NCBI GenBank assembly: GCA_032622095.1
Contig: CP136069.1
Span: 80,870,958 to 80,934,957, forward strand
DNA: 64,000 nucleotides
Direction of reading: 5' to 3'
Origin: Siphonodentalium dalli
Taxonomy: Eukaryota > Mollusca > Scaphopoda > Gadilida > Siphonodentaliidae
Part shown: positions 1 to 64,000 of the stretch, one piece after another
How the letters are laid out: the number at the start of each line of letters is the position of its first letter
Numbering within the stretch: the stretch's first letter is position 1
The notes under the pieces: model-generated
The model's input: the letters and a program-made list of their open reading frames with translations, nothing else
The model's database searches: none
What the model was told of the DNA's origin: nothing
Position numbers and translations under genes: made by a program

Positions 1-1120
1 AAGGGAAGTTTATCCAGTTTGCACCAATTAATTATGTTGTCGGGAAATAACACTTGCCATTTTTTGTGTGCTACAGTAGAAGTTGGAATGTCGATTAAAA
101 TTTTATAAAAGTCTTGTCCTCCTCGACAGTTTTTAAGCAATTTAATGAAATTATTTGGTAAAAGGGGAGTGACTATTCGAGTTATAGGTTGTTGAAGTTT
201 TGTTGTAAGTAATTTTATCTGATGTTGGATGTTATTAAGAGTGATGAAGTTTGTATGTATGTTATAGATCCTTAGTAGATCGTCTCGTGTAAGAAAACAT
301 CCTGTATTGTCCAGCATATCGTTTAAAAAGATAACCCCCTTTTCTCGCCAGGAGGTGAAATTTAATACTTTTCCGTATTGCTTTATATTTGGGTTATTCC
401 ATAACGTACATGCTGATAATTTGCGATTGTTTCTATCTTTCTCTAGAAATTTTGTAAATGCCATCAGGACATCATGCCAAAAAGGGTTGGTTAATTTCTT
501 TGCCTGTTTTTCTATGTAAGGGTAGTCATAAGTAAGGAACATAGGGTCATCAAATAAAGGTATATCTATTAATGGAGTCCACTTGGCACTTTTTGTCACG
601 AGGCGCCTAACCCAAGTTATTTTCATGGACATCATAAAATGTTTAACATCAACCATTTTTAATCCGCCATTCTTATTATCCTGACATATAACTTTGCGTT
701 TGATTCTATCACGCTTCGAGTTCCAAAGAAAATTAAAGAGCATTGTGTCGAGATTTTTCATAAAAACATTACCGGGATTTGGGAGAGCTACAAAAAGGTG
801 TGTTAATTTTGGGAGTATTAGTGATTTTATCACAGTTATTCGACCAATGGGTGTATTAAAGTAACCGGTGTTTCCATATTTCTATCAAACGTTTGACTTC
901 AGCAAGTTTTTTATCATAATTTATATTCATTTTCTCAAGGTTTGTATCAAAGTGTATTCCAAGGAGATTGAAAGTACTATCGAATGTTAGTCCAAGGTCT
1001 GGGCACATAATATCTATACGTTTCGTGTAAGATCCAATCAGTTCCTTATTAGTCCAGTCAAACGGACGGTAGGAAACGCCCAACCGTGACAAATATTTGC
1101 TTTTGGTCTTTTTGAGTGTG
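1..1120 (-). mobile_element. LINE (non-LTR retrotransposon) reverse transcriptase C-terminal fragment, broken
   Basis: Read on the minus strand, the segment encodes the late part of a LINE reverse transcriptase and the region after it. Recognisable pieces in order are RPFDWTNKE, CPDLGLTFDSTFNLLGIHFD, KKLAEVKRLIEIWKHR, then in a shifted frame TPIGRITVIKSLILPKLTHL, ALPNP, FLWNSKRDRIKRK and NGGLKMVDVKHF. These match the conserved block following the YxDD region of L1/Tx1/jockey-type elements in marine invertebrates (family knowledge). A frameshift near 858-866 separates the halves, so this copy is dead. Coding similarity fades upstream near 1120, so the catalytic YxDD part is missing (5' truncation, usual for LINEs). 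The element continues left beyond the window. Which LINE clade it belongs to is not resolved. Confidence 0.85.
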
Positions 1121-1132
1121 ACTATACTCATA

Positions 1133-1448
1133 TAATAACATATCCAAAATCCCCATGAACCAGAATGGGAAAGTCGTAATTTTTGAGTAAAAATACTGGA
1201 ATATGTAAACAAAAATGGTGAAAATTGGAATTTTTTAAATAAACAAATCTGCCAACCATACACGCTCAGTCGAGTTCCCTGACTGCCAAATAATAATATA
1301 TCCAAAATATCCATGGGTTTAATGAAGGGAAAGTCGTTAATTTTGGATAAAAATGAAGAAAATGTGTAAGTAAATGGTGAAAATTGGAATTGTTGTCTGG
1401 AAACCAGGTCGGCCAAAATTCTTCTCCAGACTGGGGCCCCAATATTAA
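1133..1448. repeat. Two-copy tandem repeat, period 158 bp
   Basis: A block starting TAATAACATATCCAAAAT at 1133 recurs as TAATAATATATCCAAAAT at 1291. Both copies continue with matching GGGAAAGTCG and ATGGTGAAAATTGGAATT stretches. The copies are diverged by substitutions and small indels. The pair adjoins the truncated 5' side of the LINE fragment. Confidence 0.7.
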
Positions 1449-1885
1449 ACTTGATCCATTTTGTTCGTAAGAATGTCTGCTCCAACTAATTTGACGCTAA
1501 CATGTGGCCGTGAACGTTACGGGGAAATATGGCGGCAATTTCCTGGAGTGTACTACCATTCACTACAGTGTCCTCTAAATTTATTAATGTGAGAGAAACC
1601 TGCAACAAAAAACCCATTATTCCTGTTGCCATAGAATAATTGATGCCTGTCATTTCGTGCATAATTTGACCCTAATACTATAAAATGGCGAATCCTAATC
1701 CGTTATAGTAAGTCATATCCCGAGGATTTGACAATTCGGTGTCTAAACAGTCTTCAAAATGACAGCGAAAATGGCAGACGGAAGTGAACAAGTGAAGCGT
1801 TTTTGTTTGTTTTTGTTTTTTTTAATAAATCTTTCGATATCGAATAAACGTATAGCCAATATGTAGTCATATATGCCACCATACG
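1449..1885. other. No feature recognised
   Basis: About 440 bp of AT-rich sequence between the LINE-associated repeat and the minisatellite. Small open frames here overlap the following tandem repeat and show no protein features. Confidence 0.5.
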
Positions 1886-2950
1886 AGTTTCCAAAGCCAC
1901 CAATAGTTTCATAATACATCAAATGATTGTCCCAAACCACACAACGAGTCCGCCAAACCATATACAGAGTTACAAAACCCATCTGGCATCCAAAAAACCC
2001 AACATGTGAGTATCCAAATCCATACGACGGGCGCCCCAAATCCAAACATTGTTCCAAACCATCGACGGGGTGTCCCAATCCACAAACGAGTTTCACAAAC
2101 CACCCAGACTGATCTAGACTGAGGTAAGTAGCTCCCAAAACGATACTCAACTGGTGTCACTACTCACACACATATAGTCCCCAAACCATGCAGTTGGTAT
2201 TCCAACTCACCCAAAATGAGTGTCACAAGACACTAAATGAGTGTCTCAATCGACCTGATTAAGGACCCAATCCATTCAACGAATGTTCCCTAACCACACC
2301 AGTGCTCCATACGTTGCAACCTATGTTCGAAACAACATAATAGGTGTGTCCCAAGCCATCCAGTTAGTTCCAGAAATATCCAATGAGTGTCCATGACCAT
2401 CAGATCAGTAAAACATAGAATGAGCCCCAATTGAGTGTGCCAAACCACGCAATCAGTGCCCTAAACAATGGGTGTACCACGGTTACCAAACCATCCATCG
2501 GGTGTTCGACATCCAATAGGTAGCCCATGCCATATGTCATACAACATACAACTGTCGTCTCAATCCATTCAACTGTACATAGTGTCCCAAATGGCCCAAC
2601 CGGTGACCAAATCGGCCACGCAGTGTCTCAATGCACATAACCAGTATCTAAAATATATAGCGAGTGTCCCAAACCACTCAATGTGAAACGCCACCCAATT
2701 GGTGTCCCAAACGTATCCAACTGAAGTCACAAATCACCCAGCGGGTGACCCAAACCATAAAACTATAGCATCATAAACCATCCAACAAGTTCCATATCCA
2801 CCAACTGCACACGACTGGTGTTGAGAACCAACAGCCAACTGTCATATCAATACATCTACAATAGTGTACAAAACCCTCCATCGAGTATTTCACACGATCA
2901 AGTGAGTTTGTCAAACTATCCAATGAGTTTACCAAAACATGGTCTGATAC
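1886..2950 (+). repeat. Degenerate ~21-23 bp minisatellite, forward arm
   Basis: Many imperfect units of the form GTGTCCCAAACCACCCAACG follow one another with 21-23 bp spacing. Examples near 2701-2760 are consecutive units reading GGTGTCCCAAAC, GAAGTCACAAATC and GGTGACCCAAACC. Divergence between units is high, which suggests an old array. Several short open frames on both strands are by-products of the low-complexity repeat. Confidence 0.8.
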
Positions 2951-3540
2951 ATTTGATGGATGGTTTTGTACACTAGTTTGGGACACCTATTAAATGACTG
3001 GGACATTCAGTGGGTAGTTTGAGACACTAGTTGGACGTTTTAGACACTCCTGTTGGTTTTGATAATCACCGTGTGGCTTGGGACACTCATTGGGTTATTA
3101 TGGACACTCATCTGTTGGTTTGGGACACCCATTGTATGGTTTGTGGTACACACTTGATGATTTGAGACACCAATTTGTGTGGTTTGGGACACCACGTACA
3201 TGAATTTGGACACTCGATGGATGACATATGGCAATCGTTGGATGGTATGGAACACACATTGGACTGTTTTGGGCACTAATTGGATGTTTTTTTTACACTA
3301 TTTGGGTGGACATATTATGTGGTTTGGGACATTCGTTGGATGATTTGGAATGCCCCTTCTATGGACTGGGACACTCAATTAATTTGGTATATTATTAAGA
3401 AGGCGGTTGAGACACCTGTTGTGTGGTTTTACACTCCTTAGTGCGTTAAGTTGTGTTTGGCACTCATTGGATGTATTTCGATACTAATTTGGTTGCTGTG
3501 GACACTCATCAAATTATATTCGATATAATATTTGGGACAC
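2951..3540 (-). repeat. Same minisatellite, inverted arm
   Basis: From about 2950 the units read as the reverse complement of the preceding array (for example TGGTTTGGGACACTCATTGG and GGTTTGGGACACC). The switch falls between ATGGTCTGATACATTTG and ATGGATGGTTTTGTACAC. The array thus changes orientation once, giving a head-to-head inverted minisatellite with a ~1.06 kb forward and a ~0.6 kb reverse part. Confidence 0.78.
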
Positions 3541-3552
3541 GGTAGGGACAAA

Positions 3553-4020
3553 TTCTCGACATATAGCTCATTATTATCGGATTAGGGTCCGACATCATTA
3601 ACTGTTGTGCTAGCCATTATATGTTTTTTCGTCTAAATGGAAGCAATCTGGTAAACTTTAACGAAAATTCCCAATTATACTACTTTCAGTAGCCATAGAG
3701 TCCCTATTTTTGGAAGTGATTGCCTCGTTTCTGCTAAAATGGACACTAGTGGTTCATATCTGACGTCTAATGAGTGTTCGATTTTCGGTTATTCTGGGCA
3801 TTAAAATAATATTTGTTTTTCTTCGAAAGTTAGTAGTCTATTTCGAATTTGAAGGGCCCAATTTCCCAATCCTCATGATATGGCTCACAATTATCAGACA
3901 TTGATTTAAAATGGTGTAAGTTGGCACAAATGGCCATTTAAACCAAATTTCTTATAAATGGAAACGATCTGGTGAAATGTAGTGAAAATTGTCCAATTTT
4001 ACCAATTTCGGTCGCCATTT
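3553..4020. repeat. Diverged two-copy repeat, period ~319 bp
   Basis: The block from about 3553 (TATAGCTCATTATTATCGGA, then AAATGGAAGCAATCTGG and GTAGCCAT) recurs from about 3872 (ATATGGCTCACAATTATCAGA, then AAATGGAAACGATCTGG and GTCGCCAT). Both halves keep the same order of motifs. The repeat lies directly after the minisatellite and may be part of the same old element. Confidence 0.6.
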
Positions 4021-4693
4021 TCTCCGCCATTTTTTATTTTTACAATCAAATTGTACACGAAATAACATACGTCTATCATGGCAACAATAATAATTTGTTT
4101 ATGTTGCATATTCCTGCCATGTGTATAACTTTAATTTAAATGACATTCATGTGTATGTTTCATAAGAAACGGAAAATCATACATAAAAAACACAAATAGG
4201 ACCTTTTATTCAAAATGCTCTAGAAAATTTTCCCCAAAGCGGATTTTAACGGATTTTGGAAACGTTGTTCCCCAGGTTATGCCCGACAAAATGACTCCAA
4301 AACAGCCTGTAAACAATTTGTTCTATGTCCAATGCTTCAACGACCAGACTACTTGGCACCCCATGCTATCAGCGCGGTCTTGCGTTCACTTAAGACGAGA
4401 AATCATCGATACTAAATTATGTTGGGTGGCACCCGGGATGAGTCAAGGGGCTACATCCCCACCCCTGTCGGGGAGGGATAGCCACCCCGTCGGTGAGATC
4501 TGCAATGGTCAACCCAGTATCTAACGCCCACACACATGTCGGGGAATCGTATAGCCCCTGCGTTGGGGATATCCCCTGTTTTAAATCATATAGATATTTT
4601 AAAGGAGAAGACCACATATGGAGAAAAATCAGGGGGAAATGAGCTCTCAGACCCACAAAACTACACTAAACCCAAATTGGAAGCAGTGGCATA
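4021..4693. other. No gene recognised; small inverted motifs
   Basis: AT-rich from 4021 to 4260. From about 4430 to 4600 there are GC-richer pieces with short inverted matches (GGGGATATCCCC at 4566 and CCCCACCCCTGTCGGGGAGG near 4459). Short open frames lack recognisable protein features. Confidence 0.4.
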
Positions 4694-5327
4694 TCTACTA
4701 TATATCTTCTACTATATATTTTGAGAAATACGGAATATATATATATATGTATATCCTTTATAGACTCGAAAACGGCTCGACCGATTGAGCCCAATCTTGC
4801 TATCTAAGGGTAGAAAACCACAGGTAGTGTCATCGGACCATTCGCGAGCCCGTGCGACCACTCCTTCGCCCTTCAACTACCACCGTCGTTGGAATTGATG
4901 GGTTAAATTGTCTCTTTGATGTATGTGACCCGATGCAGGAAGGACAACTCTAAATTCACACAACGTATTGAATACGTGAAATTTGTTATCATTCTGGGCT
5001 GTCGTTGTTAAAGAGCGTTTCTATACGACGAGTATAAATACGCCTCAATCGACCGTCTCGGAAACTGGGGATTTCGTACTTAGGGCTTCCAATGGAGGGG
5101 GAGATTTTCGTCGGGTCAGTTTGTCCGCCTGAGGTGACATTGACCTTGAAACGGGTACCCACAAATGACCTTGGGCGATATCTCGGTCGTCAGCGGCGAC
5201 ATCGACGTGAAATTTCTTATGTATGGTCAACTCGGGACGGGCAATATTTTTGTCGGGTGAAAAACAAAAATTAATGGGTGACCAAAGCCATGGGACGAAT
5301 CCCGCCAGTGGCGGGCTAATCTGCTAG
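4694..5327 (+). mobile_element. Non-autonomous Helitron, copy A
   Basis: The 5' end begins TCTACTATATA after an A at 4693. The 3' end is a perfect hairpin CCCGCC-AGT-GGCGGG (5301-5315), eight bases, then CTAG (5324-5327) followed by T. A|TC...hairpin...CTRR|T is the Helitron signature. The subterminal block ACTCGAAAACGGCTCGACCG at the 5' side is shared with copies B and C. No Rep or helicase coding sequence is present, so mobilisation would need a helper in trans. A second TCTACTATATA starts at 4708, so the exact 5' base is uncertain. Confidence 0.85.
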
Positions 5328-6918
5328 TATATATATATATTTAGAACTACAGAATATATATTTCCATATATATATATCCATATATCCTTTATAGACTCGA
5401 AAACGGCTCGACCGATTGAGCCCAAACTTGCTATCTAAGGATAAAAAGCCACGGGCAGTGTCATCGGACCATTCGCGAGCCCGTGCGACCACTCCTTTAC
5501 ACTTCAACTGCCACAGTCGTTGGAATTGATGGGTTAAATAGTCTCTTTGATGTGTGTGACCCGATGCAGCAAGGACAACTCTAAATTCATACAACGTATT
5601 GAATACGTGAAATTTTTTATCATTCTGCGCTGTCGTTGTTAACGAGCATTTATATACACGACGAGTATAAATACGCCTCAATCGACCGACACGGAAACTG
5701 GGGATTTCGTACTCACAGGTCCCCAGAACAAAAATTTACCCCACCCCCAATAGTACTTAATCCTATAGAAAGGTATCCAACTTGGCCCGGCCTAATTTTT
5801 TATTATTTTTACAAAGTCCACAATCAGGTTAAAATACACAAAATTAAATTTTGTAACATAAATGCCTCATATATAGTTAGAAAGATATGTTATTACTCTT
5901 CAATTTGATGTATCCCCTGTAAAAATTGGTTAAGAAAAACTCCGGTTATGAGCACAGGTCTGACGCAAACCGGCTGTAAAATTTCACTCGTTCGAGATGG
6001 TGTCCGCTAAACTGGGTCAAAAAGTGCAATTTTTACACCGACTTGCGCTTCAAAAACACAATCAACGGTTAGTACAATATATATATTATACATCATTAGA
6101 AGTGGAATTGTTTACTGACCCACCCAAACCAACCACGCTACATCACGGCATCGTATCTCTCGTATTTATAAATAGTACTCATAGCAGACTCGCACAACAT
6201 GGCTGCTTTTGGAAAATGAATTTTTCAATAAATACGAGAGACACGATGCCGTTATGTGGCATGATTGGTTTGGTGGGTCAGTAAACAATTCCGCTTCTAT
6301 TGATGTATAATATATATCCTACTTACCGTTGAGCGTGTTTTTTAAAGCGAAAGTCGGTGTAAAAACCGGACTTTTTGACCCAGTTTAGCGGACACAATCT
6401 CGAACGAGTGAAATTTTACAGCCGGTTTGCGTCAGACCTGTGCTCATAACCGGAGTTTTTCTTAACCAATTTTTACAAGGGATACATAAAATTGAAGAGT
6501 AATAACATATCTTTCTAACTATATATGAGGCATTTATGTTACAAAATATATTTTTGTATATTCTAACCTGTGGACTTTGTAAAAATAATAAAAAATTAGG
6601 CCGGGCCAAGTTGGATACCTTTCTATAGGATTAAGTACTATTGGGGTGGGGTCAATTTTTGTTCTGGGGACCTGTGTTCGTACTTAGGGCTTCCAAGGGA
6701 CGGGATAGATTTTCGTCAGGTCAGTTTGTCCGCCTGAGGTGACCTTGTCCTTAAAACGGGTACCCACAAAGGACCTTGGGCGATATCTGGGTCGTCAGCG
6801 GTGACATCGACGTGAAATTTCTTATGTATGGTCAACTCGGGAGGGCAATATTTCTGTCGGGTGAAAAACAAAAAATAATGGATCGACCAAAGCCGCCAGT
6901 GGCGAGCTAATCTGCTAG
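5320..6918 (+). mobile_element. Non-autonomous Helitron, copy B, interrupted
   Basis: Same family as copy A and lying end to end with it. The 5' end reads TCTGCTAGTATATATATATA from 5320, overlapping the last bases of copy A. The 3' end has a weakened hairpin (CGCCAGTGGCG) and CTAG at 6915-6918 followed by T. Without the 963 bp palindrome inserted at 5714-6676 plus its 8 bp target duplication, the copy is about 630 bp, like copy A. The halves are 5320-5713 and 6677-6918. No coding capacity for transposition. Confidence 0.82.
5714..6676. mobile_element. 963 bp foldback (hAT-like) element nested in Helitron B
   Basis: The segment starts CACAGGTCCCCAGAAC and ends with its reverse complement. Both sides are flanked by the 8 bp repeat TTCGTACT (5706-5713 and 6677-6684). 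The corresponding uninterrupted site is visible in Helitron A, where TTCGTACT occurs once. The arms match over about 455 bp each around a ~58 bp loop centred near 6195. An 8 bp target duplication with CA(C/G)-starting termini fits the hAT superfamily (inference; P and Merlin elements also give about 8 bp). No transposase is present. Open frames inside are mirror images of one another and are not genes. Confidence 0.85.
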
Positions 6919-9900
6919 TAGTATATATATGGCCTCTCTATATCATATAAATACTTTTTTCTAAAAACCCTTAAACCTAAAACCCTTAAACCAACTCGAC
7001 GTGCGATTTCTCTGCGCTCCTGTTGCGCAAATTCTAGTATAAAAAGTGCGTCTATTCCAGACAAATTTCAAACAGTAAATATGACCAGACAAGACATAGA
7101 AACCGCTTATCTCATTACCAATCTAACAACACCAGTCGAACATGATTACCTTTCAAAGCAATAACACCGGGCACCATGTTACGGACAACCACAGGCACAC
7201 ACACCATGGATAAATACACGGTCAAAAGAACGGCGTTTTTTTTGTACGGTTATATCTGGCATGTACCCATGGTTATATATAAACGGGCTATACGAGCATC
7301 TGACCGTATGTGTACATATTGTTGACCATGCATGTACGGTAGCGAATTCGATGCACATATAAATGCTCAATTCTAATTAAAATTACATTTTTATATGTTT
7401 GATGTTGAATTTTCTCATTACGAAACGGGAGCTAAGCTTTATTTCTATTGATAACAATATGACTCAGTATTTGGTGAAATAAATGAATTATTGAATGGAT
7501 TTTAAATACGCCGCATTTTATATTGAAATTCAATAGCATAGCAAAATGCGCACCGAGAATGGACCGAAAAGCGTTCAAGTGATTATACATGCACGGTGTG
7601 CTTCTCCCTACATTACTTTGCCAGGGAGAGGTTACTTCGATGTAATGTTCCAGTATGCACATGGGGCCCAGAAGAAAAGAAACATTGCATGCCAACTTAT
7701 TGCTTAGTAGGCTACATCATCGACCGAAACTATTAGAAACCCCTGGCTCCGTTTTTATCAGAAATAGCTTGAATTCTTAGGGCAAGATCGACATATATCT
7801 GGACGACCCAGTCGGTCCATAGTGTGAAGATATTCTCAGCGGATGTGAAACAAAAGCTGACTGATTTATATGCACAATAATGACACGGCTCTTGTCTAGC
7901 TTAAACAAAATTTACTTAGTATATGTGCATTAGAGCACAGTTCATCCGTCCTAAATTCCTCGGTATCGAAAACCACAATATTAGCGAGGTTTAAGTCTAG
8001 AAACCACCCGTTGTCGTTGAAAACTGATTCCTGGACTAACACCCCATATAACGAGAGATTATACGCGTTATGCATGTGCATGGCGAAGGAATTGGAGATG
8101 AATTTCATTTTATGTAATGTGTCAAAACCTGAAATAACTGAGATAAAGATACATAAAACCATATTACTATAACATAATAAAAGACACAACACATTGAAGC
8201 TAGTCAACCTGTTTAATACCGGTAATAAACGAAGTTAACGCTTACAAATCTTGCACTATATATATTTATCAAGATAGCCCAAACAATAACGATGAACTAC
8301 TGAGGAATATTCCAAGCACCCTATACCAAACCGACCCAAACCCTTTGTTTACTGACCACAAACCCATGTTATATTGCCGTATATATATACACATATATAA
8401 TGCACTGCACCCATACACAATCCAAACTATTGTACACAATTTTCAAATTGTAACTTTGTGTATATTCCACACTATATGTCAAAATAACGACGAGTTTATC
8501 ATTAAATTGAATTGAATTGAATGTCGTTAAACTCTTGCATTGTGTTTACTGATGCAACAATCATAACTTTAATGACCTCTACTCCCGAATCATTACGTTA
8601 AATTTTATGCAATTTTCGGTTATATCACGAAATAGGATAGTTATCACATTTATCGCCTCAAACAATTATTTATAATGCATCAGATTTCATATATATCGTT
8701 AAAGGTACTCAATCCGATAAAACTCGTCTCAATTACTATTTCAATGGCTTCGGGGGTCAAAAATATTTGATTCGAGTCGAGGAAGTCACCCATCAAAGCT
8801 CAGATTTGTTAGATATCGATTTTAGAAATCTATTTTTTTTCATTATCGGGAATACTTTCTGGCCCAGAACACAGTCAAAATTGCGTTATTATTACCACTA
8901 GATTTTAGAGTTATCCATCCTTGTCTGTTTGAATAGTGTTTTGGTGTTGCAAATACACCTGTGACGGAATTTTATGGCAAATTCTCCTATATAACGATCG
9001 AAGGGGATTGCGCACTAAAAATCGATCCCTTTGTTTTGCTTTGCAATTATCACCATTTATAACATATATCAACAGAAATTGTTTTCAACTAATCTTTCGA
9101 GATTGGCGCGTCTATCGAAACCATACACTAACGAAAATTTGATTGGACTATAGGAATTACTTTCAGCCAATCGCTGACGTTGTTGTATAACGGAATCAAA
9201 GTATTTAACAATGACCCGTAACAGGACCTGGAACAATGGCGCGTTCTAAACGGTGAATAATTACTTATTTTTTATCAAAATTGTCCACTTTTTCACCTTT
9301 TAATTATTCACATCTTTATGCACTAAGGGCAAGCCTTTGCACGGTGTATCGTTTTCCATCGTGTATCACATCGTTGGAAATCTTGTATCATCATGTAAAA
9401 AAAACGGTCCATTTTGTTTTTAGTAATTCGTATAACTCTTATACACCTTTTCCTTAAACTTTGTGGTTTCAAGACCTCAACTTTTCGTTCAAGTTTTGAA
9501 ACTTGACAGCTTTGCGCGTTTTCATTGATCAATTGGCGGTCAAGCTCCCATCAATTCCGCTATAAAAGGGATGCTCATGCTCTCATGGGCATCTGGGTCT
9601 CAAGTCAATTCAGTCTTCGGGCAATCACCAGCTGAAACTTTTTGAATATTAATAACAAGAAAACCATAGTCAGAAATTGTGACGCACTCAAGATCATATG
9701 TTATATACCCATGATTGTAATTATAGAATATAAAATATATTGGTTTCACGAATGACCAGCTCATAGAATTACTCGCCTTGCACTTCTTGGCATCCGAATA
9801 ACAATTGAAATTGAAATTCCCAACTACACCTTTTACCGGACTCGGTCTCCGGGACGCAGTTCGACTTTTAATCCGTCCAAAAATTCCCATGCTATAAATA

Positions 9901-10340
9901 AAACGCCCATGCGCCCACTGTATACCAAGAAACAGCGAAACATTATATAAGCGGAGCGCGGAATAAATAAAGCACACCTTACTTTAAAACTAAGGGTAAG
10001 TGAAACGTGGGTCTTACAGGCAAACAATACAACTCGGTAGCAGTTGCATTGGAGACCAGTCCCCACTATTCATGCTAATAGTTATTGTTTGAATCAATGT
10101 GAATTGATGACCTCTGTTTGAACGGTGATTGAATAAATGACTTTGGTTTGCCAATTTATCTGGGAACAGCTATGTGATCCACCTCCACCGCCACTCAGCC
10201 ACCGTCCTGTAAAAAACTGTAACTGGATTATTTGGTCTTTGTGTTTTCTCTCTTATAAAATTAGTCTCTAATTTCTAACAAATAAATTTGGAGAAGCGGC
10301 TGCTCCCAATTCCCTATATTGGTCCTTGATTGTCCCCCGA
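6919..10340. other. Long stretch without recognised gene
   Basis: Mostly AT-rich unique-looking sequence. Open frames are short (up to ~125 codons), lack recognisable motifs and show no paired splice signals I would trust. A short run resembling CCCTTAAA repeats lies near 6967-6995. A possible core promoter is listed separately at 9561. Confidence 0.5.
9561..9615 (+). promoter_or_regulatory. Possible TATA-type core promoter
   Basis: TATAAAAGGG at 9561-9570 is a strong TATA-box match, and TCAGTC, an initiator-like hexamer, lies at 9610-9615. The spacing (about 50 bp) is longer than the usual 25-30 bp, so a start nearer 9590 is equally possible. No downstream coding exon was recognised. It could belong to an old LTR or an unseen gene. 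Confidence 0.22.
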
Positions 10341-11140
10341 AAAATTTCGGAGGACTATTATGATCAGCATGTCCGTCCGTCCATGTGGCCGTGCGTTCGT
10401 CCATCCGAGGTTGTCCGTCTGATAACTTGAGCAAGCCCCAGCACAATTTCTTGATATTTGGTAAGTGGTTTACATTCGAGAAGACGCAGCCAAGTTCTTA
10501 TTTTGGTCACGGTTCGGTGATTTTTGTCGGAGTTATGCCCCTTTTTCGACTTTGAAATTGATATTTTCGCGTTGTCCGCATGGTAACTTGAGCAATATTG
10601 AACATAATTTCACGATGTATGGTACGTGGTTCTCATTTGAGAATACGCTGACCAATGTTCGATTTTGGTCATGGTTAGATTAATTTTGACAGAGTGATGC
10701 CTCTTTTCGACTTATAAATAGCTGTTTTCGGGTTGTCCCCATGATAACTTGAAAAAATATTCAACAGAATTTCTTGATATTTGAGAAGGCGCACGTTAAA
10801 TTCGAATGTGGTCACGGTCCGATGACTTAGAAATCTCTGTTTTCGGGTTGTCCGCATGGCAGCTTGATCAATATTGAATATCATTTCTTCATACATGTAG
10901 TTGGTATGTGGTTCACATTTGAGAAGATGCAGATCAAGTTTAATTTTAGGACAAGGCCGCTTTTTTGACGGAGTTATGCCGCTTGTTCGACTTAGAAATC
11001 GCTGTCTTCAGGTTGTCCGAATAGACCAATATTGAACAAACATTCTTATATTTGGTACGTGGTTCACATTTGAGAACACGCAGGACAAGTTTGATTTCTT
11101 TGTTCTTAAAAATGCCAACGTTCCAAAACCCCATCGATCC
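10341..11140. repeat. Hairpin-headed element with internal 161 bp tandem repeats
   Basis: The block opens with a C/G hairpin (CCCCCGAAAAATTTCGGAGG), then GTCCGTCCGTCC. Tandem units follow, each carrying GGTTGTCCGCATGATAACTTG and AGCAATATTGAACA. The TTGTCC anchor falls at 10411, 10572, 10733, 10848 and 11013, giving spacings of 161, 161, 115 (one shortened unit) and 165 bp. A G-rich GGGGGAAGTGGGG near 11141 may be the far border. Open frames in it are repeat by-products. The same architecture recurs at 57425-58063. Confidence 0.7.
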
Positions 11141-12720
11141 GGGGGAAGTGGGGATCTGCGAACTTTTATAATAATAATGGTAAATAAACATTATGTATAA
11201 TCCATAAAGGTGCCTTCTCTGATTTTGTGGTGAAAAGTATCGGGGCACGTGCACGCGGCATAGAAGTGACAAATAATTTGGCGCCTCGTTGATTTCTGGA
11301 GTGATTGGCTATTTGGCATGGGTCGTAATAGCGAACCTTCGGAATAATGAACCTTCGGAACAGAGAACCCTACCCGATTGGCATCCATAAACGGAAGAGC
11401 AATAAGTACATGCATGTGTACATGTCCATCAAAATCATTTGTCTTAAGTTTCTTGAGATATACTCAAATTAGGCAATTGAATGTCTACTCATTCGCGTTC
11501 AAGTATTAGGCCAACAAAATGATTCTCTGCTTCCACTAACAAGGGTGGAACAATTAGCCTAATGTAGATATATGTATGTAAACAATTGTGAAAACCAATT
11601 TTTCAGTTTTCTGGAATATTGAGCTATAGAACTCGACCGGTGTGGCAATGATGTGTTGCAAAGAAGTATTTCCGTGACCTCTTAAGGTGAAAATATACAT
11701 TCTGATCTAATAGAGGATCACCCTCTATTATATCAACATTTCAAATTATTTTTTTTTCTATATAAAATGAACTCAGTGACCTGCTTGGCGGTCACACACT
11801 GATCATTCTGATAGTTCGGACAACACGCCCATATTGTCTACTGCGAAATCACTTCGGAATTATTTTTTGTTAACATAGGAAAGGAGTGGCGACTTCAAAT
11901 CAAATATGCAAGTGATTTGGGGAGATTAACATTTTATATGTTGATAAAATAAAGTTTCTACTCGACATTGTAATTTTAGGAATCCGTTCATCAGAATTAT
12001 TGTAGTATTATTATGCCGGTCTATGGACAAGCTATGTATACTGGACATTCCGAAACTAGACGGTCGAGCCCGAAGAGCGAGACCATTTAGTTTCCGATTA
12101 ATGCCTAGTCGCGAGTTCATTAACCGACTTAAAACACGGTTTTATTATATATAAGGATAAATTACATTTATGCAGATGAACAATTCCGACAAATATCGAT
12201 AACTAAGACATTTACGAATGTTTTTCTATAAAAATTAGTCCCTGCATGATATGGCTGACAAAACCAGGCCCAATGACATGGGACATGCGAGTGGAAATTG
12301 CGTGTGGCCTTTGCCATGAACACAATTGGCAAAATACCACGCGGTACAACTTTGTTCAAATAAACATCGACGTACGCAAAATATTTGTTTTGATCTGATC
12401 ATAGCGTAGAATATATACGTAATATATACTGCCGACGCAATTGTATCTGTATTTTGGTCACGTTGCATATACATATAAGATGACTTGATTCATATTGTCA
12501 GGATATATTGTGCCAAGAAGAACAACAGTAACTCCATGCAATGAGTAACTGCTGACGTTAGGTTTCAATGTCATATAGACGCCATGGCATGCAAACGAGC
12601 TGAACGCCTTCGCTGGCGAGTAATTTAAATACGTGGGGGTTATTACGCAATCTATATGTGTATTCTGTGGAGGCATTTTTTACTTCTCATAGAAGCTATG
12701 GTCAATAAGCAAAATATGAT
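11141..12720. other. No gene recognised
   Basis: AT-rich sequence with only short open frames and no motifs I can support on either strand. Confidence 0.5.
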
Positions 12721-12722
12721 TC

Positions 12723-12892
12723 ACACATACACACCCTCACCCTCCCTCACACACACACACACACACACCCTATCACACACACACACCCTCACACACACAC
12801 CCACCCTCCCTCTCACACACACACACTCACACACGCTCACACCCCTCTCACACACACACACCCTCACACACACACACACACACACACACCAT

Positions 12893-12945
<53 letters not shown>
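12723..12945. repeat. (CA)n-CACCCTC microsatellite followed by (AT)n
   Basis: CA repeats interrupted by ACCCTC blocks run from about 12723 to 12892, then an uninterrupted AT tract of about 50 bp to about 12944. An apparent 154-codon frame reading Thr-His repeats across it is not a gene. Confidence 0.95.
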
Positions 12946-12947
<2 letters not shown>

Positions 12948-13030
12948 ATCCAACACTAACCATTCACATTGATTGTTTAACATACAATGAGGCCTTATTT
13001 TTATTTCTGTGTACTGCGAATATATCAGAA

Positions 13031-13567
13031 TCTATATTAATAAAACTCAATTTTGTTTGTCCGTACGTTTGTTTGTTTGTCCGCTTATATGCGACAAAAC
13101 TGCTGGACCATCGGAGCTGACAATTTGCATATGGTGATAATTTGACCCGGGGAGCGTTATTAGATAGGTTCCCGTTTACCTCAGCTGTTTTAAAAGGGCA
13201 CTAATAGTAATTATATTTGTTTCTAGAGGCGACCAAAAGGTTGGACCATCGGAGCTGAAAATTTGTTCTTATTATTAGGTCCCGTTGTCCTCAGATGTGT
13301 TAAAATGGATTGCTAATAAATTTAATTAAATAATCAACTATATACCCAAAATGTTTGCAATCTGATCTGTGAAAATATAAACACGGGGATAAATTGACCA
13401 GTAGAGTGTCATGATATAGTTGCCGTTGACCTCAGGCGACATAAAGGTGCATTCGTGAAACCAGTTTATTATATATTTAATATATGTCAAATGAAATGAT
13501 CTGGATGGCGCTACCATTTCTGACTATATATGGTTTTCTTGTAAACACTGCGCATATATACGTCTAG
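13031..13567 (+). mobile_element. Non-autonomous Helitron, second family
   Basis: The 5' end TCTATATTAATAAAACTC at 13031 follows an A, and the 3' end CTAG at 13564-13567 precedes a T, as expected for insertion between A and T. TCTATA...AAAACTC followed by GTCCG-rich sequence is typical of Helitron 5' ends (family knowledge). The 3' hairpin is not obvious. Internally, TTGGACCATCGGAGCTGA occurs at about 13235 and a near match at about 13104. CCGTTnnCCTCAG occurs three times, so the body is itself repetitive. No Rep/helicase reading frame. Confidence 0.65.
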
Positions 13568-14456
13568 TATTGTGGGCGGACGTAGCAGAGAACTATTGCA
13601 CGGTTATAGCCCTCCGTGTGGAGCTCAATTGTGCATATATTTGGCGTGATGGACGTTCTAGACATGTGGTTTTAAAGACATATTATGGACTTGTTCGAGT
13701 GCGTGAAACTGATCAGTTAGTATTCGGGTGCTATGCCAACTGGAGGAATGTAGCATTCTACTAACATCGCCAACAAAATCAAGCAAATCGACCGTACCAC
13801 TCCATAGAAAACATCGTCCGAACTACGCTCAATTGTAAATATTTACTTCTTGATTCGGGACGCAACTATTGGCGATAAACTAACGAAAAACGATTTCGCC
13901 ACAAAGAGTCACTGCATTTAATTCATATAAAAGAATGAGGGTGTGTGTTATCAATTTGGAAAGAATAATTGTAAAAAAAAACTACTATGAGCAAGATATT
14001 CTCCATTTCTATTTGATAACCCTACCGGAGTGTTTCACATCACTTTAAGCATGAACGTTCTATATTACGAATGTCGACTTGTTAAGGATAGATGCCTGTC
14101 GATGTGCGGAAACAGAGAATCCGTCCCCCGTTGAGATATATATCAAAAATTATTATTCCGCCATGCAACAGCTCGCCTACATGTGTACGTTTTGTACCAC
14201 AAAATAAAAGTGATGCACTTATATTTTTGCTTCATCATCTGAGCCTGCAGGAGAGAATGACATGCATGTGATTGACTGGGTTGAATTTTTCCATGTACAA
14301 CACAATTAAGAGAGAGATACGTCATAGATTCTTGGATTATTATAATTAAATTAAAATTTCCAATAAATTATAACAATAAATAATATTTTTAAAGAATAAT
14401 AACAACAACCCAGGTAGGGAACACTCGGTATCAATAAATAATTATGTATGTTTCAG
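13568..14456. other. No gene recognised
   Basis: AT-rich stretch between Helitron and the possible exon at 14457. Short open frames only. Confidence 0.45.
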
Positions 14457-14662
14457 ACTATGATAAACATGAAATTCGCACTTAAAACCAGATTAATACA
14501 AGTCATGACTAGAGTACCTGGGATGATGATGGAGACCCTACTGAACCATCTCATTAGCACACCGGATAGTAAGGCGCTTGCTGAGCTGCAGAAGTTTGCA
14601 AATGCCATAAGATACCCAACCATTCCAAGTCCAATCGGGCATGTTATAAAAGCCTGGAATAA
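14457..14662 (+). CDS. Possible exon or gene fragment, unknown product
   Basis: An open frame follows a plausible splice acceptor (TATGTATGTTTCAG ending at 14456) and encodes a normal-looking peptide, including LLNHLISTPDSKALAELQKF and ANAIRYPTIPSPIG. I do not recognise the family. No clear splice donor follows, and the frame runs into the AT microsatellite and the large inverted-repeat element starting at 14724. It could be a remnant of a gene cut by that insertion, or chance. Support is weak. Confidence 0.2.
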
Positions 14663-14681
14663 AAGTTTTATAGATATAAAG

Positions 14682-14712
<31 letters not shown>

Positions 14713-14723
14713 GTATATATAGA

Positions 14724-15550
14724 GATATACGATTTCGTTAGCCGAGGGCGAACCGCGATCGCGAGCAACGAGCGCGATCACATATCGCGAGCATTACAGA
14801 GAACACCGTTACAGATAAGCCAATTGTGAGCTCATAGAAGAGGAGAAATCCAGTTTTGTTGATTTGCTGTTCACAGGAGGTCTTGATCAAACAATAGATG
14901 AAAATAAAACTTCCCTGGTGTTGGAAGAAAGAACGAGTGCGAATCTTAAAGCATTAGTTTCGTCGATTCGTGATGTGGAGTGGAGTAGTCCGGTTTTGGT
15001 TGACTTTAATTTCACCGTGGTGCTCACCAGCAAACACATGCAACTAAAAGTTAACTGATGTTGGAAGTTAGAACAAGGGCGCATCTTATTTGTATTGCAC
15101 TGGTTTCGCCAAATCGTGATGGCTCAAATCATCAGATTTCGAACTGGATGTAGCCATATTGTTACACGAAGATGTCCATTGTCCAGCTATACAACACACT
15201 AGTGTGTCCCTTAATGGAGCATTCACATTGTATAATTGGCTCAAATTAATATACCAGTAATAGGTTTCACAGAGTTTTCCATGACCCATATCACCATATC
15301 ACAATCGAGAATCGAGAATGTGGTCAATTTCTGACATAAGGATCAACAGAATCTAACTTTAACACTTATTTGTTTTAATTAATGGCGTCTCCGGACTGCA
15401 AAATGGAATCAATTGAATATTGCCATCGTATGTTGGCAAAGATCGTGATGACCCATATATATCACCCGATATCCAACTGGGAGCGGTCACTTTATTACAC
15501 AATGATCTCCAGTGTCCAAATTCAACAAATAATTGTATCAATTAAGTGCG
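14724..15550 (+). repeat. Left subterminal arm of the large inverted element
   Basis: Non-satellite part of the left arm. Landmarks are GGTGTTGGAAGAAAGAAC at 14916, CCGGTTTTGGTTGA near 14989 and AACTGATGTTGGAAGTTAG near 15052. Each is found as reverse complement in 25330-26100. The short open frames are shared with the other arm in mirror form and are not supported as genes. Confidence 0.7.
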
Positions 15551-18500
15551 CATCGCCACAGTAAAATTGGCCCATATGACTATCTATAACCATCATAGTT
15601 TGACCTATCACGATATTCACAAGTTCGGGATGACCCATATAACCAATATTTCGAACTACGTGTGGTCCTTTTATTACACAACGATCAATGTAGTCCAACT
15701 TTAAGGCAGACTTTCTCAATTAAGGGCGTATCCGCACTGTAGAATTGGCCCAAATGACTATAACCATCATATTTTGACCTATCACGATATTCACAAGTTC
15801 GGGATGACCCATATAACCAGTATTTCGAACTGCGTGTGGTCCTTTTATTACACAACGATCAATGTAGTCCATCTTCAAACTATGACTGTGACAATTAAGG
15901 GCGTATCCGCACTGTAGAATTGGCCCAAATGACTATAACCATCTTATTTTGACCTATCACGATATTCACAAGTTCGGGATGACCCATATAACCAGTATTT
16001 CGAACTGCGTGTGGTCCTTTTATTACTCAACGGTCAATGTAGTCCAACTTCAACCCATGATGTTGACAATTAAGGGCGTATCCGCACTGTGAAATTGGAA
16101 TAAATGACTATAACCATAATATTTTGACCTATCACGGTAGTCACAAGTTCGGGATGACCCATATCAACAGTATTTCGAACTGCGTGTGATCATTTTATTA
16201 CACAACGATCAATGTAGTCCAACATTAAGCCATGACTTTCTCAATTAAGGGCGTATCCGCACTGTAGAATTGGCCCAAATGACTATAACCATCTTACTTT
16301 GACCTATCACGATATTCACAAGTTCGGGATGACCCATATAACCAGTATTTCGAACTGCGTGTGGTCCTTTTATTACACAACGATCAATGTAGTCCAACTT
16401 CAACCCATGATTTTGACAATTAAGGGCGTATCCGCACTGTGAAATTGGAATAAATGACTATAACCAGAATATTTTGACCTATCACGGTAGTCACAAGTTC
16501 GGGATGACCCATATCAACAATATTTCGAAATGCGTGTGGTCCTTTTATTACTCAACGGTCAATGTAGTCCAACTTCAACCCATGATGTTGACAATGCAGG
16601 GCGTATCCGCACTGTGAAATTGGAATAAATGACTATAACAATAATATTTTGACCTATCACGATATTCACAAGTTCGGGATGACCCATATCAACAGTATTT
16701 CGAACTGCGTGTGGTCCTTTTATTACACATCGATCAATGTAGTCCAACTTTAAGCCATGACTTTCTCAATAAAGGGCGTATCCGCACTGTAGAATTGGCC
16801 CAAATGACTATAACCAAATTTATTTTGACCTATCGCGATATTCACAAGTTCGGGATGACCCATATAACCAGTATTTCGAACTGCGTGTGGTCCTTTCATT
16901 ACACAACGGTCAATGTGGTCCAACTTCAACACATGATTTTGACAATTAAGGGCGTATCCGCACTGTGAAATTGGAATAAATGTCTATAACCAGAATAGTT
17001 TGACCTATCACGATATTCACAAGTTCGGGATGACCCATATCAACAGTATTTCGAACTGCGTGTGGTCCTTTTATTACACATCGATCAATGTAGTCCAACT
17101 TTAAGCCATGACGTTATCCATTAAGGGCGTATCCGCACTGTAGAATTGGCCCAAATGACTATAACCATCTTATGTTGACCTATCACGATATTCACAAGTT
17201 CGGGATGACCCATATAACCAGTATTTCGAACTGCGTGTGGTCCTTTTATTACACAACGGTCAATGTAGTCCAACTTCAACCCATGATGTTGACAATTAAG
17301 GCCGTGTCCGCACTGTGAAATTGAAATAAATGACAATAACCATAATATTTTGACCTATCACGGTAGTCACAAGTTCGGGATGACCCATATCAACAGTATT
17401 TCGAACTGCGTGTGGTCCTTTTATTATACAACGATCAATGTAGTCCAACTTTAAGCCATGACTTTCTCAATTAAGGGCGTATCCGCACTGTAGCATTGAC
17501 CCAAATGACTATAACCATCTTATTTTGACCTATCACGATATTCACAAGTTCGGGATGACCCATATAACCAGTATTTCGAACTACGTGTGGTCCTTTTATT
17601 ACACAACGGTCAATGTAGTCCAACTTCAACCCATGATTTTGACAATGCAGGGCGTATCCGCACTGTGAAATTGGAATAAATGTCTATAACAATAATATTT
17701 TGACCTATCACGATATTCACAATTTCGGGATGACCCATATCAACAGTATTTCGAACTGCGTGTGGTCCTTTTATTATACATCGATCAATGTAGTCCAACT
17801 TTAAGCCATGACTTTCTCAATTAAGGGCGTATCCGCACTGTAGAATTGGCCCAAATGACTATAACCATCTTATTTTGACCTATCACGATATTCACAAGTT
17901 CGGGATGACCCATATATCCAGTATTTCGAACTGCGTGTGGTCCTTTTATTACACAGCGGTCAATGTAGTCCAACTTCAACCCATGATGTTGACAATTAAT
18001 GCCGTATCCGCACTGTGATATTGAAATAAATGACTATAACCATAATATTTTGACCTATCACGGTAGTCACAAGTTCGGGATGACCCATATCAACAGTATT
18101 TCGAACTGCCTGTGGTCCTTTTATTACACATCGATCAATGTAGTCCAACTTTAAGCCATAACTTTCTCAATTAAGGGCGTATCCGCACTGTAGAATTGGC
18201 CCAAATGACTATAACCATCTTATTTTGACCTATCACGATATTCACAAGTTCGGGATGACCCATATAACCAGTATTTTGAACTGCGTGTGGTCCTTTTATT
18301 ACACAACGGTCAATGTAGTCCAACTTCAACCCATGATGTTGACAATTAAGGCCGTGTCCGCACTGTAAAATTGAAATAAATGACAATAACCATAATATTT
18401 TGACCTATCACGGTAGTCACAAGTTCGGGATGACCCATATCAACAGTATTCCGAACTGCGTGTGGTCCTTTGATTACACATCGATCAATGTAGTCCAACT

Positions 18501-20024
18501 CTAAGACATGACTTTCTCAATTAAGGGCGTATCCGCACTGTAGAATTGGCCCAAATGACTATAACCATCTTATTTTGACCTATCACGATATTCACAAGTT
18601 CGGGATGACCCATATATCCAGTATTTCGAACTGCGTGTGGTCCTTTTATTACACAACGGTCAATGTAGTCCAACTTCAACCCATGATGTTGACAATTAAG
18701 GGCGTATCCCCACTGTGAAATTGGAATAAATGACTATAACCATAATATTTTGACCTATCACGGTAGTCACAAGTTCGGGATGACCCATATCAACATTATT
18801 TCAAACTGCGTGTGATCCTTTTATTATACAACGATCAATGTAGTTCAACTTCAAGCCATGACTTTCTCAATTAAGGGCGTATCCGCACTGTAGCATTGGC
18901 CCAAATGACTATAACCATCTTATTTTGACCTATCACGATATTCACAAGTTCGGGATGACCCATATAACCAGTATTTCGAACTGCGTGTGGTCCTTTTATT
19001 ACACAACGGTCAATGTAGTCCAACTTCAACCCATGAATTTGACAATGCAGGGCGTATCCGCACTGTGAAATTGGAATAAATGTCTATAACAATAATATTT
19101 TGACCTATCACGATATTCACAATTTCGGGATGACCCATATCAACAGTATTTCGAACTGCGTGTGGTCCTTTTATTATACAACGATCAATGTAGTCCAACT
19201 TTAAGCCATGACTTTCTAAATTAAGGGCGAATCCGCACTGTAGAATTGACCCAAATGACTATAACCATCTTATTTTGACCTATCACGATATTCTCATAAG
19301 ATGACCCATACAACCACTATTTCGAACTACGTGTGGTACTTTTATTACACCACTGTCATTGTAGTCCATCTTTCACCCATGTATTTGTCAATTAAGGGCG
19401 TATCTGCACTGTAGAATTGGTTCAATTGACTATAGCTATCATATTTCGACCTATCAAGATATTCACAAGTTCGGGATGACCCATATAACCAATATTTCGA
19501 ACTGCGTGTGGTCCTTTTATTACACAACGGTCAATGTAGTCCAACTTCAATCCATATATTTGTCAATTAAGGGCGTATCCGCACTGTGAAATTTTCGAAA
19601 TGACTATAACCATAATATTTTGACCTATCAAGATATTCACAAGTTCGGGATGACCCATATAACCAATATTTCGAACTGCGTGTGGTCCTTTTATTACACC
19701 ATTGTCAATGTAGTCCATCTTTCACCCATGGATTTGTCAATTAAGGGCGTATCCGCACAGTAGAATTGGTTCAAATGACTATAAGTATCATATTTCGATA
19801 TATGACGGTATCCACAAGTTCGGGATGACCCACATAACCAATATTTCGATCTGCGTGTGGTCTTTTTGTTACACAACGGTCAACTTCAATCCATATATTT
19901 GTCAATTAAGGGCGCTTCCGCACTGTGAAATTTGTCCAAATGATTATAACCATAATATTTTGACCTATCACGATATTCACAAGTTCTGGACGACCCATGT
20001 AACCTCTATTTCGAATTGCGTGTG
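15551..20024 (+). repeat. 175 bp satellite array, forward arm, mostly A-B dimers
   Basis: The anchor GCGTATCCGCACTGT recurs at 15726, 15901, 16076, 16251 and 16426, exactly 175 bp apart, and stays in phase to about 19050, giving about 25 copies in all. Two subtypes alternate. Subtype A has TAGAATTGGCCCAAATGAC with CATATAACCAGTATTTCG. Subtype B has TGAAATTGGAATAAATGAC with CATATCAACAGTATTTCG. The higher-order unit is therefore 350 bp over much of the array, with local irregularities (A-A near 15726, hybrid B/A near 16426). From about 19226 inward the units become the variants typical of the other arm. No coding function; recurring ~60-codon frames are satellite by-products. Confidence 0.93.
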
Positions 20025-23000
20025 TAATAAAATGACCACACGCAGTTCGAAATATTGGTTATATGGGTCATTTCGAACTTGTGAATATATTGATAGGTCG
20101 AAATATGATAGTTATAGTCAATTGAACCAATTCTACAGTGCGGATACTCCCTTAATTGACAAATCCATGGGTGAAAGATGGACTACATTGACAATGGTGT
20201 AATAAAGTACCACACGCAGTTCGAAATTGTGGTTGTATGGGTCATCCCGATCTTGTGAATATCGTGATAGGTCAAAATATTATGGTTATAGTCATTTGGA
20301 AAATTTCACAGTGCGGATACGCCCTTAATTGACAAATATATGGATTGACGTTGGACTACATTGACCGTTGTGTAATAAAAGGACCACACGCAGTTCGAAA
20401 TATTGGTTATATGGGTCATCCCGAACTTGTGAACATCGAGATAGATCGAAATATGATAGTTATAGTCATTTGAAACAATTATACAGTGCCGATACGCCCT
20501 TAATTGACAAATCCATGGGTGAAAGATGGACTACATTGACAGTTGTGTAATAAAAGGACCACACGCAGTTCGAAATATTGGTTATATGGGTCATCCCGAA
20601 CTTGTGAATATCTTGATAGGTCGAAATATGATAGCTATAGTCATTTGAACAATTCTACAGTGCGGATACGCCCTTAATTGAAAATGCATGGGTGAAAGAT
20701 GGACTAAATTGACAGTGGTGTAATAAAATTACCACACGCAGTTCGAAATAGTGGTTGTATGGGTCATCCCGAACTTGTGAATATCGTGATAGACTGATAG
20801 GTCAAAATATTATGGCTATAGTCATTTGGAAAATTTCACAGTGCGGATACGCCCTTAATTGACAAATATATGGATTGAAGTTGGACTACATTGACCGTTG
20901 TGTAATAAAAAGACCACACGCAGTTCGAAATATCGGTTATATGGGTCATCCGGAACTTGTGAATACCGTGATATATGGAAATCTGATACTTATAGTAATT
21001 TGAACCAATTCTACAGTGCGGTTACGCCCTTAATTGACAAATTCATGGGTTGATGATGGACTACATTGACAGTTGTGTAATAAAAGGACCACACGCAGTT
21101 CGAAATATTGGTTATATGGGTCATCCTGAACTTGTGAATATCTTGATAGGTCGAAATATAATAGTTATAGTCAATTGAACCAATTCTACAGTGCGGATAC
21201 GCCCTTAATTGACAAATCCCGAACTTGTGAATATCGTGATAGGTCAAACTATTATGGTTATAGTCATTTGGAAAATTCACAGTGCGGATACGCCCTTAAT
21301 TGACAAATATATGGATTGAAGTTGGACTACATTGACCGTTGTGTAATAAAAGGACCACACGCAGTTCGAAATATTGATTATATGGGTCATCCCGAACTTG
21401 TGAACATCGTGATAGATCGAAATATGATAGTTATAGTCATTTGAACCAATTCTACAGTGCGGATACGTCCTTAATTGACAAATCCATGGATTGATGATGG
21501 ACTACATTGACCGTTGTGTAATAAAACGCAGTTCGAAATATTGGTTATATGGGTCATCCCGAACTTGTGAATATCTTGATAGGTCGAAATATGATAGTTA
21601 TAATCAATTGAACCAATTCTACAGTGCGGATACGCCCTTAATTGACAAATCCATGGGTGAAAGATGACTACATTGACAGTGGTGTAATAAAAGTACCACA
21701 CGCAGTTCGAAATAGTGGTTGTATGGGTCATCCCGAACTTGTGAATATCGTGATAGGTCAAAATATTATGGTTATAGTCATTTGGAAAATTTCACAGTGT
21801 AGATACGCCCTTAATTGACAAATATATGGATTGAAGTTGGACTACATTGACCGTTGTGTAATAAAAAGACCACACGCAGATCGAAATATTGGTTATATGG
21901 GTCATCCCGAACTTGTGAATACCGCGATATATGGAACTATGATACTTATAGTCATTTGAACCAATTCTACAGTGCGGATACGCCCTTAATTGACAAATTC
22001 ATGGGTTGATGATGGACTACATTGACAGTTGTGTAATAAAAGGACCACACGCAGTTCGAAATATTGGTTATATGGATCATCCTGAACTTGTGAATATCTT
22101 GATAGGTCGAAATATGATAGTTATAGTCAATTGAACCAATTCTACAGTGCGGATACGCCCTTAATTGACAAATCCATGGGTGAAAGATGGACTACATTGA
22201 CAGTGGTGTAATAAAAGTACCACACGCAGTTCGAAATAGTGGTTGTATGGGTCATCCCGAACTTGTGAATATCGTGATAGGTCAAAATATTATGGTTATA
22301 GTCATTTGGAAAATTTCACAGTGCGGATACGCCCTTAATTGACAAATATATGGATTGAAGTTGGACTACATTGACCGTTGTGTAATAAAAGGACCACACG
22401 CAGTTCGAAATATTGATTATATGGGTCATCCCGAACTTGTGAACATCGTGATAGATCGAAATATGATAGTTTTACTCATTTGAACCAATTCTACAGTGCG
22501 GATACGCCCTTAATTGACAAATCCATGGATTGATGATGGACTACATTGACAGTTGTGTAATAAAAGGACCACACGCACTTCGAAATATTGGTTATATGGG
22601 TCATCCCGAACTTGTGAATATCTTGATAGGTCGTAATATGATAGTTATAGTCATTTGAACCAATTCTACAGTGCGGATACGCCCTTAATTGACAAATCCA
22701 TGAGTGAAAGATGGACTAAATTGACAGTGTTGTAATAAAAGTACCACACGCAGTTCGAAATAGAGGTTATATGGGTCGTCCAGAACTTGTGAATATCGTG
22801 ATAGGTCAAAATATTATGGTTATAGTCATTTGGAAAATTTCACAGTGCGGATACGCTCTTAATTGACAAATATATGGATTGAAGTTGGACTATATTGACC
22901 GTTGTGTAATAAAAGGACCACACGCAGTTCGAAATATTGGTTATATGGGTCATACCGAACTTGTGAATATCTTGATAGGTCGAAATATGATAGTTATAGT

Positions 23001-25130
23001 CATTTGAACCAATTCTACAGTGCGGATACGCCCTTAATTGACAAATTCATGGGTTGATGATGGACTACATTGACAGTGGTGTAATAAAAGTACCACACGC
23101 AGTTCGAAATAGTGGTTGTATGGGTCATCCCGAACTTGTGAATATCTTGTTAGGTCAAAATATTATGGTTATAGTCATTTGGAAAATTTCACAGTGCAGA
23201 TACGCCCTTAATTGACAAATATATGGATTGAAGTTCGACTACATTGACCGTTGTGTAATAAAAGGACCACACGCAGTTCGAAATATTGGTTATATGGGTC
23301 ATCCCCAACTTGTGAACATCGTGATAGATCGAAATATGATTTTTATGAGAAAGAACGCATAGGCACAGGGAAAATCTTTTAACCTAAGTTTGTTTGTGTC
23401 TGGAGTTTCGCATCCAGATTTGGATTTTGTTTTGATGTCGGAATGTTCCGATGTGTATTGAATTAATGTCCCATATTGTTTGTTGAGATACAAATTAATT
23501 TGCTTGAAATGGATGAGCCGAGTGGCTTTGTTTTGGGTATGCAGGCAATGGTCCCGCGTTGAGCAGATTAAATTGTTTTAGTGGTACATGGTCGCTAATC
23601 AGCCGATATTTGAGGAAGCGATGAATGAACTAACTTATCCCGAATACTAGGATTTTTCTTGTATGCAATTATTGCCCGTGAATCCGACAGTTCGGCGTGC
23701 TCGTCGGCGAATGACTTGAACTCATCTTTGAGAATTCCAGCCACTTCTACGTTATGTCTGTTGTATACCAGTGGGTAACACACGAAGGTTTTGGGTGTCC
23801 CATAACCCGCTAATTGGTTAATACCTGTAGGCCATAGGGTCTGAAGTTCCCCTATCCAACATCCCTCCCTTTCTTTCCGGTGGATAGTTGTTTCTTCCAC
23901 AGATTCCGTCACAGTGGTTTGTTCAATAGGTTGGAAACTAAAGTGTAGTCTGACACTGTGACCGTCTACATTAAAGTGCTGTGCAACAAATGTGTCATCC
24001 CGAACTTGTGAATATCTTGATAGGTCGAAATATGATAGTTATAGTCATTTGAACCAATTCTACAGTGCGGATACGCCCTTAATTGGAAATCCATGGGTGA
24101 AAGATGGATTACATTGACAGTTGTGTAATAAAAGTACCACACGCAGTTCGAAATAGTGGTTATATGGGTCATCCCGAACTTGTGAATATCGTGATAGGTC
24201 AAAATATTATGGTTATAGTCATTTGGGCAAATTTCACAGTGCGGATACGCCCTTAATTGACAAATATATGGATTGAAGTTGGACTACATTGACCGTTGTG
24301 TAATAAAAGGACCACACGCAGTTCGAAATATTGGTTATATGGGTCATCCCGAACTTGTGAATATCGTGATAGATCGAAATGTGATAGTTATAGTCATTTG
24401 AACCAACTCTACAGTGCGGATACGCCCTTAATTGACAAATTCATGGTTTGGTGAAGGACTACATTGAGAGTAGTGTAATAAAAGTACCACACGCAGTTCG
24501 AAATAGTGGTTATATGGGTCGTCCCGAACTTGTTAATATCGTGAGAGGTCAAATTATGATGGTTATAGTCATTTGGGCCAATTTCACAGTGCGGATACGC
24601 CCTTAATTGACAAAGTCATGGGTTTAAGTTGGACTACATTGACCTTTGTGTAATAAAAGGACCACACGCAGTTCGATTGAGTGGTTATTTGGGTCATTCC
24701 GAACTTGTGAATGTCGTGGTAGGCCAAACTATGATGGTTATAGTCATTTCAGCCCATTCTACAGTTCGGATACGCCCTTAATTGACAAAGTCATTGCTTG
24801 AAGATTGATTACATTGACCACACGCATTGACCACACGCAGTTCGACATTCTGGTTATATGGGTCATCCCGAACTTGTGAATATCGTGGTAGGCCAAAATA
24901 TTATGGTTATAGTCATTTCGGCCCATTATACAGTGCGGATACGCCCTTAATTGACAAAATCGTGTGTCAAAGATGGACTACATTGGCCACTGTGTAATGA
25001 AAGGACCACACGCAGTTCGAAATACTGGCGATATGTGTCATCTCGGACTTGTGAATATCGTGATAGGTTAATATGTGATGGTTATACTCATTTGGGCCCA
25101 TTTTCTGTGACGATATACGCCCTTAATTGA
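20025..25130 (-). repeat. 175 bp satellite array, inverted arm, C-D subtypes
   Basis: After 20024 the units read as reverse complement (TACAGTGCGGATACGCCCTT, CACACGCAGTTCGAAATA). Two subtypes alternate, one with CCATGGGTGAAAGATGG and TGAACCAATTCTACAG, the other with TATATGGATTGAAGTTGG and GGAAAATTTCACAG. These differ from the A/B pair of the left array. About 25 copies remain after removing the insertion at 23341-23990. Units near 25000-25250 decay. A shortened junction unit lies near 21200. Confidence 0.92.
23341..23990 (-). pseudogene. Penelope-like element fragment inserted in the satellite
   Basis: The satellite is interrupted by about 650 bp of unrelated sequence. On the minus strand it encodes a 105-codon frame (23912-23595), preceded in frame by VAQHFNVDGHS. 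Motifs are REGCWIGELQTLWPTGIN, then YPLVYNRHN and IIAYKKNPSIRDKLVHSSLP. HFN..GHS and WI..L.T..P.GIN resemble the end of the GIY-YIG region of Penelope-like retroelements. AYKKNPSIRDKLVHSSLP resembles the linker that normally precedes that domain. The catalytic RT core is absent. The order of the two parts suggests an internal rearrangement. Non-functional fragment. Confidence 0.6.
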
Positions 25131-25330
25131 TATAATTATTTATTGTTGTTGAACATTGGGCATCCTTGTGTAATAAAGTGACCACTGCCAGTTTGACATC
25201 GGTGATATGGGTCATCACGAGCTTTGACAACATATTTTACAATCCGGATACGCCATTGATTAAAACAAATATATATTAAAGTTAGACACCGGCGATACTT
25301 ATGTAAGAAATTGATAACATTGAGTTCGAT

Positions 25331-26206
25331 TGTGATATGGGTCATGGAAAACTATATGAAATTCTTTACTGGTATAGTAATTTGAATCAATTGTACAATG
25401 TGAATACTGCTTTAATGGACACACTATTGCGTTGTATAGCTGGCCAATGGACATCTTCGTGTAACAATATGGCTACATGCAGTTTTAAATCTGATTATTT
25501 GAGCCATAACGAATTGGCAAAACCAATGTAATACAAATAAGATGCTCACTTGTTTTAACTTCCAACATCAGTTAACGTTTAGTTTCATGTGTTTGTTGGT
25601 CAGCACCTTCACGGGTGAAATTAAAACCAACCAAAACCGGACTACTCTGCTCCATATCCACCACGAATCGACGAAACTAATGCTTTGGGATTCGCATTCG
25701 TTCTATCTTCCAACACCAGTGAAGTTTTATTTTCATCTATTATCTGATATTGTAGGTAGCAGATTAACCAACCCGGATCTCACCTCTTCTATGAGCCGAT
25801 TATTTGAGCCATCACGAATTGGCAAAACCAATGTAATACAAATAAGATGCTCACTTCTTTTAACTTCCAACATCAGTTAACTTTTAGTTTCATGTGTTAG
25901 TTGGTCAGCACCATGCACGGGTGGAATTCAAATCAACCAAAACCGGACTACTCCGCTCCATATCCACCACAAATCGACGAAAATAATGCTTTAGGTTTCG
26001 CACTTGTTCTATCTTCCAACACCAGTGAAGTTGTGTTTTAATCTATTATATGATCCTGTGAGCTGCAAATTAACCAAACCGGATCTCACCTCTTCTATTG
26101 GCCCACATTTGGCTTATTTGTAACGATGTTCTCGGTAATGCTCGCGATGTATGATCGCGCTCGCGTCTCGCGCTCGCGGCTCGCCCTCTGCTAACGGAAT
26201 CGTATA

Positions 26207-26208
<2 letters not shown>
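25331..26208 (-). repeat. Right subterminal arm with 306 bp tandem duplication
   Basis: Reverse-complement counterpart of 14724-15300. Relative to the left arm it carries an extra tandem copy: AAATAAGATGCTCACTTGTT at about 25536 recurs near 25842 (about 306 bp later), and both copies include CAACATCAGTTAAC and CAAAACCGGACTACTC. The outer copy is more diverged. No coding function seen. Confidence 0.72.
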
Positions 26209-26237
<29 letters not shown>

Positions 26238-26541
26238 TTATTATATTTGACCAAACATTTCGAACGTGTAGCATGCGTACTACACAAATTTATCCCACCA
26301 ACACAATCTGCTGGATTTTTCAAATTACCGTCATGAGAAGTTAATATAAATCAAATACAACTTATCTTACTGAGAACAAATATGATTATCAACTTGCCGA
26401 TAGTAAGAGAAACATAATTGTGCAAAAGTTCATTAAACCGAAAGGAAAGGTACTTAAATTTAGTTTTGTATGCACGAATTTAAACCCCGAAACTGTAACG
26501 CAAGGTGAATTCAACCGAATGTTCCCACGTCGAAAGTTAAC
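26209..26541. other. CT/AT microsatellite then no feature
   Basis: (CT)n and (AT)n from about 26208 to 26235 border the large element. The remainder is AT-rich without recognised features. Confidence 0.5.
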
Positions 26542-26548
26542 GCTATTC

Positions 26549-28271
26549 CAGGGGGGGGGGGGGCGATTTTTGTTTTACGAGACATGAGGTGTGGGGGGGG
26601 GGGTACCCGAGGCCGGAAACAGTTTTTGACCACTTTTTTAGCATTTTTTTTTCATTGACATATTTCAACTGTTTATATTTGTTTATATGTTTTGGCTTGT
26701 TGCAATATGAGAAGCAGTAATACATTCAATATTGTTATAATTACCCCCATAAGTTGGTAAAAAATGAAAAAATAGTGAATATTGTGGGGGTGGGTCCCAA
26801 AATTTTCATTGATTTTTTTTTGCGCGCAATTTTTTTTTATTGTGTCTGTTTCAGCTTCTTGGCAGTTTTTATATTGAAAATTGTCTAGTTCAGGGTGTAG
26901 TTCAATAAAAAAAAATACTTCAGATAGCTCTAGGGTAGGGTGAACTTAATGCAGTCTGACAATATCAGCTAACAACTCATGACAGAATATTACAATAATT
27001 CTTATACTTCATGACAGTCTCTTTACTCATGACAGTCGCTTTACTCATACAGTTAGTTGATGCATGAGTGTAATGTATGAAATAAGTATTTGTATCAGTG
27101 TTTGTATACTAAAATTGATTATTCTCATAATGTATCAGAATAATTCAAATTTTCCCGCGTTTCCTGGCATTAGTGGGAAAATTATGTATTCACAGTTCGG
27201 GCATATAGAGTTGTTTATTATAGGCGGAGCCTATTTCGAATTGGAGCCAATGAGAATGAGATTTGTGGTAATTGTTCAGATCGCTAGAGCGGAGAATTCG
27301 TCATTCTAGCCGTGTAACTTCACTGAGACCACAGCTAGCGCGGCTCAGTTGCAAATGAGTGTTTGTTTGAAATATGAGAGAATTGGGAATACTGTATAGT
27401 TAATAATATATAGTAGACACACACAGGTAGACATATAATAGTAAATCAAGAGTACAGCCGGTATACTGTAAACAGAAGACCAAATTGGAGTTATCTTCCC
27501 TACACCAACACAATGACGTTACGCTTACTGTGACCTCGTCTCCACGGTCACATGTCACTAAAGTACACATCCATGTATATGGATTTGGCACTAAATTGAC
27601 CATCCGCGTTCAAACTCAAAAAGTTAAACATTATTTTAGGCCTAGTCCTAAGTCGTAATGCGAGGTCGGCATACATAAAAGCTAATTCGTACACTGGTTC
27701 ATATGCACATTTTCCTTTTTGGTATTACTATAGGCCTACTAGTTGATGCTGGTTGATGTCTGAAAAAAAAAAGATAAATTTAATTTTGTGTAATTTTTCA
27801 TTCTATTAATATAGGCCTAACACTGGCCCTAGTTATTTTTTGTTGTCATTCCAGGGGATTCAACATATTGTTCATCTACTCACACAGATGAATAGGCTGG
27901 GTTATAAATTTACCAATATAATCACATCATATTCTACCTTTGTTGATTGCTTAGAGTTCAATTTAGTTGAGATTATCGCTGATTAATGCTGATTATCGCA
28001 TAATTATCAGCCAAGAAAATATTTGTCTTGCACATGTTTGTAAACAGGAAGTAACAATTTAATTTGGTCTTTCAAAGAATGGACCAATATAGAGCGGTTG
28101 TTCGTTTTTACAGACGGGACCAACATAAAGCTTTGAGGTTTTGGGGTGGGTGTCTAAAATTTTATGAAAAAAAAATGCAAGAAAGGGTGGGTGGGTGTAA
28201 AAAAAATGGCAATGTAAAAAAACACCCCCACGTCTCGCAACACTTTTACGCCCCCCCCCCCCCCCCCCCTG
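26549..28271. mobile_element. hAT-like non-autonomous element with G-tract termini
   Basis: The left end CAGGGGGGG begins at 26549 and the right end CCCCCCCTG finishes at 28271. Each is directly flanked by GCTATTC (26542-26548 and 28272-28278), a 7 bp or slightly decayed 8 bp target duplication. Subterminal sequences also pair in inverted orientation (ACGAGACATGAGG near 26578 against CACGTCTCG near 28230). A CAGGG terminus and a ~8 bp duplication suggest hAT. No transposase frame was found. The interior is AT-rich, with a short repeat TTTACTCATGACAGTC near 27022. Confidence 0.55.
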
Positions 28272-28278
28272 GCTATTC

Positions 28279-30054
28279 CTGTGAAAAATGTATTCACTGT
28301 AACTTTTGATCTTCATTTGGACACGCATTAGTAAATTGGTGGATACAATTCCGTATATATTTTCTCGAGATTGCGACCATGCACTGTCCATTGCATTTTT
28401 CCTGCAAGTTTGGTATTATATAGTGTGCTGAATTAGCACGATACTATATACAATTATAGTAGTGGGTTAAATTTAGCACAACACTATACCAATAGAGGAC
28501 ACAGCTCTCGATCAAGCAGAATCGGGCGCCATTTCCTGGTTAGGTGTGAAATATTGATTATAATAATTGTTTTATTAACCATTCAGTTCTCTTTGTTTGA
28601 TATATCCTATACATGCATATATGTATTGATAGTGGATTGAATATGCCAATGTCTATTATTATTTGTTTATTAACCTCAAGTAATGAAGAGCATACACAAC
28701 TTATAATTATTGTGGTACAGGCACTGTGTCGCCTGCACACACAAACTAGACAAATATATATGTCCTATACATGCAGATATGTATTGATATTGGATTGAAT
28801 ATGCCAATGTCTATGAAGTCATATATATAGTAACGTGAACAAATTCTGACTCCTTATCGAAATGACATAAATAGGATATGTCGATTTTGGTCTATATTTG
28901 GAATGGCCAGATAAAATTTTCCAGATCAAGTTTTAAAATCGGTCTCGATATTCGCGTCTTTAGTTTTGTTATTTCACATTTTTAAATCGCATTTTGGAAA
29001 CAAAGACTGACTATGGCGGGATTCGCCCAGAGTGCTTTGAACTCGGATTCTATTTTTGTTTAGAACAAATTACTGGACCCTGATTTTTCCCTAGGAATTC
29101 ACTCTTTAAATATTCGTCATATGTCATACCTATACTATATGCACTGGCGAATGGAGAAATTATTAATTAATTATTAACAAAACATAACGACCACATTATG
29201 GGGGGAATGACTGCCAAGTGTCAGCTGAACAAACAAGTTATACGGTTCTTGGACATTCGGTGTGAAGCTTGAAGTCGGATGTTGATGAGCATTTGGCGTT
29301 GGGCAAAGGAAATAAATTCGCGATTTAGTTTATTTTCACGAAAATTTCTTCGACAGGGACATGATACCTATAAGATTTCCGCGCGAATTTCGTCAATATA
29401 CATGGGCCCTCTTTTAAATGTGAACATTTCACTTCATAGATATTACCATTGCATTTAGAATCTATAATCCTTCAAATAGACGGAAACAGTTTCATTATAT
29501 AATTTGCCAATATAGAGGCATTTATCTGAATGTCTGTTTGAATGTTTTTCATAGTGAAAACATTTTCTACACTACTTTCGCAGAAAATGTATAGGGTAGA
29601 GATCAAACTAGTGGACGAATGTGAACATGCAGCAGAGAAATCTTTTTGGGGTATTTCAGCTTCACAGGTAATGCCGCTTTGGGCAAACAGAACGGATGGT
29701 CATGGTCCCATAATTATGCATGTCGAATGACAGTTTCGTGAAACATTACTAAGTCGCGAAAGTCCAACATCTATCGTCGAACTAAATTCACACCGACGTC
29801 CACAAACGTCAAAATAACTTCATATGTTAGTGTATAAATAATGCCAGATAGTTACACGAAACGACAATTCCACCAACAGTATCCAAAGTTCATGTTTGGG
29901 GCTAAAATAACGAATATTTAATGTTACTTTGGGGATAGGCAACAAAAGCTAAATATATAGGATATGTTGTACAAAGGAAAGGACTCATAGTTTCTTAAAG
30001 GTTCTGAAACTCTAAAAATAAGACTTAGTAGTGAAATAATGATCTAGGTCATAC
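28279..30054. other. Intron/intergenic sequence downstream of the UNC-93-like exon
   Basis: No exon could be recognised on the minus strand that would continue the UNC-93-like protein, so the next exon is distant or missed. A 56 bp direct repeat is present: CCTATACATGCATATATGTA at about 28605 and the matching block at about 28765, both followed by TGGATTGAATATGCCAATG. Confidence 0.5.
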
Positions 30055-30055
30055 C
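30049..30055 (-). promoter_or_regulatory. Splice donor ending the UNC-93-like exon
   Basis: On the minus strand the reading frame passes ATCAGAATTGACCAAG then GTATGACC. GTATGA is an acceptable donor, and the frame stops immediately afterwards at TGA. The encoded break falls after TELTK-like residues (ISELTK), where family members continue into the next transmembrane segment. The exon therefore ends in phase 0 at 30055. Confidence 0.65.
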
Positions 30056-32475
30056 TTGGTCAATTCTGATATCCAGAATGCGTTTTGTATCGTTGCAAAA
30101 GTCATCACTGGAATCATAGACAAAAACCATGGATCTTTAAGTGTCATTAGGGAATCTTTCAATTGTTGGCTCATTCCTTGAAATGTCACATGATCAGAGT
30201 CCCCAGTATGAAGCTTCTCTAAAAAGAACGCCAGCAGAAGAATGGCAGCAACACAACAAGCGGCATAGAAACCGAACAAGGGGAACTTAACCTCATCACT
30301 GATGTCAACCGAGTCGTGGCTGATCTCATAAGAATTGCAATAGTTGGATCCGCACATACTGAAATGTGACAGCGGGATTTCTTCTCTATGGACAGCTTCA
30401 GAAGTTGTAGTCGCGAGATACGAGCCTACTGGTGTCATACCAAAACTGGAAGCGGACCGATTTGCATGGTATAATGAATCAACAGTGCCATGCGTGTCGT
30501 GTTTTGTGTTGAGCACGACAACCGATGTCACTATGTTCCCCACAACATAAGCCATCCTGAAGAACAGTATGAATACTCCGAAATAATGGCCACTGACATG
30601 CTCAATAGACTTATTTATTTGTGCAGCTCTAACTGTAGAAATGTTCGCCACATATACGCATGCTCCATTCCAGAGAATTGCAAAACCGATACCTGTGAAA
30701 ATGGACGTTGGAAGTAAAATGTATGGTAGTGGGTATAAATTGCTCAGAAGATACAGAAAATGCACTATGAACCCAACGAGGATGCATACCTTGGGTTTGA
30801 ATCTCCTGATGATCACGGGACACATAAAGCTAACCGATGTCCACCCAAGAAAATATAGCGATAAGCTAATTAGACCTAAGCCTCCTTCGTGGTTCAAGCT
30901 GGTTTGCATACTGATCACAGCACCTATTGCAGTGAAGAAAAGGAGATGACTGAACCCCAAAACGAGCAGATTCTTCAAACAGCTACCCTGGATCAAGGAA
31001 GAGTTTTTTGAAGATTCGTCGCATTTGTCGATTAGATCATAATCTGTATTGTCGTGGTAGCAAGATGAGTCTGGTGATACGGCAATGAGTCCGCTTCCAA
31101 AAATTGATGATCCAAAACAGGTGCTGAGAGACGTGTGATGTCTGGGTACGTGCCTTTCGTTGTTACTCAATCCGATAGTAGTCAAGGATAAAAACGAGTG
31201 GTACGAATTGTACAAAACATTCCGAAATGTACTCGGTGTGCTCACGTGATCAACCACAGACAGAACATCATCCTCTTCACAGTTCTCCTGGTGGTCATCT
31301 TTTAGATCAAGTACTCGTTGTTGCGCGTCGAGACCACTCGCCTCCAATATCGTGCGGCAACGAGAATGCTCGCCTTGCTTTTGATTTGGAAATATATCCG
31401 TTTTGGGAAGAAGGGGTTCATTGCAGTTGTGTTTGATCTGCTCCGCTTCATTAATAAAGTGGACGTGTAACAACCCCAATTCATTGTTCTTTTGAAAGTC
31501 TGCATAATGATTATTATTACTACTCTCGGCTAGCCCAACGTTTTCCGCATCCCCAATAGTTGACGTGGTTACGCCATTGTCTGGTATAGCAGATACACAC
31601 GGAAATGCATTACATTCAAAATCTAGTTTCTCTTGAGAAATTGAAAAAAGGTCTTCGTAAGTCGGCTGAACTATTTCGGATCTTCCTTCTGTGGGTTTCT
31701 GTATATTCTCGTCTCGTCGGTAAAGTTGGATTGAGGCCGCTTTCGAAAATACATCGGTCTTACATGAATATATTTTAAAATCAGCATCATGGTCATTTTC
31801 CATCGATGTATTTTTCGTCATCGGCAAAAGACTAAGCGAGTAATCATCCGTGGTTTGAAAATGCTTGAGATCGTCTTCATTGGGTAACTTTTCCGTGTTC
31901 ACTGATTGTGAATCCAGTTGTGTTATTTCTCTGTCTGAATAAACGTCGTCGAACTGTCCATCAGGAAATTTTTTGTCTGTGATTTCATAACGGTTTACTG
32001 TCGAGTAGTCATCACCACAATAACCTCTTGCATCAACATCATCATAAACGGTTTCGTTTTCAGTTTTAAATACCTGCAATTCTGTATTCGAACTGAAGTA
32101 CGCTCCTTCTTGATGAACAATGCACTCATCATTTGCACTCGATTGCAGTTTCATGGTGTCGTTCAGCGATGATAATTCTCTATTAGCAAGAATAACTGCA
32201 CGGACTGAATCCCTGAATAAATATCCATCGGAGTACGTATGTACCCGGACGCCCTCGCGTGGTTCACTTGTGGCTGTGCCAGTAATCCCACATGGTAACA
32301 GAGGTGTCGTGTCAGTGTCAATATACTCGCTTTGTTCGATGGTGGCGCTCCCTTGTGCTTCCCGAATGAATATATCAAATTGTGCAAGACAAGCACTGGT
32401 GTTAAGTGTTTCACTCAATGTTAGATCGACCCTGCCCTTGACACCATCAGATGACAGGCCTGTGAACTCAACCAT
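30055..32475 (-). CDS. UNC-93-like major facilitator protein, large 5' coding exon
   Basis: Encodes about 807 residues before a splice donor. CAAG|GTATGA (exon end at 30055) gives a stop only if read through, so the protein continues in an unseen exon. Residues about 1-500 are soluble, acidic and Ser/Thr/Asp-rich. Residues 505-525, 535-555, 565-585, 588-610, 632-657 and 733-753 are membrane segments, and a seventh begins near 785. MQTSLNHEGGLGLISLSLYF followed by SFMCPVIIRRFKPK is the UNC-93 family signature. UNC-93 proteins are 12-TM MFS-fold regulators (a K+-channel subunit in worm; UNC93B1 chaperones Toll-like receptors); the role here is unknown. The start chosen is ATG at 32475. A GTG two codons earlier follows an in-frame TGA. 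Loop 657-732 holds many potential N-glycosylation sites. Confidence 0.85.
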
Positions 32476-33445
32476 TCGCACTCACTATGTATATTCGTCT
32501 GCGCCATTGTGGTAATTGTAGCAGCTGTAGGATAACCTGTGAAATAAAGAAAATATGGGTCGTGTTTATAGCAAGGCGTGTAAGCATGTACTCAGCATTT
32601 GCCTATTACTTTCTTCCGATTTTCCAATATTTTCGCATATTTCGACGGTGGGACCTTTGCACAAACGACATTTTTTTACAATAAATTATCACATGTGCTA
32701 GCAAATCATATTTTCTCAATATCTAGGTTGATGGCTAAAGGTATATATATCCAACAAAATTGGCCATTACATGAATATAATTGTGCAAAGATACTCCTCA
32801 TTTAGTTGGCAAAGTGATTCCATCGGAGGATAAAAAGTGATCTTGGGAAGGCCATAAAAACAGTCAAAATTGTGGACTGAAATGGTCATCAGTTGGAAAT
32901 TTTCCAACATTATTTGTTGTCAGATTGAAAATTCCAACACTTGGAAAGCTCGAGGTCAGTCTATCTATAGGATTATGTTATTTTCATGCTCAGATTTCAA
33001 AATGTTCGCACACAGGGCAGAACCACGTAGCCTTGTCACTCTCACGTGGCCGTGTGAATTTGACTGCAGTTGGACGACTAAATATTAGTAGTTAAGCCAT
33101 TTTTCATGATCAGGTACCAAAAAAACTCTCATACTGGTCAGAAACATGGTCGGCCCATGCAGTGGATTATGTACCTCTCTCGGGCTAGTGACACTACCGA
33201 TATATATAGGCTACCATCCAAAATAAAAAAAATAAAGGGTGGGGGTGTGCAAAATAAAACTTCGGTCTGGTTTAAGGGGGCGGTGCGGTTGGAAATTCCA
33301 AGGTGCCTCCAACGGAGAACCTATAGCCATGTCCCTGCATTATCGGGTATATGTCGAGATACTTCCCAATCTGAGACATAACGATTCGATTTTGTGGCAG
33401 TTAATTTCAGTTAATAACTTAATATGAGTTATTCTCGAAGTTCAA
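32476..33445. other. Upstream region of the UNC-93-like gene, no exon recognised
   Basis: AT-rich. Contains a non-canonical acceptor-like TATACATAG just before the exon on the minus strand, so an upstream non-coding exon is possible. No TATA-type promoter clearly placed. Confidence 0.4.
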
Positions 33446-33545
33446 CACACACCCTCAAACACCCTCAAACACACACACACACACGCACCCTCACACACAC
33501 TCACACCCTCACACACACACACACACACACACCCCCACACACCCT
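33446..33545. repeat. (CA)n / ACCCTC microsatellite
   Basis: CA repeats interrupted by ACCCTC and AAACACCCTC blocks, of the same composition as the tract at 12723. Confidence 0.93.
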
Positions 33546-33659
33546 GATTTCCCAAAATATATAATAGATGTATAAGGTGGGGAAAGCATTAGTTGGCGTG
33601 TTTGGGAAATGGTAAATAGAAAGGGGTCATTATAGTGATGCATTACATTTTATAATAAA

Positions 33660-34723
33660 CTAGCAGATTAGCCCACCACTTGCGGCATTGGTCCCATGGC
33701 TTTGGTCGATCCATTAATGTTTGTTTTTCAAGGTAACCCCGTACAGGCACGCCGACAGCATGCTATAATTTTCGGGTACCCGTTTCAAGGTCAAGGTCAT
33801 GTTGGGTGGAAAAATAACCGGACAAAAATATCCCCCGTTCCGAGTTGACCATACATAAAAGAGTTCACGTCTCTGTCACCGCTGACGACCGAGATATCGG
33901 CCAAGGTCATTTGTGGGCACCCATCTCAAGGTCAAGGTCTCCTCAGGCGGACAAACTGACCCGACGAAAAACTCCGCCGTCTCTTGGAAGCCCTAAGTAC
34001 GAAATTTCGTCTCGATCGATTGAGCCGTATTTATACTATAGCCGTATTTATACTACTCGGCAAGTATTTACTGCAAATACAAGAGGTACGATTTAGTGCA
34101 AGTACGTTATTTACGCGATGCATCGAAAACGGAAACATTAGACGATCGATGGAATCAACTCAAAATTATTGTTCTCGGGCAATACAACATATCTTGTGAC
34201 TTCCAATAAATGTCTCCTCATAGTCCACACCCTGGAGCATAACTGCGAAGTGAAGACATAATTTTAGAAGGCCTCACAAGGGATGAATTGACGCCGAATC
34301 GAGTGATTTTGAGTGACAAAAATGACGATGTCGGAAAGAATAAAATATCTCGAACCCGGTGGTCCTAAAATACGATTTTTTATGGGAAAATTGACAAAAT
34401 CCACGCTTTAATTATCGAAGAGACATAAACGCATTTATTAACAATTTCGCCAGCCTTGGGAAGATTCGTAGACGCGAGTTCTATGCAATGGAAATGCATG
34501 CATATTTCCGATGAGTTAATTAACCCATCAATCCCCATTGCGGTGGCAGTTGAATGGTGAAGGAGTGTTCGCACGGGCTCGCGAATGATCCGATGACACT
34601 TCTCGTGGCTTTTTACCCTTAGATAGCAAGTTTGGGCTCAATCGGTCCAGCCGTTTTCGAGTCTATAAAGGACACACACACATATATAGATACGGAAGTC
34701 TAAAAATATATACATGTAGTAGA
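33660..34723 (-). mobile_element. Non-autonomous Helitron, copy C (inverted relative to A and B)
   Basis: The 3' end lies at 33660 (CTAG followed on the minus strand by T), with a decayed hairpin corresponding to CCGCAAGTGGTGGG. The 5' end TCTACTACATGTATAT ends near 34723. Shared blocks with A and B include GACTCGAAAACGGCTGGACC, GACCATACATAAAAGAG in the opposite sense and GCGGACAAACTGACCCGACG. It is about 430 bp longer than A, with extra sequence around 34040-34500. No Rep/helicase frame. Confidence 0.82.
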
Positions 34724-35004
34724 AGAAGACAACGTGTTGTTATAACATGAACGCATAAAAAAAATCCTACTTCATATAATAATAGACAAACAATGGGTCC
34801 CGATTTTTCTCACATGAAACATTAACGTCGACCGACGATATCCAGTTGTTTTTGTACATGTTCGCGAGGCAGGTGGAAACAGAATGGCGTTGCCCAAGAA
34901 AAGAGCGAAGCGAAACAAAAATTCAAATATGTTCATCGTAATTGTGTGGTTCGAACGAGCCATTTCCGTTTTAAAAACGGTAAGCGTTGGCCGCTCGGCT
35001 TACA

Positions 35005-35884
35005 CACCCTAAATCTAGTTGGATGAACGTTGTCTACAACTCGTTGGGTGCGAAATTGTTGTGTACTTATCATCCAATAATTTAGTACAATATACACAAC
35101 TGATTGTGTGAACTGTCTTCTGTGGTATTACTTTCATGCCACATTGGATAAAACCGCAACGTGACCGGATCATCCAATAGCAGCGCATTTCCGGTGCGGG
35201 CGAGCATGCGAGTTTTTGGCTCCAAATATTTCAAAACAAGATGGACGACTGTGTGAAAAAACTCCTGAGCGACTGGAAAATGGGGCCAGACGTCGTGGAT
35301 AGATTTGCCGGTATAGTATACCTTTGTTATTATTATTCTTTGTACGATACACTGATTATGTATATGCTTTATGTATTGAGTGTATATTTATTTATATTTG
35401 CCAAATTTTGAAGTTTAAAAATTTACACAACTGCTGACTGCACTAATTTGACTAAAGTAGTACAATGATACACTCAATACATAAAGCCTACATAATCAGT
35501 GTATCGTACACAGAATAATTATAACAAAGGTATACTTTACCGGCAAAGCTATCCACGACGTCTTGCCCCATTTTACTTTCCAATCAAAGTTGGGTAAACT
35601 TTCCAATCAACAAATGTCATCCAACTCTACCCAACACCAAACAGTTCAATAAACGTAGATAGGTGCTGTGGGCAATTAACGTTGATTGAGTGTTGTGTGA
35701 AATTTCATCCAAAACGTTGTATAATTAACATACAACCGTTGGTAGTAAATATATATGCAACGTTGTGTAAAAGTGTATCCAACAAAATTGTCTTGCAATT
35801 TTTCACACAACGTAGATAGGTGCTGTGGGCATACAACGGTTGATTGGCTGTTGGATAACTTCTTATCCAACTAGATTTAGGGTG
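35005..35884. mobile_element. Foldback MITE, 880 bp
   Basis: The ends are CACCCTAAATCTAGTTGGAT (35005) and its reverse complement (to 35884). Internally, CGTGGATAGATTTGCCGG near 35292 and TATGTATTGAGTGTATA near 35370 recur inverted near 35546 and 35470, so most of the element folds on itself around 35430-35445. The right half contains an extra duplication of ACGTAGATAGGTGCTGTGGG (about 35653 and 35809). No clear target duplication. No coding capacity. Confidence 0.7.
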
Positions 35885-36056
35885 CATAAGGTATGTTTTG
35901 TGGATAGTATTGCATTCATACTATAATTATAGTATACTATTAGTATATTCTTAAGGACATTATCAGAATTTGGTAACTGTTATTTCTAAATTATAACCTA
36001 TAACGAAGCCATCCGTGCCTTTAAATGATTAATCACGTGACATGTTTTATTTACAG

Positions 36057-36147
36057 ATCAGGAATAGGAAACCTAATTCGTGTCAGGAGAATGAAGTAAA
36101 ACTGGTGACTCAAACGACGAAAGAGAATAATTGCATCGAAACTATTG
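36057..36147 (+). CDS. Possible small coding exon
   Basis: A 91 bp block between a good acceptor (GTTTTATTTACAG) and a good donor (GTAAGG) is open in one frame, encoding IRNRKPNSCQENEVKLVTQT and KENNCIETI, and ends in phase 1. All recognised exons of the downstream lectin gene also end in phase 1, so it could be an upstream exon of that gene. The peptide itself matches nothing I know. Confidence 0.33.
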
Positions 36148-36479
36148 GTAAGGAGAGTAAATGTCACATGATATGTGGACATGATACCCCATGGTCACGT
36201 GATTCTGCTATATAGGATCATGCATGAATCATTTTGGAGGCAAGCTGTATGCTTGTTGGGGCAAAACTTATGCTTGTGATGTTTAAATTGCTGCGTTCGT
36301 TATACAAGCAAAGCGCAGTTTGGGTCGGCTCATTTTAACAGTCACCGAAACGCTACTTTCAGATATCTGTGTACCTAGAAATACTTTGAAACACCATTCT
36401 ATATATATATACTTCGTATGCTAAATCCACTTTCAATTATACTTCTGTAGCCGATAAAGGTCTGTATCCTAGCTGTATG

Positions 36480-37335
36480 ATGATGGATTGTGAAATAACA
36501 CCTTTAAGACCTTTGAAATTTATATACGAACAAGCTTTCGGCTTTCGCCTTTCTCAAGTTCACTCACAATGAATATAATACAACGTTACACAGTTACATA
36601 TACAAGATGCAACGTAATAGCAATGGCGCGTAATGTTACGTAATCACTGCTGATATAAAAAATGGCGCGCAATATAATATCTAGTAAGTTATAACCATTT
36701 GGCCATAAAGTCAGCATCTTTATTGATGCCCAGATGCAGGCTCCCGAATGCATCTATCATTTGTTGCTCTTTGATTCTGCGGTCCTCACGCACGGACAGA
36801 CCACCACACAATACCTGTAGACGAATGTCTTTAACTGAATGGTCAGGTAAGTTGAAGTGGCGGGCATATGGTAATCCCACATCATGTTTCCTGATATCCT
36901 GTCGATGACCATTAACTCTAATGCTTAGAGAATTGCCAGTCTCACCAATATAATGCATGTCGGGGCAACGAACACATGTCATGTAGTATATCACCCCGGC
37001 CGACGTACACGAATGTTTTCCTTTTGGTGTGAATCGCTTCCCATCCTTAGTATACATGACATCATTGGAGATGAGTTTGCACAAGCCACACCTAGGGCCC
37101 TAGGCCTATATCGCATGGAAATGTCCAGCTGCCACGTCCATTCACGGTGTCATCGGTGAGTCGGCTCGACACAAGCTTATTTCGGATATTCGGGGGCTGT
37201 CGCATGGCAAGAACTGGCCTCTCTGGGAACACATCACTGAGATAGTCATCTTCAGCCAACACATTCTGCAGATCAGCCGCGATTCCACGCAATTTGTTTA
37301 ATTCCGGATGGTAAGTTACTACCAATGGAACACGA
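36480..37335 (-). pseudogene. Penelope-like element remnant with GIY-YIG endonuclease
   Basis: On the minus strand, 37325-37092 encodes the inter-domain linker (VVTYHPELNKLRGIAADLQN, RPVLAMRQPPNIRNKLVSSR). After a frameshift in a small CCTAGG duplication, 37084-36689 encodes GVIYYMTCVRCP, MHYIGETGNSLSIRVNGHRQ, ARHFNLPDHS and a C-terminal helix region. GVIYxxxC..C...YIGET..L..R..GH is the GIY-YIG nuclease core of Penelope-like elements, which pair it with an upstream reverse transcriptase. That RT is missing, so the copy is 5' truncated and dead. Downstream, GAGAAAGGCGAAAGCCGAAAG (read on minus) fits a 3' untranslated hairpin. The element lies in the intron or upstream region of the lectin gene, in opposite orientation. 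Confidence 0.82.
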
Positions 37336-37407
37336 AAGAGCGGAGTGAATTGATGGAGAGTTCCTCAAAAGACGAATAGGATCGTGTTCCATTGGTAGTA
37401 ACCATTT
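37311..37407. repeat. Inverted repeat at the truncated end of the Penelope-like copy
   Basis: GTTACTACCAATGGAACACG at 37314 recurs as its reverse complement CGTGTTCCATTGGTAGTAAC near 37383-37402. The first copy is part of the element's coding sequence. The inverted copy marks a snap-back at its 5' end. Confidence 0.72.
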
Positions 37408-37479
37408 CGTGTCTGGAGCGCCGCTGGCGCAGCATTAAGATAATGCACTGGCTTACAAGATCAAGGTAGATATTGTTAA

Positions 37480-37544
37480 GCCAACGTATTCTCTTATATA
37501 TGGCTCCCTATGGAAGACTCGAATATATAATAGAATGCATTGGC
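37480..37544. repeat. Degenerate copy of a 69 bp palindrome
   Basis: GCCAACGTATTCTCTTATAT and the inverse ATATAATAGAATGCATTGGC are diverged versions of the arms of the perfect hairpins at 62827 and 62951. The right arm overlaps the start of the lectin exon. Confidence 0.65.
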
Positions 37545-37715
37545 ACAGCATGTGTTATCACCTGGTGATGCAGATTGCTACCATGGCAGATGCAGAGAAG
37601 CACTGTGCGAATTCCAATGGTCGGCTTGCTGTCATTAACACTGCCGACGTCTACAATCTGGTTCAGGGTCTGATGGATTCCAATTCGACACACGAGAATG
37701 CGTGGATATCCCAAG
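37534..37715 (+). CDS. C-type lectin domain exon, N-terminal half
   Basis: Encodes CYHLVMQIATMADAEKHCAN, then NGRLAVI and NAWISQG. This is the first half of a C-type lectin-like domain: the CY.L strand, the helix with AE..C, the GRLAVI strand and WI at the WIGL position. The donor G|GTATAG closes the exon at 37715 in phase 1. The 5' border is uncertain; I use the acceptor-like ATATAATAG just before the MHWHS codons, but the frame is open further upstream to about 37440. The protein is probably secreted or membrane-anchored and binds glycans or proteins (family knowledge). Following exons at 45007 and 47314 fit by domain order and phase. Confidence 0.75.
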
Positions 37716-37848
37716 GTATAGTTTCCAAACACATAATCGTGTCATGCTAAATATTTTCATGCACACGCTCTTCGAAAACTAAATTTACACTTACCCCACA
37801 TGCACAATATAAAATGTTCTCATATGTTATGCTATTAACAGCATACAT

Positions 37849-39720
37849 GGGTGATTCTCCCTTAAATGAACAAATTCGTCCAGAAAATTCTGAAAAAATG
37901 ACATATGTCACATGCCGATGAATTTTATGCGAGTATGTAGCACAGATATTGGTGACCACGAAAATGACATTTGGCAAAATTATTGGGCAAGGTCAAGGCC
38001 AATCAAGGTCGTTCATTACAGCATGTGCTAATGACGTTTCTGGGTTGAATCAGGGCGACGTCATTGTCAAATTCGCTCTTTCTCCAAAACGTGTGTTTAA
38101 TTCGAATATCATGATTAATGGAAACCAACCAAACTTTTGCCACTTGTTTGCCATTTGCCCTTTAACAGTTGAATTATCAACACGTACATCACGGAGTAGC
38201 CGACGATGTATCTGTCCAAACGACGTATCGCACATGCAGCTCCGCACGTTGAGACGTCTATGGGATACGGCCATTTGAATATAGATGGTGGAAATTTGTG
38301 TGTTTTGTGGGCGAGACTTAGAGTTCAAACTCTCTAAGAGGTCAACGAATACAAGGTACAGATCTGATCATAGGAAACAGAATTTGATCGCATAAATGCC
38401 GATTCCTATCAAGTCGGGCATGCCCTGGTCCATCGTACACTTGGTTTGACGCCAAACGATGGAGGAACTCTGGTGTAGACAACGTGAACATACGTCAATC
38501 AAACTCTGTTCCTCAAGGGGTTCGCCAAATTGCAAAGAGAATTTACCGTGAATAGAAAACAATGTCGATGGATTTCTCTTACATGTTTCAAGATATCGAA
38601 CTGAAATTTGGTATTTAGGGGTTTTTCGATGAGCTCAATCAGATTGAATTGTCCGTGAGATATTCCGATGGCCCAAAATGTGTCATTGACGCCTTTGCTA
38701 TACCATACGAGCCGGAAATCGTCCCACAGGCAGAACGATTGTTGAAATGTACCGAAACAGTTGATTTTCAAATTGTCATCTGCTTCTATCTGAGCACACC
38801 CCCCCCCCCCCACTCACTCACTCATCCCCCCCCATCCAATAGGAACTATATGTGTATGTACATCGTGTTGACTCTTTTACAACAGAACCACCCAAATATT
38901 CTAATCGTGAAATGTGTCTGTGGCTGGCTGTAACGTTATTCTGCGTCGAGGTGTGGACATGTCGCGGTGTGGACAATTTTTATATTTTCTTCATTTTTTT
39001 TTCATTTTCTGTTTATGTCAGGCGTCCATTCGTTTTTATTCACGATTCTTCACCCCATGTGTACTATTTGAGCAATTTTGGTAGTCTCCCGACATATTTT
39101 ATAGTTCCTTTGATAGCATCGCGGTGTGGACATTAATTAAGGTGCGCTGGAGGGTACACTTATTTTCGTCTCATTTTTCATGTGTTTCGATTCTTTATAT
39201 TGTCCAAAATCTTCAAAACAAAATGTCAAAAGGCAAAACTTTCTTATGCATATGGTAGGTTGTTGACCTTAGTTAAAATGGAACCGGGATAGCCTATATT
39301 GTAAATAATGTCGCGGTGTGGATATTTCTCGAGACAGGCGGTTTTCGATGTTTCAGAGTCAATATTTACATCAAACCACGAAAAACGTGCATCATAAATG
39401 ATATTCATAGATAAACAGTCCAAGAAATAACATAACACTGCACGTTCTCTGTCAATTAGAGTTAAGATAACTTAATAGGAATAAAATGAAATTTCGCAGT
39501 TAGGCGATGAGACAGTGCGATTTTCGTGTTTTCTCGTTGTTTTGATCATGTAACTAAAGGCATGTATTGATATATTACAATACTGTTATACCATAACGTT
39601 GTGCCACATGCTCCTCAGTGAAATGGAAGGCCACAATAGGTCTTGTTTGTGGCACAATCATATTTTTATGGAACAATTGTACACGAGACATCAATTTGCC
39701 CGTTTAAGGGGGAATCACCC
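37849..39720. mobile_element. Terminal-inverted-repeat element with ACAT target duplication
   Basis: The left end GGGTGATTCTCCCTTAAA (37849) and right end TTTAAGGGGGAATCACCC (to 39720) are inverted repeats, extending loosely about 30 bp. Both are directly flanked by ACAT (37845-37848, 39721-39724). A 4 bp duplication limits the candidate superfamilies, but I cannot assign one. The interior holds a block shared with 43620-44100, a C-rich tract near 38800-38835 and four TCGCGGTGTGGACA-like motifs. No transposase frame. Confidence 0.6.
38200..38710 (+). repeat. Dispersed repeat, copy 1
   Basis: About 480 bp that align, with indels, to 43620-44100. Shared landmarks are GGTTTGACGCCAA, TCAATCAAACTCTGT, GGGTTCGCCAAATT and GTGTCATTGAC. 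Both copies sit inside different terminal-inverted-repeat elements in introns of the lectin gene. Confidence 0.7.
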
Positions 39721-39959
39721 ACATAATGTAGTTAAATTATTCTCTGTCTACATTGTACATTGATATGTATAACAAGATAACGTATTAAGCTTCGAATAGG
39801 TTGTGGCGTAAAGGCCACCTGTATTGGAATATCCATAGATGAATGGTGTATTTAACATAAAATGTTCCTTCTAACTGAGCAGATTTGCTAAAAAATGATT
39901 TTCAGTGTAAATATTTGTCAAGTTGACAGATGATAATGGTGCTATTTGCTGGTTTTTAA

Positions 39960-40606
39960 GGTGACACTCCACAGTTTCAACAGGAATGGACCCAAAAATA
40001 GGGGGCCCATAGATTCATTGAAATTTATCTGGATTATGATCCCAAACCATATAGACAATATATATATGCCTGAAATTAGTACAGAATAGGCATTCATAAT
40101 TTAATACTTAATTTCCATAATATATAGGCTATCAAGAGTTATGGCCCTTGATCTTTTGATTGAAAATGTGATTTTTATTCAAAAAATGACCAAAATATTG
40201 CATTTTCACACCCAAGGGGCACGAATACCAGATTTTTTCAAGCATGGTCACCTATGTTGGTTTAAAGGCCTCTGGTTTCCAACATCAATGTGAAAAAATT
40301 TCAAACTTTCGCCGTTAAAAATACCAGAAAATCAATTTTTAATGCAGATGACAATTTTTGGGTGCTAAAAAATGGACCCAGTATCTAGAGCCACTGTTTC
40401 GCAGAAAACGCTACTGCTGTCTATGGGTGGGGTCAAGGTCACTTGCACTTATTTTTTTCATCAGTCTAGAACACCTTCTAAAATTACACAAATTCATATC
40501 ACACCTTTTCTTAATATACATACCACATTAATGGTGACAGAAACCACTAGCACTTTATATCTATAAAATCACCCCTACTGATCATTCGAAACTGTGGAGT
40601 GTCACC
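39960..40606. mobile_element. MITE, 647 bp, GGTGACACTCCACAG ends
   Basis: GGTGACACTCCACAGTTTC at 39960 and its reverse complement ending at 40606 form 19 bp terminal inverted repeats. The left flank ends TTTTTAA and the right flank begins CTAGAAG, so no target duplication is evident. The interior is AT-rich and non-coding. A 64-codon frame inside has no features. Confidence 0.72.
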
Positions 40607-40853
40607 CTAGAAGATTATGAATATGAAAATTAAAGTGCGCATGTGGTATGAGATACTTATTGTCGAAGACCAGAAACTCCCGCGCCATATCGAATTTATT
40701 CAAGATACAACCTTGTATAAATTAGTCCACTGACCTCAGGTATGTGGAGAATGTAAGTCAATGTATGAAGCTAATATGCTGGATGTATACTGATGTGGCT
40801 AAGCATCACTCTATATACACACACACAGATCTTTTGTCATATTAGTTTTGCAG

Positions 40854-41002
40854 GCAGTGATATGAGTAATTATCTACCATTTCCTATGAAATTCCCTGAT
40901 ACAATGGGCGATAACGAATGGGCGATAAAAGCATCCGTATCGTTACTGCAGTTGCGATACAAGGCGCTCGTGACGTCGTTGACTGATCAAAATCATGAAT
41001 GA
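40854..41002 (+). CDS. Candidate middle exon of the lectin gene
   Basis: A polypyrimidine-rich acceptor (TTTTGTCATATTAGTTTTGCAG) precedes an open frame that continues the phase-1 donor of the 37715 exon and reads GSDMSNYLPFPMKFPDTMGD. This resembles the loop of a C-type lectin domain between WIG and the third cysteine (Y-x-x-F...P.....G.NE). A matching phase-1 donor is not obvious, and the frame runs to a stop at 41002. It could alternatively be a terminal exon of a splice form. Confidence 0.3.
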
Positions 41003-41416
41003 ACTGACGTCACATCAATCGCGTGAAAAATCAAAACGACATTCCAACGTATATTCTTGCGTACTATAAACAAATAGTTCCAATGTTTTAACATTATTTG
41101 ATTGCCTACCGGGTAACCATCACGGGTATTATGGTATAACACATCACAAGGGAACTAATATGTATGTGTTCAGTATGTATTATAAGTGTAAGAAATTGTG
41201 TCCATTGAATACATTTCCGTTAGGCATATTCGCGTGAACAGGCAGGTTGTGAGAATTTAGCAAAACGAGCTAATCGCGTAACACAGATACCTTTGCAGGT
41301 TGGGAGAATTTACTCAAGAAAGCGAATCATCGGACACAAATTCAACAGTTTTGGCATTTAAGAAACTCCTGAAATGTAATTTGTGCGGTGGATTCTGTCA
41401 CACCAATGGTAGATAA

Positions 41417-41549
41417 ATGTGTTATATACACAATGTGTTTGTAACGATTCATGTATCGCGACTCGGGCTAGTTTTCGTGTCCATGGCCACGAAAACTTGC
41501 CTCGTCGCGATACATGAATCGTTACAAACACATTGTGTATATAACACAT
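41417..41549. repeat. Perfect 46 bp-arm palindrome, 133 bp
   Basis: The 46 bases 41417-41462 (starting ATGTGTTATATACACAATG, ending TCGCGAC) recur exactly as reverse complement at 41504-41549. The 41 bp centre contains a second hairpin, GTTTTCGTG...CACGAAAAC. Intron-located. Absence of arm divergence implies recent origin or arm-to-arm correction. Confidence 0.9.
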
Positions 41550-41943
41550 ATGTATCAGGCTAATTGAAATGGATATTTCCAGAGTTCCAAAAACTAGACA
41601 CCACACATTTTGTCAGGGAAATTATTTGTGTATAAACATTGGGCTGCCGGTTATATGTGATGGTGCTATCGTGACATTCAATTATCACTCACACATGTTC
41701 AGATGACAGCACTGAACCCTTGCATGAGTTTATATATCGGTATATACCGGGTATCGTTGACCATAGGATCCACATTTTCCTAAATAATATTTTTCTTCAA
41801 CATCCTCTTCATGCATGGAGGGAGCAATATACATTCCGTGAGCAATACAATAAGAACAGGGGGTGCCAAACACTCATAGTTTCGTGTGTACAAATCTAAA
41901 TTCCCTGCGAAATCACGTATAACAAGAGCCTGAATTATATGTT

Positions 41944-42075
41944 ATTCATTGGTTTTTCCATATTGGCCGAGTTAGGAGGACGATGTCTGTCGTATTGGCC
42001 TGAGGCCGCAGGCCGAAGGCTAATACGTCAGACCGAGGCCTCATAACTCGGTCTAGGTGGAAACAACCAATTAAT
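41944..42075. repeat. Foldback repeat with GGCCGAGTTA / TAACTCGG arms
   Basis: ATTCATTGGTTTTTCC...GGCCGAGTTAGGAGG pairs with CCTCATAACTCGG...GGAAACAACCAATTAAT. Inside, GTCTGTCGTATTGGCC pairs with GGCTAATACGTCAGAC around a GC-rich GAGGCCGCAGGCC loop. Confidence 0.7.
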
Positions 42076-42428
42076 GAGTATTTTATTAATTAGCAACATT
42101 GGCAATTGTTGTTTCACACGATGAATATATTAACATAGAAAAATACCATTGTGTGCATTAATAAATTAACAATTATTCCAGCAATATTTATTCTTGTGAA
42201 CTTTGTGAAGAACATGCAGCGATTTCACAGTACTGTCTGTTTCCACTGGGAATGGTATTAATACGGTTACATGTATTTCATCCACGTATATATACTCCCA
42301 AAATCAGTGGCAGTCCGTATCGTAATTCACCCGAAAGCAACTGTAATCTATTTTCCGTCGACCCAGTATCATTTGCCGATCGATCGAGCTAAACACGTAT
42401 GACATCATTCACGTTAGCGTTGACTAGT

Positions 42429-42545
42429 TGGCCGCCTTTCTACTTATTGGCCGACTTTTTTACTTATTGGCCGTGTTTTTCACTTATTGGCCGATTTTTG
42501 TTACTTATGATGCGGGTCGCGTTCTACTTATTGCGGCCGGTAACC
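42429..42545. repeat. Short minisatellite, TACTTATTGGCCG units
   Basis: About five units of TACTTATTGGCCGxxTTTTT with 19-25 bp spacing. The TATTGGCC core also occurs in the neighbouring foldback repeat. Confidence 0.8.
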
Positions 42546-43443
42546 TATAACTAATTAATAAACAATGATATGTCAGAGACAGTTGGAAGACGTACATTTC
42601 CCATTGATCATTCTTGTTATATTATACAATTAAACTTTTGGCAGCCAGTGTCGATTCTGCACTATAATGGTATAATCCCAAGTGAGTATATACGGTCAAA
42701 ATATTGGCAACAGTTTTACTGGTTATTTCTCAACCTATTGGATGCAGCGTAGCAAACAGTTGGTTGGATATATGCTAGCTCTCATTCACGGACGTGTGCA
42801 CATTTGGGTTATTCTGTTAAATAGATATCACACTAGCTAGTAGTTGAGAAATTTCAAAGCATGCCCTTGACAATTGTTGCTTATGACCTCGGGTCACGGT
42901 GGAACAAAATTGAAGATACGCAGGATTAGGCTATAGGATATCCGAATACGAATAAGTTGTTCGCCAATGTCACATCCCAAATTGGGGTGAGCTAAATCAA
43001 TTGTGGATACAACACATGGAAAATGACTAGCTCTACTCTGGTAGTATATTGCAATACTCAACGATAAGTGATGATGGAACATAATTACTGGAATGAGGTT
43101 TAGGAGTGAATGCGCTTCTGTGATATAATTGCTATAACAGCTTTTGTTGAAATATTCATGCTTCTGGCTAAATGATGGTATTTATTTAGCACCCAGTGCA
43201 CGCCTAGTTATCAATGATCACGGTAGAGATCAAAGACACATTTACCAGGATAAAGCTTTCAACATTGGAGTTCAACATACATGCATGTACATGTTTTTCA
43301 GACTCATTGTATGTATAATGATATATGACCTGTCGAAACATGCATCACCACAGTTGGGCCCAGTCTCAACTAAAGATAACATGATAATATACCAATGGCA
43401 CGACCATGTAAGAATACACTGCACGTGTCTTTTGTTACTTATT
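42546..43443. other. Intron sequence, no feature recognised
   Basis: AT-rich. Open frames here are short and lack splice context or motifs. Confidence 0.45.
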
Positions 43444-44963
43444 CCTTGTTTCTTATTTCTTATTCGTCATATATCAGAAAATTACCGGAATGATCCCAAA
43501 TTCGTTCATAGCCTCGGCCAAACATTTTGGGCCGAAAATACATTGGGTCGAGCTTGAAAAGGTGAGTCGAAAATTGGTCCGAACGCTCCCCTTTTCACGT
43601 AGACTACCTCTTTAATTGTTGACCTATCGTTATTCGTGTACGTTCAAACGTCGCATCGACCAACTCATCACGTCTAGGAGATGTGGCCGTCTAAATATAA
43701 GGGTGAAAATGGATGTGTTTTGTGTGCGTGACTACCAGAGTTCAAAACTGGAGGTCAGCGCATACATCGTACATATCTGTTAATTGGAAACCGATGTTAG
43801 TCGCATAAAGGGCGAATACTATGAAGTCTGGTCCATCGTAAACTTGGTTTGACGCCAACCGATCGAGGAAAGTTGATCTCGACAACTTGCACATCACATC
43901 AATCAAACTCTGTACCGTAAGGGATTCGCCAAATTACAATGAGAATTTACTATAGAAAAACTTTGTCGATACGTTACTCTTACAGTTGTTAACATATCGA
44001 TCCGAAATTTGATATTCTAGGGGATTTTCGATGCGCTGAATCAGACATAATTGTCACCGAGTTGCGTCATTGACACCGTGGCTACAACATGGACGGAAGT
44101 CGCACCGCCGATATTACGATTGCTGTATATGAAGGAAAAAAGTTGATTTTCCAAACTATTTTCAGTTATGTCATCTGATTGTCTCGAATATTGTTTATTG
44201 TAAACGTCATCCCATTTTGAAAATTCCTTTGGTCCCACTGATCGCCCCACAGCATAGACCCTTGCCACAACCTAATTCTATGTTATTCCACCAGCAAAAT
44301 TAATATCTAAAACTGCACTGAATAAATTATTTCGATGGTCACATAAAACCTTCCCCATTTTCGACTCATTTTTTCCATTTCGGTCCAAAAATGTTTCGGC
44401 CCAATGTTTCGCCCCACATCACTGAGCACGTTCCCATGATCATTTCCCCCAAATCCCAATATTTTTCGCCTCGAACATTCCGGTCATTTTCTGATATTTT
44501 TCAGCCCAAGCAGCGCTCGAATCACTTTTCGACCAACGTTTTTCAAACTCAATCCAACTTTTTTTCGGCCCAAGATGTTTGGACGAGGTAGCTATGAACA
44601 ATTCTCGAGTTATCCCGGTCATTTTCCGTCAATTTGCAGACTTTCCCTATTTTCGATCCATTTTTTTCAGTTTCGACCCAAAATCTTTTCGGCCAAATGT
44701 TTCGTTCCACATCACTGAGTACGTTCCTAGACTCCACCCTGTCGCATGTGTGAAATACTACGACGCTATTGCTCTATAACGTACCGTGCCACACGATACA
44801 GACGTCCAACGCAGAGCGATGGCACGGTTTATACTCCGGGGACCAGTCAAAGTACATTCTCAGAGTCATATTTCCGGCACCCAAAATGTTTGGCCGGGGT
44901 GGCTATGAACGAATTTGGGGTCATTCCGATTATTTTCTGATATATAACGAATAAGGAGTAAGG
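43444..44963. mobile_element. Terminal-inverted-repeat element, ~1.5 kb
   Basis: The ~90 bp left end (TATCAGAAAATTACCGGAAT, GTTCATAGCCTCGGCC, AAACATTTTGGG) is mirrored at 44878-44963 (CCCAAAATGTTTGGCC, GGCTATGAACGAATTTGGGG, TTTTCTGATATA). Inside is the 480 bp block also found at 38200-38710. There are also two direct copies about 295 bp apart of a block containing CACATCACTGAG(C/T)ACGTTCC (44414 and 44709), each near CGGCCxAATGTTTCG. No transposase frame. Confidence 0.65.
43620..44100 (+). repeat. Dispersed repeat, copy 2
   Basis: Counterpart of 38200-38710 in the same orientation, diverged by substitutions and indels. It lies within the 43444-44963 element. Confidence 0.7.
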
Positions 44964-45006
44964 ACAAAAATTCACGTTTCTAAATATAAACTGGTGTTTG
45001 TTTTAG

Positions 45007-45120
45007 AACGGAATGGTCCGTCTCAATGTTCAGTGATCATGCCAGCTAACATCTGCCCCGTTAAAGGATCCACTGCACTCACGAGCTGTTCAACGCAACA
45101 TGATTTCATCTGGCAATACG
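45007..45120 (+). CDS. C-type lectin domain exon, C-terminal half
   Basis: A 114 bp exon bounded by acceptor GGTGTTTGTTTTAG and donor GTAAGT, phase 1 at both ends. It encodes NGPSQCSVIMPANICPVKG and STALTSCSTQHDFIWQY, which matches the last third of a C-type lectin domain (C.v...., then C....dFIC). At the position of the last conserved cysteine (FIC) this copy has tryptophan, so the canonical disulfide to the helix cysteine of the first half is missing. Together with 37534-37715 and the EGF exon at 47314 it forms one plus-strand gene with long introns. Confidence 0.72.
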
Positions 45121-45249
45121 GTAAGTCAATTTACTCTACCACCTCTTTAAAGTGGTCATGCTAGTCTGCTAATTGTGGTGCGCTGCGTATTTCCTCATTA
45201 AATTATTTACAATAATCGCGGCACTTAATTCGCCATAAAATTCTTGGTT

Positions 45250-46240
45250 TAAAAAAAACAAAAAACAGAAAATATTAGTTAAGGGTCAGAGGCACGTTTT
45301 GCCAAAATTTCCTGGTATTTCTAAAAGGTTTTTCTCAAAATCTGTCAGGAATTTATTTGTGAAATTTGGTACAAGCGATTATTGTGATACAATATTTAAG
45401 AACCATTTAAGAACAATTGGTTATTATAATCTCATTTACTTGACTTTTATGGCATGGAAAATATTTAAAATTTCACCGTTTTCAGGTACAAAAAACTTCT
45501 GTAAATTATATTTGTTTCCCAATTGCAGATCATATGTTCATGATATCATATCTGAAGATCATGAGAGGAAACTTAATTTTTCTTGATTCACTAAATTTGA
45601 TGATTATTTACATTTAGAAAGACAACTACCCACAAATAATTTTCCATATTTGAGAATTTTTATGTCAATGAAAAATTGGGCTGAGATGAGTTCTGGGTCA
45701 TGGCTTCATAACCAAGTTAAGCCGACTACCATATATCTTAACACTATGGCCTAATGTATGTTGATTGCTCCATGTTTGAGTGGACCACACTGCATATCAA
45801 CAGTTGTTTTCATTGGACTGGAATATTTCTGACTGCTTTATTCTTCATTATAATATATGGGGGTGTGACACTGTATTATGCAATTAAGAATCTAACTCAA
45901 CATAATGATACAAATGAAGCCTCCTCTCATAGAGCCAAGACAATAAGCTGTTTGATGATTGGAGTTTTGTGTGAAATTATTAATTATTCTACCAGTTCTT
46001 GGTACCTAAAGGGATAACAAAGATAATAATATTTTCAACCTCTCAAATGTATTAAAATCCATTGTTTTTGTTGTCTCTTAATAACTGCTCAGATTCTACA
46101 TACAGTGAAGATGATGATATGAGAAATTCAAGATTTTTCGCCAGATAGATCCAAGAAATACTGTGTTGAAAATCTCTTACCACATTTGGCTGTATTTGGC
46201 AAAACGTCCATCTCCATCTTAAATCACTTTGCATAAATAT
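45250..46240 (+). pseudogene. Degenerate coding-like stretch, unidentified
   Basis: Consecutive open frames in shifting phases read like one decayed protein. From 45299 it reads FFSKSVRNLFVKFG and CKLYLFPNCRSYVHDIISED, a stop, then FDDYLHLERQLPTNNFPYLR and MSMKNWAEMSSGSWLHNQ. In another frame from 45754 it reads WTGIFLTALFFIIIYGGVTL with hydrophobic segments. I could not name the family. The stops and frameshifts suggest a processed or TE-derived pseudogene in the intron, but chance frames in AT-rich DNA are possible. Confidence 0.25.
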
Positions 46241-46298
46241 TCTGATAGTTACAGTAATTATAACAATCTGGACACATCGGGAAGCTGATATGTGTTTA

Positions 46299-46362
46299 GG
46301 TGATATTATTATGATCGTATACGGTATTATTAGGTGATATTATTATGATCGTATACGGTATT
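46299..46362. repeat. Perfect 32 bp tandem duplication
   Basis: AGGTGATATTATTATGATCG plus the following 12 bases occur twice back to back (46299 and 46331). Confidence 0.85.
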
Positions 46363-47313
46363 ACTCGCAAAAGTTGTTATTTGTTCGGCGAAGCTTCAAA
46401 TAATGTCCATTCACACTACCAAAACCTTGGTGACCTTTAAATATGTGAACTTATAGTTCAGTGAATAACACCGATAAGTTAGTTTACAATCACTATCTCC
46501 ATTGGCCGAAAACACAACGTTCAAACTACGGCCAATGTAACTATGTACTACTTTATTCGGGACGAATACTTTATTGTGTGAACATGCGTCAATGACTCCG
46601 CTGACAATAGTTTCTATTATATGTAATATTCTGCTGTTTTCTGCCTGCATTGATATAAAATTCATGAAAATAACTAACTTTGTCATGATTATTTGTAATT
46701 GCATTCTGAACACCTCAGCATATAGTGTTTCACACCACTTTAATACGTGCATATCACGTGACCGAGGAATTCATTGACATTGACTGCTACAAATTTGGGA
46801 TACATTCATACACTTATAAGTTTGCACGGTATTTTTGCAGGCAATTCGTCATAGAAAACCATATAGTTCCAGAATGTGAACGGTAGCCAACATATACAAT
46901 GCATATTTCCCAAAGCTAAAGGCGTGAGAAGTAAAATTTATGTTGCTCCACATGTAGCGGTGCTACTCACATTTGCCTTAAAATATATGTATGATGGTTT
47001 CATGCCAGATAATTGCATGCTATTTACAGGCAACTGTCGATATGGTCGCTACATGTGAAACTACAGGGCTTTACTTCTCACATAGATAGCTGTGGAACAG
47101 ATGCATTTTATCAAGCTCTGCCAGCGAACCAGTCGCTATTGTGCGTTCTGGAGCGCGAAACATAGCAAAGGGACGCAACATTATAGAGATTGGCATTTTA
47201 TAAAAATATTTGTGTTCGTTTTCTGTCATATTATAACATTATGTATCGAAATGCCTGCACAAAAATGCCATGCAAATTTGCAAGTGTGAAAACCAAATGC
47301 TTTCATTCTTTAG
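46363..47313. other. Intron sequence with a hairpin
   Basis: No exon recognised. GAGAAGTAAA and ACATGTAGCGGTG near 46927-46967 pair with CGCTACATGT and TTTACTTCTC near 47045-47082, giving a ~160 bp imperfect hairpin. Confidence 0.45.
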
Positions 47314-47430
47314 ACTCAACTGCCTGCTCAGCTAGTCCTTGTTCTGCATTCTACAAGTGCATTGATAGTTACCATGGCTACGAGTGCAGTTGTCGTCCAG
47401 AGTGCGTTGGAGAAGCTGCATGCAACCTAG
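47314..47430 (+). CDS. EGF-like domain exon
   Basis: A 117 bp exon with acceptor TTTCATTCTTTAG and donor GTGAGTG, phase 1-1, encoding STACSASPCSAFYKCIDSYH and GYECSCRPECVGEAACNL. Six cysteines in the order C..SPC....C....YEC.C...C define an EGF-like module. Symmetrical phase-1 exons are the norm for shuffled extracellular modules. It follows the lectin exons at 37534 and 45007, giving a CTLD-EGF order. Further exons must lie beyond this one but were not recognised before 64 kb. Confidence 0.8.
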   Translation, partial: TQLPAQLVLVLHSTSALIVTMATSAVVVQSALEKLHAT

Positions 47431-47524
47431 GTGAGTGAAAACAAATTGATTATCTGTTTCAGAAAATTAAAATATCGCAAGTGTTGAAGTATAGTATAGA
47501 AACCAGTGAATAAATACGTGGATT

Positions 47525-47611
47525 ATATACTCTACGGGTATGGTTCATTATTCTAAAGGTAATACATGTAGTATATAATCTACGGGTATGGTTTATTATT
47601 CTGAAAGTAAT
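47525..47611. repeat. Two-copy 48 bp repeat
   Basis: CTCTACGGGTATGGTTCATT near 47531 recurs as ATCTACGGGTATGGTTTATT near 47578, each followed by ATTCT(A/G)AA(A/G)GTAAT. Confidence 0.8.
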
Positions 47612-47669
47612 TCCTTCTCATAAAGTTTCTTTGTTTCGGACGTTTTTTTTTTGGCCGTTGCAGCATTAA

Positions 47670-48089
47670 AGGCCTACTTAAATTTCGAGTCACCGATTTT
47701 TTTTTTTGGACTTGATATACGTTTTTAATAACAATTTATGCCATAAAATATGATTAAAAAACTATAATTCATCACCATTTGAAACATGTGTCTCAAAAGA
47801 TGCACATAGAGAAATAGAAAACCGCTGATTGCCCCATTTTGGCTCCCAGAGTTAAACAGAATAGACTAAAGATGAATTTTCAATGGAAGGGGAATAACTC
47901 TATCTTTAAAATATAGAGTTATTCCACCTCAATTGGACATACTAAACTTTTTACTACAATCTAGATGACAAAATCACGTTGGTAGCTCAACAAAAACAAA
48001 ATGTTCACAGTTTATTATACCGGATAAGTTGAGAATACAATGTTTTGGAGCTTACTCTTTCAAATGGGGTTCAGAAATTAAGTGGGCCT
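47670..48089. mobile_element. 420 bp MITE in a TTAA target
   Basis: The ends AGGCCTACTTAAATTTC (47670) and GAAATTAAGTGGGCCT (to 48089) are inverted repeats. Both are flanked by TTAA (47666-47669, 48090-48093), the target of piggyBac and Kolobok-type transposases (family knowledge). A 24 bp internal hairpin AATAACTCTATCTTTAAAAT...ATAGAGTTATT lies near 47890. Non-coding. Confidence 0.75.
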
Positions 48090-48093
48090 TTAA

Positions 48094-48341
48094 ATACTCT
48101 TTGCCAGTGTATTCTCTTACACATGCGAGTCTTCCGTTAGTGAGAGCTCACAGTTATGATACGATGCTGCTGTGAGTGCTGTCGTTTCAACAGCCGAAGT
48201 GATAAACAAAATTAGGTTATCGAGAAATAACCATTGACAGCTTATGATTAAATTATATATATATAGTTGCACGGGGTAATCTCGGCCGTTTCTGGACGTA
48301 TCAATTGAAAATTCCTACCTAGGGGTATTGTATACTGGGAA
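48094..48341. other. Short stretch with a half copy of the 69 bp palindrome
   Basis: GCCAGTGTATTCTCTTACAC and ATGCGAG at 48103-48129 match one arm of the hairpins at 62827. The partner arm is not present. Confidence 0.5.
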
Positions 48342-51300
48342 GGGACATAGTCCGGGAGCTAATAGGGGTACCCTTGCACCCCCCTGGGACTTAACTTCAC
48401 CCCACTAGTCTTGTTCCTTATTGAATTCTTCAACTTTTAAGCAATGTTAACAAGAAAAAAAAGTGGCCGCAGAGACTCCAGACAAGATGGCGTCCATCGT
48501 GGCGGCCATTTTTTTTATATGCACCAGGTCTCTTTGATCGCCGTTATAGTAAAGATGATGTCACATGCGGTCTTGTTTTTCGTTCGATTCGTTATGGTAA
48601 TATACAACCCTTACAAATTAGCCAAAAATCCGACACAAAAATCCAATATGGCGGCCAAGATGGCCGCCGAAATGTGTAAAATTGCTATTTTTCGGATATT
48701 TCACCACATTTCGTTTGTCTTTGTGGGAAAATGTTGGCACCTTGACGCGATTTTATACATTTATCGTCTAGAAGAGTCATTGGCGAACACACGGGGACCA
48801 TAATATATATTCCTTGACGGATATTTTTGTCCGATATCACGTTTTCCCAAATGCCGGTATAATCCGGTCAAAGCCAAAACGACGCTAATAACGCAATGTC
48901 TGTTTCGAATCAATGAGTGTTATTGCTATTATTACTCAAGCCATGACTATATATGTGTAGGAGATACTCGGGCTAGGATTCCTCTTATACCTGAGTTGAG
49001 GAATATTTACCCAAATCCAAGATGGCGGCCAAAATGGCCACCAGAAATAGAAAAATCACCGAAAATCGCTGATTTTAACATCAGTGAGAGTTATTGTCAC
49101 GACAACTCCACACCTGCTTACTATTGAGAGTTGGGAACACTTAGTTGAATAACTTTCCTTATATTGCATCCAAATAAAAGTCCCCCAAATCCAAAATGGC
49201 GCCCACAATGGCCGACAAATTTTGAAAAATCACCGAAATTCCCTCATGTTCACATCATTGCGCATTATTGTCGAGAAAACTCCACACATGCTGACAGTTG
49301 AGTTGTAAATACTGATGTGAAGTAATTACCTTTCATCCCATGCAAGAAATAGTTTTCCAAATCTAAGATGGCGGCCAAAATGGCGACCGATATTTGAAAA
49401 CACGCCTACATTCCTTTACTTTCTTACGATGAGCGTTATTGTTTCGCGAATTCTACCCACCATCACATGTTGGTATGGAATATTGGTATGAAGTATTCAT
49501 TTGAGTTTGTCAATTGATACTCAAGGTCGAGATGGCAGCTAAACTGGAGGCCAGAAATTGAAAAGAAATCGATATATTCACATACAAATTTCAACTTTTT
49601 GTCATAGTATCGATATGTATGGACGAAACTATACACAAACCATATATTAGTTCAACTTAAAACGTATCAAAACGCATAACATTGATCGGGTCCTTCCGGA
49701 AGTACGAAAACCCACACTTAATATAGCGATGTGTCATTTCGAAATCCATTTGACACTTCTAATGGTCGTAACCGTAGGTGCGCCGAATAGCCACATTAGA
49801 ACAATTACCTGGTAAAAGATTCTGATTTGCCACGTCCTTAATGATCTGGACCAGTTTCCATTTCTTTGCCTGATAAATCTAGGTCGCTCACACCGACAAA
49901 GTATTCAACACTTCATGTGAGAAGGGTCCCTTTAATCATAACGTTTCAAACAATTAATTTCCCGGTGTCTGGCTTAAGATTTTAGATGTTTGCTAAATAT
50001 GGGATTTGTTCGTCATCTTGAACTAGAAAGGCATATGATCGATAGGTATACAAGCTTACAGAAGGTCATCTCTATGTATGTCTTTCTCATACCCCGTGGG
50101 GATAATGACATGTATACATGGCGAACTTCCCAGTTAACTAGTCACTTCTCAATAGATGGTTCAACTCACAAACTTAGCGAACGTATTGGCATACGTGGAC
50201 AACTTCGGCAGTGTTTCGGAGGTAGCTAGCTGTCTCATTCCCTTGGACAGAATGATGCCTATCTGCTAAGGAGAAGACCATAATGTACCGACTACCAACA
50301 CTTCTTGATCACGATCCTAAGCAAACTGTGTGACGTCCCGCAGTCGTCTCGTCGAATAGCTCCCAGCAGAGAAGAACAATACTCGCGGTGCTATTTTGTG
50401 GACATGCGCCATGACAGTGGGAATGAAATGGGCCACGGTATACAACCCTACACCAGGTGCATGTTTCAATATAGAATGTCATGCGTGTTGGTCTTTTTGG
50501 TGTGGTAAGATTGTATTTCCACATCCGTCTCAAGGCCGTTCTGAATCAACATGACCAGACGTATAATTTTGTCTGGATAATACTATCCTAGCCAGTCGGA
50601 TGGGCTAAAGGATAATGTCTTTATGGAATGAAGGTATGCATTGTTGTTATGATCTCTCAGTGTTAGTGTCAGATGTGGACGGTATTATTCAAGAACATGT
50701 CAGGAACTGTGGTGCATTTATTTCACTGTGTGTTTAAAGAACAATTTATAGTCTCGATGGCAATGGATGTGGACGTTGGTGAACGTGACCTTTATGATCA
50801 TATAGCTTTATATTATATAACTTTAGAATATAGTAGTTAAGATGTCTCATGCAGGACAATGGTTTTGAATGGTGATGTTACCAATAAATCACTTGGTGTA
50901 CCCAACGTTGGTTAAACTCAATGCAAGATCTCATCAAAGTAACATTCCTCTAGATGTTCTTCGCGTTGAACATGTCACCCTTGTGTTGATGGCATTGTAC
51001 TTTCTTGAACCATACCGACCACCACCCAGCGTGAGTATGACATATTATCGGTAACTATCAAATGCATCGTCCTGAAGACTACATCCCAGTCTGGTGGGGC
51101 TTATATAGTAGTAGCCAATGGTACACGTCTGGTTCGTTGATTAAGAACGGCTTCCAAGCGGATTGAAAAATACAATCTTAGCATACAAGGAAAGCAAAGC
51201 CACATGAGATCATGTCTGAATCTAAAACATACCCAAAGAAGGGGCGGTGCAGTGATTGTCCAATTTCATTTCCACTATCATGACACATGCCCACAAACTA

Positions 51301-53445
51301 GCACCGCGTGTATTGTTAGTATCTGCTTGGATCTGTACGGTGAGACGATTGATGGACGCCTCCAGGACTGTTCTTATGATCATGGTCAAGAAGTGTGGGT
51401 TTATTATGCATTATGGTCTTCTACGCCTTAGCAGAAAGGCATCCGTCAAATGTTAGGCTTTCAACATTCGAAGCCATATACAGAAGTTGTCCGGCTACGT
51501 CAGTACGTGAATATGTGAATTGATGAACCATATATTGAGAAGCGGCTGGATGGGAAGATCACCAGATGTACAGTTTGTTATCCACATTAGATAACCAAAT
51601 CTGAAAAATACGCAGATAGAGAGATCCTTCTGAAAGCTAGTATACGCATCGACCGCATACCTTTGTAGTTTATCACGCAAGATGACGCTCAGATCCCATA
51701 TGTAGCATCTGAATTATACCATAAGCTACCACTAATAAAGCTCGCCAAGAATAAGGATAAGAATTCCCAGCTTTCGAGACAAACACGTGAGCTTGACACC
51801 GGCATATGTGTTGTTTGAAACATTCCGATTAGTGGGACCCTTCTACCAAGAAGTGTAGAAAACTGTGTTGGAGTGAGCGAGATAGATTAATGTGACGAGA
51901 CGGATGCTGATCCAGATAATGCTGAATGTGGCAAATCAGAATAAGCTCAGGTACTGTTGTTTTGATTCTTGGAAGTCATAATATGACTATTCGGCGCACC
52001 CATATACGGTTACGGCCATTATGGGCGCTTAGTGGAGAATGGTTTTCTAAATGCCAGATCGCGATTATTGTGGGTTTTCATCCTTCCAGAAGGCGACAAC
52101 CTATGTTGGAACTAATAGATGGCTTAGGTACCGTTTCGTCCAATGCATACATATTGATATTATGACAAAAAGTTGAAATTAGTATGTGACAATTTCGACT
52201 TCTTTTCAATTTCTGGCCGCCAGTTTGGCAGTCATCTTGATTGTGAGAGTTGGCCAAACTCAAATGAATACTTCATATCAATGTTCCATATGAATACTTC
52301 ATATCAATGTTCCATATGGGTAGAATTCGCGTAACAATAACGCCCATAGTAAGAAAGTAAAGGAATGTAAGCTTGTTTTCAAAGTTCGGACGCCATTTTG
52401 GCCGCCATCTTCGATTTGGAAAACAATTTCCTTCATCAGATGCAAAGTAATTACTTCACATCAGTATTTACAACTCAACTGTCAGCATGTGTGGAGTTTT
52501 CTCGGCAATAATGCCCAATGATGTGAACATGAGGGAATTTCGGTGATTTTTCAAAATTTGTCGGCCATTGTGGGCGCCATTTTGGATTTGGAGGACTTTT
52601 ATTTGGATGCAATATAAGGAAAGTTATTCGATTAAGTGTTCCCAACTCACAATAGTAAGCAGGTGTGGAGTTGTCGTGACAATAACTTTCACTGATGTTA
52701 AAATCAGCGATTTTCGGCGATTTTTCTATTTCTGGTAGCCATTTTGGCCGCCATCTTGGATTTGGGTGAATATTCCTCAACTCAGGTATAAGAGGAATCC
52801 TAGCCCGAGTATCTCCTGCACATATATAATCATGGCTGGAGTAATAATAGCAATAACACTCATTGATTCGAAACAGACATTGCGTTATTAGCGTGGTTTT
52901 GGCTTTGACCGGATTATACCGGCATTTGGGAAAACGTGATATCGGACAAAAATATCCGTCAAGGAATATATATTATGGTCCCCGTGTGTTCGCCAATGAC
53001 TCTTCTAGACGATAAATGTATAAAATCGCGTCAAGGTGCCAATATTTTCCCACAGAGACAAACGAAAGGTGATGAAATGTCCGAAAATAGCAATTTTTTA
53101 CATTTCGGCGGCCATCTTGGCCGCCATATTGGATTTTTGTGTCGGATTTTCGGCTAATTTGTAAGGGTTGTATATTACCATAACGAATCGAACGGTAAAC
53201 AAGACCGCATGTGACATCATCTTTACTATAACGGCGATCAAAGAGACCTGGTGCATATACAAAAAATGGCCGCCATGATGGACGCCATCTTGTCTGGAGT
53301 CTCTGCGGCCACCTTTTTTTTCTTGTTAACATTGCTTAAAAGTTGAAGAATTCAATAAGGAACAAGACTAGTGGGGTGAAGTTAAGTCCCAGGGGGGGTG
53401 CAAGGGTACCCCTATTAGCTCCCGGACTAACATAGTCTATGTCCC
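48342..53445. mobile_element. 5.1 kb degenerate palindrome element
   Basis: The left end (GGGACATAG, TCCGGGAGCTAATAGGGGTA) is mirrored at the right end (TACCCCTATTAGCTCCCGGA, CTATGTCCC, ending 53445). Mirror matches continue inwards in order: AGACTCCAGACAAGATGGCG (48474 / 53283), GGTGCGCCGAATAG (49775 / 51991), then more weakly to a centre near 50,890. The outer 1.7 kb of the arms are most similar and the middle decays. Each arm holds ~160-176 bp tandem units with AAGATGGCGGCCAAAATGGC. There is no transposase. A pair of 119-codon frames in mirror positions (48444-48803 plus, 52973-53332 minus) start and end alike but differ in frame in the middle; coding is doubtful. Confidence 0.72.
49013..49690 (+). 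repeat. Tandem 160-176 bp units, left arm
   Basis: Units begin with AAATCCAAGATGGCGGCC or close variants at 49013, 49189, 49359 and about 49521. The last is the most diverged. The same units occur inverted in the right arm, about 52190-52770. Confidence 0.75.
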
Positions 53446-55471
53446 GATTGCGTCTGACGTCGCGTGTTGACGTCAGTGATTAATATCGTCTAGAAAACGC
53501 GTTTTCTCATTATGACGGCTGTAAACTCTGACGTTTATGGACTGATCGAAAGAAAATTTCGTATCTGAGTCATTATCAATTTTGGCGCACATTCTTGTCC
53601 TTTGACACTGGCGTCTTTCAGACAAGATATATGCTGGCAAATTATAATTTTATATATGGCCCGCAATGCGTTCTATAAAACACACACCGTATATATGCCG
53701 TGTAGCGGGATATTAACCCCCTACCCGTTAGCTTTATATAGCTGAATTTCCACTAAAACTCGTGTCCCAATTTCAAAATATCGAGTTCGCTCGTCTGTCT
53801 ATGGACATTATTCACAATAATTATGAAAACTGTCATGCGTAGTTGCATAATGGTCATGACTCTAAATGAAAATTAACTGTAGACTACCAATGTCCGAGAT
53901 TTCCACATATTTTTTGCTCGTTACATCTTGTCCCTCAACTCGATGTATCTACTGTAACGAAGATGCATACTAGCTAAATAATAGGACCTCCCTATCAGTG
54001 TCAATGCCGTCAATTCGTTTTATAAGAGTGAGAGCACGTGGCATGATCGAAAGTGGACGCCGATTTGGAATACGAAGATACAGCGGAGGAACAATTAGCA
54101 TCAGGTATAGGTGCACCCATAACCGTATATTTAAAAAGCGTCTGAAATGTAACGCAAATTTAATCGATATGACCAGGAAGCTCAGTATCGCAAATTCATT
54201 TTCATAGATATGTTAGTGAGTCATTTCGATTGCCACATTATCTCCCCGCTGAAGGGAGAAATCATTGAGATATTTCGTGTTTGATAGTCAATACATATCT
54301 CCTGTAACGGTCTACTCCTGTTACGAAGAAAATCATTACAGGAAACACCAGTTTTGTTACTGGAGATAGAAATATTACCTTGAGATTAGTCTATGTATAA
54401 TATGTGTCAAAATAGTATGTGGATTTATTATGTAAACTGTCAGGTGACTCATTAGAATTGTATTTAGCCAAACAGTTATGTGTTTAAGATAAACCATTTG
54501 CTGGGACTTTGTCACAATGTTAAATTATGTTACGGGAGATACTATAATTGTTACGGGAGAAAGCAGTTTTGACCAACAACGTAGCGAATTTTGAATAAAG
54601 TCGACTTTTAGCCCATTTGTCGCATTCCTGCTATCATTGTGATGTGAAAAACATCATATAATAATAAACGCGACCTCTTCTATATTTGAGTCGCTTCAAA
54701 TTGTGATTTCGTTACACGAAATACACTGCGAGTAACACGATATACGACATGTGTTACATGATTTTACTTTTGTAGTAATAGCAAGCAATCGTGTGTTATT
54801 TTGTTTGACGTTTATTTACTGTGTTTAGGTATGTTATAATAACATGAGTAGCGTGAAAATATTTGAAAATACCGAAATTACATGCCAATGATACAGTTAT
54901 CTGCACAAATAACCAAATAGGCGTTACAGGAAATACGAGTAGTTGTCATTATTTTAATTTCGGTGTAAGGGGAAAGGATTACCAAATGGTAAGTGTCATT
55001 TTTAACTCACATACAAATATGTATGTGAGTGTGCTATGGTGAGTAAGCATCGATGCGTTCGTTATATAGTTCCTTTTAAATTCATGATCAGATCGCGTGG
55101 TCGTTACATTAAATACACAACACGCTACGGGAAAGACCAGAGTGTGTCTGAATGGTTATTTTGGTGGGGTAATTCAAATTCGCTCGCCAAAATAGCAATA
55201 ATAAAAGGGTCGAATTATTGGTATAATAGTTTGTTTTGGTGAATTATAATGGAAACCAAACTTAGGCGCACTCATGCATACATACTTGATTAGACGTTAC
55301 ACGATATACAAGATTCCATTGATTTACAACTCGACAAATTCCGGAAGTCGCATGTGTCCGTTCTCACGAGTAAATATACATTCATATGTGTACATAACGT
55401 TTTTTAACAAGCACGCTTAATACATATATGGTATTCGTATATTAGTAACGTCGTCCTGATTGCTTTCAGAT
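53446..55471. other. No gene; cluster of GTTAC-type motifs
   Basis: Starts with GATTGCGTCTGACGTCGCG, a motif also seen at 63858. From 54300 to 55310 about a dozen words related to GTTACRCGADATAC lie scattered on both strands (for example GTTACGGGAGATAC near 54530 and GTTACACGAAATACAC near 54710). A 69-codon frame at 53998 shows nothing recognisable. Confidence 0.4.
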
Positions 55472-55609
55472 ATGGCTATGTCAAATGCTGAGAGACAGAG
55501 GAAATTCGGAGCGAATAGAGATAAGGATCCTGAACGGCGACGCTCTTATTTGAACAAACAGAAAGCAAAGTATAAAGAAGACAAGAGATGGACTGTCGTC
55601 CGGTGCATA
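55472..55609 (+). CDS. N-terminal exon of a multicopy protein of unknown function
   Basis: After an acceptor-like TGATTGCTTTCAG, the frame starting at ATG 55472 encodes MAMSNAERQRKFGANRDKDP and RRRSYLNKQKAKYKEDKR. The SxAERQR(K/R)(Y/F)...PER...YL.K...KYK pattern is a basic N-terminus seen in many uncharacterised, multicopy proteins of marine invertebrates and fish (recollection of the family, not verified). The rest of that protein is encoded on the opposite strand right beside it (55690-57420) and on this strand at 58170-59414. A second copy of this exon lies inverted at 58065-58172. Whether this exon is ever spliced to a downstream body is unknown. Confidence 0.45.
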
Positions 55610-55689
55610 CCCGATATTTCCAACTCATTAGCATACTGCAAACCACCGAATATATACGGGGAAATTACATACTCAGCCAATAGCCTTTC

Positions 55690-57420
55690 TTAATGTCCGA
55701 TATTACTCTGTAATTTATTCCATATTGGCATGCACACTTTAAAGTGCGAACCTCTCCCTGTAATTATCTTTGGCTCAGGAATAACTGCCAAAATATCGTT
55801 ATGACAGTACCACGAAATATATGTGCAGCGTTTTGGCCATGTAAAGCAATTTGCCTTCTTTGGACCTATACGCTTCATACATTTTATAAGCAACTCATCA
55901 CCCGATACATTCTGGACATATCCAGGGTATATGTTCCGCTGGTATTTAACAATAACATATTTACCAATACACTCAACTGAACTTGGCACATTCAACCAAA
56001 CACCATCACACGTCTTGTCTGAACCATCAACCAGCTTCTCCACATCACATTCATTGGCAACTGTTTTACTCTGCTGTTCACTATCCAGTACTTTCTCCTG
56101 ACACATCCCGTCTAAACCTTCAACCTGCTTCTCTCCATCACATTCATCAGCTGTCTTACTCTGCTGTTCGCTCTCCAATGCATTCACCTGACACATCCCG
56201 TCTAACCCTCACCGTGCTTCTCCCCGTCACATTCATCAACAACTATCTTACTTGTCTCTTCGCCCTCGGCTACACTCTCCGGATACATCGAATGCACACA
56301 CTCGATCAACATATGCATTCCACATTCATCAACAACTATCTTACTCTGCTGTTCACTCTCCAGTACATTCTCCTGACACATCCCGTCTAAACCGTCAACC
56401 CGTTTCTCTGACTCACACTCATCAACTGTCTTACTCTGCTGTTCACTATCCTGTACTTTCTCCGGACACCTCTCGTTCACACCCTCGATCACAATCTCCA
56501 TGTCACATTCATCAACATATGTCTTACCCTGTTAATTCTCTAGTACAATCTCCGGACACATGTAGTCCACGCCCTCGATCTCCATCTTCGTGTCATTTTC
56601 ATCAACTGGCTTACTCTGCTGTTCACTCGCTAGTACATTATCCGGACACATCCCGTCTAAACCATCAACAAGCTTCTCCCCATCACATTCATCAACATCT
56701 GGCTCACTCTCTTCAATCAACTCAGAATCCTCTCCACTCCCAACTAACCCGTCGCCGACCTCTCTTGTCTGATCGCACACCTCGACTTGCTTGCCTACCA
56801 CGCCTAGTCAAAACACCCTCAACCTTTCTCCCTACAGACCCAACTTTCAAACCGTCATCGACAATCGCCCCAGGTTCCTCTCCACTCCCAACTAACCCGT
56901 CGCCGACCTCTCTTGTCTGATCGCACACCTCGACTTGCTTGCCTACCACGCCTAGTCAAAACACCCTCAACCTTTCTGCCCACCGACCCAACTTTCAAAC
57001 CATCATTGGCAATCGCCCCCAGATTCCTCTACACTCCCAACTAACACATCGCATTTTCCGACCTCTCTACCTGATTGCGCACCCTGACCCACTTTCTTGC
57101 CACAACCACACAATACACTTTTCTTAACATTCCTTCTAGTTCTAATAACAGGCATAACGATATTGGGACTCTCTTACAGAACTTTATCCCGATAACATTT
57201 GGATCGTTCGCAAATTATTTTCTTGCTGCTCTCTCTTTCCTGTCTAGATGGGCCCGGAAATTCTTCGTGATTTTGCAGTGGCGAAGCTGGTGGTGTACAT
57301 GCTATAATCTACTTTATTTTCTTTAGTTTTTCTCTTTGTTTTCTCTGTTTTTCTTTCCATTGTTTTCGTCAGTTCTCGCGATGTCATATCTTTCTTGCAT
57401 TTCTTTTTTCCCAGTTCCTT
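55690..57420 (-). pseudogene. Inverted copy of the unknown repeat-rich gene, damaged
   Basis: On the minus strand from about 57400 down: a basic segment, TPPASPLQNHEEFPGPSRQE and ERSKCYRD (the middle region of the same family), then ~49-residue repeats (GRKVEGV.TRRGRQASRGVR). Next come ~31-residue acidic repeats (DECDGEKLVDGLDGMC, EQQSKTV) and the C-terminal domain (KYVIVKYQRNIYPGYVQNVS, CMKRIGPKKANCFTWPKR, ILAVIPEP), stopping at 55690. Defects are frame breaks in the middle region, a TAA shared with the other copy (near 56535) and a one-base deletion near 56197-56202 (GAGGGTTAGAC where the other copy has GAGGGTTTAGAC). It has one more 31-residue repeat than the plus-strand copy. Its first exon would be 58172-58065, minus strand. 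Confidence 0.6.
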
Positions 57421-57424
57421 ATTA

Positions 57425-58063
57425 TACCCCCTTTAAAAAAAAGGGGGTATACTGTTTTGCACCTGTCCGTCTGTGCGTCCGTCCGATGTCTGTTCATGTC
57501 ATAACTTGAACAGTATTGCCCGGATCTCAATGAAATTAGGTATGGATGTTCACTAATATGAGGACATTAAATAGTGGGTTCCATCGTTTTGTTCGGATTT
57601 TCCATTCTAGAGTTATTCATCTTTGTTTATCTGGAAATGTTGGCTTTTGGTCAGTCTGGTGTCTGTTCATGTCGTAACTTCAACAGTTGTGCTGGGATCT
57701 CAATGAAATTTGGTTTGGATGTTCACTACTATGAGGGCATTCAACAGAGGGTTACATCGTTTTGTTCGGATTTTCCATTCTATAGTTATTCATCTTTGTG
57801 TATCTGGAAATGTTGGCTGTTTGGTCCATCCGATGTCTGTTCAGGAAATAACTTGAACAGTAATGCTCGGATCTCAATGAACATATGTATGGTTGTTCAC
57901 CACTATGAGGACATTTAATGGCATATTCAACTGTTTTGCTTTGGTTTTTTGTTCTATAGTTATTCATCTTTGTTTATATGAAAATGCTGATTGTTGGGTC
58001 CATCAGTCTGAGTATAGCACTCATAATTTATAGATATGCCCACACTAGTCGGTATGCCACAAG
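57425..58063. repeat. Hairpin-headed element with three 175 bp repeats
   Basis: Starts ATACCCCCTTTAAAAAAAAG and continues as a GGGGGTAT hairpin, then GTCCGTC words. Three units follow with TCTGTTCATGTCATAACTTG and ATCTCAATGAA at 57484, 57659 and 57834 (175 bp apart). It ends near AAGGGGGTATGC at 58063. It lies at the centre of the inverted gene duplication, between exon-like and body sequences of the minus copy. Architecture matches 10341-11140. Confidence 0.75.
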
Positions 58064-58064
58064 G

Positions 58065-58172
58065 GGGTATGCACCGGACGACAGTCCATCTCTTGTCTTC
58101 TTTATACTTTGCTTTCTGTTTGTTCAAATAAGAGCGTCGCCGTTCAGGATCCTTATCTCTATTCGCTCCGAA
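58065..58172 (-). pseudogene. Inverted partial copy of the N-terminal exon
   Basis: Reverse complement of about 55497-55606, encoding GANRDKDPERRRSYLNKQKA and KYKEDKRWTVVRCIP. The first residues (MSNAERQRKF) are missing because the copy joins the repeat region of the plus-strand body at 58170. No start codon remains at its own 5' end. Confidence 0.7.
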
Positions 58173-59414
58173 CCTGGGGCGATTGTCGATGACGGTTTTA
58201 AAGTTGGGTCTGTAGGGAGAAAGGTTGAGGGTGTTTTTACTAGGCGTGGTAGGCAAGCAAGTCGAGGTGTGCGATCAGACAGAGAGGTCGGCGACGGATT
58301 AGTTCGGAGTGGAGAGGAACCTGGGGCGATTGTCGATGACGGTTTGAAAGTTGGGTCTGTAGGGAGAAAGGTTGAGGGTGTTTCGACTAGGCATGGTATG
58401 AAAGCAAGTCGATGTGCGCGCTCTGACAGAGATGTTAGCGTCGGATTAGTTTGGATTGGAGAGGATTCTGAGTTGATTGAACAGAGTGAGCCAGATGTTG
58501 ATGAATGTGATGGGGAGAAGCTTGTTGAGGGTTTAGACGGGATGTGTCCGGATAATGTACTAGCGAGTGAACAGCAGAGTAAGCCAGTTGATGAAAATGA
58601 CACGAAGATGGAGATCGAGGGCGTGGACTACATGTGTCCGGAGATTGTACTAGAGAATTAACAGGGTAAGACATATGTTGATGAATGTGACATGGAGATG
58701 GTGATCGAGGGTGTGAACGAGAGGTGTCCGGAGAAAGTACAGGATAGTGAACAGCAGAGTAAGACAGTTGATGAGTGTGAGTCAGAGAAACGGGTTGACG
58801 GTTTAGACGGGATGTGTCAGGAGAATGTACTGGAGAGTGAACAGCAGAGTAAGATAGTTGTTGATGAATGTGGAATGCATATGTTGATCGAGTGTGTGCA
58901 TTCGATGTGTCCGGAGAGTGTAGCCGAGAGCGAAGAGACAAGTAAGATAGTTGTTGATGAATGTGACGGGGAGAAGCACGGTGAGGGTTTAGACGGGATG
59001 TGTCAGGAGAAAGTACCGGATAGTGAACAGCAGAGTAAAACAGTTGCCAATGAATGTGATGTGGAGAAGCTGGTTGATGGTTCAGACAAGACGTGTGATG
59101 GTGTTTGGTTGAATGTGCCAAGTTCAGTTGAGTGTATTGATAAATATGTTATTGTTAAATACCAGCGGAACATATACCCTGGATATGTCCAGAATGTATC
59201 GGGTGATGAGTTGCTTATAAAATGTATGAAGCGTATAGGTCCAAAGAAGGCAAATTGCTTTACATGGCCAAAACGCTGCACAGATATTTCGTGGTACTGT
59301 CATAACGAGATTTTGGCAGTTATTCCTGAGCCAAAGATAATTACAGGGAGAGGTTCGCACTTTAAAGTGTGCATGCCAATATGGAATAAATTACAGAGTA
59401 ATATCGGACATTAA
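58170..59414 (+). pseudogene. Plus-strand copy of the repeat-rich gene, one internal stop
   Basis: One frame runs from 58170 to 59414 with a single TAA (58659-58661). The order is two ~49-residue repeats with a 147 bp DNA period (58170, 58317), then about six acidic ~31-residue repeats (DECxxEK.VxGLDGMCxExVLxSEQQSKxV). The C-terminal domain follows: KYVIVKYQRNIYPGYVQNVS, LLIKCMKRIGPKKANCFTWP, ILAVIPEPKIITGRG. The last domain resembles a conserved C-terminus (YPG..., CM.R.G, F.WP, IPEP) of multicopy proteins with the AERQR N-terminus. The part after the stop, 58692-59414, is open for 240 codons. The acidic-repeat region has Cys in most units. Function unknown; TE association likely. Confidence 0.6.
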
Positions 59415-59489
59415 GAAAGGCTATTTGGCTGAGTATGTAATTTCCCCGTATATATTCGGTGGTTTGCAGTATGCTAATGAGTTGGAAAT

Positions 59490-60158
59490 GTCAGCGGTAT
59501 ATTATACATATATCGTAACGTACATGTATGATATTAGTTGGAAAATATCCACACGTGTGGTTTAGTTATTTGTTTCCGCTAAACATATTTTAAATTACAT
59601 TTTATGTTTTCTTACTAATAACGGGTTCAGTCACACGTATTTGTATAGTATTGTGTATAGTATTGATATAGTGGTGCTTGGTGCAGGGAATTTAAAGCCA
59701 CCCGACTGCTGTCACGAACGCAAGTGTAACGACAACATGATTAAATTTGCATCACTCAAAATAAAATATGTCTGCGGGTAAATCACACATGCTCATAACA
59801 GACACATGGCTTATATAACTCGTTGAAACCTTCTTTATGTATAATGAAGGTGGGGTAATACTCTTAAATTCTTAATTACACTTCTTAGTTACATGTTATA
59901 CATCGGATAGACTTACATCTAAACTAATCTTAACCGAATAACCGTGCACGTACTCATGTGAGTCGGGTGAGTTTCATTCACCAGATCAATTCCTTCTATC
60001 TACACATACGTGTAACTGAACCTCGCTAGTATTACTTAGGGATGAAGAAACTCTCCCATAACGCAATTAATACGCAATGAGTTGTAGTTGGCCCTCGATG
60101 GTAACTCACACATATCTGATATATGCATCTCTAGTAAATACTCACCTAATGCGCATAA
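59490..60158. other. No feature recognised
   Basis: AT-rich sequence between the inverted gene duplication and the foldback element. Only short frames. Confidence 0.45.
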
Positions 60159-60741
60159 GATTGTCCACTTATACATGGACAATCGGTACCTAAAATGGTC
60201 GTTAATAAATGGACAATCCGACCACGCGTGGCACGCGAGCTTGGGATTGTCCACTAAATCACGACATAAAAAGATAATCGTGCATGTTAGCTTCATATTA
60301 AATCTGAAGGGTAATAACTCTATAAATAATGTGCCTTTACTAAATGACGGAAATTTGTGTGAGAAACACCACAATAGATCAACTTTTGTGAAATATAAGT
60401 CAAATTCTTCCCTTGGGTGGGTGGGATTGGGTGAGGTTTGGGGCACGCTCTTTAAAAACACTTCTTCGAATATTTCCGTTATTTCGTCAAAAACTCTTCT
60501 TCAAATATCTCCGTTATTTCGTCAAAAACACTTCTTCTCATACAAATCACCGTTATTTAGCAAATTAATATTATTTATAGAGTTATTGCCCTTAATATTA
60601 AATATGAAGCTAACATGCAGGATTAGCAAAACATGTCTTCATTTAGTGGACAATCCCAAGCTCGCGTGCCACGCGTGGTTGGATTGTCCATTTATTAATG
60701 ACCATTTTAGGTACCGATTGTCCATTTATAAGTGGACAATC
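60159..60741. mobile_element. 583 bp foldback MITE
   Basis: GATTGTCCACTTATA at 60159 is mirrored by TATAAGTGGACAATC to 60741. The arms continue with AATCGGTACCTAAAATGG, CCACGCGTGGCACGCGAGCT and GTTAGCTTCATATTAAAT in mirror order, about 190-200 bp each. The centre has two tandem 34 bp units (TTTCCGTTATTTCGTCAAAA at about 60473 and 60507). The 248-codon frame across it reads mirror-image peptides and is rejected as a gene. Confidence 0.82.
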
Positions 60742-62820
60742 CTTGAAGAATTGCCTGAAATACTCCACTTGAAATACTTCCGTGTATCAGATGTGTGTAC
60801 AGTTACGACGGAGGGGCAACGGAGCGCACTATAGTCGCCAAAAACGTCATTCTATGGCGAATACACCACTCCAGTTATATATTTTTCATTCTTTTTTCTT
60901 TGGATAACGCATTTTGATTATCCCTTTTTCATCGTGTTTTTGTTGAATAAAACAATAATAAAAATGTGTCTTTCGTGTAACATTAAGAGCCCACGGACAA
61001 GTTCTTTGGTCAGATAATGGTTATATATGGCAAAAACTCTTTAACAAAATTTAGTGAGACCCTGAATATATTAAACAAATCTTCCTTCATAAAAATGGAA
61101 CTAGAAATGTCCAAATGTACATGTTATGTATATCGTGTAACACGCATGTCTTTACTGTGGCATATGACATTTTAAACTACACGGTAATTTATGAAATAAC
61201 ATCGTACATCCTTTATTATGCACGCCAGACTGCGAAATTGTTATTTTTGTCGCGCTATACTCGAAATATGACATATTGGTATAGCTTAGTGGGGTTTCAA
61301 CCTCCATGTGGTGCTCAAAATTGTATATCATGTAGCGATGACCGTCTATACTGTCACACAAATGTCCCCACTGTAACGCAGTGAATATTGAAATTTAAAA
61401 ATGCTAAGTCATACAATTCCAAGGGAGTTTTTTTTCAATTATCAGTGGTTTAGGCATATCGGATTCACGGCATTAAACCAATACCCAATATGATACGAAT
61501 ATTCTCTCTTGAAGAACTCTTTCGTATCGGCAAAATGTAATTTTCGAAAAACAGTTGATTCTACACATGGAAAAGACATGATTTAACATCATATAACCGG
61601 AAAAATTAGTTTTTATTAGTTGTAAGATAACCCATTTTGACATGATCGAGTTACAACATGAAGTAGTTCTAATATTTTTTAATTGCAGCCATACAAAGTG
61701 TGTTTGTTACAGTATAAACATTATGTATGCATAGCCAGCATTGACAACCCAACCAAATACAAATCATAGGTGATTAAGCCTGCATTTTAGTGTTTTAATA
61801 ACCCATAAGGTCTATTTATTCCAAAGTACGACCAAATTACGTTTTCTGCCAACATATTTTTTTCAATTATTACCAGACTGAAATATGCGCCAAAATTGAT
61901 AATGACTCATCTATGTGTATTTTTTTTAAAGGGGAGTGACATAGGCTGAGATCGAAAGAAAATTCCGTATCTAGTTGTATTTTCTACCAGGGCGTGACCA
62001 CGCTGGTCATTCTATAATCCCCGCTGGGGCAGTAAACCCCGTGGCGGGCGTCTGTAAACCGCACATCGGACTATAACAGTTAGAGTTTTCCACACCAGCT
62101 ATAAAGGGCTAGTCTAGTCTAATTAGTTAAAAGTAGTCAATTATACCAACCAATGGAAGACGTATATATGATAGGCAATGCCTATTTATGCTGTGGCAGG
62201 AGTTCAGAGAAAATTCAGATATCAGTTCTCGAGAAAAACACAATCTTAGTCGAGCACATTCGGGTTAAATTTAAATTTTCATTCAGCAAAACATTCACTG
62301 CAGACACTTTTCGAGGATTTTTTTCTCCAAACATGGATCAGTCTACATGGGACACTCTATCCGTGACATGTTTTGATAATAAAAAGCCCAAATCCCTATC
62401 CAGTAACTCGAATAAAGACATCTTTCCAAATATACCGTACATCGATAAAGTAAAACGTAATGCGGACAGGAGAAAACTCCGACGCGGGTAAAAATCTTGC
62501 CCGCTTCGTGTGTTACTCCGACACCGCGGAGTGTCACATGCAATTGTCAGTATTTTCCTAATTAAATGCAGCAAATTCCACTGTGATTGTAGATTTAGTT
62601 TCCTAAACTATCTATATCAATGGAACGTTGACAACGTTATCCAAATGTATCACCACGCACCTATCTTGAAGCCGAAAACACACAAAATTGAAACACGGAA
62701 TTATATTCTCACACTTCATCGCGTATTTCATCACTTTATTGAGCTGTGTTCGTCGAACTGTTAAAGATACGGGCGGCGTTGGCGGTGGGTATGCTGTTAA
62801 CCCTTTACCCAACAGAACGG
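60742..62820. other. No gene recognised
   Basis: AT-rich. ACATAGGCTGAGATCGAAAG at 61939 and GCGCCAAAATTGATAATGAC at 61888 are related to 53543-53600 and 63836. Frames at 61115-61384 (ends with a cysteine-containing CGAQNCISCSDDRLYC) and 62153-62491 have no recognised family or splice support. Confidence 0.45.
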
Positions 62821-63025
62821 CCCTGTGCCAATGCATTCTCTTATATATGCGAGTCGACCATAGGTCGCCTCGCATATATAAGAGAATGCATTGGCTTAAC
62901 ACATATTAAAGAAAAAATGGTAAAAAGTGTTAAAAAAAAGTTTTTTTTAGGCCAATGCATTCTCTTATATATGCGAGGCGACCTATGGTCGACTCGCATA
63001 TATAAGAGAATGCATTGGCACAGGG
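62821..63025. repeat. Palindrome composed of two 69 bp palindromes
   Basis: At 62827-62895, GCCAATGCATTCTCTTATAT plus ATGCGAG, a 15 bp centre, then the exact reverse complement. The same 69 bp recur in reverse complement at 62951-63019, recognisable because the asymmetric centre TCGACCATAGGTCGC becomes GCGACCTATGGTCGA. Outer bases also mirror (CCCTGTGCC / GGCACAGGG). A ~55 bp A/T-rich spacer separates them. Further out, ACCCAACAGAACG (62809) pairs with CGTTCTGTTGGGT (63137). Confidence 0.92.
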
Positions 63026-63825
63026 CATAACTGTAACTATTACAATGTGCTCAATGAGCCGGTTCCAATGATACCCATATTTCCATGGTTTTATTGAGAC
63101 AGACCGAAGATAATTTAGGCTGTTAGGGCGTTTCTGGGCGTTCTGTTGGGTATGCTGTTAAAATATTCACCTCCGTCAACAACCCCCATAAACAGAAATA
63201 ATAGTAAAATATAGACAGAATTTATTCTAATACCAATCAGAAATATGGCATAAACAGTATGTTATTGTCAATTGTTTTCCCTTTGTTATGTAAACAAAAG
63301 CAAAAAACGTTACGTTTCCTGGCTTTAAATTTGTTTAGATCCGGATGTGGTAAACACAAAGAGCGCTATTTGTTACTGTTTTCCTGATATGGAAATAATA
63401 AAGAGCATTTATATATTTTTTGTGTGATTAACCAATAGAATTGCGCTGCGTTATGTAAACAGAAGCACAACTTCTGTTACACGAGCAGGCTCTTGTTTAC
63501 GTACACCGTCGTACGTCTTGACGACAATATACTATTTACGCGCTGATTATGTTTGGCATATGAACAAAACTACATATATTTTAATATTCCTTCTGTTGAT
63601 GGCGATTTGAACAAATATGAATATTTCTGCAACAAACGCCGCCCGTGCCTTTATCATTTTGTTGAAGCTGTGTTCATCATGCATGCACCTCGTGGATCCG
63701 GAGATGTGTCCGAAGAAAAACAAATAATAGCAAAATATCGCTCAAAACACACCTACCTGTGCTCTTCGTTCGTGCCCGCAACGGGGTTTACTCAATATTT
63801 TCCCGCAGCGGCTATTATATGGTGA
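63026..63825. other. No gene recognised
   Basis: Short frames only, including 90 codons at 63553-63825 without recognised features. GTTATGTAAACA(A/G)AAGC occurs twice, near 63286 and 63451. Confidence 0.4.
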
Positions 63826-64000
63826 CCAGCGTGGTGACATAGGCTGAGTCCTGATTGCGTCCGATGTCGCCTTTTGGCGTTATGACGTAATATCCGGACG
63901 GGAAAAACGATTTCTTGGCAACTATACTGGCCCGATCGCACCGAAATTTGGTACGAGCATGTATTTCGGTTCTCCGGTTAACATGGGCTAGGTCATGATT
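63826..64000 (+). repeat. Repeat with ACATAGGCTGAGTCCTGATT motif, partial
   Basis: ACATAGGCTGAGTCCTGATT at 63838 is echoed by ACATGGGCTAGGTCATGATT at 63981-64000, about 143 bp later, at the window edge. Related words occur at 53432 and 61939. A tandem array may continue beyond the window. Confidence 0.5.

Follow-up and report, generated by a model that had tools for sequence, protein, structure and literature searches.

A probable foldback transposon family with satellite DNA arms, invaded by a putative Penelope-like retroelement, in the scaphopod Siphonodentalium dalli

Within the window, a stretch of 64,000 nucleotides from the Siphonodentalium dalli genome, the 11.5 kb feature at 14724..26208 is very probably a non-autonomous foldback transposon of a family here called E, whose arms carry a 175-bp satellite and in which a Penelope-like retroelement lands. 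The feature is a long inverted repeat set inside (TA)n, and from each end inward it presents a terminus, a CG-rich zone, a non-satellite flanking domain and the satellite, the two arrays standing head to head. The terminus, GATATACGATT.CGTTAGC, lies at 14724 (+) and 26208 (-), which are two matches in the window against 0.04 expected. The parts are listed below.

14673..14723, no strand: (TA)n/(GA)n microsatellite at the left end, read directly
14724..14742, +: left terminus GATATACGATTTCGTTAGC, by motif search in the window and genome-wide
14743..14800, +: left CG-rich subterminal zone, by arm alignment (59% GC in 14735-14800)
14811..15103, +: left non-satellite flanking domain, subfamily L, by arm alignment and tree
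15104..15614, +: three divergent edge monomers, e1-e3, each with a mirror partner in the right arm (support 1.000, 0.998 and 0.838)
15615..19289, +: 21 satellite monomers, mainly A/B dimers of 350 bp
19290..20024, +: four monomers of C/D type, then a partial monomer reaching the centre
20021..20024, no strand: element centre, where satellite orientation flips, with the 4-bp overlap TGTG
20025..23340, -: right inner array, C/D types
23341..23990, -: 3' fragment of the putative Penelope-like retroelement, its 3' end (23341) joined to a fixed monomer site
23990..25056, -: right outer array, three C/D monomers and then three slightly nearer A/B
25057..25522, -: right edge monomers, e3-e1
25493..26098, -: right flanking domain, subfamily R, tandemly duplicated, by alignment and tree
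26122..26189, -: right CG-rich subterminal zone
26190..26208, -: right terminus GATATACGATTCCGTTAGC, by motif search
26209..26240, no strand: (CT)n(TA)n microsatellite at the right end, read directly

The first-pass annotation had proposed a coherent element with matching termini, CG-rich zones, non-satellite arms and opposed arrays, and arm alignment bears this out: starting at the termini, the match runs on through CG-rich zone and flanking domain as far as the satellite edge. Left and right terminus plus CG-rich zone are identical at 106/124 positions, the left flanking domain matches its two right-hand copies at 194/215 and 185/213, and the edge monomers agree at 140/158, 109/128 and 146/172. 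The proposed figure of about 25 monomers per arm also holds, with 25.7 x 175 bp on the left (15538-20024) and 6.8 + 12.2 + 6.6 = 25.6 monomers on the right (within 20021-25130); it is no extreme, as one element of a sister family, F, has about 50 monomers in a single arm. The 650 bp of non-satellite DNA (23341-23990) that splits the right array had been missed, and the right flanking domain proves to be a 300-bp tandem duplication (25493-25792 and 25798-26098; 273/300 identical, 91%). The mirror symmetry, given earlier as about 5.7 kb, is close in the termini, the flanking domain and the three outermost monomers but does not extend to the inner arrays, which are of different sub-types: mostly A/B dimers on the left, where four C/D monomers occupy 19290-19974, and mostly C/D on the right. 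Over 175 bp, the two sides of the centre are identical at 124/156 positions. Three right-arm monomers are assigned to A/B only weakly, since the A/B states appear ancestral.

The focal locus is part of a segmental duplication that recurs on contig C2, and copies E1 and E2 have flanks in common, so they are not two independent insertions and are counted as one. With arms of two subfamilies and a locus duplicated on C2, the focal copy does not typify its family. A recombinant origin from two foldback copies of different subfamilies, whose arms never moved together, is the favoured, if far from certain, account of this copy. In the tree, the left flanking domain groups with E2.L, E3.L and E11 (support 0.991), and the right one groups separately with E2.R, E4, E8, E9 and E10 (0.998); the satellite type changes abruptly near 19290; and Galileo, as far as the available text describes it, has chimeric copies of this kind, with arms from two subfamilies (PMC3573991). 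Against a recombinant, the A-D monomer types fail to track two subfamilies in other copies, for which reason A/B and C/D were rejected as subfamily markers, and E3 is also mixed, so that movement with unlike arms stays plausible.

Genome-wide counts refer to the 2.23 Gb genome. The absence of a second locus with the same termini had been named in advance as what would undo the earlier proposal; such loci were found. Termini with at most two mismatches number 166, against 30 for a reversed control; a separate terminus search returned 30 matches, with paired termini and opposed arrays among the loci, and a terminus/flanking-domain search returned 58. Twelve E loci were read, some wholly and some partly: eight contain both satellite orientations, and the other four show one orientation within the stretch read. 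Several copies thus lie at unrelated sites with the same ends, E1/E2 counting once, and their array lengths differ widely, from one monomer to dozens across loci. Within single copies, the flanking domains of the two arms are 99% (E4), 95% (E5) and 92% (E6) identical. The idea that in E the monomer gave rise to the CG-rich zone and the flanking domain was rejected, the alignments being no better than shuffles. The exact satellite and terminus patterns had no matches in viral contigs, the satellite pattern was not found in prokaryote genomes, a distant DNA search of plasmids and phages returned nothing, and six satellite strings were not found in literature text.

The termini of the sister family F are related to those of E, and its satellite measures 361 bp. 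Its 62 termini among the 100 places listed form 23 convergent pairs, one at 143 bp and 22 at 2.6-45 kb, whereas random placement gives 0.04 pairs on average and at most 1. The F satellite motif has 2,905 matches genome-wide (control 0), and 99 of the first 100 listed fall between paired termini. Both satellite orientations are present in F1, F3, F4 and F5, the plan is only partly present in F2 (2.6 kb), and same-copy arm identity is 99.0% in F3 and 97.6% in F4. The F flanking domain and F satellite have a 110-bp stretch in common at about 72-75%. A third family, G, combines the 175-bp satellite of E with a 172-bp repeat that has no detectable kinship to the adjoining satellite (score 35; shuffles up to 44), and the arms of one G locus are 98.4% identical over 1.89 kb. 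Long inverted repeats at both ends characterise the focal, E, F and G arms alike, and inside them lie tandem repeats of 175 bp, 361 bp, or 172 plus 175 bp. Outside mirrored elements, the 175-bp satellite is also present in a one-orientation array with 44 motif matches, all +, at C1:141.684-141.702 Mb.

It is very improbable that the opposed arrays are a property of chromosomal satellite, akin to the macro-dyad symmetry of Tribolium, with the shared ends as incidental border repeats. The partial text of PMC13081366 describes satellite arrays there that switch orientation and are mirrored over a few to tens of kilobases, head-to-head arrays reaching 75 kb, and also one-orientation arrays, and it names no transposon ends; the one-orientation array noted above fits that picture, and according to its authors such symmetries were previously documented in Tribolium only. 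However, the Tribolium regions are described as megabase-sized and putatively pericentromeric, with conserved inversion sites (PMC13081366), whereas the present elements are single, dispersed units whose centre junctions vary between copies, with the same terminus, inverted, at both borders (22 such pairs in F) and arms nearly identical beyond the satellite.

E is best described as a family of mirror-image elements that probably jump. That satellite arrays are moved or seeded by the element, as the first-pass annotation had suggested, gains support from the other loci and from the sister-family satellite inside paired termini. A (TA)n/(GA)n context surrounds most E, F and G ends read, on both sides; the left flank of E3 has no (TA)n. 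Ends lying in (TA)n make target duplications unreadable, and neither these nor empty sites could be read at the element ends, mostly (TA)n(GA)n. The proposed mechanism is that a transposase acting in trans would use the termini to carry the element into (TA)n tracts and that, between moves, unequal exchange in place would lengthen and shorten the arrays. The palindrome centre would repeatedly be cut and rejoined by end joining, as is proposed because the centre phase differs among all 10 independent copies measured, where overlaps or fillers range from -11 to +4 bases. If the element moves and its arrays grow between moves, the satellite would be generated and dispersed as transposon arms; array change has in part taken place in situ. 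Frames of at least 130 aa were listed in 16 regions, and Pfam searches of 18 chosen proteins (9 + 9) recognised no transposase, only retroelement domains and weak matches. An UNC-93 domain found in a separate scan points to an animal. One of the large F elements (14-45 kb) was read, and a gene bounded by GATRTACGATTNYGTTAGC, if present in such elements, would name the transposase superfamily.

The 650-bp insert in the right array corresponds to the 3' end of a retroelement and was identified through longer copies, since its own 147-aa frame had no Pfam match and only NCBIfam matches below cut-offs. Two longer copies encode RVT_1 followed by GIY-YIG in one frame (L013:6643-8346, 568 aa; L015:7072-8463, 464 aa; Pfam), and this domain order, together with the behaviour of the element, suggests a Penelope-like affiliation; no reverse transcriptase was matched when solved structures were searched by sequence. 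Copies are 5'-truncated with a constant 3' end and form head-to-tail tandems. Counted by a 19-mer at no more than one mismatch, so that older, diverged insertions elsewhere would escape, 3' ends number 134 genome-wide (control 0); an extended junction at no more than three mismatches gives 135 (control 0). Among 51 3' flanks read, loci L001-L008 excluded, 35 are satellite, 16 are the head of another copy and none lies elsewhere; one of the 35, first scored 'OTHER', is satellite (alignment score 85, type-A site ATCTTATTT). At the satellite junctions, the 3' end joins ATMATATTT or a one-base variant, at a single monomer nucleotide and in a single orientation. A related GIY-YIG frame (L022:9142-9981), not close in DNA to the insert, lies outside satellite beside E10. 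In all six listed clusters that contain both retroelement strands, + precedes -, and such clusters may mark further, larger mirrored elements.

These junctions are consistent with an endonuclease of the retroelement that would cut a fixed satellite site, the cut end then priming reverse transcription with the aid of ATCATATTT, which also begins the retroelement; the same rule, applied to a shared ATCATATTT, would therefore yield the head-to-tail tandems. Among ten insertions, three have no direct repeat, a fourth has one only with a one-base gap, and two have only 4-6 bp. In tandem repeats, a direct repeat from target duplication is indistinguishable from array phase. The monomer was also considered as a hammerhead retrozyme, but Rfam lent this no support, all its matches being below gathering score and mostly on palindrome centres or simple repeats; nor did Rfam match a hammerhead in the retroelement pseudo-LTR, although the loci searched lack the head sequence.

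The retroelement is itself a candidate for the builder of the whole structure, through inverted tandem insertions whose pseudo-LTRs turned into satellite arms. Elements of this kind make tandem and inverted copies, according to the accessible parts of PMC3846280 and PMC11167929, and the 3' part is present in 8 of the 12 E loci read, with another 3' end 0.3 kb past the E7 stretch. This origin is nonetheless highly unlikely: the 3' part was not matched in F1-F4 or in the read parts of E6, E8 and E10, the insert interrupts arrays at one site and does not bound them, and other sequences set the element ends. Scarcely credible, too, is a local inverted duplication of a satellite segment or an assembly fold-back. 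The focal locus does sit on a segmental duplication, and large palindromes are known trouble spots for assembly, but a fold-back would yield near-identical arms, whereas the focal arms differ by 10-15%, the two halves at the centre do not mirror each other, and opposed arrays closed by this terminus recur at other loci. A Helitron/Helentron-type element (HINE) whose satellite repeats lie centrally is extremely unlikely, for although oyster elements carry mobile satellite-like arrays of up to 89 monomers, the oyster type, in the sections available, is a rolling-circle element with one array between unlike ends and a 3' palindrome (PMC7492417, PMC8268682), and the focal, E and F ends form one long inverted repeat with opposed arrays, outside the Helitron/Helentron definition.

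The general kind of the foldback elements is already known, and the closest known system is Tetris/TIR-220 of Drosophila virilis, described in the available portion of PMC4079207 as a foldback transposon whose long inverted repeats combine an outer flanking domain with tandem repeats of about 220 bp; it has no apparent coding capacity, and its repeats also occur in longer arrays of up to 66 copies. Tetris likewise combines a flanking domain with tandem-repeat arms of variable length between copies, but its TIRs reach 1.7 kb, it has an inner and a middle domain, and its target duplications are 8-10 bp (PMC4079207). E and F, in contrast, place their arrays head to head, and no constant middle domain separates them in the copies read; the present families have terminus pairs separated by as much as 45 kb, ends that for the most part lie in (TA)n, and a plan common to three families. 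Galileo, of the P superfamily in Drosophila, resembles them in its long, internally repetitive inverted repeats and per-arm repeat expansion; it differs, in the same partial source as above, in TIRs that do not exceed about 1.26 kb and hold no more than three repeats of about 210 bp, in its 7-bp target duplications and in a known transposase sequence (PMC3573991). The retroelement resembles Poseidon of Anolis, which has a reverse transcriptase with a C-terminal GIY-YIG endonuclease, head-to-tail copies and AT-rich cleavage near its own ORF-pLTR junction (PMC11167929, in part). The present element differs in that its 3' junction falls at one satellite nucleotide or the head of another copy in 51/51 flanks; no comparable satellite targeting by Penelope-like elements was found in the literature portions consulted.

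Mobile elements thus appear to have three roles towards satellite DNA here: they build it, carry it and invade it. We lean slightly towards a reading in which some satellite is transposon body, an arm holding as many as about 50 monomers, and a Penelope-like retroelement homes to it through pairing of its 9-base head. If so, the retroelement would be a specialist of one satellite, homing to a single monomer nucleotide, and a natural site-specific Penelope/GIY-YIG reverse transcriptase with a defined target that is simple to test in vitro; site choice by this class is described as little understood (PMC11167929, partial text). How satellites start and spread is a long-standing question, and copies at many loci, together with one insertion present twice on a segmental duplication, make array growth, shrinkage and invasion measurable in place. 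Foldback families would then build, carry and seed the arrays, and this part of the satellite DNA would not be a chromosomal component.

The element at 14724-26208 of the window (E1, the focal copy of foldback family E) is, in all probability, a non-autonomous foldback transposon armed with satellite DNA, in which a retroelement lands at one nucleotide of the 175-bp monomer. The search covered a genome of 2,226,750,531 bases in 9 contigs (C1-C9), the window being C9:80870958-80934957. The matching termini described in the first-pass annotation are borne out by two occurrences of GATATACGATTNCGTTAGC within the window, on opposite strands, against 0.04 expected. The features that matter here are as follows, A-D being sub-types of the monomer.

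14724, plus strand: left terminus
Up to 19289: left array, mostly A/B dimers; beyond it, C, D, C, D
23341-23990: insert of 650 bp, the 3' end of a retroelement
26208, minus strand: right terminus

Inward from the terminus, each arm passes from a CG-rich zone into a flanking domain and on to three edge monomers of divergent sequence. Although these edge monomers are only about 64-76% alike to the core satellite in both partners, each has its mirror partner as closest relative (tree support 1.000, 0.998 and 0.838), and the arms are therefore homologous. The proposed mirror symmetry with about 25 monomers per arm holds for the outer parts of the arms and for the counts (25.7 on the left, 25.6 on the right), but not for the arrays, which differ in sub-types, C/D types predominating on the right. 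At the centre, the two sides agree at 124/156 positions in a 175-bp comparison and at 586/673 in a 700-bp one.

Several other features occur in the window, the first of which resembles a small TIR transposon that has duplicated its target.

5714-6676: palindromic element with terminus CACAGGTCCCC, 94% identity between its arms and an 8-bp direct repeat, TTCGTACT, on either side
30049-32481: open frame with UNC-93 domain, a pointer to animal DNA
48342-53445: large element with inverted repeats of about 2.2 kb (88.5% identity between the arms) and terminus GGGACATAGTCCGGGAGC
55505-59492: inverted repeat, arms 97% identical; its open frames contain tandem repeats of 90 and 147 bp and its spacer repeats of 173 bp, and 55505-55612 and 58065-58172 are exact inverted copies of each other (108 bp)
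35277-35574, 41417-41549, 60087-60820 and 62820-63026: short hairpin-like inverted repeats

Other copies with the E1 termini, a search for which was proposed at first pass, were found in the genome. Judged by BLAST coverage, the longest array, that of E1 left, has about 27 monomers, and the shortest, in E8, about one. The terminus gave 58 matches together with part of the flanking domain, several per locus (40/48 candidates scored), and 30 together with the CG zone (29/29 candidates scored). Twelve loci, E1 to E12, were read, E7-E12 over 10 kb each; both arms were recovered at six of them, both termini at four (E1, E2, E3 and E5) and opposed satellite orientations at eight, the remaining four having a single orientation within the stretch read. 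The 175-bp motif has 4,350 genome matches (control 0), and one C1 array of 44 listed matches, among the 100 listed of the 4,350, has one orientation only. A short E element at L031 (C5:1997001-2000100) holds 4.5 monomers and an 11-bp repeat x32 near its terminus, and solo E-like terminus fragments of about 40 bp lie within (TA)n or AT-rich DNA (L032:8422, L033:516 and L034:8495), possibly as remnants of excision or deletion. Nested retroelements are present in E7 (L019; BEL/Pao type, with Peptidase_A17 and integrase domains), E8 (L020; endonuclease and reverse transcriptase) and E6 (L017; reverse transcriptase).

The same design recurs in two further families. At ≤2 mismatches, the terminus pattern matches 166 genome places, against 30 for a reversed control, and 62 of the 100 places listed have the form GATGTACGATT[CA]TGTTAGC of sister family F. 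These form 23 convergent pairs within 60 kb, compared with 0.04 on average under random placement; 22 are spaced 2.6-45 kb, and one, at C3:32793237-32793379, is 143 bp apart, a miniature element by spacing with almost nothing between its ends. F4 (9.0 kb) carries opposed arrays of a 361-bp satellite with 13.6 and 9.0 monomers, and arm identity is 97.6% in F4 and 99.0% in F3. A 21-bp motif of this satellite occurs at 2,905 places (control 0). Among the first 100 listed, all exact, all on C1 and tallied by hand, paired F termini enclose 99, and the other is 6 kb from a single terminus. Plus matches precede minus in the three elements listed whole. C1:189381487-189420112 has 39 plus then 37 minus listed matches, and its plus matches extend over 18.0 kb, enough for about 50 monomers. 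In family G, studied at C1:34.93 Mb, the outer arms share 98.4% identity along 1.89 kb and are followed by a 172-bp satellite and then by the 175-bp satellite of E, with 21 plus then 8 minus motif matches among those listed. The terminus of G, GATAGACAACTCTGTGTGGCGCG, comes after (TA)n. A retroelement cluster at C4:138.02 Mb has a left end of this family (L057).

Where the terminus is readable, E and F copies mostly adjoin (TA)n(GA)n at their ends, and F5 and G ends share this context; the exceptions are E3 left, which lacks it, and E11 left, with a short tract only. Because of this context, target duplications are illegible. A preference for (TA)n sites is the simplest reading, although the microsatellite may instead have grown out of the elements' own ends. 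No transposase was recognized in the chosen frames scanned, which cover a minority of the large elements, and no empty site in the loci examined.

The monomer phase at the orientation flip is different in each of 10 independent copies measured.

Centre phases at the orientation flip
E1: 50/66
E3: 118/127
E4: 101/175
E5: 83/34
E6: 171/127 and 75/36
E7: 21/58
E10: 112/161
F4: 202/13
F1: 117/278
F3: 1/48

Junctions have overlaps of ≤4 bases or fillers of ≤11 bases; palindrome tips would have been cut and then rejoined by end joining. In contrast, the inversion sites of the mirrored satellite arrays of Tribolium are highly conserved, according to excerpts of PMC13081366.

In the flanking-domain tree, the left arm of E1 clusters with E2.L, E3.L and E11 (0.991;.L and.R, left and right arms) and the right arm with E2.R, E4, E8, E9 and E10 (0.998), while arm-versus-arm identity within this domain is 99% in E4, 95% in E5, 92% in E6, 90% in E3 and 87% in E1. 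The arms of E1 and E3 are therefore of mixed origin, a situation like that of the chimeric copies of Galileo (PMC3573991, in excerpt). The flanks of E1 match those of E2 (C2, about 87.2 Mb) at 97.6% over 6903-12799 and 96.8% over 27017-33566, the match extending to the limit of the fetched stretch on one side and falling 261 bp short of it on the other. A segmental duplication thus links 6903-33566 with C2:87188801-87217000 at about 97% over at least that stretch, with the satellite element inside. E1 and E2 are a single insertion carried on it, and the centre junction of E2 is that of E1, as expected for one shared insertion. Their contents differ (24 plus and 25 minus typed monomers with one retroelement piece in E1; 14 and 16 with three pieces in E2), which means that arrays change in place.

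The retroelement is present at 8/12 E loci, with 5' parts of varying length, and E7 has another 3' end 0.3 kb past the stretch read. Its longest frame scanned (568 aa, L013) encodes RVT_1 (7e-09) and GIY-YIG (5.1e-07), the domain order of Penelope-like elements in excerpts of PMC11167929, from which it is named. It follows the satellite orientation in the copies examined. In 10/10 insertions in E copies that have the 3' end, this end always joins the monomer at one fixed nucleotide, whereas the 5' side is variable. Several types of monomer serve as target (ATCATATTT, ATAATATTT, ATCTTATTT), which speaks for independent insertion events. Direct repeats of 4-47 bp were detected by script at 6/10 insertions, two of them of 4 and 6 bp, and a repeat of about 32 bp, interrupted by a single-base gap, is visible by eye at E12; none is present at E2a, E3a or E11a.

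Genome-wide, the 3'-terminal 19-mer occurs at 134 places at ≤1 mismatch and the junction 31-mer (19-mer + AAA + ATMATATTT) at 135 at ≤3 (controls 0), the two sets being counted separately rather than paired one by one. Among 51 3' flanks read (11 belonging to the window and to larger loci; another 40, all short, hand-picked from listings to spread over clusters and thus non-random), 35 are satellite (34 at phase 153 by script, one type-A monomer by eye) and 16 are ATCATATTTGGCTCGTGCC, presumably the head of another copy given its position within clusters; none of the 51 is anything else. Same-strand neighbouring 3' ends are 4.78-4.91 kb apart in 20/60 cases, and 20/100 listed 3' ends have an E terminus or a flanking-domain match no more than 120 kb away. 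At least one other cluster starts with a G end. Where clusters hold both strands, plus precedes minus in 6/6, three times running in the C5 cluster. Just outside E10, beyond the satellite, L022:9142-9981 holds a 280-aa GIY-YIG frame, kin to this retroelement in protein but not close in DNA; relatives may therefore use other sites.

Architecture, copy number, variable arrays and the fixed retroelement junction are direct observations. The foldback elements would move by cut-and-paste, mobilized in trans, with unequal exchange altering the arrays, and the retroelement would use its satellite site for target-primed reverse transcription, with shared ATCATATTT serving as primer homology. By analogy, this fits an Anolis Penelope-like element that in vitro cleaves AT-rich DNA near its own ORF-pLTR junction and starts reverse transcription internally (PMC11167929, in excerpt).

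Tandem repeats within the arms of foldback elements have precedents, such as Tetris, which also seeded a satellite (PMC4079207, in excerpt), and mirrored satellite arrays had been documented only in Tribolium, according to the authors of that work (PMC13081366, in excerpt). A literature search at the level of paper listings, from which subscription papers were mostly absent, showed neither a transposon with mirrored satellite arms this large nor a retroelement tied to one satellite nucleotide. The precedent in Tribolium and the GIY-YIG frame next to E10 slightly lower the confidence in the reading of E1 and in the wider one. On that wider reading, towards which the balance tips only slightly, some of the satellite DNA would be the body of foldback transposons, and the retroelement would be specialized on one satellite, homing to one nucleotide.
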